From Eubacterium sp. (GTDB taxonomy: Bacteria; Bacillota; Clostridia; Lachnospirales; Lachnospiraceae), in the NCBI GenBank assembly GCA_017459675.1, contig JAFUCM010000179.1, positions 1 through 45,005 on the forward strand: 45,005 nt of DNA. Reading direction: 5' to 3'. Shown in pieces: positions 1-45,005 of the stretch. Position numbers and translations under genes: made by a program. How positions within the stretch are numbered: the first letter of the stretch is position 1; each line of letters begins with the position of its first letter. The notes beneath the pieces are model-generated. The model did no database searches and was not told where the DNA came from. It was given only the letters and a program-made list of their open reading frames with translations.

Positions 1-92
1 ACATGACTGCCGGTGCGAATAAGTTCCTTCGCGTCTACTATGGCCGCGTTAAGGAATACCTGTCGAAGCATCCAGAGACTGCTGTAAACTAA
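1..92 (+). CDS. C-terminal end of an unidentified protein (cut by window start)
   Basis: An open frame enters from the left edge and stops with TAA at 90-92, leaving 29 readable codons with tail KEYLSKHPETAVN. The codons look like real coding sequence and an intrinsic terminator follows 24 bases later, which supports a genuine gene end. The tail is too short for me to assign a family. No start is visible because the gene begins outside the window. Confidence 0.6.
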   Translation, partial: MTAGANKFLRVYYGRVKEYLSKHPETAVN

Positions 93-115
93 TTATGAAC
101 CTTTGCAAATCACTT

Positions 116-142
116 GGCCGGCATTCTGGCGGCCTTTTTTTT
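116..142 (+). terminator. Rho-independent terminator after the truncated first gene
   Basis: GGCCG (116-120) pairs with CGGCC (130-134) around a 9-base loop and is followed by eight T residues (135-142). It lies just downstream of the stop at 92 on the plus strand. Confidence 0.75.
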
Positions 143-267
143 ATGCCTTCATTTCAACCTGTATAAAAAATTTCAAAGAACATCATTTTAGCCTTGACTT
201 TTTATTTGCAGGCTGCAGAGGATGGGGGAATTCTTGCTAAACTATGTTAAACAGTTACTTCCGAACC

Positions 268-660
268 TTAATTCTCTGTTTTCTCTGAACAGGCATGGAA
301 CAGCTCATAGTACTGGTCCACCGTGAGCTGTGATTTGCCGCGTGGCGCGCCGTTGACGCTCTCCGGGTGGTCCTTCATGTATTTCCGGAAGGATCCTTCT
401 GTCAAACTGGCAATGTCCGCAATCCGCTCATTGACCATATCCCACATGCAGAGCGGCAGATGTCCTCTGTGTCCGCGGTGTACCTGTACGCACGCAAAGC
501 AGTCGCCGTGCAGCGTGCAGTTTTCCTTACACGGACAGTAGTCTCCGCTCTCGCGCACCATCTCGATGAACCGGTCGCGCATGCGGATGCCTTCTTCGAC
601 TCTTCCTTCTCTTCCGATCTCATCCTGCAGCAAAGCAATATCGTTGTTATCAATCTGCAT
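268..660 (-). CDS. Small cysteine-rich protein, probable metal-binding
   Basis: This 130-residue protein of unknown function has a compact cluster C-x-C-x3-C-x2-HG-x-C-x2-C near residues 41-60, followed by a His-rich VHRGHRGH stretch and LPLCMW. The spacing suggests a zinc or iron-sulfur site, as in small Cys-rich domains common in Clostridia, but no catalytic motif is visible. I chose ATG at 658-660 because GGAGG (669-673 on the complement) lies 8 bases upstream. A longer reading begins at a TTG inside that ribosome binding site and is unlikely. The gene is monocistronic and its start faces the plus-strand monooxygenase gene. Coding confidence is good; the function is unknown. Confidence 0.75.
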   Translation of the reverse strand: MQIDNNDIALLQDEIGREGRVEEGIRMRDRFIEMVRESGDYCPCKENCTLHGDCFACVQVHRGHRGHLPLCMWDMVNERIADIASLTEGSFRKYMKDHPESVNGAPRGKSQLTVDQYYELFHACSEKTEN

Positions 661-866
661 CTTAAATACCTCCAAAAATGCATCTTCATCGTTTAGAACA
701 GTGTATCACGTCTCGCACGAAAAAGCGATTTCATATATTGTACAACAGATTCTTTTCCGACAGATTTCGAAGAACTGTTTGCCGCGGTACCGGAGAGCGA
801 TTATAATAAAATCAATCATTATAATCTGCCGGCCGCGCCGGCTGTCTTTCACGAAAGGAGCTGCAA

Positions 867-1154
867 ATGATCGCGATTATTGCAAAACAGATTATCAAAA
901 AAGAAGCCCTGGACCAGTATCAGGCACTGGTCACAGAGCTGGTAGAAAAATCCCGTCAGGAAGAGGGAAATGTAAGCTACTGCAATGTACAGGACCGCGA
1001 AGACGAACGCATCCGGATTTTCCTGGAAGTCTGGAAGGACCAGGAGGCAATCGATATCCACGGAGCAACGGAGCATTTTACCCGCATCATTCCGCAGCTC
1101 GGCGAACTCTTCGACGGCGAGGAAGATGTACGGCTTTATGACGTAAAAGTATGA
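867..1154 (+). CDS. Putative quinol monooxygenase (ABM / YgiN-like)
   Basis: A 95-residue protein with the whole ferredoxin-like antibiotic-biosynthesis-monooxygenase fold: N-terminal strand MIAIIAKQIIKKE, a helix to about residue 31, GNVSYCNVQ, FLEVWKDQEAID and an HFTRIIPQL helix. Family members are small cofactor-free dimers that act on quinols or bind reactive metabolites; the substrate here is unknown. The start has an AAAGGAG site 7 bases upstream. The last 19 bases overlap the end of the convergent EFR1 gene, so the two transcripts are antisense to each other at their 3' ends. The length is typical of the family. Confidence 0.85.
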   Translation: MIAIIAKQIIKKEALDQYQALVTELVEKSRQEEGNVSYCNVQDREDERIRIFLEVWKDQEAIDIHGATEHFTRIIPQLGELFDGEEDVRLYDVKV

Positions 1155-1915
1155 TTCGATAAAAACCTTTTCAGGTTGTATTTTTTCTTTTTCTGCGTAA
1201 TGTTTCCAAACTCAATCGCTTCAACCGGGCAGTTTCCGATGCAGGCCATGCAGTGTGCGCAGGGCTTTTTCCAGCGGGGCTGCCCGTTTTCCATCTGTAT
1301 ATTATTGAGCGGACAGATCTTCTCACACTTGCCGCACCCGATGCACTTGTCGGTGGCATAAAATGGTTTTGCAGGCTGCATGGTTCTGGTCCAGACCGGG
1401 TGAAACGGCACGGTGATTACCGCTTCAAACAGATAAATATGCCGTGCCTTCAGCGGCTTTCCGTTCCGGATCCGCTCCACAACGCGCGGGATCTGCAGCC
1501 AGGACGTGTGAATCCGGCGCGCGATCTCGTCATCCTCCAGTTCCGGATACATGTCGCTCGCCATGTAGTTCCGGGGCATCTGAAATTCCGCGCGCCCCAT
1601 GTAATGCATGCCTTTTTTCTGCATCAGGCGCTTCGCCAGCATCGCGGAAATGCCTGCATAGCCGCCGCTCGTGAAAATAAAATAAACATCTTTCGTCCCT
1701 GTCATCTGTACCTTTTTCAGATAATCCCGCAGAAACGTCGGCATTTCTGCCACGTAAACCGGTGCACAGATCACAAACGGCCGCTCAGAATGCAGCTCTG
1801 AGAAATCATCATTTTTGATCCGTTCCAGAAGATTCAGACATTCATCCTCCAGCCGCTTTGCGATCCGTTTCGCGATATATTCGGTGTTGCCCGTTGCTGA
1901 GTAGTATAAAACCAT
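1136..1915 (-). CDS. EFR1-family flavodoxin/ferredoxin protein
   Basis: A 259-residue fusion. The first 160 residues or so are a flavodoxin-like domain with the FMN phosphate loop YYSATGNTEY at 4-13. The C-terminal part is a two-cluster ferredoxin with CIGCGKCEKICP (191-202) and CAHCMACIGNCP (219-230), each of C-x2-C-x2-C-x3-C type with proline after the last cysteine. The protein is probably a cytoplasmic electron carrier between flavin and 4Fe-4S donors. EFR1 proteins are frequent in anaerobic Clostridia, and partners are generally unassigned. The ATG at 1913-1915 has AGGGAG 6-7 bases upstream. Nothing in the next gene identifies a specific redox partner. Confidence 0.9.
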   Translation of the reverse strand: MVLYYSATGNTEYIAKRIAKRLEDECLNLLERIKNDDFSELHSERPFVICAPVYVAEMPTFLRDYLKKVQMTGTKDVYFIFTSGGYAGISAMLAKRLMQKKGMHYMGRAEFQMPRNYMASDMYPELEDDEIARRIHTSWLQIPRVVERIRNGKPLKARHIYLFEAVITVPFHPVWTRTMQPAKPFYATDKCIGCGKCEKICPLNNIQMENGQPRWKKPCAHCMACIGNCPVEAIEFGNITQKKKKYNLKRFLSNHTFTS

Positions 1916-2016
1916 CGTGTTCTCCCTGTATGTTTTCTTCCTCTGTTATACCCTGCAGGTCCCCTCATTCGAAAACCCGCATCCGCATTCGGCTGTTCAT
2001 CCGCCTCAGATTCAGG

Positions 2017-3024
2017 TCAATTTAACTGCTCATCCGCCCATTTCGGGTTTTTCAGAAGTTCACGTCCGACGCCGATCAGATCTGCCGCGCCTTCCGCGAG
2101 AAGCGCTTCTGCCTCCTCCGCCGTTTTAACGCCGCCGGTCAGGATCACCGGGACATTGACAGCTGCCTTCACCGCAAGTGACATATCTTTAAAGTAGCCG
2201 GCTTCTTCATGACCGGGACGTGTAAACCGGCACATGCCGCCGGAGAGATCGATCAGATCAATCCCGGCTTCCTCAAATACCTTTGCAGCATACACACTGT
2301 CCTCAATTGTGCTGCCGCCTTCCATGTAATCACATCCGCCCAGACGGAACGCCACAAGATAATCCGGCCCGACTGCTGCCCGGACTGCAGCAATGACTTC
2401 TCTGTGAATCCGCAGCCGGTTGTCAAGGCTGCCGCCGTACGCGTCAGTCCGCTGATTGGTCAGCGGTGAATAAAACTGATTCAACAAATACGAATGGGCC
2501 GAGTGGATTTCCACGCCGTCATAGCCCGCTTCTTTTGCGCGCACCGCCGCATCGGCAAAGGCCTGCACGATCTCCTCGATCTGCGCTTCTGTCAGTTCTT
2601 CCGGAACCGTTCCGTCACCCATCGGCGGCGTCACCGGCAGGATGACACGACTGGCCGAAACAGGCTTTTCGCCGGTAACGGCTTCTGACGCAGCACTTCC
2701 CGCGTGGTTCAGCTGCGCGATCGCTTTCGATCCGTTCTGATGAATCACATCCACCAGCTTTTTCAGGCCTTCCGGATCCGCATCTGCGGCAAACGAGATC
2801 TGCTTTTCTCCCGCTTTTCCCTGCCGGCAGATATAGCCGTGCTCTGTGATGATCAATCCGATCTTTCCGCCCTCTGCGCGGGCCGCATAGTAATCAAGAA
2901 TATCCTGCGTCACCTTCCCGTCGCCGGCTGTTTTGTAGGTTGCCATCGGCGGCATAACCAGACGGTTCTTCAGTGATACATTTTTAATTTGAACAGGTTC
3001 TTTTAACACGCTATGATCCTCCAT
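2017..3024 (-). CDS. NADH:flavin oxidoreductase, Old Yellow Enzyme family, single-domain
   Basis: A 335-residue TIM-barrel flavoprotein. It has the N-terminal KNRLVMPPMAT motif, the substrate/FMN stretch GYDGVEIHSAHSYLLNQF and the hallmark NQRTDAYGGSLDNR, plus a C-terminal phosphate-binding segment ending GVGRELLKNP. It lacks the C-terminal FeS/NAD domain of 2,4-dienoyl-CoA reductases and so resembles YqjM-type ene reductases, which reduce activated C=C bonds with NAD(P)H. An upstream in-frame ATG at 3097-3099 would fall directly behind the -10 box at 3105-3110. The ATG at 3022-3024 leaves a normal leader and begins at the family's usual N-terminus, so I prefer it. The natural substrate is not evident. 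Confidence 0.88.
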   Translation of the reverse strand: MEDHSVLKEPVQIKNVSLKNRLVMPPMATYKTAGDGKVTQDILDYYAARAEGGKIGLIITEHGYICRQGKAGEKQISFAADADPEGLKKLVDVIHQNGSKAIAQLNHAGSAASEAVTGEKPVSASRVILPVTPPMGDGTVPEELTEAQIEEIVQAFADAAVRAKEAGYDGVEIHSAHSYLLNQFYSPLTNQRTDAYGGSLDNRLRIHREVIAAVRAAVGPDYLVAFRLGGCDYMEGGSTIEDSVYAAKVFEEAGIDLIDLSGGMCRFTRPGHEEAGYFKDMSLAVKAAVNVPVILTGGVKTAEEAEALLAEGAADLIGVGRELLKNPKWADEQLN

Positions 3025-3104
3025 GATAAACCCCGCCTCTGATGCCGGGGAACGGGACTGAACCGAAGCTGTCCCAATTCTTACAAAAATGACTGCCATG
3101 CATT

Positions 3105-3113
3105 ATTATAGCA
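3105..3113 (-). promoter_or_regulatory. Extended -10 promoter of the OYE gene
   Basis: The minus strand carries TGCTATAAT, an extended -10 element with a consensus hexamer at 3105-3110. No good -35 is present at 17-18 bp, which is common for TGn-type promoters. The element abuts the hairpin closing the transketolase operon. Confidence 0.5.
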
Positions 3114-3118
3114 TGAAA

Positions 3119-3164
3119 CAGGGCTGCCGCATTAAGCAATTAAATGCTTAATATGACAGCCCTG
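3119..3164 (-). terminator. Long hairpin ending the transketolase operon
   Basis: A stem of about 20 bp with CAGGGCTG arms at 3119-3126 and 3157-3164 continues inward through ATTAAGCA / TGCTTAAT around an AATTAA-type loop. It lies 30 bases after the tktC stop. The following T-tract is weak (TTTC), so termination efficiency is uncertain. The core resembles the hairpin at 23044-23071. Confidence 0.6.
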
Positions 3165-3194
3165 CAGCCCTTATACAGAAATCAAACCTGCTTA

Positions 3195-4121
3195 TTATTT
3201 CATAACTTCTTTAATCTGCCGCGCCACACTTGCCGCATCCAGACCATACATCTCGAACAGCTCTTCCGGCTTTGCAGACTGGCCGAACTTGTCGTTGACG
3301 CCGATCTTCTTCACGCGGCATGCACCTGTCTCAGCCACAACGCCGGCAACGGCCTCGCCGAGACCGCCGACAACAGAGTGCTCCTCGACCGTGAAAATCT
3401 GCTGATACTTTGCTGCGCATTCGTTGATCGTCTCAACATCCAGCGGCTTGATGGTGTGGAAATTGTAAACAGCCGCGTCAATCCCCTCTGCCTTCAGCAT
3501 TTCTGCCGCATCCAGGGCACGCTCCACCATCGTTCCATACGCAAAGATTGCCGTATCTTTTCCTTCCCGCATGCAGTTTGCCTTTCCCGGGACAAATGCC
3601 TGTTCCGGAAGCGCGCGGGTTGTCATGCGGCTCAGACGGATATAGACCGGACCCTCGATCGCGACGGCCGCGCGAAGCGCTTTTTCTGTCTCAGCTGCAT
3701 CCGCCGGACAGAAAATCGTCATATTCGGAAGCACACGCATCAGCGCGATGTCCTCGATGGACTCGTGGCTGCCGCCGTCCGGACCGACACTGATGCCCGC
3801 ATGCGTCATGGCAAGCTTGACATTCGCCTTCGGGTAGCAGACTGAATTACGGATCTGCTCGAAATTTCTGCCCGTACCAAATACCGCAAACGTTGAAACA
3901 AACGGGATAAATCCGACCTCTGCCAGCCCGACCGCCATATCGGTCATATTTGCCTCTGCAATACCGGCGTTAAAAAAACGCTCCGGGTACTTCTCCATAA
4001 AAAACTTCGTCATGGTTGCGTGTGCAAGATCCGCATCCATAACCACAATATTCTCATTCTCACCGCCAAGCTTCGCGAGTGCCTCGCCGTATGCCTGCCG
4101 GGTTGCCTTCATATCTGACAT
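3195..4121 (-). CDS. Transketolase C-terminal (pyrimidine/C) subunit
   Basis: 308 residues covering the pyrimidine-binding and C-terminal transketolase domains: DADLAHATMT, then FFNAGIAEANMTDMAVGLA, which carries the Glu that activates thiamine diphosphate, then PFVSTFAVF. A C-terminal domain with EEHSVVGGLGEAVA follows. It pairs with the N-terminal subunit encoded 14 bases upstream to transfer two-carbon units between pentose phosphates. The ATG at 4119-4121 follows an AGGGGGAG site; a longer TTG start would overlap that site. Split transketolases are common in Clostridia, and a second full-length enzyme may exist elsewhere. I leave open whether this pair serves the pentose phosphate pathway or a specific catabolic ketose. 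Confidence 0.92.
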   Translation of the reverse strand: MSDMKATRQAYGEALAKLGGENENIVVMDADLAHATMTKFFMEKYPERFFNAGIAEANMTDMAVGLAEVGFIPFVSTFAVFGTGRNFEQIRNSVCYPKANVKLAMTHAGISVGPDGGSHESIEDIALMRVLPNMTIFCPADAAETEKALRAAVAIEGPVYIRLSRMTTRALPEQAFVPGKANCMREGKDTAIFAYGTMVERALDAAEMLKAEGIDAAVYNFHTIKPLDVETINECAAKYQQIFTVEEHSVVGGLGEAVAGVVAETGACRVKKIGVNDKFGQSAKPEELFEMYGLDAASVARQIKEVMK

Positions 4122-4135
4122 GATAACTCCCCCTT

Positions 4136-4936
4136 TCAACCGATCTCTGCCATCGCCTGCGCATACTGCTCATCATTCGGCGCCGCTCCGTGGGAACCGA
4201 CCTGGTTCTCATAGAACGAAACACCTTTGCCCTTGACAGTATGTGCCAGTACGCAGCGCGGCCTGTCGCCTGCCGGTGCGGAAAGTGCCCTGACGACCTG
4301 ATCCAGATCATTTCCGTCGATCTCGCAGACTTCAAATCCGAATGCACGGAATTTGGCGCCGAGATCGCCGAGGTTCATGACCTCCTCGTTCGGTCCGTCG
4401 ATCTGCAGACCGTTCCAGTCAACGATCAGCGTCAGATTGCTGAGTTTGTAATTCGCCGCCGCCATGGCTGCCTCCCAGCAGAGGCCCTCCTGCAGCTCGC
4501 CGTCTCCGGTAAGGACATAGATTTTCGAATCATATCCCTTCGTTCTGGTGCCGAGCGCCAGGCCGGTGGCAATGGAAATGCCCTGGCCGAGGGATCCGGT
4601 CGTCATATCCACGCCCGGAACTTTATTTTTATCAGGATGTCCCTGCAGATGTGAGCCCGCCTTGCGCAGCGTCAGCAGTTCTTCCTTCGGGAAAAATCCG
4701 CGCTCTGCGAGCGCCGCATACAGTGCCGGCGCAGCATGTCCCTTGGAGAGGACAAAATAATCGCGGTCCGGCTTTTTCGGATTCTGCGGATCGATCCGGA
4801 GAATGCCGCCGTACAGCGCATCCATAATCTCCACGCAGGAGAGCGATCCGCCTGCATGGCCGGAGCCGGATGCGTGCAGCATCGTCAGGATATCTTTTCT
4901 GAGGGTCTTACAACTTTCTGTGGAAATATCAAGCAT
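4136..4936 (-). CDS. Transketolase N-terminal (thiamine diphosphate) subunit
   Basis: A 266-residue protein with the substrate phosphate/His region SGSGHAGGSLSCVEIMDALYG, SKGHAAPALYA and the thiamine diphosphate/Mg motif GDGELQEG...N near residues 143-171. This is the first half of a two-subunit transketolase and it is translated first in the operon. GGGAG lies 8 bases before the ATG. The gene is divergent from the DUF362 gene, with a 260-bp spacer holding promoters for both. The domain is complete and no key residue appears missing. Confidence 0.92.
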   Translation of the reverse strand: MLDISTESCKTLRKDILTMLHASGSGHAGGSLSCVEIMDALYGGILRIDPQNPKKPDRDYFVLSKGHAAPALYAALAERGFFPKEELLTLRKAGSHLQGHPDKNKVPGVDMTTGSLGQGISIATGLALGTRTKGYDSKIYVLTGDGELQEGLCWEAAMAAANYKLSNLTLIVDWNGLQIDGPNEEVMNLGDLGAKFRAFGFEVCEIDGNDLDQVVRALSAPAGDRPRCVLAHTVKGKGVSFYENQVGSHGAAPNDEQYAQAMAEIG

Positions 4937-4996
4937 TTCTTTAACTCCCGTTCTGTCTTTTCATTTCACACTGTAAATTATTTAACAAACGAGTAC

Positions 4997-5026
4997 ATTC
5001 TAGCAAATCACGGATGGATAAGTCTA
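4997..5026 (-). promoter_or_regulatory. Possible promoter of the transketolase operon
   Basis: On the minus strand TAGACT (5021-5026) and TAGAAT (4997-5002) are separated by 18 bp, giving four and five matches to the sigma-A hexamers. The leader to the ATG would be about 55 bases. This is based on the hexamer match alone. Confidence 0.35.
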
Positions 5027-5096
5027 TATTAAATATTTGTAAAAATATTATTCTAAACCATTATTTACTCATGATATTATACAAACCATGACCTGG

Positions 5097-5126
5097 ATGA
5101 CATCTGCCCCACCCTTATGATATACT
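5097..5126 (+). promoter_or_regulatory. Probable promoter of the DUF362 gene
   Basis: ATGACA (5097-5102) and TATACT (5121-5126) are separated by 18 bp, each five of six to consensus. They lie about 70 bases upstream of the ATG at 5197. Confidence 0.5.
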
Positions 5127-5196
5127 GATATCTGACGACTAAATTCAGTATTTTCGCTGAAGCAATTCTGAACAGGAGCACAAAGGGGGTTACTTC

Positions 5197-6321
5197 ATGG
5201 AAAAATCAAAAGTATTTTTTACTGATTTCAGAACAGAAATGAATGTACCGATCACGACAAAGCTTCAGAAGCTCTGCCGGATGGCCGGATTTGACTCGAT
5301 TGAAATGGAAAAACAGTTTGTCGCAATTAAAATGCATTTCGGAGAGCTGGGTAATCTGGCTTATATCCGCCCGAACTACGCGAAGGCCATTGCCGATCTG
5401 GTAAAAGAGAAAAACGGCCGTCCGTTCCTGACAGACTGCAACACGCTGTATCCGGGCAGCCGCAAACATGCACTGGAGCATCTGGACTGTGCAAATATCA
5501 ATGGCTTTAACACCATCACAACCGGATGTCAGATCATCATCGGTGACGGACTGCGCGGCACAGATGATATCGAAGTACCGGTTCCGAACGGCGAATATTG
5601 TAAAACTGCCATGATCGGAAGAGCGATCATGGACGCCGATATTTTCATCAGCCTGAGCCATTTTAAGGGACATGAGCAGGCCGGCTTCGGCGGTGCGATC
5701 AAGAATATCGGAATGGGATGCGGAAGCCGCGCCGGCAAGATGCAGCAGCATGACGGCGGACATCCGCGCGTGCGCCCGAGAAAGTGCCGCGGCTGCAGAC
5801 GCTGTGAGAAAGCCTGTGGATCTGACGCAATCACTTACGAAAACAATCTCGCCGTCATCAATCAGGATCTCTGCAAAGGCTGCGGACGCTGCATCGGCGC
5901 CTGTCCGTTTGACGCAATTGTAAACATTGAATGGGATGCCGGGCATCAGCTCGGATGCAAGATGGCGGAGTATGCCGCGGCTGTCTGCGCGGGGCGCCCC
6001 ACATTCCACATCAATATGGTAATGGATATTTCCCCGAACTGCGACTGCCACAGCGAAAATGACGCACCAATCCTTCCGGACATCGGCATGCTCGCATCCT
6101 TCGATCCGGTCGCACTCGACCAGGCCTGTGTAGACCTCTGCGCAAAAGAAAAACCAATCCGCAACAGCCAGCTCGGCGATCACATGCATGCACATGATTT
6201 CCACGATCACGGAGATCACTGGGAAAACAACAACCCGGATTCTTCCTGGAAAGACACCCTTGCACACGCCGAGAAGATCGGACTCGGAACACGCGAATAC
6301 GAATTGATTGTCATGAGATAA
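5197..6321 (+). CDS. DUF362 domain protein with two 4Fe-4S clusters
   Basis: 374 residues. A DUF362 domain spans most of the protein, with KMHFGELGNLAYIRP near residue 45 and SLSHFKGHEQAGFGGAIKN near 152. A ferredoxin insert carries CRGCRRCEKAC (197-207) and CKGCGRCIGACP (226-237). The first cluster lacks the usual proline after the fourth Cys, which is seen in some family members. A His-rich stretch (HMHAHDFHDHGDH) near residues 329-341 is unusual and could bind metal. The family is common in anaerobes and has no settled reaction, though electron transfer is likely. GGGGG 8 bases upstream supports the start. The gene stands alone between its promoter and a strong terminator. Confidence 0.88.
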   Translation: MEKSKVFFTDFRTEMNVPITTKLQKLCRMAGFDSIEMEKQFVAIKMHFGELGNLAYIRPNYAKAIADLVKEKNGRPFLTDCNTLYPGSRKHALEHLDCANINGFNTITTGCQIIIGDGLRGTDDIEVPVPNGEYCKTAMIGRAIMDADIFISLSHFKGHEQAGFGGAIKNIGMGCGSRAGKMQQHDGGHPRVRPRKCRGCRRCEKACGSDAITYENNLAVINQDLCKGCGRCIGACPFDAIVNIEWDAGHQLGCKMAEYAAAVCAGRPTFHINMVMDISPNCDCHSENDAPILPDIGMLASFDPVALDQACVDLCAKEKPIRNSQLGDHMHAHDFHDHGDHWENNNPDSSWKDTLAHAEKIGLGTREYELIVMR

Positions 6322-6353
6322 CTTCGGACTGCCTGCATGGCAGAAGAAACAGC

Positions 6354-6383
6354 GCACCGGCAGTTTCCTGCCGGTGCTTTTTT
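6354..6383 (+). terminator. Rho-independent terminator after the DUF362 gene
   Basis: GCACCGGCA (6354-6362) pairs perfectly with TGCCGGTGC (6369-6377) and is followed by six T residues. It lies 33 bases after the stop on the plus strand. Confidence 0.9.
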
Positions 6384-6429
6384 CTGCTTCATTAAGGGAT
6401 TTATGCGATCAATGGTAGTAAGAAGTTCT

Positions 6430-7314
6430 TTATTCTGTGAAACCTGCAGCCCGCAGATTCTCGCGTCCGCGTGCAGCGATCGGAAGCGGAACATCGAAGG
6501 ATTTTACCGGAAACAGATCCTGCTCAACAACACACCAGCCATCGTAGTTATTCTCGACGAGTGCCTTGTAAAACTCTGCAAAATCAATGCTTCCTTTGCC
6601 CGGCTCAACCATGATATCTTCGGTAACAGCTTTTGCGAAGGACCATTTATTCTTGTCCATCTCTGCCTTCACGCCAAGATCGCAGTCCTTCAGATGAATA
6701 TACGGAATGCGGTCCGCATGCTTTCTATAAAAGCTGACCGGCTCGCCGCCGCCATAAACATGGTGGCCGGTATCAAAGCAGAGATTTACATTTGTGTCAT
6801 TCAGGAAACGCTCAATCTCTTCTTCTGTCATAACATGGCAGTCTACATGTGGATGGAAAACACCTTCCAGGCCGTACTCTGCACAGCGGTCCGCGCATTT
6901 CTGCACATTATCACAGTATTTCTTCCACTGTTCATCAGAGAGTTTTGTCTCCATCTCCAGTTCGCCTGTCTCCAGATTCGTGTACATCGGAGGCAGCAGA
7001 ACAATGTATTTTGCTGTGTCGAATTCCTTCAGAAGCGCTGCGATTTCATCAATTGTCTTCAACATATCTTCAACGCTGACATCGTCAAGGAAATTTCCGC
7101 CGACGGTTCCTGCAACCAGTGTAAGATCGCGCGCTGCAAGTGCATTCTTCAGCATCGGATTTGTATTCGGGAAGTATCCCCACGGTCCGAGCTCAATACC
7201 GTCATAACCGGCGACCTTCATCTCGTCCATACAGCGATACCACGGTGTCTGTTTCTCATGCTCCGGGAACCATACGCCCCAGCTGTCCGGTGCGATACCT
7301 GTGCGAATTGCCAT
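6430..7314 (-). CDS. Sugar phosphate isomerase/epimerase-like TIM barrel (IolE/AP endonuclease 2 superfamily)
   Basis: A 294-residue xylose-isomerase-like TIM barrel starting with GIAPDSWGVWF and GYDGIELGPWGYFP. It has metal-ligand-type segments HPHVDCHVMTEEEIERFL, NLCFDTGHH and IHLKDCD, and a late DGWCVVEQD; these carry the Glu/Asp/His ligands expected of a divalent-metal isomerase or dehydratase. It resembles inosose dehydratase-like proteins more than sugar phosphate enzymes, so a keto-sugar or keto-cyclitol substrate is plausible. It is the second gene of a two-gene operon 17 bp behind a Gfo/Idh dehydrogenase, which fits an oxidise-then-rearrange pair. AGGGAGG precedes the ATG. The exact substrate is unknown. 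Confidence 0.85.
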   Translation of the reverse strand: MAIRTGIAPDSWGVWFPEHEKQTPWYRCMDEMKVAGYDGIELGPWGYFPNTNPMLKNALAARDLTLVAGTVGGNFLDDVSVEDMLKTIDEIAALLKEFDTAKYIVLLPPMYTNLETGELEMETKLSDEQWKKYCDNVQKCADRCAEYGLEGVFHPHVDCHVMTEEEIERFLNDTNVNLCFDTGHHVYGGGEPVSFYRKHADRIPYIHLKDCDLGVKAEMDKNKWSFAKAVTEDIMVEPGKGSIDFAEFYKALVENNYDGWCVVEQDLFPVKSFDVPLPIAARGRENLRAAGFTE

Positions 7315-7331
7315 TTTTCTTTCCTCCCTGT

Positions 7332-8462
7332 TTACTGAACGTCAACCCATGCTTCGTTCTTTGCAGATTCGAGAACTGCAGCGATGGTGCGGTCGATCTT
7401 GTAACCAAATTCGAAGTTGCATGCATACGGCTCGTTGTGTGTCAGTGCTGCAAACAGCTCGTGTACTTCGAGAATCTTCATGTCATTGTATGCGATCGAG
7501 ATGCCGCCTGCCGGCTGGAATGCGCTGTAGCCTTTGTGCTCCGGATTCAGCAGAACGGTACGGAAACCGCGGTCGCGGACATCATCGTCATGGAAGTAAA
7601 CCTGAACCTCACCCATTCGCTCCAGATCGTAGCGGACAGAACCCTTTGTTCCCTGGATTTCATACATCAGATAGTTCTTGCGGCCGGTAGCGACACGGTC
7701 AGCAGCGATGGTTCCGATTGCGCCGTTTGCATATTTGCACATGAATGTTACGATATCTTCATTCTCAACGTCGACCAGCTCATCGGAGCCTGCGCTCTTC
7801 GGACGTTTCGGGAATACGGTCTCTGTCATCGCGTTGACTCTTGTGATATCACCCATGATGAACTGGGAGATGGAGAGCAGATGTGCGCCGAGGTCGCCGA
7901 GTGCGCCGGATCCTGCCAGTTTGTTGATGTGTCTCCATGTGATCGGCAGAGACTCGTCAAGCAGCTGATCCTGGTCGTAAGTTCCCTGGAAGCGGACGAT
8001 GCGTCCGAGTGCGCCGCTCTGTACCAGCTCGCGGACATATGCGTTTGCCGGGTTCATGGTGTTGTTGTAACCGACGTAGTTGATGACACCCTTCTTTGCA
8101 GCGAGCTCTGCCAGCTCTTTAGACTCCTCTGCGGAGATGGAAAGCGGCTTTTCGCAGTAAACGTTCTTACCTGCTTCAAGCGCTGCCTTGGCAACTGTAT
8201 AGTGGAAGGAGTTCGGGGTTGCGATGTCAACCAGATCTACATCATCCGCATTGATGACATCCATAAAATCTGTGGACATGCGCTCAAATCCGATTTTCTC
8301 CATTGCGTTCTTTGCGGAAGCCTCGTTTGCGTCAGCAACGATTGCAAATTCAGCCACACCGTATTCCGGTCCGAACAGCAGCTGTGCATTTGCCAGTGCG
8401 GAAGCGTGTGCCTTTCCCATCCATCCTGCGCCTACGAGTCCGATTCTGATTTTCTGTGTCAT
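7332..8462 (-). CDS. Gfo/Idh/MocA family NAD(P)-dependent dehydrogenase
   Basis: 376 residues. It has the N-terminal Rossmann motif GLVGAGWMGKAHASAL, the family signature YCEKPLS near residue 115 and the C-terminal alpha/beta substrate domain with the catalytic-region segment GSGALGDLGAHLLSI. The MGKAH form places it near dehydrogenases of levoglucosan, glucosides and inositols that oxidise a ring hydroxyl to a ketone, but that is family knowledge and not proof. It is the first gene of a two-gene operon, with AAAGGAGG before the ATG. It is divergent from the AraC regulator at 8974, which probably controls it. Confidence 0.9.
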   Translation of the reverse strand: MTQKIRIGLVGAGWMGKAHASALANAQLLFGPEYGVAEFAIVADANEASAKNAMEKIGFERMSTDFMDVINADDVDLVDIATPNSFHYTVAKAALEAGKNVYCEKPLSISAEESKELAELAAKKGVINYVGYNNTMNPANAYVRELVQSGALGRIVRFQGTYDQDQLLDESLPITWRHINKLAGSGALGDLGAHLLSISQFIMGDITRVNAMTETVFPKRPKSAGSDELVDVENEDIVTFMCKYANGAIGTIAADRVATGRKNYLMYEIQGTKGSVRYDLERMGEVQVYFHDDDVRDRGFRTVLLNPEHKGYSAFQPAGGISIAYNDMKILEVHELFAALTHNEPYACNFEFGYKIDRTIAAVLESAKNEAWVDVQ

Positions 8463-8585
8463 TTTTGAAATCCTCCTTTTTATCTTTTTTTATTTTTCTT
8501 CCTTGCTCCGGAAGTTTTTCTCTTTTTGTTTCCCAAATATCAGTGCCGTTTGTTTTGTTTGCTTCGTTTGTTTTGATCTGTCTCT

Positions 8586-8613
8586 ATTATATGTTTGACC
8601 TGCATTTTTGACA
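8586..8613 (-). promoter_or_regulatory. Promoter of the Gfo/Idh-isomerase operon with a direct repeat
   Basis: The minus strand has a consensus TATAAT at 8586-8591 and a weak -35. Just upstream, TGTCAAA and GGTCAAA (complement of 8607-8613 and 8594-8600) form a direct repeat 13 bp apart, the usual geometry of an AraC half-site pair next to the RNA polymerase site. A second TATAAT on the plus strand (8706-8711) probably serves the divergent araC-type gene. Activation by that regulator is an inference. Confidence 0.45.
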
Positions 8614-8780
8614 TTTTATATCCCGTTTTGATTTCGGGCTTTTTTTCCAGTATCGGGACAAAAACTTTCAATTTCTGTTTTCTCCCATTTTGATGCCGCA
8701 TTTGTTATAATATCAGTAATCTGGGTTTTTATTATTTACCCGCCGCCTGTAGAGGAGAGGGACTCCCCCGCTGAAGTAAA

Positions 8781-8959
8781 TCGCGATCTCTGATCGCGCG
8801 CGAGCTGCGCGACGCACTTGTGCGTCTTCCTATGCGCAGCTCTGCGATCCGCCGGAGGCTCAATCTTCAACACAGGCTTTAAACCCATGTTGAAGACAAG
8901 TTTGTTTTTGCACATTCCTCTCATGACTGAAGTCACGAGAATCCTGTGTTGAAGATTGA
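8781..8959. repeat. Nested inverted repeats upstream of the AraC gene
   Basis: Several stems follow each other. GAGCTGCGC (8802-8810) pairs with GCGCAGCTC (8834-8842) and encloses GACGCA/TGCGTC. A perfect 17-bp pair, TCAATCTTCAACACAGG (8860-8876) and CCTGTGTTGAAGATTGA (8943-8959), encloses TGTTGAAG at 8888-8895 and a CTCATGACT/AGTCACGAG stem. The left CTTCAACA can pair with either TGTTGAAG copy, so two exclusive folds are possible. The outer right arm reaches the ribosome binding region of the AraC gene. It may be an RNA attenuator or a MITE-like remnant. I see no convincing coding sequence in 8463-8973. Confidence 0.7.
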
Positions 8960-8973
8960 AAGTGAGTATCGTT

Positions 8974-9831
8974 ATGCGCGCACAACAATTACTGTCTCCT
9001 GCATTCCGAAACGGATCCATCCCGAGATTTCTGTATATCACACGCCAGGAACACGGAATTTCCAGACCCTTTCACACACATGAGTCTATCTGTGAACTGT
9101 CACTCGTAATCCGCGGAAGCGGCAGTTTTCGTCTGAATGATGATCTCTATCCGCTTCAGACCGGTGACCTCGTAATCAATAATGCCGGAGAAGAGCATGA
9201 AATGCTCTCCGATAATGATACACTGGAAGCATACTGCCTCGGATTTACGGAGGTCTGCCTGCGTAATTATCCTGATAATTATCTTTCTGCTCCCAAAACA
9301 CCTGCTGTCCGTCATTCCGGCCGGAAGTTCCATTTTCTAATCGAACTCGCCGATCAGATCCTTGACCTGGACCCGGGAAACAATCATCAACAGATGCTGC
9401 TGCAGTCTCTGGCACTGTCCTTTCTTCTGACAGCTGATTCCATTCCATTTCAAAACGCGTCACCTGTAATCACAGATAACGCGTCTAACATAACTGCAGA
9501 AATCAAAAACTATATTTCAACACATTTTACCGAAGATATCCGGCTGGATGATATTGCGGAAGCTCTTTCCTTCAGTCCCGACTATATCTCTCATATTTTT
9601 AAGAAAGCAACTGGTTATTCCGTCATGGAATACGTGATAAGAAGAAGAATCGGGTATGCTGAAACCCTTCTGATTTCCAGCGATTTTCCGATTACGCATA
9701 TCGCGACACTTGTCGGATACAGTAATCCAAATCATTTTCAGACTTCCTTTAAAAAAATTTCGGGGGTTCCGCCTCTGCAATACCGGAACAGATATCTGAA
9801 ATTGCTCCATGGAGAGCGAAACCAGCAATAA
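8974..9831 (+). CDS. AraC-family transcriptional regulator with N-terminal cupin domain
   Basis: 285 residues. The N-terminal half is a cupin sensor domain (HTHESICELSLVIRGSG, GDLVINNAGEEHEM), usually binding a sugar. The C-terminal 100 residues carry two helix-turn-helix motifs (LDDIAEALSFSPDYISHIFKK and ITHIATLVGYSNPNHFQTSFKK) and end PPLQYRNRY. The ATG at 8974 is preferred over the TTG at 8956 because the latter lies within the 17-bp inverted repeat; the Shine-Dalgarno AGTGAG is weak either way. It is divergent from the Gfo/Idh-isomerase operon and convergent with the FGGY kinase, so it likely activates the sugar-oxidising operon. Confidence 0.88.
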   Translation: MRAQQLLSPAFRNGSIPRFLYITRQEHGISRPFHTHESICELSLVIRGSGSFRLNDDLYPLQTGDLVINNAGEEHEMLSDNDTLEAYCLGFTEVCLRNYPDNYLSAPKTPAVRHSGRKFHFLIELADQILDLDPGNNHQQMLLQSLALSFLLTADSIPFQNASPVITDNASNITAEIKNYISTHFTEDIRLDDIAEALSFSPDYISHIFKKATGYSVMEYVIRRRIGYAETLLISSDFPITHIATLVGYSNPNHFQTSFKKISGVPPLQYRNRYLKLLHGERNQQ

Positions 9832-9870
9832 AAAACAACAGTGCCGGAAAACCGGTACTGTTGTTTTTTT
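9831..9870. terminator. Bidirectional terminator between AraC regulator and FGGY kinase
   Basis: AACAACAGT-CCGG pairs with CCGG-ACTGTTGTT around AAAA, with A-rich and T-rich flanks giving a U tail on both strands. It overlaps the last base of the AraC stop and the stop of the convergent kinase. Confidence 0.9.
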
Positions 9871-11462
9871 CACCACAGGAGATCCACTGCCGTACGCTCG
9901 ACCGCAATTCCGTTCTTATAGTTCTCCATGAACTTTTCAAATCCGGCCTGTTCCTGTTCATCTGCCAGCAGTGTCGAGCCGGACATATCCTGGAAGATTC
10001 TGTTCTCCAGAAATGCTTCCAGTGTCTCTTCCGGCTCTCTGCACATGCGGTATGCTGCCAGCAGCGCAATGCCCCAGGCACCACCTTCGCCGGCTGTGTT
10101 CATGACGGTTACCGGCGCGCCGACCGCCGCCGAAAGGTACCGCTGCGCCGCGCCCGGTGTCTTAAACATGCCGCCGTGGCCGAGGAGACGGTCAATCTGT
10201 ACGCCTTCCTCCTTCATCAGCAAATCCAGTCCCATCCTGACCGCACCAAATGAAGTATAGAGGTGCGTCTTCATAAAGTTGGCCAGTGTAAATCTGCTGT
10301 CCGGCCGACGCACAAACAGCGGACGTCCTTCTTCCAGATGTGTGATCCCCTCGCCGGAAAGATACCCGTACGCCAGCAGACCGCCGCAATCCGGGTCACC
10401 CTCAAGCGAATGTTTATACAGAAGTTCGAATGCTTTCCCGGCTTCGACCGGATGTCCTGTCAGTTCTGCAAACGAGCGGAACAGTTCCACCCACGCATTG
10501 ATATCCGAAGTGCCGTTGTTTGCATGGGACATTGCAACCGGAAATCCGGACGGCGTCGTCACCATGTCAATTTCCCTATACACGCGGGAGAGCTGCTTTT
10601 CCAGTACGATCATTGCAAAAATACTGGTGCCGGCGGAAAGATTTCCGGTCCGCGGTGCAACTGCATTGGTCGCAACCATACCGGTTCCCGCATCGCCCTC
10701 CGGCGGACAAAACGGAATACCCGGTTTCAGTGTTCCGGTCGGATCCAGCAGTGCGGCACCCTCTTCTGTCAGGCAGCCTGCATCTTCTCCGGCCGTCAGA
10801 ACTTTCGGGAAAATCTCGCGCAGGTTCCAGGGATAGTTGTAACCGGCTATCAGCTCTGTAAACTGTTGTACCATCCGTTCGTTGTAATCCTTCTTTTCCG
10901 TGTCGATCGGGAACATACCGGAGGCATCACCGACACCAAGTACATGCTTCCCTGTCAAAAGCCGGTGCACCCAGGCAGACAGAGTATCAACTGAAGCGAT
11001 GCTGCGGACATGCTCCTCGCCGTCCAGAATACGCTGATACAGGTGCGCGACAGACCATCTGTCCGGAATATTATAGGAAAACAGCTCCGTCAGGCGCGCT
11101 GCCGCATCCAGCGTGTTGGTATTGCGCCAGGTCTGAAACGGTGCCAGCTGATTTCCGTCTGCATCTGTCGCAATATACCCGTGCATCATGGCACTGATGC
11201 CGATCACGCCCACGGTGCAGAGCCTGATTCCATACCGTTCCGCGACATCTGCGCGCAGCGCAGAATAACAGCATTTCATCCCTTCCAGGACATCCTCCAG
11301 CGCATACGTCCAGATCCCGCCGATCAGCTGATTCTCCCAGTCGTATGCACCCGATGCCAGAACATGCCCTTCATAATCGGACAGAACCGCCTTAATGCGG
11401 GTCGATCCGAGCTCAATTCCAAGCGCCGTCTTTCCTGATTCTACAATGTTTCGCTCATTCAT
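9870..11462 (-). CDS. FGGY-family carbohydrate kinase
   Basis: 530 residues with the two actin-like domains of FGGY kinases: N-terminal GIELGSTRIKAVLSD (phosphate 1), GVIGISAMMHGY, and in the second domain GNLSAGTSIFAMI (adenosine/phosphate 2), LGHGGMFKTPGAAQRYLS and GEGGAWGIALLAAYR. It phosphorylates a sugar or ketose, for example a pentulose, hexulose or deoxy-sugar; the length matches larger xylulokinase/ribulokinase-like members but the substrate cannot be read. The ATG at 11460-11462 follows AAAGGAG. The frame stays open upstream to 11630 but that part reads like untranslated leader. The gene is monocistronic and could supply the kinase missing from the neighbouring oxidoreductase clusters. 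Confidence 0.88.
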   Translation of the reverse strand: MNERNIVESGKTALGIELGSTRIKAVLSDYEGHVLASGAYDWENQLIGGIWTYALEDVLEGMKCCYSALRADVAERYGIRLCTVGVIGISAMMHGYIATDADGNQLAPFQTWRNTNTLDAAARLTELFSYNIPDRWSVAHLYQRILDGEEHVRSIASVDTLSAWVHRLLTGKHVLGVGDASGMFPIDTEKKDYNERMVQQFTELIAGYNYPWNLREIFPKVLTAGEDAGCLTEEGAALLDPTGTLKPGIPFCPPEGDAGTGMVATNAVAPRTGNLSAGTSIFAMIVLEKQLSRVYREIDMVTTPSGFPVAMSHANNGTSDINAWVELFRSFAELTGHPVEAGKAFELLYKHSLEGDPDCGGLLAYGYLSGEGITHLEEGRPLFVRRPDSRFTLANFMKTHLYTSFGAVRMGLDLLMKEEGVQIDRLLGHGGMFKTPGAAQRYLSAAVGAPVTVMNTAGEGGAWGIALLAAYRMCREPEETLEAFLENRIFQDMSGSTLLADEQEQAGFEKFMENYKNGIAVERTAVDLLW

Positions 11463-11556
11463 GCCGGTTTCTCCTTTCCATTGCATTAATTCAGACATAG
11501 CATTGCGTTGTATCTTTCTGATTCTTCTGAAACTGTCAAAATTTTGTGATGCAACA

Positions 11557-11580
11557 GGGCCACCGCACTTGCGATGGCCC
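11557..11580 (-). terminator. Hairpin after the Rpn-like operon
   Basis: GGGCCACCGC (11557-11566) pairs with GCGATGGCCC (11571-11580) with one wobble around a 4-base loop, 24 bases beyond the stop of the 183-residue gene on the minus strand. There is no strong T-tract, so termination is uncertain. Confidence 0.45.
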
Positions 11581-11604
11581 CTTATCCTTAACTGTACGGT
11601 TATT

Positions 11605-12156
11605 TTATATTTCTTGCAGGATTTGTTCAAAATGATCCGCCAGAAACATCTGTCCCTTCTGACTGTACATTACCGTAACATATTCATTGCCGGGCATGCC
11701 TCCCTCTCTTGCATAAAGGCCGGACGCCTCCCCCTTCGACGTAGGAACCCAGTTCTCTTTGCCTCCCGGACGAATCATCCTCTTCTCCAGATATCCATTG
11801 GCCCCGAGCCACTTATTTACTGCCACCGCAGATGGCTTCCTGATGTTTCTATCCTTTGCCGGCTCCGCAAACTGATTCAAAAGATGTGAGATTGACTGAT
11901 CTTCTCTGTAAACAAACTGATCAATTATTTCTATCGGAAACGGTTCTTTTTGCTGTGAAATTTTTCTGCCAATTACTCCATCATTTTCTCTTGTTTCACG
12001 GAGCACATCAAGCACAAAATGAAGGCAGCGGATTACGTTCGGATTATTAATGATCTCATCATTTGTCTCCTCATTGTTTACCGGATTTCGTCCATCCGCC
12101 ATTCTGCTGATATAAACCATCGCCGTATCCAGCTTTTTGACATCAAACTCTCTCAT
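11605..12156 (-). CDS. Conserved hypothetical protein, partner of the Rpn-like gene
   Basis: 183 residues, soluble, with no signal peptide, transmembrane segment or catalytic motif that I can recognise. The middle (PSAVAVNKWLGANGYLEKR, then NWVPTSKGEASGLYAREG) has the look of a winged-helix/KilA-like DNA-binding or regulatory segment, with TSKGEASGL also seen in phage-derived proteins; this is only an impression. Its ATG overlaps the stop of the upstream Rpn-like gene by 4 bases (12153-12156), so the pair is almost certainly translationally coupled. The codon usage is more AT-rich than that of surrounding housekeeping genes, in keeping with acquired DNA. Confidence 0.75.
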   Translation of the reverse strand: MREFDVKKLDTAMVYISRMADGRNPVNNEETNDEIINNPNVIRCLHFVLDVLRETRENDGVIGRKISQQKEPFPIEIIDQFVYREDQSISHLLNQFAEPAKDRNIRKPSAVAVNKWLGANGYLEKRMIRPGGKENWVPTSKGEASGLYAREGGMPGNEYVTVMYSQKGQMFLADHFEQILQEI

Positions 12157-13073
12157 GATTCTTTCACTCCGCTCTGAGCCAGCTTCCTGTACTCCATTAA
12201 GTACTTCTCTGCATCGCCTCTGGAGAGATCGAAATGCCGTATCAGCTTTTCTATGATTCTTTCATCCGGGACTGCTTCTTCCAGGTTATCCGCAATCAGC
12301 GCCATAATTCCCTTTTGCATTCCCTGCTGCATTCCCTGCTGCTTACCGCTTTCAAAACCGGATTTTTCACCCTGCTCAAAACCTGCTTTTGATGCAATAT
12401 CAAATATACTCATCTCTATCTCTTCCCATTCTTCCGATTGCTTCACTTCTCTGACGATCTCATCCAGCTCTACAAGCATATCTCCTCTTTGCGGAATGTC
12501 AGGATTGTCCAGCGTGCTCCTTTTCATATATTGCAAAAGACTGATAAGATCTTCACGTCCATTAAAGCTGGACATATTTAGAAATATCTTCTCCGCTCCA
12601 TCTCCAAGTTCCAGATCCGGGACCTCTCTGCAAACATTACGAAATGAATACATTGCGTGATCCATTCCGAAAATATCATCCTGTGTTATAAAGATAATAT
12701 AAGTTGGCGGAAGCTTTTTATACTTTGTTCTCTTTCCAGCCTTCAGAATTGGAGTATCAATCATCCCCTGATAATAGCGTGAACGTTTCCTGATGTCATC
12801 CTGCGTTGTATCATTCTGCATTTCTACAGAAAACTGAGTCCGGTCAACAGCTTCTCCCCATGCATCCAGACGAATCGCGCGTTTTCTCTCCCGGTTTAAT
12901 ATAACCTCTTCCACCTTCACCTGTTTTAATTCTACAGGATATCCCATGATTGTGCTGACAACAATTTCATAGGCGCGTTTGATTTTCATAGTTGAGAGAA
13001 ATAAAGCGAAATCACTTAGATTCAGATCTTTTTCTGTCCATGGCACGGTTCCCGGTCTGCTTGTTACTGACAT
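12153..13073 (-). CDS. Rpn-family PD-(D/E)XK nuclease / putative transposase
   Basis: 306 residues. The N-terminal two thirds match the Rpn/PDDEXK_2 group: LSDFALFLSTM replaces the usual N-terminal helix, followed by RLDAWGEAVDRTQFSVEMQ, which holds the D and ExQ of the PD-(D/E)XK core, then RSRYYQGMID and PPTYIIFITQDDIFG. Near residues 231-255 is a GEKSGFESGKQQGMQQGMQ tract of short Gly-Gln/Lys repeats typical of the family, then a C-terminal helical tail. E. coli RpnA-like proteins are DNA nucleases that promote recombination. AGGAGG with 6-base spacing precedes the ATG. It forms a coupled pair with the downstream 183-residue gene. Confidence 0.88.
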   Translation of the reverse strand: MSVTSRPGTVPWTEKDLNLSDFALFLSTMKIKRAYEIVVSTIMGYPVELKQVKVEEVILNRERKRAIRLDAWGEAVDRTQFSVEMQNDTTQDDIRKRSRYYQGMIDTPILKAGKRTKYKKLPPTYIIFITQDDIFGMDHAMYSFRNVCREVPDLELGDGAEKIFLNMSSFNGREDLISLLQYMKRSTLDNPDIPQRGDMLVELDEIVREVKQSEEWEEIEMSIFDIASKAGFEQGEKSGFESGKQQGMQQGMQKGIMALIADNLEEAVPDERIIEKLIRHFDLSRGDAEKYLMEYRKLAQSGVKES

Positions 13074-13228
13074 TTCTTACCTCCTGTCTTTCAAACACAT
13101 GCAGGCATGAAGAGTGCCAGAAAAAAAGTATAACTGTTCCAAATCACCCCTGCTTATTAAATTTGCTGCGCAAGGGTTCATGTGGAGAAATCCACTTCAG
13201 ACATGACAAAAGTCATAAGATATTCATG

Positions 13229-13282
13229 AAGACTTGCTGTATATGAACATAATATCACCAGGGATTTCTATATGCAAGTCTT
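13229..13282 (-). promoter_or_regulatory. Promoter of the Rpn-like operon flanked by a 9-bp inverted repeat
   Basis: On the minus strand TTGCAT (13272-13277) and TATTAT (13249-13254) are separated by exactly 17 bp. AAGACTTGC (13229-13237) and GCAAGTCTT (13274-13282) form a perfect inverted repeat around the promoter, with the right arm overlapping the -35. This is consistent with an operator. The rest of 13074-13228 holds only short stems such as GTGGA-GAAA-TCCAC. Confidence 0.5.
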
Positions 13283-13306
13283 TTGTATTATGTTTTTCTG
13301 AAATGT

Positions 13307-13336
13307 AAAACCCGCAGGACACAAAAATCCTGCGGG
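13307..13336 (-). terminator. prfB: Rho-independent terminator after prfB
   Basis: CCCGCAGGA (13311-13319) pairs perfectly with TCCTGCGGG (13328-13336). On the minus strand it is followed by TTTT, 8 bases after the prfB stop. Confidence 0.85.
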
Positions 13337-13343
13337 GTTCTGA

Positions 13344-14457
13344 TTACTTATTCAGCGCAATCCACTTGAGATATGCATTGATAAATCCGTCCAGATCGCC
13401 GTCCATGACGTCGCCGACCTGACCTTTTTCGAAGTCCGTGCGCAGATCCTTGACCAGCTGGTAAGGCTGCATGACATAGGACCGGATCTGGTGACCCCAG
13501 GCAATGTCCGTGACTTCACCGCGGATATCTGAGAGCTTCTCTGCATGCTTTTCCAGTTCCAGCATCAGCAGCTTGGACTTCAGCATCTGCATGGCCTTGT
13601 CCTTGTTCATGTGCTGTGAACGTTCATTCTGGCACGTGACGACAATGCCCGTCGGCAGATGTGTGATACGGATCGCCGAGGAAGTCTTATTGATATGCTG
13701 GCCGCCGGCACCGCTGGAACGGTACGTGTCGACACGGATATCCTCGTCCCGCACCTCAATATCGATGTCCTGCTCGATTTCCGGCATGACATCACAGGAT
13801 ACAAATGAAGTCTGACGCTTGCCGTTCGCATTGAACGGGGAAATGCGGACCAGACGGTGGACGCCCTTCTCCGACTTCAGCAGGCCATAGGCATTTGTAC
13901 CATTTACCTGGAATGTGACAGACTTCACGCCGGCTTCATCGCCTTCCAGGAAGTCCAGTTCCTCCACCTTAAAGCCCTTGCGCTCCGCCCATCTGGTATA
14001 CATGCGGTAGAGCATTCCGCACCAGTCCATGGCCTCTGTGCCGCCGGCACCTGCATTGAGCTTCAAAATGGCATTGTTGTTGTCATATTCTCCCGAGAGC
14101 AGTGTCTTGATCGAGATCTCATCAAGGCTGTTCTTAAAATCCTCCAGCATCTCGCGGATCTCCGGCACGACAGAATCGTCGTCCTCTTCCTGTCCCATCT
14201 CGATCAGCGTCTCCATATCTTCCTTCTGGGTCACCAGCTTCTGATACGTGTCGCGGTCATCCTTGAGACTGCCCAGCTCCTTCGTCTGACGCGTCGCCTC
14301 ATCCGGGTTGTCCCAGAAATTCGGCTCCTCCATATTTCGCTCTATTTCCTGAATCCTTCGCTCCTTGTTAGCGAGGTCAAAGTGAATCCCTCACTTCCAC
14401 GAGCGGCTGCTCGAGGGCTGCAATTTCAGTCTTGAACTGCTCCAGCTCGATTACCAT
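13344..14457 (-). CDS. prfB: Peptide chain release factor 2, expressed by programmed +1 frameshift
   Basis: RF2 terminates translation at UGA and UAA. The gene starts at ATG 14455-14457 (AAGGTGA upstream). It reads 26 codons to CTT, meets an in-frame TGA at 14377-14379 and continues in the +1 frame from GAC for 344 residues, total 370 aa. The fused product gives VRDSL-DLANKERRIQEIE, as expected for RF2. The GGQ motif (GAGGQHINKTSSA) and the anticodon-like SPF (RISPFNANGKRQ) are both present. The gene lies downstream of secA, the usual hpf-secA-prfB order. A reading that starts only at 14333 omits the N-terminus. Confidence 0.96.
14376..14391 (-). promoter_or_regulatory. prfB: prfB autoregulatory frameshift site
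   Basis: The minus strand has AGGG (14388-14391), five bases, then CTTTGAC (14376-14382). A Shine-Dalgarno-like element just upstream of CUU UGA C is the known signal that moves ribosomes +1 when RF2 is scarce. The spacer here (GGG-ATTCA-CTT) is slightly longer than the E. coli one. Confidence 0.92.
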
Positions 14458-14497
14458 TCGCTTCACCTTCTTTCTGTGAATATTGTATTTAAGTGAG

Positions 14498-14627
14498 CGC
14501 TGCGGGATGACAGAATAAACGGGAATGCGGGTACTTGTAAACGCAGGACTGTTTATCTGGCATCACATTGCGCGAGCAACTCAAGCGAGTGAATTTTAAT
14601 TCACGAGCTTGCGCCCGCAGCGCGAAC
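14498..14627. repeat. 130-bp intergenic direct repeat, copy 1
   Basis: This segment recurs at 14736-14865 with about three differences in 130 bases. Inside is a palindromic core, GTGAATTTTAATTCAC, extended by CAAGC/GCTTG into a long hairpin. The unit lies between prfB and secA, has no credible coding frame on either strand and is not part of a recognised IS. Confidence 0.85.
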
Positions 14628-14735
14628 ACTGCTTATTAATGAGGACGAATCCGCGCGAGCGGATGGAAAGTCCGAATTTCTGTAGTGGCGCGAAAGCACG
14701 CCAGTGCGAAGCGGCACGTGGCTTATACACGCAAC

Positions 14736-14865
14736 CGCTGCAGGATGACAGAATAAACGGGAATGCGGGTACTTGTACACGCAGGACTGTTTATCTGGCA
14801 TCACATTGCGCGAGCAACTCAAGCGAGTGAATTTTAATTCACGAGCTTGCGGCCGCAGCGCGAAC
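14736..14865. repeat. 130-bp intergenic direct repeat, copy 2
   Basis: Second copy of the unit at 14498-14627, offset 238 bp. It ends 8 bases before the secA stop and so may act as the 3' end of the secA transcript. The 108-bp spacer between copies has its own stems (ATCCGC-GCGA-GCGGAT and TGGCG/CGCCA). Confidence 0.85.
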
Positions 14866-14873
14866 TTATTGCT

Positions 14874-17450
14874 TTATGCCCCTTTCCGACCACAGCACTG
14901 CTTGTACTTCTTGCCGCTGCCGCACGGGCACGGGTCGTTCGGATAAATCTTCTTCTCTTTGACAACGGATTTCTTCGGGCCGCTGTCATCTTTGTTGGTG
15001 CCTGTCACCTGGGCAACCTGCTCACGCTCCTGCGGGCGTTCTACCTGAACATGGTACAGAAGCTTGACGGTATCCTCCTGAATGCTCTGTGTCATCTCAT
15101 TGAACATGTCGTACGCAAGCATCTTGTACTCGACCTTCGGATCACGCTGTCCGTAAGCCTGCAGGCCGATGCCCTGACGCAGCTGTTCCATATCGTCGAT
15201 GTGGTTCATCCACTTCTGGTCAATGACACGCAGCAGAATGACGCGCTCAACTTCACGCATCTGCTCCGGATCCGGGAATTCTGCTTCTTTTTCGCTGTAG
15301 AGTGCAGCGGCACGTTTTTTCAGCTCCTGTTTGAGCTCTGCCTTGTTCATTCCCTTTACATCATCCGGTTTGATTTTCTTCATCGGGATGATGTCCGTCA
15401 GCACGCGGTTCAGATCATTCAGATCCCACTCATCCGTCTCGGCATCTTCACCGATGCAGATATCGACGGCGTGGTCTACGGTATCGTAGATCATCTTGCA
15501 GACTGCGTCGCGCATGTTGTCACCGTCAAGCACGTGGCGGCGCTCCTCATAAATAATCTCGCGCTGCTCGTTGTTGACGCTGTCGTAATCGAGCAGGTTC
15601 TTACGAATGCCGTAGTTGTTGCTCTCAATCTTCTTCTGCGCACGTTCAATCGCAGAGGTCAGCATCTTGTGCTCGATCTGCTCGCCTTCCGGCACGCCCA
15701 GGGATTTGAACGTCGACATCAGCTTTTCGGAGCCGAACAGACGCATCAGATCGTCTTCCAGTGAAATGTAAAATCTGGATTCACCCGGATCACCCTGTCG
15801 GCCGGAACGGCCGCGCAGCTGGTTATCGATACGGCGTGCTTCATGCCGCTCGGTGCCGATGATCTTCAGGCCGCCGGCCGCACGCGCTTCTTCATCCAGC
15901 TTGATATCGGTACCACGGCCGGCCATGTTCGTCGCGATCGTGATTGCGCCCGCCTCGCCTGCGTGGGAGACGATCTCCGCCTCCATCTCATGGAACTTCG
16001 CGTTCAGCACGGAAAATTCATCCGCGCGGATACCGGCGCGCTTGAGCATTTTCGCAAGCAGCTCAGAAGTCTCGATCGTGATGGTGCCGACCAGAACCGG
16101 CTGCCGTCGCTCATGTGCTTCCTTGATCGCATCAATGACCGCGTTGAATTTCTCCTTCTGCGTCATGAAGACGGCGTCGTTGAGATCCTTACGGATGACC
16201 GGGACGTTGGTCGGAATCTCGATTACGTCCATGCCGTAGATCTCACGGAACTCTTCTTCCTCTGTGAGCGCGGTACCGGTCATGCCGGCCGTCTTCTCAT
16301 ATTTGTTGAAGAAGTTCTGGAATGTAATGGTCGCCAGCGTCTTGCTCTCGCGGCGCACCTTGACGTGTTCCTTTGCCTCAATGGCCTGATGCAGACCGTC
16401 GGAATAACGGCGGCCCGGCATGATACGGCCGGTAAATTCGTCGACGATCAGAACTTCATCATCTTTGACAACGTAATCCTGGTCGCGGTGCATCAGGTTG
16501 TGTGCGCGCAGCGCCAGAATAATATTGTGCTGGATCTCCAGATGTTCTGCGTCGGACAGGTTGTCGATGTGGAAGAAATTCTCGACCTTATGGACACCCT
16601 GCTCTGTCAGTGTGACCAGCTTTTCCTTCTCGTTGACAATGAAATCGCCGGTCTCGATGATTTCCTCGCCCATCAGCGCGGTCATCTTGTTGACCTCGCC
16701 GGAAGCCTCGCCGCGCTCGAGCTGCTGCGCCAGAATGTCGCAGGTCTCATAGAGCTTGGTAGACTTGCCGCTGGAACCGGAAATAATCAGCGGTGTGCGG
16801 GCTTCGTCGATCAGGACCGAGTCCACCTCGTCGATGATGGCATAGACAAGGCCGCGCTGTACCAGCTGTTCCTTGTAAATGACCATGTTGTCACGCAGAT
16901 AGTCGAATCCGTCCTCGTTGTTCGTGACATACGTAATGTCACATGCATAAGCCGCCCGGCGCTCATCATTGTTCATGGAATTGAGGACGCAGCCGACGGT
17001 CAGTCCGAGGAACTCATGCACCTTGCCCATCCACTCCGCGTCACGGTTTGCCAGGTAGTCGTTGACCGTGATAATGTGGACGCCGCGGCCCGTCAGTGCA
17101 TTCAGATAGGCCGGCAGGGTCGAGACAAGCGTCTTACCTTCACCGGTTTTCATCTCGGCGATACGGCCCTGATGCAGGATAATGCCGCCGATCAGCTGCA
17201 CGCGGTAATGCTCCATCCCGAGGACACGGCGCGCCGCCTCGCGGACCGTCGCAAATGCCTCCGGCAGGATGTCGTCCAGCGTCTTTCCGGCTGCCAGCTC
17301 CTCTTTGAATTTACGGGTATTGGCACGCAGCTCGTCATCAGAGAGCCGCATCATCTGATCGCGCATCCCCTCGATCCGGTCAACGATCGGGGTGATCCTT
17401 TTCAGCTCACGCTGGCTGTGCGTGCCGAACAGTTTTTCAGTAAACTTCAT
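14874..17450 (-). CDS. secA: Preprotein translocase ATPase SecA
   Basis: 858 residues, full length. SecA drives secretory proteins through SecYEG. It starts with [17 protein letters not shown]1 carries Walker [10 protein letters not shown] and the DEAD-like [11 protein letters not shown]; the preprotein cross-linking domain and NBD2 follow ([27 protein letters not shown]). The C-terminus is a zinc-binding SEC-C tail, [20 protein letters not shown], so the SecB/phospholipid-contact tail is retained. AAGGAG precedes the ATG at an unusually long spacing of 13 bases. hpf lies 115 bp upstream and prfB downstream. Confidence 0.97.
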
Positions 17451-17519
17451 GTTTTGCTAAATGCTCCTTGTTTTTCTTCACCGCAGCGTAACTGCAGATG
17501 ATTTTTTATTACACACGCA

Positions 17520-17544
17520 CGGCGGGAGGCATCGCTTCCCGCCG
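17520..17544 (-). terminator. Hairpin between hpf and secA
   Basis: CGGCGGGA (17520-17527) pairs with TCCCGCCG (17537-17544) around a 9-base loop, 21 bases after the hpf stop. No T-tract follows on the minus strand, so it may be a partial terminator or an RNA-processing stem that separates the expression of hpf and secA. Confidence 0.55.
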
Positions 17545-17565
17545 GAATATGTCAAGATTTAACTT

Positions 17566-18093
17566 TTATGCCTCAGGCTCCATCAGACCGTAGGTATTTC
17601 CTTTCCGCTTATAAACAACGTTGACCTCGTTGGTCTCTGCATTGCAGAAAACGAAGAAATTGTGTCCGAGCAGTTCCATCTGCACACATGCATCCTCCGG
17701 ATACATCGGCTCAATGTCAAACCGTTTTGTGCGGACAATCCGGATGTCTTCATCCTCGAGATAATCATTCTCGATATAAGCTTTCTGGAAATTCTCCGCG
17801 GACTGCTTTTTGTCCACCAGTTTGTTTTTGTATTTCCGCAGCTGACGCTCGATGACCTCCTCAACCAGATCAATGGAGACATACATGTCATTGCTGACCT
17901 GCTCTGAGCGGATGATATTTCCCTTGACCGGAATCGTCACCTCGATTTTCTGGCGCTCCTTCTCGACGCTCATGGTTACATGTACATTTGTATCCGGTTT
18001 GAAATAGCGCTCCAGTTTTCCGAGTTTGTCTGTGACTGCCTTGCGGAGTCCGTCTGATACTTCAAGGTTTTTTCCACTGATGGTGATATTCAT
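17566..18093 (-). CDS. hpf: Ribosome hibernation promoting factor, long form
   Basis: 175 residues. The N-terminal HPF/YfiA domain (residues 1-100: MNITISGKNLEVSDGLRKAV, KLGKLERYF, VHVTMSVEKERQKIEVTIP) binds the 30S decoding channel. The C-terminal domain (PEDACVQMELLGHNFFVFCNAETNEVNVVYKRKGNTYGLMEP) dimerises ribosomes to 100S particles. I chose ATG at 18091-18093, with AAAGGAG 6 bases upstream, over a longer start with no site. The gene has its own promoter at 18255-18283 and leads the secA cluster. Confidence 0.94.
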   Translation of the reverse strand: MNITISGKNLEVSDGLRKAVTDKLGKLERYFKPDTNVHVTMSVEKERQKIEVTIPVKGNIIRSEQVSNDMYVSIDLVEEVIERQLRKYKNKLVDKKQSAENFQKAYIENDYLEDEDIRIVRTKRFDIEPMYPEDACVQMELLGHNFFVFCNAETNEVNVVYKRKGNTYGLMEPEA

Positions 18094-18254
18094 ATAGGCT
18101 CCTTTCCCCCCGCCCGTGACGGGAAGGGATTTCATAAATGAGCTGTATCGACAGTTACTGTATATCGAGACGCTCCGTTATCCAGATCCGGATGCGTCCT
18201 GATATCTTCTGATTCCGGATTATTCCGGTATTCTGCCGTTAGCGATAATGAACA

Positions 18255-18283
18255 AGTATAGCATGCCTCAGCGCCAGTTGCAA
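18255..18283 (-). promoter_or_regulatory. hpf: Promoter of hpf
   Basis: The minus strand has TTGCAA (18278-18283), 17 bp, TATACT (18255-18260), giving a leader of about 150 bases. A short AGTTG-CAAA-CAACT stem overlaps the -35 and a GCCTCAG/CTGAGGC pair brackets the promoter. Confidence 0.55.
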
Positions 18284-18313
18284 ACAACTAATAAAAGTCT
18301 GAGGCCGGCTGCA

Positions 18314-19207
18314 TCACAGCAGCTTGTAACCGCAGTTCGGACAGAATTTTGTTCCCGTTGTCTTTGTTCCGCAGTTCGGACAGAAATTCGGAAGCTGCAT
18401 GGTCTGGCCGGCGGCATTTCCGTAAGATGCTGCCTGGCCGGCCGCCGTCTGACTGCTCCCGGCTGAAGCCGGTTTTTGTGTCCCGGCCGAAGCTGTGCCT
18501 GCAGGATGCATCGCCGCTGCTGTCTGCTGCAGAATACTCTGCTGCGCCTGTGCCTCCGCCACCTTCTGGATCCCTTCCGGATAGGTGAAGCTGGAAATTG
18601 AGAAATCCGTGATGGCAATTCCCAGCAGCCGCATCTCGTAATCCAGATCCGAGCAGATGCCCGCTGCAATCTGATCGGCATTTGCCTGCAGGTGGAACAG
18701 GTCCCTGCCCTCCTGCGCAATCCATTTCATCAGCAGCTGATCCAGTTTGGAAATAACCCGCTCCTTCACATCATCGATGGTAAACTGCTGCTGAACACCT
18801 GCGATCTTTTCGATCAGTGCCTGGTAATCATCCACGCGGCAGTTAAAGGTTCCGAAAGAGCGGACCGGCATGCCGCCCGGCAGATTTGCAACCGGAATGT
18901 TGATGGCGTGCTTCGTGCCCCATTTCACCGTTACTTCCTTCGTATTGATAAAAAGAACTTCCGCGCGCAGTCCGCTGCCGAATCCGAATTTAAAGCCGGA
19001 CAGCGATGACAGTACCGGAATGATATCAGATGCGATGTCATAGCTTCCGTCATCCTGGAAGATTCCTTCAATTCTTCCGTTGTACAGAAAGAGCGCATCC
19101 TGTCCCGGATGGATCACCAGACGGCTTCCCTTCTTGATCTCATTATCCTTCCATTTCCAGAAGAGGACATCCTCTCCATATTCCTGCCACTCGATTACTT
19201 TGGCCAT
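18314..19207 (-). CDS. SPFH-domain protein with C-terminal zinc ribbon (YdjI-like)
   Basis: 297 residues. The N-terminal 220 or so form an SPFH/virion-core-type domain (VIEWQEYGEDVLFWKW, then WGTKHAINIPVANLPGG, and DFSISSFTYPEGIQKVAEAQA at the end of the helix). An Ala/Ser/Gln-rich linker follows, then a zinc ribbon with two CPNCG knuckles at the extreme C-terminus. It has no signal peptide. With the upstream zinc-ribbon membrane protein and the PspA homologue it forms a three-gene operon like B. subtilis ydjF-ydjG-ydjI, where the proteins form a membrane-associated stress complex. AGGGGG precedes the ATG. There is no separate YdjH. Confidence 0.88.
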   Translation of the reverse strand: MAKVIEWQEYGEDVLFWKWKDNEIKKGSRLVIHPGQDALFLYNGRIEGIFQDDGSYDIASDIIPVLSSLSGFKFGFGSGLRAEVLFINTKEVTVKWGTKHAINIPVANLPGGMPVRSFGTFNCRVDDYQALIEKIAGVQQQFTIDDVKERVISKLDQLLMKWIAQEGRDLFHLQANADQIAAGICSDLDYEMRLLGIAITDFSISSFTYPEGIQKVAEAQAQQSILQQTAAAMHPAGTASAGTQKPASAGSSQTAAGQAASYGNAAGQTMQLPNFCPNCGTKTTGTKFCPNCGYKLL

Positions 19208-19220
19208 GGAATTCCCCCTT

Positions 19221-20276
19221 CTATTTTGTCATCAGGAAAATCAGCAGAATGATTACAATAATCGCCACAATAAACAGAATAATCTTCACGGGACTCTTCG
19301 GATAAGAGCCGGCAATTGCGCCCGTCTCTCCGTTAATCACAACGTGATACGTCTCATTCCCGTACTGATAAGATGTGGTGTAGACCGGCAGCATCAGATA
19401 CTTATACGTCTCGTTCATATACGCCGGATTGATCTTCAGATCCTTCACTGCATCGAACCGGCTGAGCACATCCTGGCGGGCGTCTGATTCCAGCCGCCGC
19501 TCCATCTGCTTTCGTGCATCCTGATGGCCGCTCTCCAGCGGCTTCGTATAACACTCCGCCCTGTATCCTGCAAAATAGTCCGGCGACCAGGACGCAGCCT
19601 TTGTCGTTCCGAACGACTCCACATTATCAAGCAGTGCCAGATCCATGTGCTGCGTGGCACGCACAAGTACATCGTCAAAATTGTGCGTGACTGTGCCGCT
19701 GGTCACAAACCAGTCCGTGTGCGTGACCGTATGCATCTTCCCGTCAGAGCCGCGCCGCTGTTCTGTGCGGTGTTTGCCGCCCTGCGCCGTATAATATGCC
19801 CGCGCTTTCGCATCGAATGTCCAGTAGGGCAGATACATGCCGCTCAGTTTTCCCGACTGGTACAGGTTCTTCAGCGCGTTCGGCGCAAATTTCCGTTTTT
19901 CAAGCCAGGTGCGGAAAATCTCACCAACCTGTTTGTAATCGATCTTAAACGGGACAATCCCGTCCGGCGGAAGCACCTCTTCCTGTTTCTTTGCAAGCAC
20001 ATAGACATTGCCGCAGTACGGGCAGTCTCCCGCGGTGCAGTCTGCATCGACCTCAATCTTCGCACCGCACCCCTTACACTCCATCGTACTGGTCTTGCGG
20101 CCGGGATCCGGCCGCAGACCTGCGAGCTTGTCTCTTGTCAGTGTGTGCTCCACGACCTTCGACGCATCATTGATAATCAGGACCTGATGACCGCAGCTCT
20201 CGCACTGCAGCGTCTGGCTCTTTGCGTCAAAAACCATGCGGCTTCCGCATTTTTCACATTGATAACTTTTATCCAT
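19221..20276 (-). CDS. Zinc-ribbon membrane protein of the PspA operon (YdjG-like)
   Basis: 351 residues. Residues 1-90 hold four CxxC knuckles (CEKCG, CESCG, CKGCG, CPYCG), two zinc ribbons. The centre is a soluble domain (EIFRTWLEKRKFAPNALK, YLPYWTFDAKARAYYTAQGG). At the C-terminus, KIILFIVAIIVIILLIFLM is a single transmembrane helix, so the bulk faces the cytoplasm with a tail anchor. It matches the layout of B. subtilis YdjG, a partner of the PspA-type YdjF, and probably anchors the PspA/SPFH complex. It starts 72 bp after pspA and ends 13 bp before the SPFH gene, in one transcript. Confidence 0.88.
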   Translation of the reverse strand: MDKSYQCEKCGSRMVFDAKSQTLQCESCGHQVLIINDASKVVEHTLTRDKLAGLRPDPGRKTSTMECKGCGAKIEVDADCTAGDCPYCGNVYVLAKKQEEVLPPDGIVPFKIDYKQVGEIFRTWLEKRKFAPNALKNLYQSGKLSGMYLPYWTFDAKARAYYTAQGGKHRTEQRRGSDGKMHTVTHTDWFVTSGTVTHNFDDVLVRATQHMDLALLDNVESFGTTKAASWSPDYFAGYRAECYTKPLESGHQDARKQMERRLESDARQDVLSRFDAVKDLKINPAYMNETYKYLMLPVYTTSYQYGNETYHVVINGETGAIAGSYPKSPVKIILFIVAIIVIILLIFLMTK

Positions 20277-20347
20277 GCTTCTTCACCTCAGCGTGCAGAT
20301 TGCTGTCATCACGGACCGGGTGCGGCAAAAATGCACGTCCTGCGGTA

Positions 20348-21037
20348 TCAAAGGCCGAGTTTTGCCTTCAGTGCCTCCAGCTCGGAATCCACATCCGGAT
20401 TGCTCTCGGTATCGTATTTCTCCTGCAGATCCTTGACGGTCTGATGTGCTGCGGACTCATTGAGTTCTGCGCGCGCATTTGCTTCGTCGAGCATCTGATT
20501 TGCCTTCTCTTCCATACGGTCAAATGCCGCCTGGCTGCTGCTGGTATCAATGTTTCCGACCTTCTCTGTCAGGTCATTGATCTTCTCCTGTGCTTTTGCA
20601 GCTGCAACCTTTGCCTTGATGGATGCCTTGCGGTCATTGAGCTCGTCGATGTCTTTCGCGAGCTTATCGTGCATCTCTTTCATCTTCTTGGCATTTGCAT
20701 CCGCATTTGCTGCCATCATCTCTCTGTATGCGAGATCCTTGGACAGCTGTGCCTTGCGCTCCAGGAATGTCTTCGCGTCTGCTTCATTTCCCGCGATCAG
20801 CGCTTTCTCTGCATATTTCTCCATCTTGGAGATCTCATCTTTCAGCTCTTCCAGCTGGCGGTTTGCCTTGGTTGCCTCCGCCATAACGGCTGCTGTCTCG
20901 GCTTTCACGCGGCCCAGATCTTCTTCCATATCACGCAGATACTGGTCAATCATTTTCTCCGGGTCCTCTGCCCTGTCCAGAAGCTGATTGATGTTTGCGG
21001 CCATAATGTCTTTGAATCTCTTTAAAATACTAGCCAT
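20348..21037 (-). CDS. PspA/IM30-family membrane stress protein
   Basis: 229 residues, almost entirely coiled coil. The amphipathic N-terminal helix ASILKRFKDIMAANINQLLD binds membranes, followed by the family motif DPEKMIDQYLRDMEEDLGRV. PspA proteins polymerise on stressed membranes and remodel them. The ATG at 21035-21037 is chosen because GGAGG lies 9 bases upstream; the ATG two codons earlier is only 3 bases from it. It is the first gene of a three-gene operon with YdjG- and YdjI-like proteins and has its own promoter. The gene symbol is not given because Firmicutes carry several paralogues (pspA, liaH, ydjF). Confidence 0.93.
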   Translation of the reverse strand: MASILKRFKDIMAANINQLLDRAEDPEKMIDQYLRDMEEDLGRVKAETAAVMAEATKANRQLEELKDEISKMEKYAEKALIAGNEADAKTFLERKAQLSKDLAYREMMAANADANAKKMKEMHDKLAKDIDELNDRKASIKAKVAAAKAQEKINDLTEKVGNIDTSSSQAAFDRMEEKANQMLDEANARAELNESAAHQTVKDLQEKYDTESNPDVDSELEALKAKLGL

Positions 21038-21089
21038 TTTCATATTCCTCCGTACATGAAAGGTCTCCCCATCGTCAACTGATATCCTT

Positions 21090-21118
21090 ATTATATGCTA
21101 TTTCACGAGAATTGTGCA
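21090..21118 (-). promoter_or_regulatory. Promoter of the PspA operon
   Basis: The minus strand carries TGCACA (21113-21118), a 17-bp spacer and a consensus TATAAT (21090-21095), with about 48 bases of leader. There is no obvious ECF-type motif, so the stress control known for related Bacillus operons is not visible here. Confidence 0.5.
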
Positions 21119-21221
21119 GAAAATTTTGTGAATTTTATGCGTTTTTTATAATTATCTGATTCGTCTGCCCAAAGTACGAATTCTGAAACTGTGCCTGCAC
21201 GGGTGCGGCCGGCCCCCCGGT

Positions 21222-22070
21222 TTACTTCTCCTCCAGCAGCGCCTGATAAATCTCGCGCTTCGGCACGCCGCGGTCGGCCGCCACCTGCTTCATGGCCTCC
21301 TTGCGGCTCATGCCTTTGTCCGTATACAGCTGCATGTGCTCTGCGAGGGGCATATTCTCCCACTGCGCAGCGGCTTCATTTTTCAGCTCCTCCGCCGGTT
21401 TTCCCGCAATGACAAGCACATACTCCCCGCGCGGCTCCGTTTCCCGGTAATACTCAGCCGCCGCACCGATGGTTGTCCGCAGAACGGTCTCATGGAGCTT
21501 GGTCAATTCCCGGCACAGCGAAATCCCGCGCGCCTCACCCAGCGTTTCCGCCAGCTCCTGCAGTGTTTTCCTGAGCCGGTGCGGCGCCTCATACAGCACA
21601 ATGGTGCGCGTCTCTGTCTGCAACTCCTCCAGTACCTGCCGGCGCTCCTTTTTGTCATGCGGCAGAAATGCCTCAAATGCAAACCGGCGGGTCGGCAGGC
21701 CTGAAATCGTCAGGGCCGTAATCACCGCAGCCGGTCCCGGAACCGCCGTCACCGTAATACCGGCCTCCCAGGCCATCTGCACCAGCTCCTCGCCCGGATC
21801 CGAAATCCCCGGCGTGCCGGCATCTGTAATCAGGACCACATTTTCCCCGTCCAGCATCCGCCGGACCAGTACGCGTCCCTTCTCAAATTTATTATATTCA
21901 TGATAGCTCGTCATCGGCGTGCGGATCTCAAAATGATTGAGCAGACGGATACTGTTCCGCGTATCCTCCGCCGCAATCACATCCGCTTCCTCCAGTGCGC
22001 GCAGCGCACGCATGGAGATATCCTCCAGATTGCCGATGGGCGTCGCGCACAATGTTAACGTTCCCGGCAT
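21222..22070 (-). CDS. rsmI: 16S rRNA 2'-O-ribose C1402 methyltransferase RsmI
   Basis: 282 residues. RsmI methylates the ribose of C1402 in 16S rRNA, fine-tuning the P site. It has the SAM-binding N-terminus LTLCATPIGNLEDIS, EADVIAAEDTRNS, LITDAGTPGISDPGEELV, PGPAAVITAL and FLPHDKKERR, all family blocks, plus a C-terminal helical domain with the repeated MSRKEAMKQVA. The ATG at 22068-22070 follows AAGGGAT; the earlier ORF start has no site and lacks homology. It lies downstream of recO across a large inverted repeat. Confidence 0.94.
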   Translation of the reverse strand: MPGTLTLCATPIGNLEDISMRALRALEEADVIAAEDTRNSIRLLNHFEIRTPMTSYHEYNKFEKGRVLVRRMLDGENVVLITDAGTPGISDPGEELVQMAWEAGITVTAVPGPAAVITALTISGLPTRRFAFEAFLPHDKKERRQVLEELQTETRTIVLYEAPHRLRKTLQELAETLGEARGISLCRELTKLHETVLRTTIGAAAEYYRETEPRGEYVLVIAGKPAEELKNEAAAQWENMPLAEHMQLYTDKGMSRKEAMKQVAADRGVPKREIYQALLEEK

Positions 22071-22096
22071 TTTTATCCCTTCTCCCATTCTTGTGG

Positions 22097-22243
22097 AAAA
22101 ATACAAGCTGCACAATCCAATCTCAGGTGCTTCGAGTGCGGCCGGCACTTGCTGAACAGGATTTATCCTGTGAAGCAAAGTACCGCTGCCAGCACGAGGC
22201 AGCGAGAGCGTACCTGAGATGGATTAGTCCTGCTTGTATTTTT
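22097..22243 (-). repeat. Branched inverted repeat between recO and rsmI
   Basis: A perfect 12-bp pair AAAAATACAAGC / GCTTGTATTTTT (22097-22108, 22232-22243) and a 14-bp pair AATCCATCTCAGGT / ACCTGAGATGGATT (22114-22128 with one bulge, 22212-22225) form the base. Inside are AACAGGAT-TT-ATCCTGTT, a CGCTGCC/GGCAGCG stem and a GTGC/GCAC stem. The outer arm begins directly after the recO stop, so the recO-rsmI transcript would fold into a multi-branched structure. It may be an RNA element or a mobile MITE-like insert; no coding frame fits. Confidence 0.75.
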
Positions 22244-22888
22244 CTAAACAAACCGTTCCAGAATCTCCAGACTCTTAATCCGCCGGTCCAGCACCCGCGT
22301 CCTGTGCCGGTCCAGCACCTTCTCAAGCTCTGCGAGCACCGTCTCATCCACCGTAAACTGAAACAGTTTTGTAAGCGGCGCCTCCATGATGTATCTGCAG
22401 ATGTTGAGTGTACGCTGCGTCATCTTTGCGGGATCCGGCGCGTATTCCCCGTTGATCACCATCAGCCGCAGTTCATAAATCCGCCGCACCAGCCGCGCAT
22501 CCGGCTGTTCATGTACCAGTGCCTTCAGGGCCAGATACAGAAGATTCAGCGTGTCCGTCCCGTCAATACCTTCCCGGCCATAATACGAGGCAAACTCCAG
22601 AAAATAAAACCCGTAGTATACCCCGGGCAGCATCGCTGATAATTCTGTAAAATAATCCCGCACCTGCGCCTGCACCAGACTGTAGGAATCCCGTCCGGGA
22701 ATCAGCGAAAAAGTCCCCGTCACAAACGGATTGGACGCCGCAAGCAGAGAACTCTTCGGCCTGCGCGCACCGCGCGCAAATGCCGTGATCTTCCCCTCCT
22801 CCCGCGTCAGAATCACCAGACGTTTATCATATTCGCCGATCGGCATACTCGACAGAACCATGCCTGTCATACTTACAGTTTCCCGCAT
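22244..22888 (-). CDS. recO: DNA repair protein RecO
   Basis: 214 residues. The OB-fold N-terminus VSMTGMVLSSMPIGEYDKR and ITAFARGARRPKSSL are diagnostic; the helical C-terminal domain ends RRIKSLEILERFV. RecO loads RecA together with RecR. No Cys4 zinc site is seen in the C-domain, and the protein is somewhat shorter than the usual 240-250 residues. The start with ATG at 22886-22888 agrees with family N-termini, though the ribosome binding site is weak (AGCGGAAA). It precedes rsmI. In most Firmicutes recO follows era directly; here era is 20 kb upstream on the same strand. Confidence 0.88.
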   Translation of the reverse strand: MRETVSMTGMVLSSMPIGEYDKRLVILTREEGKITAFARGARRPKSSLLAASNPFVTGTFSLIPGRDSYSLVQAQVRDYFTELSAMLPGVYYGFYFLEFASYYGREGIDGTDTLNLLYLALKALVHEQPDARLVRRIYELRLMVINGEYAPDPAKMTQRTLNICRYIMEAPLTKLFQFTVDETVLAELEKVLDRHRTRVLDRRIKSLEILERFV

Positions 22889-23036
22889 TTTCCGCTGTCT
22901 CACTATGCTGCATGTACCGTTTGGATCATCCGGTCCGGGCAAACTTCCGTCGTCTCGCACTGCCCGGACACGTCCCCATCATAACATAAAAATGCACCGC
23001 ATAACAGAACCCTCCCGGGATCGGATCTTACGCGGC

Positions 23037-23077
23037 AAAAAAATGCCGCATAAAGCAAGCAAATGCTTCATGCGGCA
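23037..23077 (-). terminator. Strong terminator ending the catabolic operon
   Basis: TGCCGCAT-AAGCA (23044-23057) pairs with TGCTT-ATGCGGCA (23064-23077), followed on the minus strand by seven T residues. It ends the operon 11 bp after the last Gfo/Idh gene and is 24/28 identical in its core to the hairpin at 3125-3152. Confidence 0.9.
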
Positions 23078-23087
23078 CCTTCCCTGT

Positions 23088-24233
23088 TTACTTCAGATCA
23101 ACCCACACATTTCCCTTATCATTGCTCTCAATGCACGCATCGATAAATTTCAGTCCTTCGATCCCTACATCAATTGTCGGATAGAGGTAGTCTCCATGAT
23201 CTTCTCCATACTTCTTTTTCAGAAGTGCGGAGCAATATCCCCGATAAAGATTTCCGAAACTCTCAAAGAATCCTTCCGGGTGGCCGGACGGCAGTCTCGA
23301 CAGGTTTCTTGTCGTATCAAAGTCGTAGTCGCGGGTCGGTGTATAAATCTGCGGCGGCTGATTAATCTTTGTGACGATGAGTCGCTGCGAATCCTTGTGC
23401 TGCCACTCAATAGATCCTTTGTCGCCGAAGATCCGGATCCGGAGTTCGGTTTCGTTTGCGATCGCGACCTGTGACGTCCAGATCATACCGGAGATGCCGC
23501 CTTCATATTCCATCAGCACCTGTGCATTATTTTCCAGCGGCAGGTCGTGATCTTTGGGCAGCCGCTCGAATTTTGCCAGCACCCGCTTCAGCTCCAGCCC
23601 GGTCATGCGGCTGATCAGCGCCTCCACATGTGTTCCGATGTCCGCAAGACAGCCGGACGGACCGGATCTCGCCGGATCCATACGCCAGGTTGCCTGATCG
23701 GAACGGTCGCTGACCATCTGTACCAGCAGCCATTCCTGCGGATATTCAGCTACGATGGTCAGAATATTGCCGATTTCACCCGCCGCAATCATACGGCGCG
23801 CCTGCTCGACCATAACATAACCTGTGTAGGTATAAGTGACACCGAATTGAAGATCGTTTTCTTCTGCGATCTTCTTCAGTTCAATTCCCTCTTCTGTCCG
23901 CAGTGCCAGCGGCTTGTCGCACATGACATTAATACCGTGTTCCAGAAAGCATTTTGCAATCGGATAGTGCGTGTCGTTCGGCGTACAGATCGACACAAAA
24001 TCAATGCCGTCTTCTCTTGCCGCCTCTTTTTCCGCCATCTCCTCATAATTTGCGTATACACGGTCCATATCGCGGACGCCCCACTGCTCTGCCGTCTCTC
24101 TGTTCTTCTCCGGATTTCTGGTAAAACATCCCGCCGTCAGTTCTGCGAGATCATCCATTACCGCACCGTGTCTGTGAACATTTCCGATAAAAGCGCCATT
24201 GCCGCCGCCGATCATTCCAAACTTAAGTTTCAT
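23088..24233 (-). CDS. Gfo/Idh/MocA family dehydrogenase (GGGNGAFIG type)
   Basis: 381 residues. The Rossmann motif is MIGGGNGAFIGNVHRHG, then CTPNDTHYPIAK and the family CDKPLALRT (the EKP Lys is kept, though the Glu is Asp). The C-domain has GPSGCLADIGTHVEALISR and a conserved GHPEGFFESFGNLYRGY. This GGG-x-GAFIG-x-VHR group oxidises sugar-like hydroxyls with NAD(P). It includes glycoside-3-oxidising enzymes, so oxidation of an intact glycoside is possible but unproven. It is the last gene of the operon before a strong terminator and a close paralogue of the gene at 25369. Confidence 0.9.
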   Translation of the reverse strand: MKLKFGMIGGGNGAFIGNVHRHGAVMDDLAELTAGCFTRNPEKNRETAEQWGVRDMDRVYANYEEMAEKEAAREDGIDFVSICTPNDTHYPIAKCFLEHGINVMCDKPLALRTEEGIELKKIAEENDLQFGVTYTYTGYVMVEQARRMIAAGEIGNILTIVAEYPQEWLLVQMVSDRSDQATWRMDPARSGPSGCLADIGTHVEALISRMTGLELKRVLAKFERLPKDHDLPLENNAQVLMEYEGGISGMIWTSQVAIANETELRIRIFGDKGSIEWQHKDSQRLIVTKINQPPQIYTPTRDYDFDTTRNLSRLPSGHPEGFFESFGNLYRGYCSALLKKKYGEDHGDYLYPTIDVGIEGLKFIDACIESNDKGNVWVDLK

Positions 24234-24275
24234 AACACATCTCTCCTGTGAATTAATATACGTTTTTTCAAATGA

Positions 24276-25267
24276 TTATTCGTAAAATTCCGGCTTCTCA
24301 GGAAGAGCGATTTCCTTAGCGGTTCCTCCTTCCTCGCGGCACTGTCCGAGTACATATGCGGTCAGGCATGCCATGTAGCCGTCCCATGCAGATGCACCGT
24401 GCGGTGTCTCACCGGCCAGTACAGTGTCTACCCAGTCCTGCATCTCGATGTTGTACGCCTCGATGAATCTGGTCTCCCAGCCCGGCATGATCCCGGATGC
24501 CTTCGTGCAGTCTGTCTTGGTGATTACACGCGGCGGATCCGGCAGCTTTGCGGTTCCGAGATCACCGACAACCTCACACTGGATGTCATAGCCGTAGCCT
24601 GAACTCTGGCTGATCTCAACGTCGATGCAGATGCCCTTCTTCGTACGGAGCATCATGATCTGCGGATCCTGCTCTGACGCGGCAGAACAACCTGGCCGGA
24701 TACATAGTCATCATCCAGGAGCCAGCGGAGTACATCGATCTCGTGTACACCGGAGTTCTTAATGGACATATCAGATGTCATCGTTGCTGCGTGTGTCATA
24801 TTTCTGTGGCATGCATGTACGATCAGCGGAAGTCCGATCTTGCCTTCCTGGATCGTCTTCTTCAGCTCTACATAGCCCGGATCGAAGCGGCGCATGAAAC
24901 CGACCTGGACGATGCGCTTTCCGAACGCCTGCTCAGCTGCAACGATTTCCTCACACTCGGAAATTTCCGTTGCCAGCGGTTTTTCGCAGAATACATACTT
25001 GCCCGCTTTAATGCTGGCCATAACATACTGTGCGTGCGCCGGATCCCATGTTGTGACCATAACAGCCTCAACCTCCGGACTGTTGATCAGTTCCTCGCCG
25101 TCCTCATAAAACTTCGCACCGTACTGTTCTGCCACCTTGCGGCCGACTTCCTGATTTACTTCTGATACAGCTACAACTCTGCAGCCGGTGATGCGCTCCT
25201 GAAAACGTTTCACATGTTCTCTGCCGATTGCACCAAGTCCGACCACACCGATTTTTAACTCTCTCAT
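24276..25267 (-). pseudogene. Gfo/Idh/MocA dehydrogenase, IolG-like, interrupted by a frameshift
   Basis: Two adjacent frames make one protein. 24653-25267 gives the N-terminal Rossmann half (GVVGLGAIGREHVKRF, FCEKPLATEIS, GFMRRFDPGYVELKK) and runs out of frame after VLPRQS. From about 24671-24685 the downstream frame reads ASEQDPQIMMLRTKKG and continues to FIEAYNIEMQDW and the stop at 24276. The sister gene at 31026 is unbroken across this point (DPQMVILRSKSG). A single-base loss near 24671-24685 explains it. It is either a true mutation or a sequencing error. The intact ancestor would be a myo-inositol-2-dehydrogenase-like enzyme of about 330 aa. Confidence 0.85.
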
Positions 25268-25368
25268 CTGTTCAGCCTCCCAAAATAAATTTGCTTTATT
25301 ACGCGGAGCATATCTCCCGCCAGGAGGATTAAGATCCCGCTGCCGGGAGAAAACCTCTATAAGAGATA

Positions 25369-26535
25369 TTATGCCTGATTCCCCGGATTATCAAGACTTA
25401 CCCAGACATTGCCTTTTTTGTGACTTTCAACACATGCTTTAACATAACGGACACCTGCAAGACCATCCTGCACATGCGGATAATAATATGCCGAAGCATC
25501 TTTTTCTATTCCGTTCGCCCTGTCCAGAAGACACGCACAAAATGCATGATAAAGATTTGCGTAAGCCTCATAAAACCCTTCCGGATGTCCAGTGGGAAGA
25601 CGGCAGGCTGCCTTGCTGAAATCACTCATATAACTGCGGTTTGCCGAAAGGATCTGCACCGGCTCATTGAGGTATGAGACATGAAGGTGTGTCATATCCT
25701 CATGAGACCACTCGATGGATCCTTTCTCTCCAAACACCTTGAGGAACATCGTACAGTCGTGTCCCGTAGCGACATTCGAGGTCCACGCAATCCCGTGGGC
25801 GCCATTGTCCAGTCCGAATAATACGCGGGAAATCGTCTCCAGAGGCGCATCCTCCGGATAATAACCAAAGTCAGCCAGCACCTTTTCGATCTTCAGGCCG
25901 GTCGCCGCCTGGATCAGATAAAACAGGTGCACGCCCATTGCGCCGGTGACATTGGACTCTCCCGAATAAGCAGGATCGCCAATCCACTTTGTGAAGTCAT
26001 CTTCATCATTGTTCAGTCCGAGAATCATCCAGTCCTGCGGATATTCTGCAATGACATCAATGACCTTCCCGATTTTTCCGGATGCCACGAGTTCTCTGCA
26101 CTCCCGGATTGCAGGATAATGTGCATACGTATAAGGAATGCATACCTCCAGATTTTTCCGGGCAGCGAGCGCTGCGATCTCTTCCGCCTCATCGACATAC
26201 AATGTCATCGGCTTCTCGCAGACAACATTGATTCCATGCTCCAGAAAGCATTTTGCAATCGGGTAGTGTGTCTGGTTCGGCGTCACAATACTGACGAAAT
26301 CGATGCCGTCCTCACGCTTTGATTCCGCCTCTGCCATCTCCTCATAATTCGCATAAATCCGGTCCGGCGACACGCCCCAGAACTGACCGTCCTTCAGGTT
26401 CTGTTCCGGATTTCTCGTAAAACTGCCCGCAGTCAGAACCGCAAGGTTATCCATCGCCGATCCGCGCCGGTGGCTGTTGCCGATATTTCCGCCATTGCCG
26501 CCGCCGACCATTCCCATGCGCAACTTTTCCCGCAT
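25369..26535 (-). CDS. Gfo/Idh/MocA family dehydrogenase (GGGNGGNIG type)
   Basis: 388 residues, the closer relative of the gene at 23088: GMVGGGNGGNIGNSHRRGS, TPNQTHYPIAK, CEKPMTLY near residue 120 and the shared GHPEGFYEAYANLYHAF near 330. ATG at 26533-26535 has AGGAGG 9 bases upstream; the track's earlier start is not needed. It probably oxidises a ring hydroxyl of a sugar or cyclitol. It sits between the frameshifted IolG-like gene and an MDR dehydrogenase, giving an oxidoreductase-rich set. The two GGGNG paralogues may act on different positions or stereoisomers. About 100 bp of stem-rich spacer (TCTCCCG/CGGGAGA) precede the next gene. Confidence 0.9.
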   Translation of the reverse strand: MREKLRMGMVGGGNGGNIGNSHRRGSAMDNLAVLTAGSFTRNPEQNLKDGQFWGVSPDRIYANYEEMAEAESKREDGIDFVSIVTPNQTHYPIAKCFLEHGINVVCEKPMTLYVDEAEEIAALAARKNLEVCIPYTYAHYPAIRECRELVASGKIGKVIDVIAEYPQDWMILGLNNDEDDFTKWIGDPAYSGESNVTGAMGVHLFYLIQAATGLKIEKVLADFGYYPEDAPLETISRVLFGLDNGAHGIAWTSNVATGHDCTMFLKVFGEKGSIEWSHEDMTHLHVSYLNEPVQILSANRSYMSDFSKAACRLPTGHPEGFYEAYANLYHAFCACLLDRANGIEKDASAYYYPHVQDGLAGVRYVKACVESHKKGNVWVSLDNPGNQA

Positions 26536-26589
26536 TTCATTATCCTCCTGTTCCGGTGATCCGTTCCTTCTCAATCCTGCGTATCCCGT

Positions 26590-27633
26590 TCATACCCCCT
26601 GCTGCGGGTATACAACAACTTTTACCGCTTCTTTTGACCGCATCAGGGCAATTCCTTTCTGAATGTCATCGAGCGATATTTCATGTGTTACCAGCTGTTC
26701 CGCGCCAAAGTCCGGATCCTGCAGCAGGCTGACCGCAGGGCCGAAGCTGTTTTTCGTGCTCAGCGTCGCAGTAATGGTAAGCTCTTTATTGTTAATGTCT
26801 CCCGGGCGGATCGTAGAATGCTGCGTCATATTCTGACCGAAAATAAGGATGCGTGCCCCGCAGTTCGTGATATCAATAATCTGTTCCAGAACGGCTCCCG
26901 CGCCGACTGCATCTATGGCGATATCCGCCAGACTCCCCCATGCCTTCTCAAGTTCCGCTGCCAGATCATCTTCAGCCGGATTCAGCACCAGGTCTGCTCC
27001 TGCCTTTCTGGCATCCTCCATGCGTGAAGGCATCGTTTCGCAGACCGCGATATCCCGCACGCCGTAGCGGCGCAGCGCCCTGACAAAAAGCAGTCCGATC
27101 GCGCCGGCGCCGAAAAGCACCACCTTCTCATAAGCCTGCGGATTTATTTTCATCATGCCGTTCATCACACAGGCGAGCGGCTCCGCCAGAGCGCCCAGTT
27201 TGTCCGGCATCTCTGCCGGGACATGATACAGCTGTTTTTCCGGCATGATACAGTATTCCGCAAAGCCGCCGTCGCGCACCTGCCCCGTATTCACTGCGTT
27301 TCTGCAGAGATTATAATTCCCCTTCCGGCATTCCGGACACATGCCGCACCGGATATTCGGCTCCGCGACAACTTTGTCACCCGGCCGGAACTGTGTGACA
27401 GCAGTTCCTGTCTTCTCCACGATTCCGACGAACTCGTGTCCGAGGATTGTTCCCGGCTTTGCGTACTGTCCCGGCGGCACCGCCAGCACATGCAGATCAC
27501 TTCCGCAGATACTGCATGCCCTTATCTTAATTAAAATATCATCCGGATTCTGAATCTCCGGAACTTCTACCGATTCAACCTCCAGCACACCGTCTCCCCG
27601 AAAGACGGCAGCGCGCATTTTTTCCTGCTTCAC
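26590..27633 (-). CDS. Zinc-type medium-chain alcohol dehydrogenase (sorbitol/idonate/threonine DH group)
   Basis: 347 residues. It has catalytic zinc ligands in CSICGSDLH and GHEFVG, the structural zinc lobe CGMCPECRKGNYNLC (four Cys) and the NAD motif LFGAGAIGLLFVRALRR. Members oxidise a secondary alcohol of a polyol or sugar acid with NAD. It begins with GTG at 27633, preceded by AAGGAG at 8 bases. It is about as long as the paralogue at 28513 and has the same VPPGQYAKPGTILGHEF stretch. It follows the TIM-barrel gene by 36 bp in the operon. Confidence 0.92.
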   Translation of the reverse strand: MKQEKMRAAVFRGDGVLEVESVEVPEIQNPDDILIKIRACSICGSDLHVLAVPPGQYAKPGTILGHEFVGIVEKTGTAVTQFRPGDKVVAEPNIRCGMCPECRKGNYNLCRNAVNTGQVRDGGFAEYCIMPEKQLYHVPAEMPDKLGALAEPLACVMNGMMKINPQAYEKVVLFGAGAIGLLFVRALRRYGVRDIAVCETMPSRMEDARKAGADLVLNPAEDDLAAELEKAWGSLADIAIDAVGAGAVLEQIIDITNCGARILIFGQNMTQHSTIRPGDINNKELTITATLSTKNSFGPAVSLLQDPDFGAEQLVTHEISLDDIQKGIALMRSKEAVKVVVYPQQGV

Positions 27634-27669
27634 AGCTTCTGCTCCTTTTTTGCCTTATCGCAATGCGTG

Positions 27670-28509
27670 TTATTTCATCAGCTCTGTCTTCAGTGTCTCA
27701 ATATCCTTTTTCAGAAGATCGATCGGATCTTTCGCCTCTTTTCTCAGCGGAAGCTGCGTGTAATAATTTTCAAATACAAACCATCCGCTGTAATCGTGTT
27801 CCTTCAGCCATGCAATCTGCTCGTAAAAATGGGAATCTCCCTCGCCGAGCAGTTTACTGCTCCACGCTTCGCCGATTCCGTCCTTGACGTGAAGCTGATT
27901 GATCATATACGGATAGACCGCAGGAAGATGATCCATCGGGTTGTATCCGCGGAAACACATGTAATTCTGGGAATCATAGAACAGCGTCAGGTTGTCCCGG
28001 TTGATTTCCTCCGCCAGACTGATAAAAGATTCCGAGAGAATCGCCGTCTCAGCAGCAATCGTGACATCATGCTCTTTTGCCCTGTCACAGGCATACTGCA
28101 GAGCCTCTACAACATGCATCCGGTCCTCATCGGTATGTATATCGTTGTCCTCAAAATGCGGAATCATCAGCACTTTAATCCCCATATCAGCGACTGCTTC
28201 CAATGAAATATCAAGGTGTTCGTATGCGATATCTCCCGCTTCCGTGCCCCTGCCGTGCCGCAGTCCGTGATTGTTCAGGTCGTTCATTACAATCGAAATC
28301 AGCTCGATTCCGTACTGCTGTGCCGTCTCAACATACAGTTCCCGGACACGCTTATGAGAAAGTTTGAATCCTGTATTCGGAAATCCCGCTTCGATCTGAA
28401 GCCCGTCCAGACCCAGTTCTGACGCCAGTCTGATGGAAAAAATCGAATCCCCCGGAAGACACCATTCCGGAACAGCCAGTTTATATTTGTTCGCATCAAA
28501 TTGTTTCAT
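27670..28509 (-). CDS. Sugar phosphate isomerase/epimerase-like TIM barrel
   Basis: 279 residues of the AP endonuclease 2/xylose-isomerase-like superfamily: LAVPEWCLPGDSIFSI, GLDGLQIEAGFP, MIPHFEDNDI with a conserved acid/His, DVTIAAETAI (Glu ligand), LTLFYDSQNYM, NQLHVKDGIGE (His-x-Lys-Asp) and WFVFENYY. These give an intact divalent-metal site. Related proteins are epimerases, dehydratases (including 3-dehydroshikimate dehydratase) or keto-glycoside lyases, so the substrate is open. The gene is only 3 bases downstream of the MDR gene at 28513, with a strong GAGGAGAGG site inside the junction. Confidence 0.85.
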   Translation of the reverse strand: MKQFDANKYKLAVPEWCLPGDSIFSIRLASELGLDGLQIEAGFPNTGFKLSHKRVRELYVETAQQYGIELISIVMNDLNNHGLRHGRGTEAGDIAYEHLDISLEAVADMGIKVLMIPHFEDNDIHTDEDRMHVVEALQYACDRAKEHDVTIAAETAILSESFISLAEEINRDNLTLFYDSQNYMCFRGYNPMDHLPAVYPYMINQLHVKDGIGEAWSSKLLGEGDSHFYEQIAWLKEHDYSGWFVFENYYTQLPLRKEAKDPIDLLKKDIETLKTELMK

Positions 28510-28512
28510 TTT

Positions 28513-29535
28513 CTACCTCTCCTCATTTGGATATATTAAGACTCTGCAGGCTTTCTTATTGCGCATCGCATCAATTCCCTCGTGAATCCGCTCCAGAGGA
28601 AGCCTGTGCGTGATGAAGCGGTCCAGTCCGAGATCCGGGTTCTTCAGCAGCTCCAGCGCTCCCGGGAAGTCCTTGCCGAGTGCCCCCACCAGGGATATTT
28701 CATTCATGACAAAGAATCCGGGTGCGATTTCCGACCTCGCGTTGTTATCCAGTCCGAACAGCAGAATTCTTCCCTGCGGATTGATCAGCCCCTGCGCTTC
28801 CGGGAGGATATTCCCCCGTCCGACTGCGTCAATAATCAGATCCGCACCAAATGGCCAGTTTTCCTTCACAACATCCGCCAGGGTCTCTTTCTCAACATCC
28901 ACAACCAGATCAGCGCCACAGTCTCTGGCCTCCTGCACGCGCTCCGCTCCCTTGGCTGTCACAATCAGATTGGTTACGCCAAAGGTCTTAAGCACACGGA
29001 TAAAGGTCAGACCGATCGGGCCGGCGCCGTACAGAATGACATAGTCGACAGGGGAAGGATGCACCTTCCCAAGCGCACTCACCACACAGGCAAGCGGCTC
29101 TGTCTGCGCCACCAGATCGGGACTGATTGTCTGATCAACATGATAGATCTGTCCGCGTGACACTTTTGCAAACTCTGCAAATCCTCCGTCCGCGAGCTGT
29201 CCGTAGTGATCTGAATTGGAGCAGAGGTCCCCTCTGTTGTGCGTACATTCATAACAGGTGCCGCACCGGACGCGCGGGTTGACCGCAACACGCTCGCCGA
29301 TCCGGAACCCTTCCACCTCTTCCCCCATTTCCACGATTGTTCCGCAGAATTCATGTCCATAGATGATGCCGGGTTTCATATACTGGCCCGGCGGGATTGC
29401 AAGTCCGTGAATATCACTGCCGCAGACGCTCGCTGCATCGACCCGGATGATGACATCCTCCGGTTTTGTAATAACCGGTTTCGGAACCTCTTTCACTGTA
29501 AGTGTTCCGGGCCCCTCGAAAATTGCTGCCTTCAT
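28513..29535 (-). CDS. Zinc-type medium-chain alcohol dehydrogenase
   Basis: 340 residues: ASVCGSDIHGLAIPPGQYMK, GHEFCGTIVEMG, the structural zinc lobe CGTCYECTHNRGDLC and LYGAGPIGLTFIRVLK for NAD. All four structural cysteines and the catalytic Cys/His/Glu are visible. It is a close paralogue of 26590, so the pair likely handles two steps or two stereoisomers of one pathway. It is tightly coupled to the TIM-barrel gene downstream and 58 bp downstream of the third MDR gene. Direction and substrate are not readable. Confidence 0.92.
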   Translation of the reverse strand: MKAAIFEGPGTLTVKEVPKPVITKPEDVIIRVDAASVCGSDIHGLAIPPGQYMKPGIIYGHEFCGTIVEMGEEVEGFRIGERVAVNPRVRCGTCYECTHNRGDLCSNSDHYGQLADGGFAEFAKVSRGQIYHVDQTISPDLVAQTEPLACVVSALGKVHPSPVDYVILYGAGPIGLTFIRVLKTFGVTNLIVTAKGAERVQEARDCGADLVVDVEKETLADVVKENWPFGADLIIDAVGRGNILPEAQGLINPQGRILLFGLDNNARSEIAPGFFVMNEISLVGALGKDFPGALELLKNPDLGLDRFITHRLPLERIHEGIDAMRNKKACRVLIYPNEER

Positions 29536-29593
29536 ACCTTACTCACCCCGCTTTCCTGCATTTGATTCCTGAAACTTGATTCTCAAAAAATAT

Positions 29594-30772
29594 TTAATAA
29601 AACTGACTTACCATTACTTTGCCTGGAGATCCGGCGCCCGCATCCAGAATCGCCTGATGCGTCTGCTCAAGATTGTAGCGCCCGCTGATCATTTCCCTGA
29701 CGTCAAGGCATCCGGAAGCAAACATCCTGAGAACTCCCGGGAAAATATCATATCCCGCTGATCCGCTGCAGCAGTACACCGAAGTCCCATTGTAGATGAA
29801 CGGCGTCATATCAATCGGCGGAACCTTTCCGGGAAGACCGATCTGCACGAGTTTTGCATGTGCAGACATAATGGCCGCGGCCATCGGATAGGTTGCTCCC
29901 GGATTTCCTGCAGCCTCCACATTGACATGACATCCGATCCCGTCTGTCAGTCCCATAATAACATCCGAAAGATCACCCGGGGACGCAAACTCCATCGGAT
30001 TAAAGCATGCATCCGCTCCCATTTTCTCAGCCATCTTCAGGCGGCCTGCGTTGGTATCAAAAACAAATACCTTTGCCGCACCGGATGCCCTGCAGAGAGC
30101 GGCTGCTGAAAGGCCGATCGGTCCCGCTCCGATTACGGCGACATTTGCTCCCGGACGAATTCCCCCGGCATTCACCATTACCGAGTGGTAAGCGACACTC
30201 ATCGGCTCAGCCAGCGCACCCACCTCGAACGCTGCGATTTTATCGCCCAGACGATCCGCAATGTCATTAATCTTAATAATGTATTTTTCCGGAACGATCG
30301 CATACTCACAGAACGCACCGTCCGCAGAAAGACCGATGTCTTCTCTGTTTTCGCAGTTATTGACCAGACCGATCCTGCAGTTTCTGCATTTTCCGCAGTA
30401 ATGAATCTGCTCAACTGCAATAATATCGCCGCGCTGATATTGTCCCTTCAGATTTTTACCAACCTCTGCGATCTCACCCGCATATTCGTGGCCCAAAATC
30501 ACAGGAAGACGTGTATGACAGTTAAATACCATATATCCGTCATCTTTGGATGCAATGGAGTGTATGTCACTGCCGCAGACACCGCACGCACCGACTTTAA
30601 TGAGGACTTCGTCCTCTTTTGGTTCCGGTACCGGAACATCCTCCATCCCGCAGGAAAGATTGTTCCAGCAGGATCCTGATGTATAAGATCGGCGGTCGTT
30701 TCTTTCGCGTGCACTCAATTTCGTACCCGGAAGTGGATTCCAGTCACCTCTTAACACAAATGCTCTCATCAT
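29594..30772 (-). CDS. Zinc-type alcohol dehydrogenase, inosose-dehydrogenase-like (IolM group)
   Basis: 392 residues, longer than its two neighbours. After an unusual N-terminal stretch of about 40 residues it has GACGVCGSDIHSI, an insert to PVILGHEYAG, the structural lobe CGKCRNCRIGLVNNC, SVAYHSVMVNAGGIRPG and VIGAGPIGLSAAALCR. The insert and the SVAY-GGIRPG segment match the subgroup that includes Thermotoga scyllo-inosose 3-dehydrogenase, a suggestive but not conclusive match. GGAGG lies 8 bases before ATG-ATG. It is the first gene of the downstream operon half, after a terminator and a 200-bp spacer. Confidence 0.9.
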   Translation of the reverse strand: MMRAFVLRGDWNPLPGTKLSARERNDRRSYTSGSCWNNLSCGMEDVPVPEPKEDEVLIKVGACGVCGSDIHSIASKDDGYMVFNCHTRLPVILGHEYAGEIAEVGKNLKGQYQRGDIIAVEQIHYCGKCRNCRIGLVNNCENREDIGLSADGAFCEYAIVPEKYIIKINDIADRLGDKIAAFEVGALAEPMSVAYHSVMVNAGGIRPGANVAVIGAGPIGLSAAALCRASGAAKVFVFDTNAGRLKMAEKMGADACFNPMEFASPGDLSDVIMGLTDGIGCHVNVEAAGNPGATYPMAAAIMSAHAKLVQIGLPGKVPPIDMTPFIYNGTSVYCCSGSAGYDIFPGVLRMFASGCLDVREMISGRYNLEQTHQAILDAGAGSPGKVMVSQFY

Positions 30773-30976
30773 CTTTATATTCCTCCTTCGCTCAGCCTGT
30801 CTTGCGTTGTTTTCGCCTGTTTATATTGTATCTGTGAATCCCTGCGGCTTATATCGGAATCTTGACAGAGATTTCCCGAAAATACTGTTACAGGCCGGCT
30901 GAAAATGAAATATATTGACTTCATACCGGAAGATCCGGCGCAAAGGAGGCAAACCGCTTCACACCCTGGCAAACTT

Positions 30977-31018
30977 AAAACCCGGAACTCCTGCATGATC
31001 CAACGCAGAAGTCCCGGG
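30977..31018 (-). terminator. Terminator dividing the catabolic operon
   Basis: CCCGGAACTCCTGC (30981-30994) pairs with GCAGAAGTCCCGGG (31005-31018) with two mismatches, and a TTTT follows on the minus strand. It lies 7 bases after the stop of the IolG-like gene, so transporter genes and enzyme genes may be separate transcripts. The remaining 200 bases to 30773 contain AT-rich -10-like hexamers (TACAAT, TATAAA) but no convincing -35. Confidence 0.75.
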
Positions 31019-31025
31019 GATGTCG

Positions 31026-32039
31026 TTATCTATAGAGTTCCGGGCGTTCGATCATCTCGACAGGGACTACAGTGCCGCCTTCCAGACGTGATTTCCTGCA
31101 TGCCTCAGCCGCTGCAGCTGCCGCATAGCCGTCCCACGCCGTCGGGCCCTTCTGTTCATCCGCTTCTACGCAGGCAAACCACTCTCTGAGTTCTGTGACG
31201 TACGCTTCCGGGAATCGCGCAATCCAGTCCGGATCAATAAAATAGCCGCGATTGCTGTTTTTCCGGATATAAGCCTTTGCCGGATCCGGAAGCTGTGCCG
31301 TTCCCTCTTCACCGACGACTTCACAGTGAATATCATATCCATACCGGCAGTTCATATATATTTCCAGATCGATATGAACACCGCTCTTGCTACGCAGAAT
31401 TACCATCTGCGGATCAATCAGATCCGGATCTGCATTCCGTGTACTCTTCGGACAGATCAGCTGTGCTGTCTCATACTCGTCATCAATCAGCCAGCGTGTC
31501 ACATCGAACTCATGCACAAGTGCCCCGCTCGCAGACATATCGGTCGTATGCTTCTCACCGGTCGTCGGCATCGCGTTTCTGTGCTGCTCATGCAGCAGCA
31601 GCGGCGCACCGATCTCGCCGGAAACAATGGCCTCCCTGATCTGTCTGTAACCCGGGTCATATCTGCGCATGAAACCGACCGTCAGATATCTCTTTCCCGC
31701 CTCCAGTTCTGCATTGATAATGTTGATGCAGGCTGCAGCCGTGTTGGAAAGCGGTTTTTCGCAGAAAACATACTTCCCGGCTTTGATACTGGAAACAACA
31801 AACTCTTCATGATTTCCGTCCCATGTGGCCACGAGCACCGCGTCGATCTCATCGCTGCGGATCAGTTCATGCGGGTCTTCAAACACCTTAACATCCGGAT
31901 ACTTATCTGTTACCTTCTGAATATTTGCCGGAACAATGTCACTCACCGCAGTGATTTTCGCGCTGGTGATTTCGTTCATGATAATATCTGTGTGCATGCG
32001 GCCGATTCCGCCCGCTCCTACCAGTCCGATTCTTAACAT
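31026..32039 (-). CDS. Gfo/Idh/MocA dehydrogenase, inositol 2-dehydrogenase-like
   Basis: 337 residues. It has LVGAGGIGRMHTDI, VATWDGNHEEFVV, FCEKPLSNTAAA and the IolG-type GFMRRYDPGYRQIRE, then GALVHEFDVTRWL with the catalytic His-x3-Asp. GFMRRYD is typical of myo-inositol 2-dehydrogenases and relatives that give 2-keto inositol. It lies immediately downstream of the importer ATPase (73 bp) and so is probably the first intracellular step. The other genes of the classic Bacillus iol pathway (iolB, iolC, iolD, iolJ) are absent from the window, so inositol itself is not certain. AAGGGAT precedes the ATG. Confidence 0.9.
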   Translation of the reverse strand: MLRIGLVGAGGIGRMHTDIIMNEITSAKITAVSDIVPANIQKVTDKYPDVKVFEDPHELIRSDEIDAVLVATWDGNHEEFVVSSIKAGKYVFCEKPLSNTAAACINIINAELEAGKRYLTVGFMRRYDPGYRQIREAIVSGEIGAPLLLHEQHRNAMPTTGEKHTTDMSASGALVHEFDVTRWLIDDEYETAQLICPKSTRNADPDLIDPQMVILRSKSGVHIDLEIYMNCRYGYDIHCEVVGEEGTAQLPDPAKAYIRKNSNRGYFIDPDWIARFPEAYVTELREWFACVEADEQKGPTAWDGYAAAAAAEACRKSRLEGGTVVPVEMIERPELYR

Positions 32040-32112
32040 AGTTATCCCTTCCGCCTTTTCTATGGCATTCGGCTGTTTCGAGGCAAACTCCTCCCCCGGA
32101 CAGTCTTGGTTT

Positions 32113-33627
32113 TTACAGTGTGTTCGCCAGAATCCGCTCCTGTGTCATCTCTTCTTTCTCTGTAATCTCCAGAGAAATGCTTCCGCGCCGCATGACATAA
32201 ATGCGGTCACTCATACCAATCAGCTCCGGCAGCTCAGAAGAAATCATGATGATTGCCACACCCTGCTGAGCGATCTTATCCATAATCGAATAAATCTCTG
32301 CCTTTGCATTGACATCAATACCTCTGGTCGGCTCATCCAGAATCAGAAGATCCGGATTACTTTCCAGCCATTTCGCGAAAAGCACCTTCTGCTGATTTCC
32401 GCCGGACAGCGTATTGACCAGCTGGTTCATAGAGCGGCAGATGACATTCAGCTCTTTGATTTTCGTCGCAGCTTCCTGGCGCTCCAGACGGCTGTTGATG
32501 ATATGGTTCTTAAAGAGCTTCTTAATGGATGCCATCGAAATATTCTCTTTGATATCTTTCTCAACAATCAGGCCGTCGATTTTACGGTCCTCTGAGAGAT
32601 ACGCAATTCCCTTTTCGATGGATTTGATCGCCGTCGGTTTCACGTATTCCTCGCCGCGGTAATAGATCTTGCCGCCAAAGTAATCGCGCACGCCGAAGAT
32701 ACCGCGGGCAAGCTCAGAACGCCCGGATCCGACCAGGCCGCCCATGCCGACGATCTCACCCTTTCTGACATGGAAGTCAATCGGATCTGTGTTCGGTCCG
32801 ATTTTAAATCCTTCTACACGCAGAACATCCTCATCACCCGGCACGTGCTCACACTCAAACATGTTGGTGATGGTGCGGCCGACCATAAGTTTTACGACCT
32901 TATCGTAGTCATAGTCTTTCATGGACATTGTCTCAATCGACTGGCCGTCACGGAGTACTGTCAGCCTGTCGCCGATCTCATTAAACTCGTCCATGCGGTG
33001 CGAGATATAGATCATACTCACGCCCCTGCTCTTCAGCGAGCGGATCAGATCAAACAGGTGATCGATCTCGCTGGCGGTCAGTGACGCTGTCGGCTCGTCC
33101 AGAATCAGAATCTTGGAGTCATAGGACAGTGCTTTTACAATCTCGACAACCTGCTGGCGCGCCGTAGAGAGGTCACGGACCATCGTGCGCGGATTGATAT
33201 CGGAAAATCCGAATTCATCCAGATATTCACGGCTCTTCTGGTAAATGTATTTATGATCCACAAAGCCGTTCTTTTTCGGCTCCCGGCCGAGGAAAATGTT
33301 ATGAGCAATATCCAGATTGAGGCAGAGGTTCAGTTCCTGGTGAACAAATGCCACACCCTTCTCACGGGCTTCGCGCGGTCCGCTGACGACATATTTCTGT
33401 CCTTCCAGAATCATCTCGCCCTCATCTGCCGGAATATTGCCGCCGAGAACCTTCATCAGCGTCGATTTTCCTGCGCCGTTCTCGCCGACAAGAATATGAA
33501 CCTCGCCCGGTTCCAGATCAAAATTGACGTCTGAGAGGATTTTGACGGTTGTGCCGGCAATCTTTTTTCCATATGCATCGAAAATATATTTCGTGATGTG
33601 CTTCATCTCAAGGATTTTTTCAGCCAT
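32113..33627 (-). CDS. Sugar ABC transporter ATP-binding protein (RbsA/MglA type)
   Basis: 504 residues with two fused ATPase domains. The first has Walker A GENGAGKST near 50 and a Walker B ILDEPTAS; the second has a degenerate Walker A (GLVGSGRSELARG) and the signature LSGGNQQKVLFAKWL with LILDEPTRGID. One active and one weak site is normal for this group. It powers uptake of pentoses, hexoses or inositols. It is encoded third in an importer operon together with two permeases and a lipoprotein. The RBS AAGGGGG precedes the ATG. Confidence 0.95.
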   Translation of the reverse strand: MAEKILEMKHITKYIFDAYGKKIAGTTVKILSDVNFDLEPGEVHILVGENGAGKSTLMKVLGGNIPADEGEMILEGQKYVVSGPREAREKGVAFVHQELNLCLNLDIAHNIFLGREPKKNGFVDHKYIYQKSREYLDEFGFSDINPRTMVRDLSTARQQVVEIVKALSYDSKILILDEPTASLTASEIDHLFDLIRSLKSRGVSMIYISHRMDEFNEIGDRLTVLRDGQSIETMSMKDYDYDKVVKLMVGRTITNMFECEHVPGDEDVLRVEGFKIGPNTDPIDFHVRKGEIVGMGGLVGSGRSELARGIFGVRDYFGGKIYYRGEEYVKPTAIKSIEKGIAYLSEDRKIDGLIVEKDIKENISMASIKKLFKNHIINSRLERQEAATKIKELNVICRSMNQLVNTLSGGNQQKVLFAKWLESNPDLLILDEPTRGIDVNAKAEIYSIMDKIAQQGVAIIMISSELPELIGMSDRIYVMRRGSISLEITEKEEMTQERILANTL

Positions 33628-33639
33628 AATACCGCCCCC

Positions 33640-34629
33640 TTATTGCAACAGCCTGTTCTTGACGTTTTCGAAGATAATCGCGATCAGGATGATGATACTC
33701 TGTACAGCCGTGTACATATAATAGTTCACGCCCATCAGTCCCAGAATATTCTGAATCGTATAAATTGTCAGGACACCGAGAACGGAACCCCATGCCGTTC
33801 CGATGCCGCCGAACAGACTTGCACCGCCGAGAACTGCAGCGGTGATCGCCGTAAAGGTAAATTCCGTACCTCCCATTGTGCAGACCGAGTTGTTGACGCG
33901 GGCTGCCATCAGAATTGCGCCGAGCGCGGAAGAGATTCCGCAGATCACATATACCATAATGGTCGTGAAGTTTGCGCTGATGCCGGAAAGCGCACTCGCT
34001 TCCTTGTTCAGTCCGACCGATGTCAGCGCGCGGCCGAAGGTTGTCTTGTGCAGAATAAAGAAACAGATTGCAACGACCAGGAGCATAATCCAGACCATTG
34101 AAGAAAGGCCGAGGAATCTCGCACGGCCGACTGCCAGTACATTGTCCGGAAGCGGCGTAATCGCCTTACCATTACTGACAATCTGCGCAATACCGAAAAT
34201 AATATATCCGGTTCCCAGTGTTACAATGAATGCCGGTATCTTCATGATCTGAACCAGAAAACCATTGACAAAACCGAAGAATGCGCCGACTGCCAGCGTG
34301 ATCAGAACGCCGATAAATACCGGCATTCCCACAGAAACTGTCGTCCATCCAAAGATATAAGCACAGAATCCAAGCAGATATCCGACGGAAAGGTCAATAC
34401 CTCCGGTCATCAGGACAAATGTCATACCGAGACAGCAGATCGCCGCGATCGCTGCCTGGTTGATAATGCCAAGCATATTGGTTCCTGTAATAAATGTTCC
34501 CGGCCGTATAATCATCCCGGCCACCCAGACGGCGGCAAAGATGATAATATTACCGTATCCCTTTACAAAATTTCTTGCACGCTGTCTGCCTGTGATTTTT
34601 TCGACAGCGACCTGGGTTGTTTCAGCCAT
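33640..34629 (-). CDS. Sugar ABC transporter permease (RbsC family), second
   Basis: 329 residues, hydrophobic throughout, with about eight to ten transmembrane helices. It has the family core GGIDLSVGYLLG, GFVNGFLVQIMKIPAFIVTLG and LGGASLFGGIGTAWGSVLGV. It is cytoplasmic-membrane embedded and pairs with the second permease (34648), since no permease appears duplicated elsewhere. GGAGGGAG lies before the ATG, and it starts 18 bp after the other permease gene. Confidence 0.94.
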   Translation of the reverse strand: MAETTQVAVEKITGRQRARNFVKGYGNIIIFAAVWVAGMIIRPGTFITGTNMLGIINQAAIAAICCLGMTFVLMTGGIDLSVGYLLGFCAYIFGWTTVSVGMPVFIGVLITLAVGAFFGFVNGFLVQIMKIPAFIVTLGTGYIIFGIAQIVSNGKAITPLPDNVLAVGRARFLGLSSMVWIMLLVVAICFFILHKTTFGRALTSVGLNKEASALSGISANFTTIMVYVICGISSALGAILMAARVNNSVCTMGGTEFTFTAITAAVLGGASLFGGIGTAWGSVLGVLTIYTIQNILGLMGVNYYMYTAVQSIIILIAIIFENVKNRLLQ

Positions 34630-34647
34630 ATGTTCTCCCTCCGTCTA

Positions 34648-35601
34648 TTAGAATACCTTCGCCGTCTTCAGTGCCTTGTTTCTGCTGTAAACGCTTGCGC
34701 CTACCACCAGGATAATCGCAGCGCCGACAACCAGGTTCTGATAGAACGGATCAATTGCGAGCATGTCCAGAGAATTCCGCAAGAATCCGATAATCAGCGC
34801 GCCGAGAACCGACATCCACGCAGCACCCTCGCCGCCGAGCATGCTGACACCGCCAATCAGGGAGGCCGCAACTGCATCGAGCTGATAGGTAGAGCCCTGT
34901 GTCGGATGCACCGTCGCCATCTGTGCCGAGAGCAGAATTCCGGCAATTGCAGAATACAGTCCGCAGAGTGCAAAGGCAAAAACCTTGATCACATCCGGAT
35001 TGATACCCTCTGTCTTAATAACGCTCTCACTGCCGCCGAGTGCATAGATGTGTTTTCCCATTCTTGTATATTTCAAAATAACCGTTGTGATCACCAGAAG
35101 TGCGACCATAATCCAGGTATTGATCGGGATGCCGATCACCAGGTTATTTCCGATTGCAGAATAAGAAGCCGGCAGCCCGCTGATCGAGCTTCCTTTACCG
35201 ACGACCAGTGCAAGACCCAGCGTAATCTGACCCGTTACGTAGGTAGCTACGAATGGCGGAATATTGATCTTCGCAGCCAGAAGACCATTGATAATTCCGA
35301 TCACCAGGCCGACCAGCGCACCCGTTATCATCGCGATAAAAATATTAATCCCTCTGAGCATCATAAACGCACTGACCATCGCACAGAAAGCCATGACACC
35401 GCCGGTTCCGAGGTCAATTCCCTTGATAATCAGAACCAGTGTCATTGCAAGTGCACAGATCGCGATCGTAGAAGCCTGTCTTGTTACATTCATAATATTG
35501 GTAAACGTAAAGAATCCGGGAATGCGGCTTCCGAAAATACACAGTGCAATAATCACCAGTGCATATATAATATATTTTGTTTTTATTTTACTCTTTTGCA
35601 C
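34648..35601 (-). CDS. Sugar ABC transporter permease (RbsC family), first
   Basis: 317 residues with the same core as its neighbour: IIKGIDLGTGGVMAFCAMV, GIINGLLAAKINIPPFVATY and GGVSMLGGEGAAWMSVLGA. It starts with GTG (35599-35601), with AGGAGTGA upstream. A strong hairpin lies between it and the binding-protein gene. Two different permeases in one operon imply a heterodimeric channel, as in a minority of sugar importers. Confidence 0.94.
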   Translation of the reverse strand: MQKSKIKTKYIIYALVIIALCIFGSRIPGFFTFTNIMNVTRQASTIAICALAMTLVLIIKGIDLGTGGVMAFCAMVSAFMMLRGINIFIAMITGALVGLVIGIINGLLAAKINIPPFVATYVTGQITLGLALVVGKGSSISGLPASYSAIGNNLVIGIPINTWIMVALLVITTVILKYTRMGKHIYALGGSESVIKTEGINPDVIKVFAFALCGLYSAIAGILLSAQMATVHPTQGSTYQLDAVAASLIGGVSMLGGEGAAWMSVLGALIIGFLRNSLDMLAIDPFYQNLVVGAAIILVVGASVYSRNKALKTAKVF

Positions 35602-35660
35602 GTTATCTCACTCCTATCTCAGGTATCCCTCAAGCCTGCGAATCTGTCCTCTGCCAGAAA

Positions 35661-35692
35661 GCGGCCCGGATGGGATTCCCCACCCGGGCCGC
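35661..35692 (-). other. GC-rich hairpin after the binding-protein gene
   Basis: GCGGCCCGG (35661-35669) pairs perfectly with CCGGGCCGC (35684-35692), 50 bases after the binding-protein stop and 60 bases before the first permease. There is only a short T stretch (TTTC). Such stems usually stabilise the upstream mRNA or attenuate downstream reading, so more binding protein than permease is made. Confidence 0.7.
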
Positions 35693-35740
35693 CTCATTTC
35701 TCCGGGGTGCCGAAACAATGCTGTCTGCCTTTCACCCTTC

Positions 35741-36874
35741 TTAGTAAGCTACAGATTCAGACTCCTCGATGTTGTCCGGGCTCATGAAGAAGTATCCCGG
35801 ATCTGTCTCTTTCTCAACTTCTTCCTCTTTGATCTCACCGGAAAGCAGCTGTGTCATGATCTCGCCGCTGATCTGGCCTTCTTTGCCCGGATACTGTGCG
35901 ACGCATCCGTACAGGTCACCCTTCTTGATTGCGTCAAGTGCGGAAATGTTGCCGTCAACTGAGATAATGCAGAGGTCTGCCGGATTCAGGCCGCGGTTCT
36001 GAACTGCGGAGATAACACCTGAAAGCATACCATCAGAGCAGAGGAAGATGCCTGCCATATCCGGATCGGATGCCAGCATGTTCTCTGTAACCTGCATAGC
36101 TACGTCAGAGAGCCAGTTACCATTCTGCTGGTTAACGAGCTGAACCTTGCCGCCGCCGAGTTCTTTAATACCTGCCTCAAAGCCTGCTGCACGAAGCTCG
36201 CCGCCCATTGCACCTGCAGCGCCGCGTACGGTACAAACCTTACCTTCGCCGATCTTGTCGACCATCTGTTTTGCAGCTTCATAGCCGATCGCATAGTTGT
36301 TGGATCCTACGTGGGAAAGGAAGAGATCTTCATTTCCTTCGTCAATTGACGCATCGATGATGATAACCGGGATGCCGGCATCTTTTGCCTTCTGCAGTGC
36401 CGGAATCAGAGAAGAACCATCCATCGGAGCGATGATCAGACCGTCTACCTTACGGTTGATCGCGTTCTCAACCTGCTCAACCTGTTTTGCGACTGCGAGC
36501 TCATCACCGGAAAGTGTCAGCTCAAATGTGTAGCCGGCTGCCTCGACTGCCTTCTGGCACTCTTCAACCATGATTCTCTGGAACTCATTGTTTGTGATCG
36601 TTTTGGTAGAGAATACGATGGTTCCGCTTCCGCTTGCTGCCGGAGCTGCTGCTTCTTCGCCGGCATCCTCAGCCGGTGCTTCAGCGGTTTCCTCAGCTGC
36701 GCTGCTGGCCGCGCTGCTTGCTGCAGCTTCGCTGACTGCTTCGCTTGCTGCGGAAGCTGCTTCTTCTGCTGCACTTGATGCCGCAGAGGATCCGGTACTT
36801 CCGGAAGAACCACATGCTGCAAGGCTGACAGCCATACCAAGCGTCAGAATCATTGCCAAAATCTTTTTCTTCAT
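35741..36874 (-). CDS. Sugar ABC transporter substrate-binding lipoprotein (type I fold)
   Basis: 377 residues. Signal peptide KKKILAMILTLGMAVSLAAC has the lipobox LAAC, so the protein is lipid-anchored outside the membrane. Next is a low-complexity linker of about 60 residues of Ser/Ala/Glu/Pro, then a type I periplasmic binding domain (FSTKTITNNEFQRIMVEE, VDGLIIAPMDGSSLIPALQ, VIIIDASIDEGN, FLCSDGMLSGV). Family members bind pentoses, hexoses or inositols; the ligand is not identifiable. ATG at 36872-36874 has AAAGGAG 8 bases upstream; the ATG two codons before it lies too close to that site. It is the first gene of the importer operon. Confidence 0.94.
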   Translation of the reverse strand: MKKKILAMILTLGMAVSLAACGSSGSTGSSAASSAAEEAASAASEAVSEAAASSAASSAAEETAEAPAEDAGEEAAAPAASGSGTIVFSTKTITNNEFQRIMVEECQKAVEAAGYTFELTLSGDELAVAKQVEQVENAINRKVDGLIIAPMDGSSLIPALQKAKDAGIPVIIIDASIDEGNEDLFLSHVGSNNYAIGYEAAKQMVDKIGEGKVCTVRGAAGAMGGELRAAGFEAGIKELGGGKVQLVNQQNGNWLSDVAMQVTENMLASDPDMAGIFLCSDGMLSGVISAVQNRGLNPADLCIISVDGNISALDAIKKGDLYGCVAQYPGKEGQISGEIMTQLLSGEIKEEEVEKETDPGYFFMSPDNIEESESVAY

Positions 36875-36989
36875 TCCCATTCTCCTTTCTTCCCGAGAAC
36901 AACTGTGCCCAAGAAAGTGTCTGCGGCGTCGAAATTGTCTTAATTGAACATTTAATTAAATCAATAACATCAACACCGTATCCCCTCAG

Positions 36990-37050
36990 AACACGTATTT
37001 GAATTGTGTCTTTATAATGCAGCATTCTGTTATTTTTTTCAATACGTGTT
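36990..37050 (-). promoter_or_regulatory. Promoter of the importer operon with two flanking palindromic operators
   Basis: On the minus strand TTGAAA (37037-37042) and CATTAT (37014-37019) are 17 bp apart. AACACGTATT (36990-36999) and AATACGTGTT (37041-37050), inverted copies of the same ACGT-centred palindrome, have centres 51 bp apart, near five helical turns; one overlaps the -35 and one lies beyond the start site. This is the looping architecture of AraR-type repressors, and the divergent regulator at 37310 is a likely binder. The remaining leader is AT-rich. Confidence 0.7.
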
Positions 37051-37243
37051 TTCTACAATTTTAAGCGACATCCTTTGTGCAGTTTTCACATAAATACCAT
37101 ATATACTAGGCTGTATCTGCCGACTTATATGCAATAAACACAAAATCACGTCACTTCGGCACTGATTTCTTCGCATAACGCATTTTGATTTCGTTGTTTT
37201 AAATATAAGTTGTTCGCGTACATGTATTTTGTTTTTGTTTTAC

Positions 37244-37306
37244 TTGTATTTTATTTAGGAATGGTATATAATACAACTATAATTTTTAATCCATGTCGTA
37301 TCGACA
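37244..37306 (+). promoter_or_regulatory. Promoter of the GntR/LacI regulator, with a short palindrome
   Basis: TTGTAT (37244-37249), a 17-bp spacer and TATAAT (37267-37272). TGTCG-TAT-CGACA (37294-37306) is a perfect 5-bp-arm palindrome just before the start codon and could be an autoregulatory operator; it is unlike the ACGT sites. Confidence 0.6.
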
Positions 37307-37309
37307 AGA

Positions 37310-38395
37310 ATGGACGTGCTTATGCCTAAATATTTAACCATCGCAGATTACATTGAAGCACAGATTTTAAACCAGACCTGGCTGCCAAACCAGCAGCTGC
37401 CCTCAGAGAAAGAGATGATGCAGCAGTTTCAGGTCAGTCGGCAGACAATCCGGAACGCACTGGAATACCTTTCCAAAAAGGATCTGGTGTATTCTGAGCA
37501 GGGACGCGGCACGTTTGTCTCTGACAGCAGACGCTCCTCCGCAAACCCGGGGAACAAAAATGTCGCGCTGATTCTGGGCAAACTCGACAGTTATATCTTT
37601 CCCTATAAAAGTGTCGGCATCAATGCTGTACTGACCCGGAACGGGTATACAAGCAGCGTCTTTGCCTCCAACATCCGGATCGACCATCAGGACCAGCTGA
37701 TCCGGAACGTCCTGAGCGGCAGTTATGCAGGTGTGATCATGGAAGTCGCCAAGGCGGCACTTCCGCGTCACAATCCCGAGCTGCTCGAGGAACTCCGGTC
37801 CCGTATGCCCGTCGTGCTGATCGACGGTTATTACCGCGAGACCGATATCCCTTACGTCGCCATCGACGACTTCAATGGCGGCTACATGGCAGCAGAACAC
37901 CTGATCGCAAAAGGACACCGAAGAATTTTCCACGTCGGTATGTTAGACGCAATTCAGGGAATGCTGCGTTACCAGGGATATGCGCGCGCACTGACAGATC
38001 ACGGAATTCCGCTGAACGATGACTTGATTTACTGGTGTGTGGAAGAAGATCAGAATTTCATGTCCGAGGCACGTCTGACCGAGATCTGCCAAAAGATCCT
38101 TTCGTGCACAGCCGTCTTTTTCTACAACGATTTGATGACGATGCGGATTCTCCCCACGCTGCTGAAAATGGGGGTCAAAATCCCCGATCAGCTCGCCGTG
38201 ATGGGATATGATGATTCCAACCAGTATATTCACGGCGTTCCGATCTCCAGCATATGCTATCCGAAAGAACGGCTCGGCGAAAAAGCAGCGGAAAATCTCC
38301 TGCACCTGATCAGAAATCCGGAGTTTGATGCAAATTATCTCTTTCAGCCGGTTCTGATCGAGCGTGAATCTACCAATCTGATTTTGAAAGAGTAA
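37310..38395 (+). CDS. AraR-like transcriptional regulator (GntR HTH + LacI-type sensor)
   Basis: 361 residues. A GntR winged helix comes first (PKYLTIADYIEAQI, LPSEKEMMQQFQVSRQTIRN, SEQGRGTFVSD; residues about 5-74), then a LacI/GalR-type ligand domain (NVALILGKLDSYIF, PVVLIDGYYRETDIPYVAIDD, GYDDSNQYIHGVPISSI). This chimeric layout is that of B. subtilis AraR, which it also resembles at its N-terminus, but the inducer need not be arabinose. The start may be the ATG at 37322; both have weak sites. It is divergent from the importer operon and probably represses it through the flanking ACGT operators. Confidence 0.92.
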   Translation: MDVLMPKYLTIADYIEAQILNQTWLPNQQLPSEKEMMQQFQVSRQTIRNALEYLSKKDLVYSEQGRGTFVSDSRRSSANPGNKNVALILGKLDSYIFPYKSVGINAVLTRNGYTSSVFASNIRIDHQDQLIRNVLSGSYAGVIMEVAKAALPRHNPELLEELRSRMPVVLIDGYYRETDIPYVAIDDFNGGYMAAEHLIAKGHRRIFHVGMLDAIQGMLRYQGYARALTDHGIPLNDDLIYWCVEEDQNFMSEARLTEICQKILSCTAVFFYNDLMTMRILPTLLKMGVKIPDQLAVMGYDDSNQYIHGVPISSICYPKERLGEKAAENLLHLIRNPEFDANYLFQPVLIERESTNLILKE

Positions 38396-38398
38396 TCC

Positions 38399-39286
38399 AT
38401 GAAGCAGTATTTGATCAAAAGCCGTTATGCATCCGTTTTTGAAGCAGGGCGCACCCCGCGCCTGTTCAATTTCTACCGAATCTATGGCGCACATGATCCC
38501 GATGTCCGCTGTGTCCATGTACACGAGAATGCACTGGAACTTGGCATCGTGATCCGGGGGTTTTGTGTATCGATCGTCGACGGCCGGTCTTATATACTGA
38601 AGGAAGGGGATATTCTGGCAGTCAACGCCGGCATTTCTCACGAACAGAACTTCGGACTGACTCCGGATCTGGAATACTACAGCATCGGTATCAAAAATCT
38701 CCATGTTCACGGATTGCGTGAAAATGCGCTGATTCCGGAAGGAATGCATCCGGTTCTGCAGTTTCCCGAAGCCTGCCGGGAAGCAGAAACGCTTTTTAAG
38801 CTGGTAAGCCAGCAACTTACATATGCTGACGACTTTGCCATCGAAACGGCCAATCACCTGATGCTTTCCGCACTCAGCATCCTGCTACGACAGATCCGAC
38901 CGTTTTCGCAAGGGTCCGCCGCGGGACAACCGTTCGCAGCACACGAGCACATCGCACAGGAATTATGTCATTATCTCGACGAACATTACCGCGATGATAT
39001 TTCTCTGGACAATATGGCATCCGCCCTGAATCTGAATAAGTACTACATGACGCGCGCATTCAAAAAAGCAATCGGTTATCCGCCGATCCAGTATCTGCTC
39101 CGCCGCCGTATCGGCGAAGCGCAGTTTCTGCTGGTAGAAACCGGAAAAACCATCTCAGATATTGCAAGTGACGTGGGTTTCAAAACGCCCGGCCAGTTCA
39201 GCAGAACCTTCTCCAACATCCTGAATACAACGCCTACCCGGTACCGGAAGGAAGTTTTAACACGGTATACAGAAGAAACAGTGTGA
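38399..39286 (+). CDS. AraC-family transcriptional regulator
   Basis: 295 residues. The N-terminal 160 or so are a cupin-type sensor (HVHENALELGIVIRGF, GDILAVNAGISHEQNF); the C-terminal 100 are two helix-turn-helix motifs (LDNMASALNLNKYYMTRAFKK and ISDIASDVGFKTPGQFSRTF). It begins 3 bases after the AraR-like stop, with GAAAGAG before the ATG, so the two are one transcript. It likely activates part of the catabolic region while the first regulator represses it, an inference from context only. Confidence 0.92.
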   Translation: MKQYLIKSRYASVFEAGRTPRLFNFYRIYGAHDPDVRCVHVHENALELGIVIRGFCVSIVDGRSYILKEGDILAVNAGISHEQNFGLTPDLEYYSIGIKNLHVHGLRENALIPEGMHPVLQFPEACREAETLFKLVSQQLTYADDFAIETANHLMLSALSILLRQIRPFSQGSAAGQPFAAHEHIAQELCHYLDEHYRDDISLDNMASALNLNKYYMTRAFKKAIGYPPIQYLLRRRIGEAQFLLVETGKTISDIASDVGFKTPGQFSRTFSNILNTTPTRYRKEVLTRYTEETV

Positions 39287-39321
39287 TTTTTGCAGTCCGC
39301 AAAATTCACAGTGTTTCTTTT
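39275..39321. terminator. Terminator between the AraC regulator and aroD
   Basis: GAAACA-TGTGA with inner TTTGC pairs with GCAAA and TCACA-TGTTTC across a short loop, and T residues follow. The convergent genes both end inside it, so it probably serves both strands. One pair in each arm mismatches. Confidence 0.65.
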
Positions 39322-40106
39322 CAGATATGGAACACCTCGCGAAGTTCATTATAATAACGAACATCCTCTTCCACACCGCCTTTTTCACCTGTAATCGTCA
39401 AGTACACAAAATCATTTGCCACGTCGCCTCCCATGACGCGTGTCAGAAGTGTACTGTGACTCATGCCGCAGAAAATCATCGGTCCCCCGGCAATCCCCTC
39501 TTTTCTGACCTTTACCGCTGTCTGCATTACGCGGAGGGCCTCCTCATAGGTATTCGCAGTCGTGTACAGCTTCGGAATGTCCGCTCCCTTTTCAATCGCC
39601 TCTTTTACTTTCTCGATCAAAAAAGCTTCTTCCGGAACGGTTTCCCAGTTATGGTACGAGAGAATCAGTTTTGCGCCGTGCGGCGCACACGCTTCCCTGA
39701 TCTCATCCACATAAGCCTGATCGCTTCCGATCTCTACATCAATAAAATCAATTAAACCTGTACGGATACACGCCTTTACCATCCGGAGCCGCAGTTCCCT
39801 GGGGTACTTCCTGATGCCGCCTTCTTCCTTTACCCGGAATGTAATTAACAGCGGGACGCCGTCCAGCACATCTGCAAGCTGCCGGGCCGTTTCCACCAGC
39901 ATTTCTTCCGCAAAATCTGTATCTTCCATAGGCAGTACATAATCCAGACGCCACTCGACCAGATCAGGATGATACTCCATAACGCGGCGGGCGGATTCCA
40001 GAATACTTTCTCTGGTTCCTTCCTTCACCATAAGACAGGAATAAAAATTCTCTCCGCCAAACACGCGTCCCTTTTTATCAAACTGAACCATACTTTGTGT
40101 TCTCAT
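39321..40106 (-). CDS. aroD: Type I 3-dehydroquinate dehydratase
   Basis: 261 residues. It dehydrates 3-dehydroquinate to 3-dehydroshikimate through a Schiff base. The substrate EWRLD (51-55), the general-base histidine in SYHNW (H152) and the Schiff-base lysine in DIPKLYTTAN (K179) are all seen, followed by GPMIFCGMSHSTLLTRVMGGDVANDF. GAGGAGG precedes the ATG. It is the second gene of a pair with an AroD paralogue, and next to the catabolic region rather than to other aro genes. A catabolic role on quinate or shikimate is possible. Confidence 0.93.
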   Translation of the reverse strand: MRTQSMVQFDKKGRVFGGENFYSCLMVKEGTRESILESARRVMEYHPDLVEWRLDYVLPMEDTDFAEEMLVETARQLADVLDGVPLLITFRVKEEGGIRKYPRELRLRMVKACIRTGLIDFIDVEIGSDQAYVDEIREACAPHGAKLILSYHNWETVPEEAFLIEKVKEAIEKGADIPKLYTTANTYEEALRVMQTAVKVRKEGIAGGPMIFCGMSHSTLLTRVMGGDVANDFVYLTITGEKGGVEEDVRYYNELREVFHI

Positions 40107-40194
40107 TCCAGCCTCCTCTCCTGAAACACTTCAAGCCCCGTTTCTTACCTTGCACGCCGCACGCGCAGCAAGAAAGACCGGTCCTCTGCGTTCA

Positions 40195-40962
40195 TCAGTC
40201 TTCTCTGTAAAACAGTTCCCGCATAATCCGGTTCTGCTCTTCTGTCTCCAGAAGCATTCCTTCTGCTCCTGCAGCGAGCACCGTATATCCGAAATCACAG
40301 CCGCAGCGGTCTGCAAGAACCCGCTGCATCAACCCGACATCACCCAGCATGGAAATACAAACCGGATGGGAAATCAAAGATTCTTCTTTCAAACGCTCAG
40401 ATACACGTGCTGCTTTAATCAGATCTACATCATCATTTGCGAGATATTCTGCCTTGATAAGATCTGCACCCGTTTCTTCCATCGCAATGATCTGCCGGGC
40501 CGCTTTATCTTCTGATCCGATTCCTGCGTAGACACGCACGGATGTAATTCTGCATAGATCTGCCCCGGCCGTCTCATCGCAAACCTTACGCAGAAGTTCC
40601 GGATCCTCAATGCTGATGTCGACAGCATCGACCAGTTTTTTCTGTACACAAGTCAGCGCCAGCACAGCGCGTTCTGCTTCTAAATGCACCTGATCCCGGC
40701 CAGTTTCATTCAGATTAAGAATCAAAGGTCTGGTTCGATTTTCCACACATTCTGCCGTCTCAAGTACGTCAGCCAGTTCGCTCAGACTTCCATAATTCCT
40801 TGTGCAGACTTCCACGGCATCCGCCGGTCCGGCCAGCGCCTGTGCTAATTGCTGCACAGCTTCCGTTTTTACCTCCGGCACTATGGATACAATTCGGCGG
40901 AACGTACCGCCGCCAAAATCAACACCTCTGAGATTCACCATATTGTTACATGTATACTCCAT
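40195..40962 (-). CDS. Diverged AroD-like protein, catalytic histidine absent
   Basis: 255 residues with the order of a type I dehydroquinate dehydratase: GVDFGGGTFRRIVSIVPE, AVEVCTRNYGS (E51), SIEDPELLRKV, GADLIKAEYLA (K170 at the Schiff-base position) and HPVCISMLGDVGLMQRVLADRCG. The histidine of the active form is missing between residues 120 and 170 (SVRVYAGIGS there), and the EWR-D motif is EVCTR. The lysine is kept, so it could be an aldolase-like or dehydratase enzyme with another substrate, or a regulatory paralogue. It is first in the pair, 88 bp upstream of aroD; AAAGGAGG lies before the ATG. Confidence 0.75.
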   Translation of the reverse strand: MEYTCNNMVNLRGVDFGGGTFRRIVSIVPEVKTEAVQQLAQALAGPADAVEVCTRNYGSLSELADVLETAECVENRTRPLILNLNETGRDQVHLEAERAVLALTCVQKKLVDAVDISIEDPELLRKVCDETAGADLCRITSVRVYAGIGSEDKAARQIIAMEETGADLIKAEYLANDDVDLIKAARVSERLKEESLISHPVCISMLGDVGLMQRVLADRCGCDFGYTVLAAGAEGMLLETEEQNRIMRELFYRED

Positions 40963-41098
40963 CCCGCGCCTCCTTTCTGCTGTTGGTTTTATTCTATAAC
41001 GAAATCTTCCGGGCTATTATGAATATATTGACGTCTTTCCGGCAAATTCTCATGTGACAGCAGGGCAGTTTCGCGCATTTTTTGACTCCGGACAAAAA

Positions 41099-41120
41099 AA
41101 GAGTGCGCATGCGCACTCTT
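41099..41120. repeat. 22-bp palindrome at the left edge of the IS
   Basis: AAGAGTGCGCATGCGCACTCTT, exactly self-complementary. An identical copy abuts the right end (42711-42732). Seven A residues precede it, so on the minus strand it is followed by a T7 tract: this was an intrinsic terminator, probably for era before the insertion. Confidence 0.9.
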
Positions 41121-41135
41121 CAGACTGAAGACAAA

Positions 41136-41166
41136 GTCGTGTTTAAGCCGCAAGGCCGAGCACGAC
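41136..41166 (-). terminator. Hairpin at the 3' end of the transposase gene
   Basis: GTCGTG (41136-41141) pairs with CACGAC (41161-41166), with an inner GCC-GCAA-GGC stem. On the minus strand a TTTGTC follows. It overlaps the last codons and stop of the transposase. Confidence 0.5.
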
Positions 41167-42597
41167 TTTTCTTTTTGTGATCCGATTTTGAAGTAAAACG
41201 TGAAATCGAAGGAAAAATGAAGTGGATGCTTCTGGCAGCCATCCTCTTCGCTTCAGGATTCTAGCCAGTTTTTTCAGATTCATGCACGCATAAGTAAGCC
41301 CGACCTTCATTTCCATCCGGGCTTTTCCGTATTGCTGGGTGTATCGGAAACCGTGATTCTCTTTGGCTGTCCCAAATAACCTTTCGATGGTCTGCTTCCT
41401 CTGTTGATAAAGTTCCTTCATCCCAAGCGTATGACGGATATCTTCCGCCAACTCCATATATGGCTCCCACACATGCCGGGTGACGACCTTTACATGATCC
41501 CGGCTTGCCGTACACTGTGTCAGATATGGACAATGCTCACAGACCGCTCCGCAGCTCTTGTACTCCCGATATCCTTCCCTGTTTGCTGTACAATATTCCA
41601 GTGTCTTTCCATTCGGGCAGACATAACAGTCATAATACTCGTCATAGGCGTATTCGTATTTTTTGAAAAACCCTTCTTTTGTTATGGGACGCTTGTATGG
41701 GAAAAGCGGTTTGATGCCGTCATCGATCAGCATCTTTGCAATGGCTGGTGTCTTGTACCCTGCGTCCACGATCATCGTTTCTATGCCGATATCCCTGATC
41801 TTGTTATACAGTACTGGAAATGTTACACTGTCATGCTGATTCCCGGGATGTACGCTGTACCCGAGAATCCATCCATGCTTATCGCAGGCAGTCTCCACAC
41901 CATAAGCAAAAACCTGTTTGTGTTCTCCCTTGTGAAACCAGCCGCTGTCGGGATCGGAAGTGCTTTCCTTAATCTCTTTTCCGACGCCAGTCCCGCCCTT
42001 TTTGTCATCGTCTTTATCTTTCAGAGGCTTTTTGCCATGTGCTTCACGATCGGCGATAATCTCTTCTTTGAGTTGTTCCTCGTAAAACTTTGCCTCCTGC
42101 TGTGCGATGCGTTTCCGCATCTTTTTATTATTCGCTCGTGCTTTGACGTGAGTAGCATCGACGAAGACTTCCGTGGGATCTACCAGCTTATATTTATAAC
42201 ACTCGGAGAGGATATGTTCAAAAATCTGTTCGAACAGGTCAGTATCCTTGAAGCGGCGGGAATAGTTCTTTCCGAAAGTGGAAAAATGCGGGACCGGATC
42301 GAGCATCTCCAGACCAAGGAACCACCGGTAAGCGACATTGACTTCGATCTCCCGGATTGTCTGCCGCATGCTTCGTATCCCATAGAGATACTGGATAAAG
42401 GGGATTTTGATCAGCATGACCGGATCCATGCTCGGACGACCGAAATCCGGAGAATACTTATCCTCGACAAGATTATAGATGAATGTCCAATCGATGGCCT
42501 TGTCGATCAGCCGGAGGAGATGGTTCTCCGGTACCAGATCGTCCATACAAAACATCTGAACCTGTTCCCGCTTTTTTTCTGCATTCTGCGTCATCAT
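41143..42597 (-). CDS. IS1182-family DDE transposase
   Basis: 484 residues, apparently intact. The N-terminal DUF772-type part (NHLLRLIDKAIDW, RPSMDPVMLIKIPFIQYLYGI) is followed by the RNase H-like core: FVDATHVKARAN (first Asp), MIVDAGYKTPAIAKML (second Asp) and a C-terminal RKQTIERLFGTAKENHGFRYTQQYG carrying the Glu, then CPNGKTL and a Cys cluster (CGAVCEHCPYLTQC). All three acidic catalytic segments can be seen, so transposition may still be possible. It starts at ATG-ATG without a strong site, as is usual for IS genes. Confidence 0.93.
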   Translation of the reverse strand: MMTQNAEKKREQVQMFCMDDLVPENHLLRLIDKAIDWTFIYNLVEDKYSPDFGRPSMDPVMLIKIPFIQYLYGIRSMRQTIREIEVNVAYRWFLGLEMLDPVPHFSTFGKNYSRRFKDTDLFEQIFEHILSECYKYKLVDPTEVFVDATHVKARANNKKMRKRIAQQEAKFYEEQLKEEIIADREAHGKKPLKDKDDDKKGGTGVGKEIKESTSDPDSGWFHKGEHKQVFAYGVETACDKHGWILGYSVHPGNQHDSVTFPVLYNKIRDIGIETMIVDAGYKTPAIAKMLIDDGIKPLFPYKRPITKEGFFKKYEYAYDEYYDCYVCPNGKTLEYCTANREGYREYKSCGAVCEHCPYLTQCTASRDHVKVVTRHVWEPYMELAEDIRHTLGMKELYQQRKQTIERLFGTAKENHGFRYTQQYGKARMEMKVGLTYACMNLKKLARILKRRGWLPEASTSFFLRFHVLLQNRITKRKVVLGLAA

Positions 42598-42670
42598 GAT
42601 AGGATTACCGCCTTAGATTTGATACTATTATTATACCATTTGCGGCGGTTTCTTTCCGTACTTACATAAC

Positions 42671-42698
42671 AAAGTCCAGAGCTTTTGCTCTGGACTTT
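42671..42698 (-). terminator. Perfect hairpin before the transposase gene
   Basis: AAAGTCCAGAGC (42671-42682) pairs with GCTCTGGACTTT (42687-42698) around TTTT. It sits between the right IS end and the transposase start, where hairpins in IS elements often block transcription entering from outside. Confidence 0.6.
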
Positions 42699-42710
42699 GT
42701 CTACAGTCTG

Positions 42711-42732
42711 AAGAGTGCGCATGCGCACTCTT
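42711..42732. repeat. 22-bp palindrome at the right edge of the IS
   Basis: Identical to 41099-41120. Here the palindrome follows the era stop by 51 bases, but its T-tract has been displaced 1.6 kb away by the IS, so era may have lost efficient termination. Confidence 0.9.
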
Positions 42733-42783
42733 CCCTTTCAGTTTCTCTCTGTTTGCATTATTACTTTAAAGAATATAAGTTTG

Positions 42784-43752
42784 TCACTTCAGCTCTTTCT
42801 TGTCATACCCGTAATTCTTCATCAGAATATCGCTGTCCCGCCAGTTTCTGCGCACCTTTACCCACAGCTTCAGGTTGACCTTCGTCTCCAGCAGCTGTTC
42901 GATGTCAGGGCGGGCCTCTGATCCGATTTTCTTAAGCATTGCCCCGCTTTTCCCGATAATGATTCCTTTGTGCGATTCACGCTCGCAGACAATGCTCGCC
43001 TCGATATCCGTCATGCGACCGTCGGGACGTGTCTTCATAGACTCGATCGTCACGGCGATCCCGTGCGGCACCTCGTCGCCCAGCGAACGCAGCGCCTTCT
43101 CCCGGATCATCTCGGCAGCGATCTGGCGGACCGGCTGGTCCGTAATGGTATCCTCATCAAAGAAGCGCGGTCCGTACGGAAGATACCGGAACAGCGTGTC
43201 CAGCAGGGTATCGAGATTTCTGCCGAGTTTTGCGGATACCGGTATAATATCCTCAAACGGGCAGAGACCCCTGTATTGATCCATCGCCGGCCCGATCTGC
43301 GCCTTCCTGACCCGGTCGATCTTATTGATCACGAGAATCACAGGCAGCTTTGACTTCGCCAGCATCGCGGCAATGTGCTTCTCGCCGGCCCCGATATAGC
43401 TGTCAGGTTCCACCAGCCAGAGCACGGCATCCACATCGCGGATGGTACTCTCTGCCGCATAAACCATGTATTCGCCCAGCTTGTTTTTTGCCTTGTGAAT
43501 GCCCGGTGTATCCAGGAACACGATCTGTCCCCGTTCACTGTTGTACACCGTCTGAATCCGGTTGCGGGTTGTCTGCGGCTTGCGCGAGGTAATCGCGATC
43601 TTCTGGCCGATCAGGTGGTTCATCAGCGTCGATTTCCCCACATTCGGCCGGCCGATCAGTGCTACAAAGCCTGATTTGATCTGCCGCTCTGCGGGATCCG
43701 GCCGGGAAATATCTGTCATATTGCGATCCATTCTATCGTCTTCTCCATTCAT
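42784..43752 (-). CDS. era: GTPase Era
   Basis: 322 residues. The GTPase domain has GRPNVGKST (G1), DTPGIH (G3) and NKID (G4); the C-terminal KH RNA-binding domain has GIIIGKSGAMLKKIGSEAR. Era binds 16S rRNA and helps 30S maturation. The N-terminal 25 residues before the GTPase are unusually charged and longer than average; a start at 43731 (MDRNM) is a real alternative. In Firmicutes recO usually follows; here an IS and the catabolic region do. Confidence 0.95.
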   Translation of the reverse strand: MNGEDDRMDRNMTDISRPDPAERQIKSGFVALIGRPNVGKSTLMNHLIGQKIAITSRKPQTTRNRIQTVYNSERGQIVFLDTPGIHKAKNKLGEYMVYAAESTIRDVDAVLWLVEPDSYIGAGEKHIAAMLAKSKLPVILVINKIDRVRKAQIGPAMDQYRGLCPFEDIIPVSAKLGRNLDTLLDTLFRYLPYGPRFFDEDTITDQPVRQIAAEMIREKALRSLGDEVPHGIAVTIESMKTRPDGRMTDIEASIVCERESHKGIIIGKSGAMLKKIGSEARPDIEQLLETKVNLKLWVKVRRNWRDSDILMKNYGYDKKELK

Positions 43753-44004
43753 TTTCTTCTGTCGTTCTGCTCTGTCGTTTTTTCATTCGTTTCATACTGC
43801 TTGTCATAATCTTCACAGGCAGCCGGAACATTTCTCCACGGTCCGCCCGGTTCTGTAAATCATAACATAAAATCCATTTTCGAAACAGACGAATCCGGGA
43901 ATCCGGCAACAGTCCGGCAAAAAATGTTCTATCAGCTTCTGTTCTGTGGTAAACTATTAAACAGAGAGATTCCACGCAGCACCTTTGAAGGAGGAACCTG
44001 TCTT

Positions 44005-44730
44005 ATGCCATATGCATTTCAGATCTTTGATTTTTTTACGATTGAACAAATACTTGATTTTCTGCTCCGGATTCTGGTCGCATGTGTATGCGGCACATTG
44101 ATCGGTTATGAGCGCAGTCTGCGCTTCAAGGAAGCCGGTGTCCGCACACATCTGATTGTCTGTTGTGCCTCCGCCATGATCATGATTGTTTCCAAATACG
44201 GATTTGTCGATTTAACAGATTCATCCGGCGAACTGCTCAGCGGACTGCGCGGCGCAGATCCGGCCCGCATCGCCGCACAGGTTATCAGCGGCGTCGGTTT
44301 CCTCGGTGCCGGTGCCATTTTTCGAAACAAAAATATCGTAAAGGGGCTTACTACCGCTGCCGGCCTCTGGGCAACCGCGGGCATCGGACTTGCAATCGGC
44401 TCCGGCATGTATTTCATCGGTGTATTTGTCACACTCATTGTTGCAATGTTCCAGGTAATTATGCATAAATTCACGATTGCCTCTGACTCCTTCTCGAATA
44501 ACTTTCTTGAATTTATCGTCGACAACAACGTAAAATTCCAGCAGATTCTGAGTGAATTCGTCAAAGACAACAACGGCAAGCTCACCAGTTACAGCATCAG
44601 CAAATCAGATGACCTTCACACACACTACAGTGTTACCATCAAAACCAAGCGCCTGATCACAATGGAACAGCTGCACATATTTCTCGAGGAACATGAAGGC
44701 ATCCGCTCTGCTTCGACAAGTTTTCTGTAA
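44005..44730 (+). CDS. MgtC/SapB family membrane protein
   Basis: 241 residues. Four to five transmembrane helices near the N-terminus include the signature GTLIGYERSLRFKEAGVRTH and the glycine-rich GVGFLGAGAIFR; a C-terminal cytoplasmic ACT-like domain (residues about 160-241) follows. The family links to Mg/phosphate homeostasis and to survival in hosts, mechanism unsettled. ATG at 44005 has GAAGGAGG upstream; an earlier in-frame ATG at 43924 lacks a site and would cover it. It is divergent from era. Confidence 0.9.
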   Translation: MPYAFQIFDFFTIEQILDFLLRILVACVCGTLIGYERSLRFKEAGVRTHLIVCCASAMIMIVSKYGFVDLTDSSGELLSGLRGADPARIAAQVISGVGFLGAGAIFRNKNIVKGLTTAAGLWATAGIGLAIGSGMYFIGVFVTLIVAMFQVIMHKFTIASDSFSNNFLEFIVDNNVKFQQILSEFVKDNNGKLTSYSISKSDDLHTHYSVTIKTKRLITMEQLHIFLEEHEGIRSASTSFL

Positions 44731-44736
44731 TGCGTC

Positions 44737-44775
44737 AATGAGTCAATGGGGACGTTTCTCATTGACTCATTTTTA
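44737..44775 (+). terminator. Rho-independent terminator of the mgtC-like gene
   Basis: AATGAGTCAATG (44737-44748) pairs perfectly with CATTGACTCATT (44760-44771), with a T-rich tail. It lies 7 bases beyond the stop. Confidence 0.9.
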
Positions 44776-44954
44776 CAATTATTTTTCATGCCATTTCCAA
44801 ACGTTATTAGCCCATCATAAATTCTAATAAGAAAACGTCAAAACTCCCGTGATTTACTGGATTTTCGGGTCAATCACTTTTTCTGTGTGATTGATGGTTA
44901 CTGGATGCGTACGCCACCCTTGACTGAACCTGTCAGAAACGCTGCGGCTTAAGT

Positions 44955-45003
44955 GCCGACGGTGAAGAACTCAAGAACAGCCTGCTTTCTTCACCATATC
45001 GGC
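44955..45003. other. Long inverted repeat at the window end
   Basis: GCCGA-GGTGAAGAA (44955-44969) pairs with TTCTTCACC and TCGGC (44987-45003), perfectly for 9 bp in the inner part. Nothing else in 44776-45005 reads as a gene, so it may be a leader or terminator of a gene past the edge. Confidence 0.5.
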
Positions 45004-45005
45004 TG

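Follow-up and report, generated by a model that had tools for sequence, protein, structure and literature searches.

Which compound is taken up and broken down through the importer and dehydrogenase genes that run together on this contig, and by what chemistry? The window, by which we mean the whole 45,005-nucleotide stretch of Eubacterium sp. DNA that was analyzed, is contig C11 of genome G000 (C14, C81, C84, C139, C143, and C193 are other contigs of the same assembly). Clusters of the window type are referred to as cluster I or operon I, and a sibling operon as cluster II or operon II. The initial annotation had regarded the genes as an unassigned, undescribed pathway for a cyclitol, keto-glycoside, or quinate-like substrate. 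The absence of a published account is a fair claim as far as our searches reach, no description of the gene set having been found in the open-licence PubMed Central literature; to our knowledge, anaerobic cyclitol routes beyond the classical iol pathway have been little worked out in gut bacteria. "Unassigned" is overstated because IolM-type and IolG-type enzymes are recognizable (one MDR protein lies near the IolM cut-off, and IolG1 is IolG-like), and the term is only partly correct. We consider it somewhat short of an even chance that the genes form an operon for the anaerobic breakdown of a cyclitol, the ring of which would be processed by a Schiff-base protein pair, AroD1/AroD2; both the substrate and the AroD reaction are parts that we infer.

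Gene content and integrity of the cluster

The ribose/inositol-type importer is present as annotated initially, with its substrate-binding lipoprotein (SBP), two permeases, and ATPase, as are three zinc MDR dehydrogenases that match GroES-like/zinc MDR profiles and one TIM-barrel gene (Table 1). Three of the four Gfo/Idh/MocA genes that had been counted are intact, but the fourth, IolG2, is frameshifted and consists of two overlapping ORFs of 204 and 126 aa. The arrangement of the enzymes in pairs is real, but the members are not close: GG1 and GG2 are 48% identical, MDR_A and MDR_B 41%, and IolG1 and the intact paralogue of IolG2 46%. The unit probably extends past position 36874 to include GntR-LacI and AraC regulators and two dehydroquinase-like genes (40962-39321). 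The latter pair had been missed in the initial annotation.

Table 1. Features of the window cluster and its flank
Feature	Position	Strand	Basis
Importer: SBP, two permeases, ATPase	36880-32113	-	ORF list and profile matches
SBP, ribose/allose type	35741..36880	-	NCBIfam D-allose SBP 109.9 bits (cut-off 335 not reached)
ABC permease P2	34648..35601	-	ORF
ABC permease P1	33640..34629	-	NCBIfam sugar permeases, scores below cut-offs
ABC ATPase, double-domain sugar type	32113..33627	-	NCBIfam xylose-type ATPase 508 bits (under cut-off 699)
IolG1, IolG-like Gfo/Idh/MocA dehydrogenase	31026..32039	-	NF052679 397.9 bits; 3mz0 match
IolM-like zinc MDR dehydrogenase, paralogue of scyllo-inosose 3-dehydrogenase	29594..30772	-	NF041097 442.6 bits
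MDR_B, zinc dehydrogenase, RspB/PRK10083-like	28513..29535	-	PRK10083 208.1 bits (cut-off 376); PDB 4ilk RspB E 6.8e-50
TIM-barrel isomerase/epimerase-like protein	27670..28509	-	PF01261 (AP_endonuc_2)
MDR_A, zinc dehydrogenase, PRK10083/threonine dehydrogenase-like	26590..27633	-	PRK10083 205.8 bits (cut-off 376)
GG1, GGGNG Gfo/Idh/MocA dehydrogenase	25369..26574	-	PDB 3v5n E 8.7e-81
IolG2, IolG-like gene with frameshift	24276..25267	-	ORFs 25267-24653 and 24656-24276
GG2, GGGNG Gfo/Idh/MocA dehydrogenase	23088..24233	-	PDB 3v5n E 2.2e-96
GntR-LacI hybrid regulator, divergent from importer	37310..38395	+	PF00392 and Peripla_BP_3
AraC-family regulator	38399..39286	+	PF12833 and AraC_binding
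AroD1, type I dehydroquinase-like	39321..40106	-	PF01487 133.3 bits; TIGR01093 119.5 bits (cut-off 139.3)
AroD2, degenerate type I dehydroquinase-like partner	40195..40962	-	PF01487 49.6 bits
Transposase	41143-42597		Adjoins AroD pair

Compared with its intact paralogues on C14 and in G081, IolG2 is short by 25 bases; the C14 paralogue is 94% identical in protein and matches at 870 of 992 nucleotides. IolG2 is therefore either a pseudogene in the assembly or an assembly error. Another copy of GG2, 95% identical in protein, is on C84. Recent duplication of IolG2 or GG2 was rejected: protein identity is 94-95%, yet the synonymous differences are large (pS 0.64 for GG2 versus the C84 copy), and the genes are thus not very recent copies. 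The assembly is listed with 6.85% contamination. The one full-length secA that was found in the assembly lies on the window contig and has 88% DNA identity to that of the same-genus genome G081, so the contig is not evidently a contaminant. The IolG2 gene of C14 is likewise 88% identical to its G081 counterpart. C11 and C14 thus appear to belong to a single genome, and contamination was rejected as an explanation for the genes that look duplicated.

The reported absence of classic iol genes is correct locally, where IolD was not found on the window contig and the cluster genes belong to other families, but not for the genome. IolD (866.8 bits, cut-off 715) and IolE are both on C139, and IolN exceeds its cut-off of 245 on C193 (513 bits) and C143 (290 bits) only, with none on C11. 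Because these three are encoded elsewhere, the window cluster would represent a further, paralogous cyclitol pathway.

Dehydrogenases and the TIM-barrel protein

IolG1 is nearest to Bacillus subtilis IolG (E 4.7e-100 to PDB 3mz0, a B. subtilis-type IolG), although its NF052679 score does not reach the cut-off of 540; it keeps K95 and H176, and its residue 172 is Gly in place of the Asp of B. subtilis IolG. The active-site residues of GG1 and GG2 were placed by motif positions and PDB alignments, according to which GG2 keeps D198 and H202 and GG1 has A212 at the expected triad Asp position. The missing triad Asp in IolG1 and GG1 counts against the cyclitol reading. Structures 3v5n and 3dty are among the best PDB matches of both GG proteins, and PMC5969746 assigns these to the same clade as scyllo-inositol dehydrogenase. 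The characterized enzyme (5ya8/6ktj) is nonetheless distant from GG1 and GG2 (E about 1e-14 to 1e-16).

Against NF041097 (IolM, scyllo-inosose 3-dehydrogenase) the IolM-like protein falls just under the cut-off of 450, and its same-place orthologues score 444.6, 444.7, and 452 bits. It is 39-43% identical to three full-length IolM proteins from clusters with IolN, and the IolM proteins beside IolN score higher (510-525 bits in G081, G201, and G301). This near-cut-off score, together with the placement of IolG1 nearest B. subtilis IolG, favors an inositol-like substrate. In the TIM-barrel protein, E154-D179-H207-E247, presumably a metal site, are invariant in 19 of 19 aligned rows. It gave no match to IolO (NF041099) at E 0.001, and Pfam, NCBIfam, and PDB sequence scans at the chosen thresholds gave none to dehydroshikimate dehydratase; a TIM-barrel protein on C193 scored 180.9 bits against NF041099 (cut-off 300). 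The earlier proposal of a cyclitol that undergoes repeated oxidation and rearrangement gains some support, as it fits these families (IolG, IolM, the scyllo-inositol dehydrogenase clade, and an E-D-H-E TIM barrel).

An unusual pair of dehydroquinase-like proteins

AroD1 resembles type I 3-dehydroquinate dehydratase (AroD, PF01487) in keeping E51, R91, E95, H152, K179, and R223 in the alignment, including the catalytic Glu-His-Lys (E95, H152, and K179); in the AroD1 set the catalytic His, Lys, and Arg are retained, and Glu86 in four of five. The retained Arg, the residue that contacts the substrate carboxylate in ordinary enzymes, counts against the cyclitol reading. AroD1 differs from AroD in lacking the SAPGQ loop, which is absent from all five AroD1 proteins checked while the catalytic His and Lys are present, whereas [AG]PGQ is kept in 36/36 ordinary AroDs examined. 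In AroD2, Arg takes the place of the catalytic His, which is lost. A further AroD of this host, on C81, bears SAPGQ. In the AroD tree, 12 AroD1 and AroD2 rows group together (100/99), separate from the 15 ordinary AroD rows; the tree carries a long-branch warning and supports AroD1 alone at only 92/92, both of which count against our reading.

Six AroD pairs were found, all in or beside importer-dehydrogenase operons. Two lie within operon I (L030 and L119; Butyricicoccus faecihominis and one relative), as AroD2-AroD1 between the ATPase and IolM. One, that of the window, is beside operon I, 2.4 kb past the importer end and beyond two opposite-strand regulators. In the other three (L041, L087, and L042, from genomes of the window's family), the AroD2 homologue is fused to AroD1 in operon II; the fused gene adjoins MDR_B and another MDR gene in all three, and IolG2 comes next in the two with contigs long enough. 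The fusion is under constraint (pN/pS 0.08, C14 versus G081). Between the window and B. faecihominis, pN/pS is 0.43 for AroD1 and 0.63 for AroD2, so that AroD2, at least, is under weak constraint over that distance; these values count against the cyclitol reading.

Conservation across genomes

Eleven importer and enzyme genes were found again in another genus at 66-83% identity, with pN/pS of 0.14-0.27 over the 11 genes (window versus L029), and the order is largely kept in other genomes, some genes being missing or moved. This recurrence and constraint indicate that the cluster is not a chance assemblage. The SBP is 73% identical to that of L029 and 72% to that of L030; permease P2 is 79% identical in both and 82% over the part present in L119; permease P1 is 72-77% and the ATPase 80-83% identical in L029, L030, and L119, and the end of the ATPase that is present in L028 is 90% identical. 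MDR_B is 77-83% identical to cluster II MDR_B. The GntR-LacI regulator has same-place counterparts at 49% (L029) and 52% (L030); the AraC protein is only 28% identical to the same-place gene in L029 and is not evidently conserved along with the cluster.

Variation in the gene set counts against the cyclitol reading. MDR_A and GG1 were not seen in the 20.8 kb of L030, no AroD pair was found in the 20.8-kb L029 cluster (the fusion being elsewhere in the same genome), and G299 yielded neither IolM (at E 1e-80) nor AroD1/2. In B. faecihominis and its relative, the importer, IolM, and TIM-barrel proteins are 68-82% identical to those of the window and SecA 53-62%; IolG1, the GntR regulator, and AroD1 are 52% identical each, no closer than SecA. 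The comparison is no more than suggestive of horizontal transfer of the cluster to these two. A palindrome-like AAATACAWGTATTT near the divergent regulator promoter is exact in L029 and has three mismatches in the window and L030. It was not found upstream of the window aroD2 in the operator search, which gave no shared operator there, a point against the cyclitol reading. Similar sites also turn up elsewhere when three mismatches are allowed, and the element does not decide whether the AroD pair belongs to the regulon.

A proposed pathway and its alternatives

The genes present, their conservation, the AroD1/AroD2 clade and its place within such operons, and the residues retained or lost are observed; the kind of substrate, the sequence of steps, the AroD chemistry, and an AroD heteromer are what the cyclitol reading predicts, as follows. 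The ribose-type ABC transporter would import an inositol isomer or close derivative, IolG1 and GG1/GG2 would introduce and remove ring ketones using NAD(H), and the IolM-like enzyme would yield a diketo-cyclitol or a similar second ketone. The Schiff-base lysine of AroD1, acting with its degenerate sister AroD2, may attack a ring ketone and then eliminate a beta-hydroxyl or help ring opening, at the point where Thermotoga maritima-type pathways use IolN. The TIM-barrel protein could isomerize the product, and MDR_A and MDR_B may oxidize or reduce keto-hexonate-like compounds. More tentatively, and with greater doubt than for the operon as a whole, AroD2-AroD1 may be an enzyme of dehydroquinase fold, either heteromeric or fused and with a catalytic and a degenerate subunit, that anaerobic bacteria recruited for Schiff-base dehydration or opening of keto-cyclitols.

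Of the known systems, the classical iol pathway (IolG, IolE, IolD, IolB, IolC, and IolJ) shares an IolG-like dehydrogenase, a plausible first step, but its other enzymes were not found in the window cluster. The T. maritima inositol pathway (IolG-IolM-IolN-IolO; TM0411-TM0416) shares IolG-like and IolM-like dehydrogenases and a TIM-barrel protein, and a ribose-type importer also belongs to it. The window cluster differs in lacking IolN, in a TIM barrel that is not IolO-like, in an IolM-like protein of a separate set (442-452 versus 510-525 bits), and in its added GGGNG pair, MDR pair, and AroD1/AroD2. A pathway of this kind for another inositol isomer, in which IolG1 and the IolM-like enzyme make a diketo-inositol that is opened by IolN encoded elsewhere, the TIM barrel and MDR enzymes process keto-hexonates, and the AroD pair is accessory, is unlikely. 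IolN exceeds 500 bits in trans in all four genomes searched, so AroD need not replace it, which counts against our reading, and the same genomes hold clusters with IolM, IolN, MDR, and an IolO-like TIM barrel. Yet that IolN is accompanied by an IolM of its own that scores higher, and G081, in which the TIM-barrel search gave only 35% matches, has IolN as well.

That the AroD pair is an unrelated neighbor of an ordinary polyol cluster appears quite improbable. The position of the window pair, past opposite-strand regulators and beside a transposase, and the L029 cluster without AroD genes are consistent with it, but the location of every pair found argues otherwise. The pair also supplies a new reason for the quinate-like substrate considered originally: a dehydrogenase would form 3-dehydroquinate, AroD1 would dehydrate it, and the ring would later be opened or aromatized. 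The retained catalytic residues and the presence of another, SAPGQ-bearing AroD accord with this, but the sub-threshold TIGR01093 score, the missing loop, the neutral-sugar (ribose-type) importer, the TIM barrel without a dehydroshikimate dehydratase match, and the inositol-type dehydrogenases make it improbable. Least probable, and very unlikely in our estimate, is a 3-keto-glycoside or C-glycoside pathway in which, after oxidation of the glycoside by GG1/GG2, the aglycone is eliminated by a different protein. It shares Gfo/Idh/MocA oxidation as a first step with the DgpA/DgpBC deglycosylation system, similar Gfo/Idh/MocA enzymes are reported to act on 3-keto sugars, and GG2 weakly matches DgpA1 in the PDB (9m3d, E 2.9e-11); against it, GG1 and GG2 are far nearer to 3v5n and 3dty than to DgpA. 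The partner family PF19906 (DUF6379/CGDB) matched in 0/5 genomes and likewise in no control genome, so that search is uninformative on absence. We know of no IolG or IolM homologue in the C-glycoside system.

Implications

Simple annotation may mislabel AroD1 as the shikimate-pathway AroD. If the AroD pair does carry out ring chemistry, a well-studied biosynthetic fold would have found a second use in catabolism, where it works beside a partner that is catalytically degenerate, and the idea is directly testable in B. faecihominis DFI.6.109, which carries a compact version of the cluster. If true, the proposal would add a third route for breaking an inositol-type ring to those of IolE/IolD and IolM/IolN.

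Gene organization of cluster I

The gene families that the initial annotation assigned to cluster I, the importer and dehydrogenase operon of the window (contig C11 in a host assembly of 2.98 Mb and 220 contigs), were correct. One of its two IolG-like genes, IolG2, belongs to that family but is broken into two ORFs (204 and 126 aa), with 25 bases less than intact paralogues. The reported absence of classic iol genes holds within the cluster, but not for the genome, where IolD is found on C139 (866.8 bits, cut-off 715) with an adjoining IolE (397.6 bits, cut-off 290). IolN is on C193 (513 bits, cut-off 245). The transposase at aroD2 may account for the separation of the AroD pair from the operon. 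The window also holds a second carbohydrate region (2017-11630).

Features of the window
Feature	Position	Strand	Remark
Importer: binding lipoprotein (SBP), two permeases (P1, P2), sugar-type ATPase (ATP)	upper end of 36880..23088	-	gene and family scans
In order after importer: IolG1, IolM-like MDR, MDR_B, TIM, MDR_A, GG1, broken IolG2, GG2	down to 23088	-	
GntR-LacI regulator and AraC regulator	37310-39286	+	opposite to cluster I
AroD1, type I dehydroquinase-like	40106-39321	-	beyond both regulators
AroD2, type I dehydroquinase-like	40962-40195	-	beyond both regulators
DDE transposase (DUF772 / DDE_Tnp_1_6)	42597-41143		directly upstream of aroD2
OYE-family reductase	2017-3099		
Transketolase-like pair	3195-4936		by look
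IolE-like TIM barrel	6430-7314		199.2 bits, cut-off 290
Levoglucosan dehydrogenase-like Gfo	7332-8462		350 bits, cut-off 650
AraC-like regulator	8956-9831		
FGGY kinase	9870-11630		

The AroD1/AroD2 pair

In a PDB sequence search, AroD1 matched dehydroquinases at 1.4e-20 and AroD2 barely did so (1.8e-4). In an alignment numbered after 1gqn, with five rows for each protein and residue roles that we assume, AroD1 keeps His143, Lys170, Arg82, and Arg213 in every row and Glu86 in four, the exception being Gln in Butyricicoccus faecihominis; AroD2 has lost the His in all five rows and the Lys in four, a Lys being present in the window protein. The SAPGQ loop is lost in all five AroD1 proteins compared (a set without that of G782), and [AG]PGQ is kept in 36/36 ordinary AroDs (33 loci plus the host's own on C81, G313b, and G169b, with the match G327:C58 set aside). 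In a midpoint-rooted tree of 27 rows, for which the program warned of long branches, chiefly those of AroD2, six AroD1 and six AroD2 sequences clustered together (12 rows, 100/99), separate from the 15 ordinary ones, and within this cluster AroD2 (100/99) and AroD1 (92/92) each grouped alone. The simplest reading of these sequences is that AroD1 and AroD2 would represent an ancient tandem duplication maintained as a pair.

A sibling operon on host contig C14 and in the relatives G081 and G201 encodes AroD2-AroD1 as a single protein of 506-529 aa, with a pN/pS of 0.08 between C14 and G081. After it come MDR_B (77-83%), a further MDR, and IolG2 (94%), the last in C14 and G081, whose contigs extend far enough; a lipoprotein (by look) and a permease fragment come next in G081, and in G201 the fusion is preceded by genes for a permease, an ATPase, and another permease. 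The fusion was found in 3/397 family genomes and in none of 391 class genomes apart from the host, and an AroD1 match was obtained in 2/87 genomes of the family of B. faecihominis, itself counted. Another, ordinary AroD of the host, on C81 beside a gene resembling aroE (by look), is encoded by an open reading frame of 428 aa (L043 6907-8193). The extra portion of this frame, presumably a shikimate kinase, is matched by short frames adjoining AroD in some relatives, a pattern that suggests an AroD-AroK fusion.

Relation to known inositol enzymes

The window IolM-like protein scored 442.6 bits against the IolM profile (cut-off 450), and its counterparts at the same place in G201, G782, and G301 (B. 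faecihominis) scored 444.7, 444.6, and 452 bits, respectively. Because the same search returned a second IolM set (510-525 bits) in G081, G201, G301, and G782, the window protein is an IolM paralogue. This set clusters with IolN in G081, G201, and G301, the three of these four genomes that the IolN search covered, and the gene adjoining IolN in the host is truncated at the contig end. T. maritima-type clusters with IolM, IolN, MDR, and AraC regulator genes were seen on host contig C193 (L103) and at loci L104, L105, and L106, with an IolO match below cut-off for the TIM barrel in L103 and L104. The window TIM gave no IolO match in profile searches; its E154, D179, H207, and E247, presumed metal ligands by comparison with related enzymes, are invariant in 19/19 alignment rows.

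IolG1 resembles the IolG of B. subtilis type most closely (E 4.7e-100), yet at position 172 it carries Gly in place of the Asp of that enzyme; the profile score of IolG1 was 397.9 (cut-off 540). PRK10083 is the nearest family of MDR_A and MDR_B, and RspB is the nearest PDB entry of MDR_B. For both GG1 and GG2, the top PDB match was 3v5n with 3dty close behind, uncharacterised structures that a published account places in the same clade as scyllo-inositol dehydrogenase, with a K-D-H triad (PMC5969746). The Asp and His of this triad are kept by GG2, whereas GG1 carries Ala for Asp. A further host cluster (C84, L044 2858-13085) combines a ribose-type importer, a TIM barrel, and an MDR with a side-by-side pair of GGGNG dehydrogenases, of which one shares 95% identity with GG2, and a regulator that weakly resembles the window GntR-LacI protein (24%).

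Conservation of cluster I

In a search of 84,980 species genomes that picks up close relatives only, TIM was found at three loci; among 299 family genomes it exceeded 60% identity in two (the host and G201), the remaining matches being 30-40%. The G201 locus (L029, matched to contig G201:C6 by length and position) carries SBP, P2, P1, ATP, IolG1, IolM, TIM, MDR_A, GG1, GG2, and MDR_B at 66-83% identity to the window, with pN/pS of 0.14-0.27 for 11 genes at saturated synonymous sites. A 5.5-kb locus (L028) spans the end of ATP, IolG1, TIM, MDR_A, GG1, and part of GG2, and IolM is missing from its IolG1-TIM interval. The B. faecihominis locus reads SBP, P2, P1, ATP, AroD2, AroD1, IolM, TIM, IolG1, and GG2, with MDR_B on the far side of the regulator; the P2-to-GG2 order is the same in G782, of the same family set, where the stretch stops within P2. 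The pN/pS against B. faecihominis was 0.43 for AroD1 and 0.63 for AroD2. SecA identity is 80% to G201. To B. faecihominis and G782 it is 53-62%, while the importer genes are 72-82% identical to the loci of these two genomes and IolG1, the regulator, and AroD1 are just 52% identical; the pattern hints at a possible horizontal transfer. CoA transferase-like genes (by look) and another ribose-type importer adjoin the B. faecihominis operon (L094 10067-19900), and glycyl radical enzyme-like and activase-like genes (by look) lie near it (L093 10828-14199), with none seen at the equivalent place in G782.

Proposed pathway

On the basis of the observed gene content, conservation, and residue patterns, we propose reaction steps that would probably run as follows. 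The substrate would be imported and oxidized by IolG1 and the IolM-like enzyme, GG1 and GG2 would perform stereochemical shuffling, AroD1 with AroD2 as partner would carry out Schiff-base elimination or ring opening, and TIM with MDR_A and MDR_B would catalyze isomerisation and redox of open-chain acids. From the loss of the SAPGQ loop, which lies on the carboxylate side, and from the gene company, we infer that AroD1 may act on a neutral keto-cyclitol, although its retained Arg argues against a full change. We found no description of this gene combination in open-licence papers, and the route described in the portions of gut inositol studies consulted is the classical iol route. Further Gfo/TIM/MDR/importer combinations occur in the host on C84 and C175, an MDR with a TIM barrel on C102, and 21 Gfo matches in total; cluster I is therefore one of several such systems.
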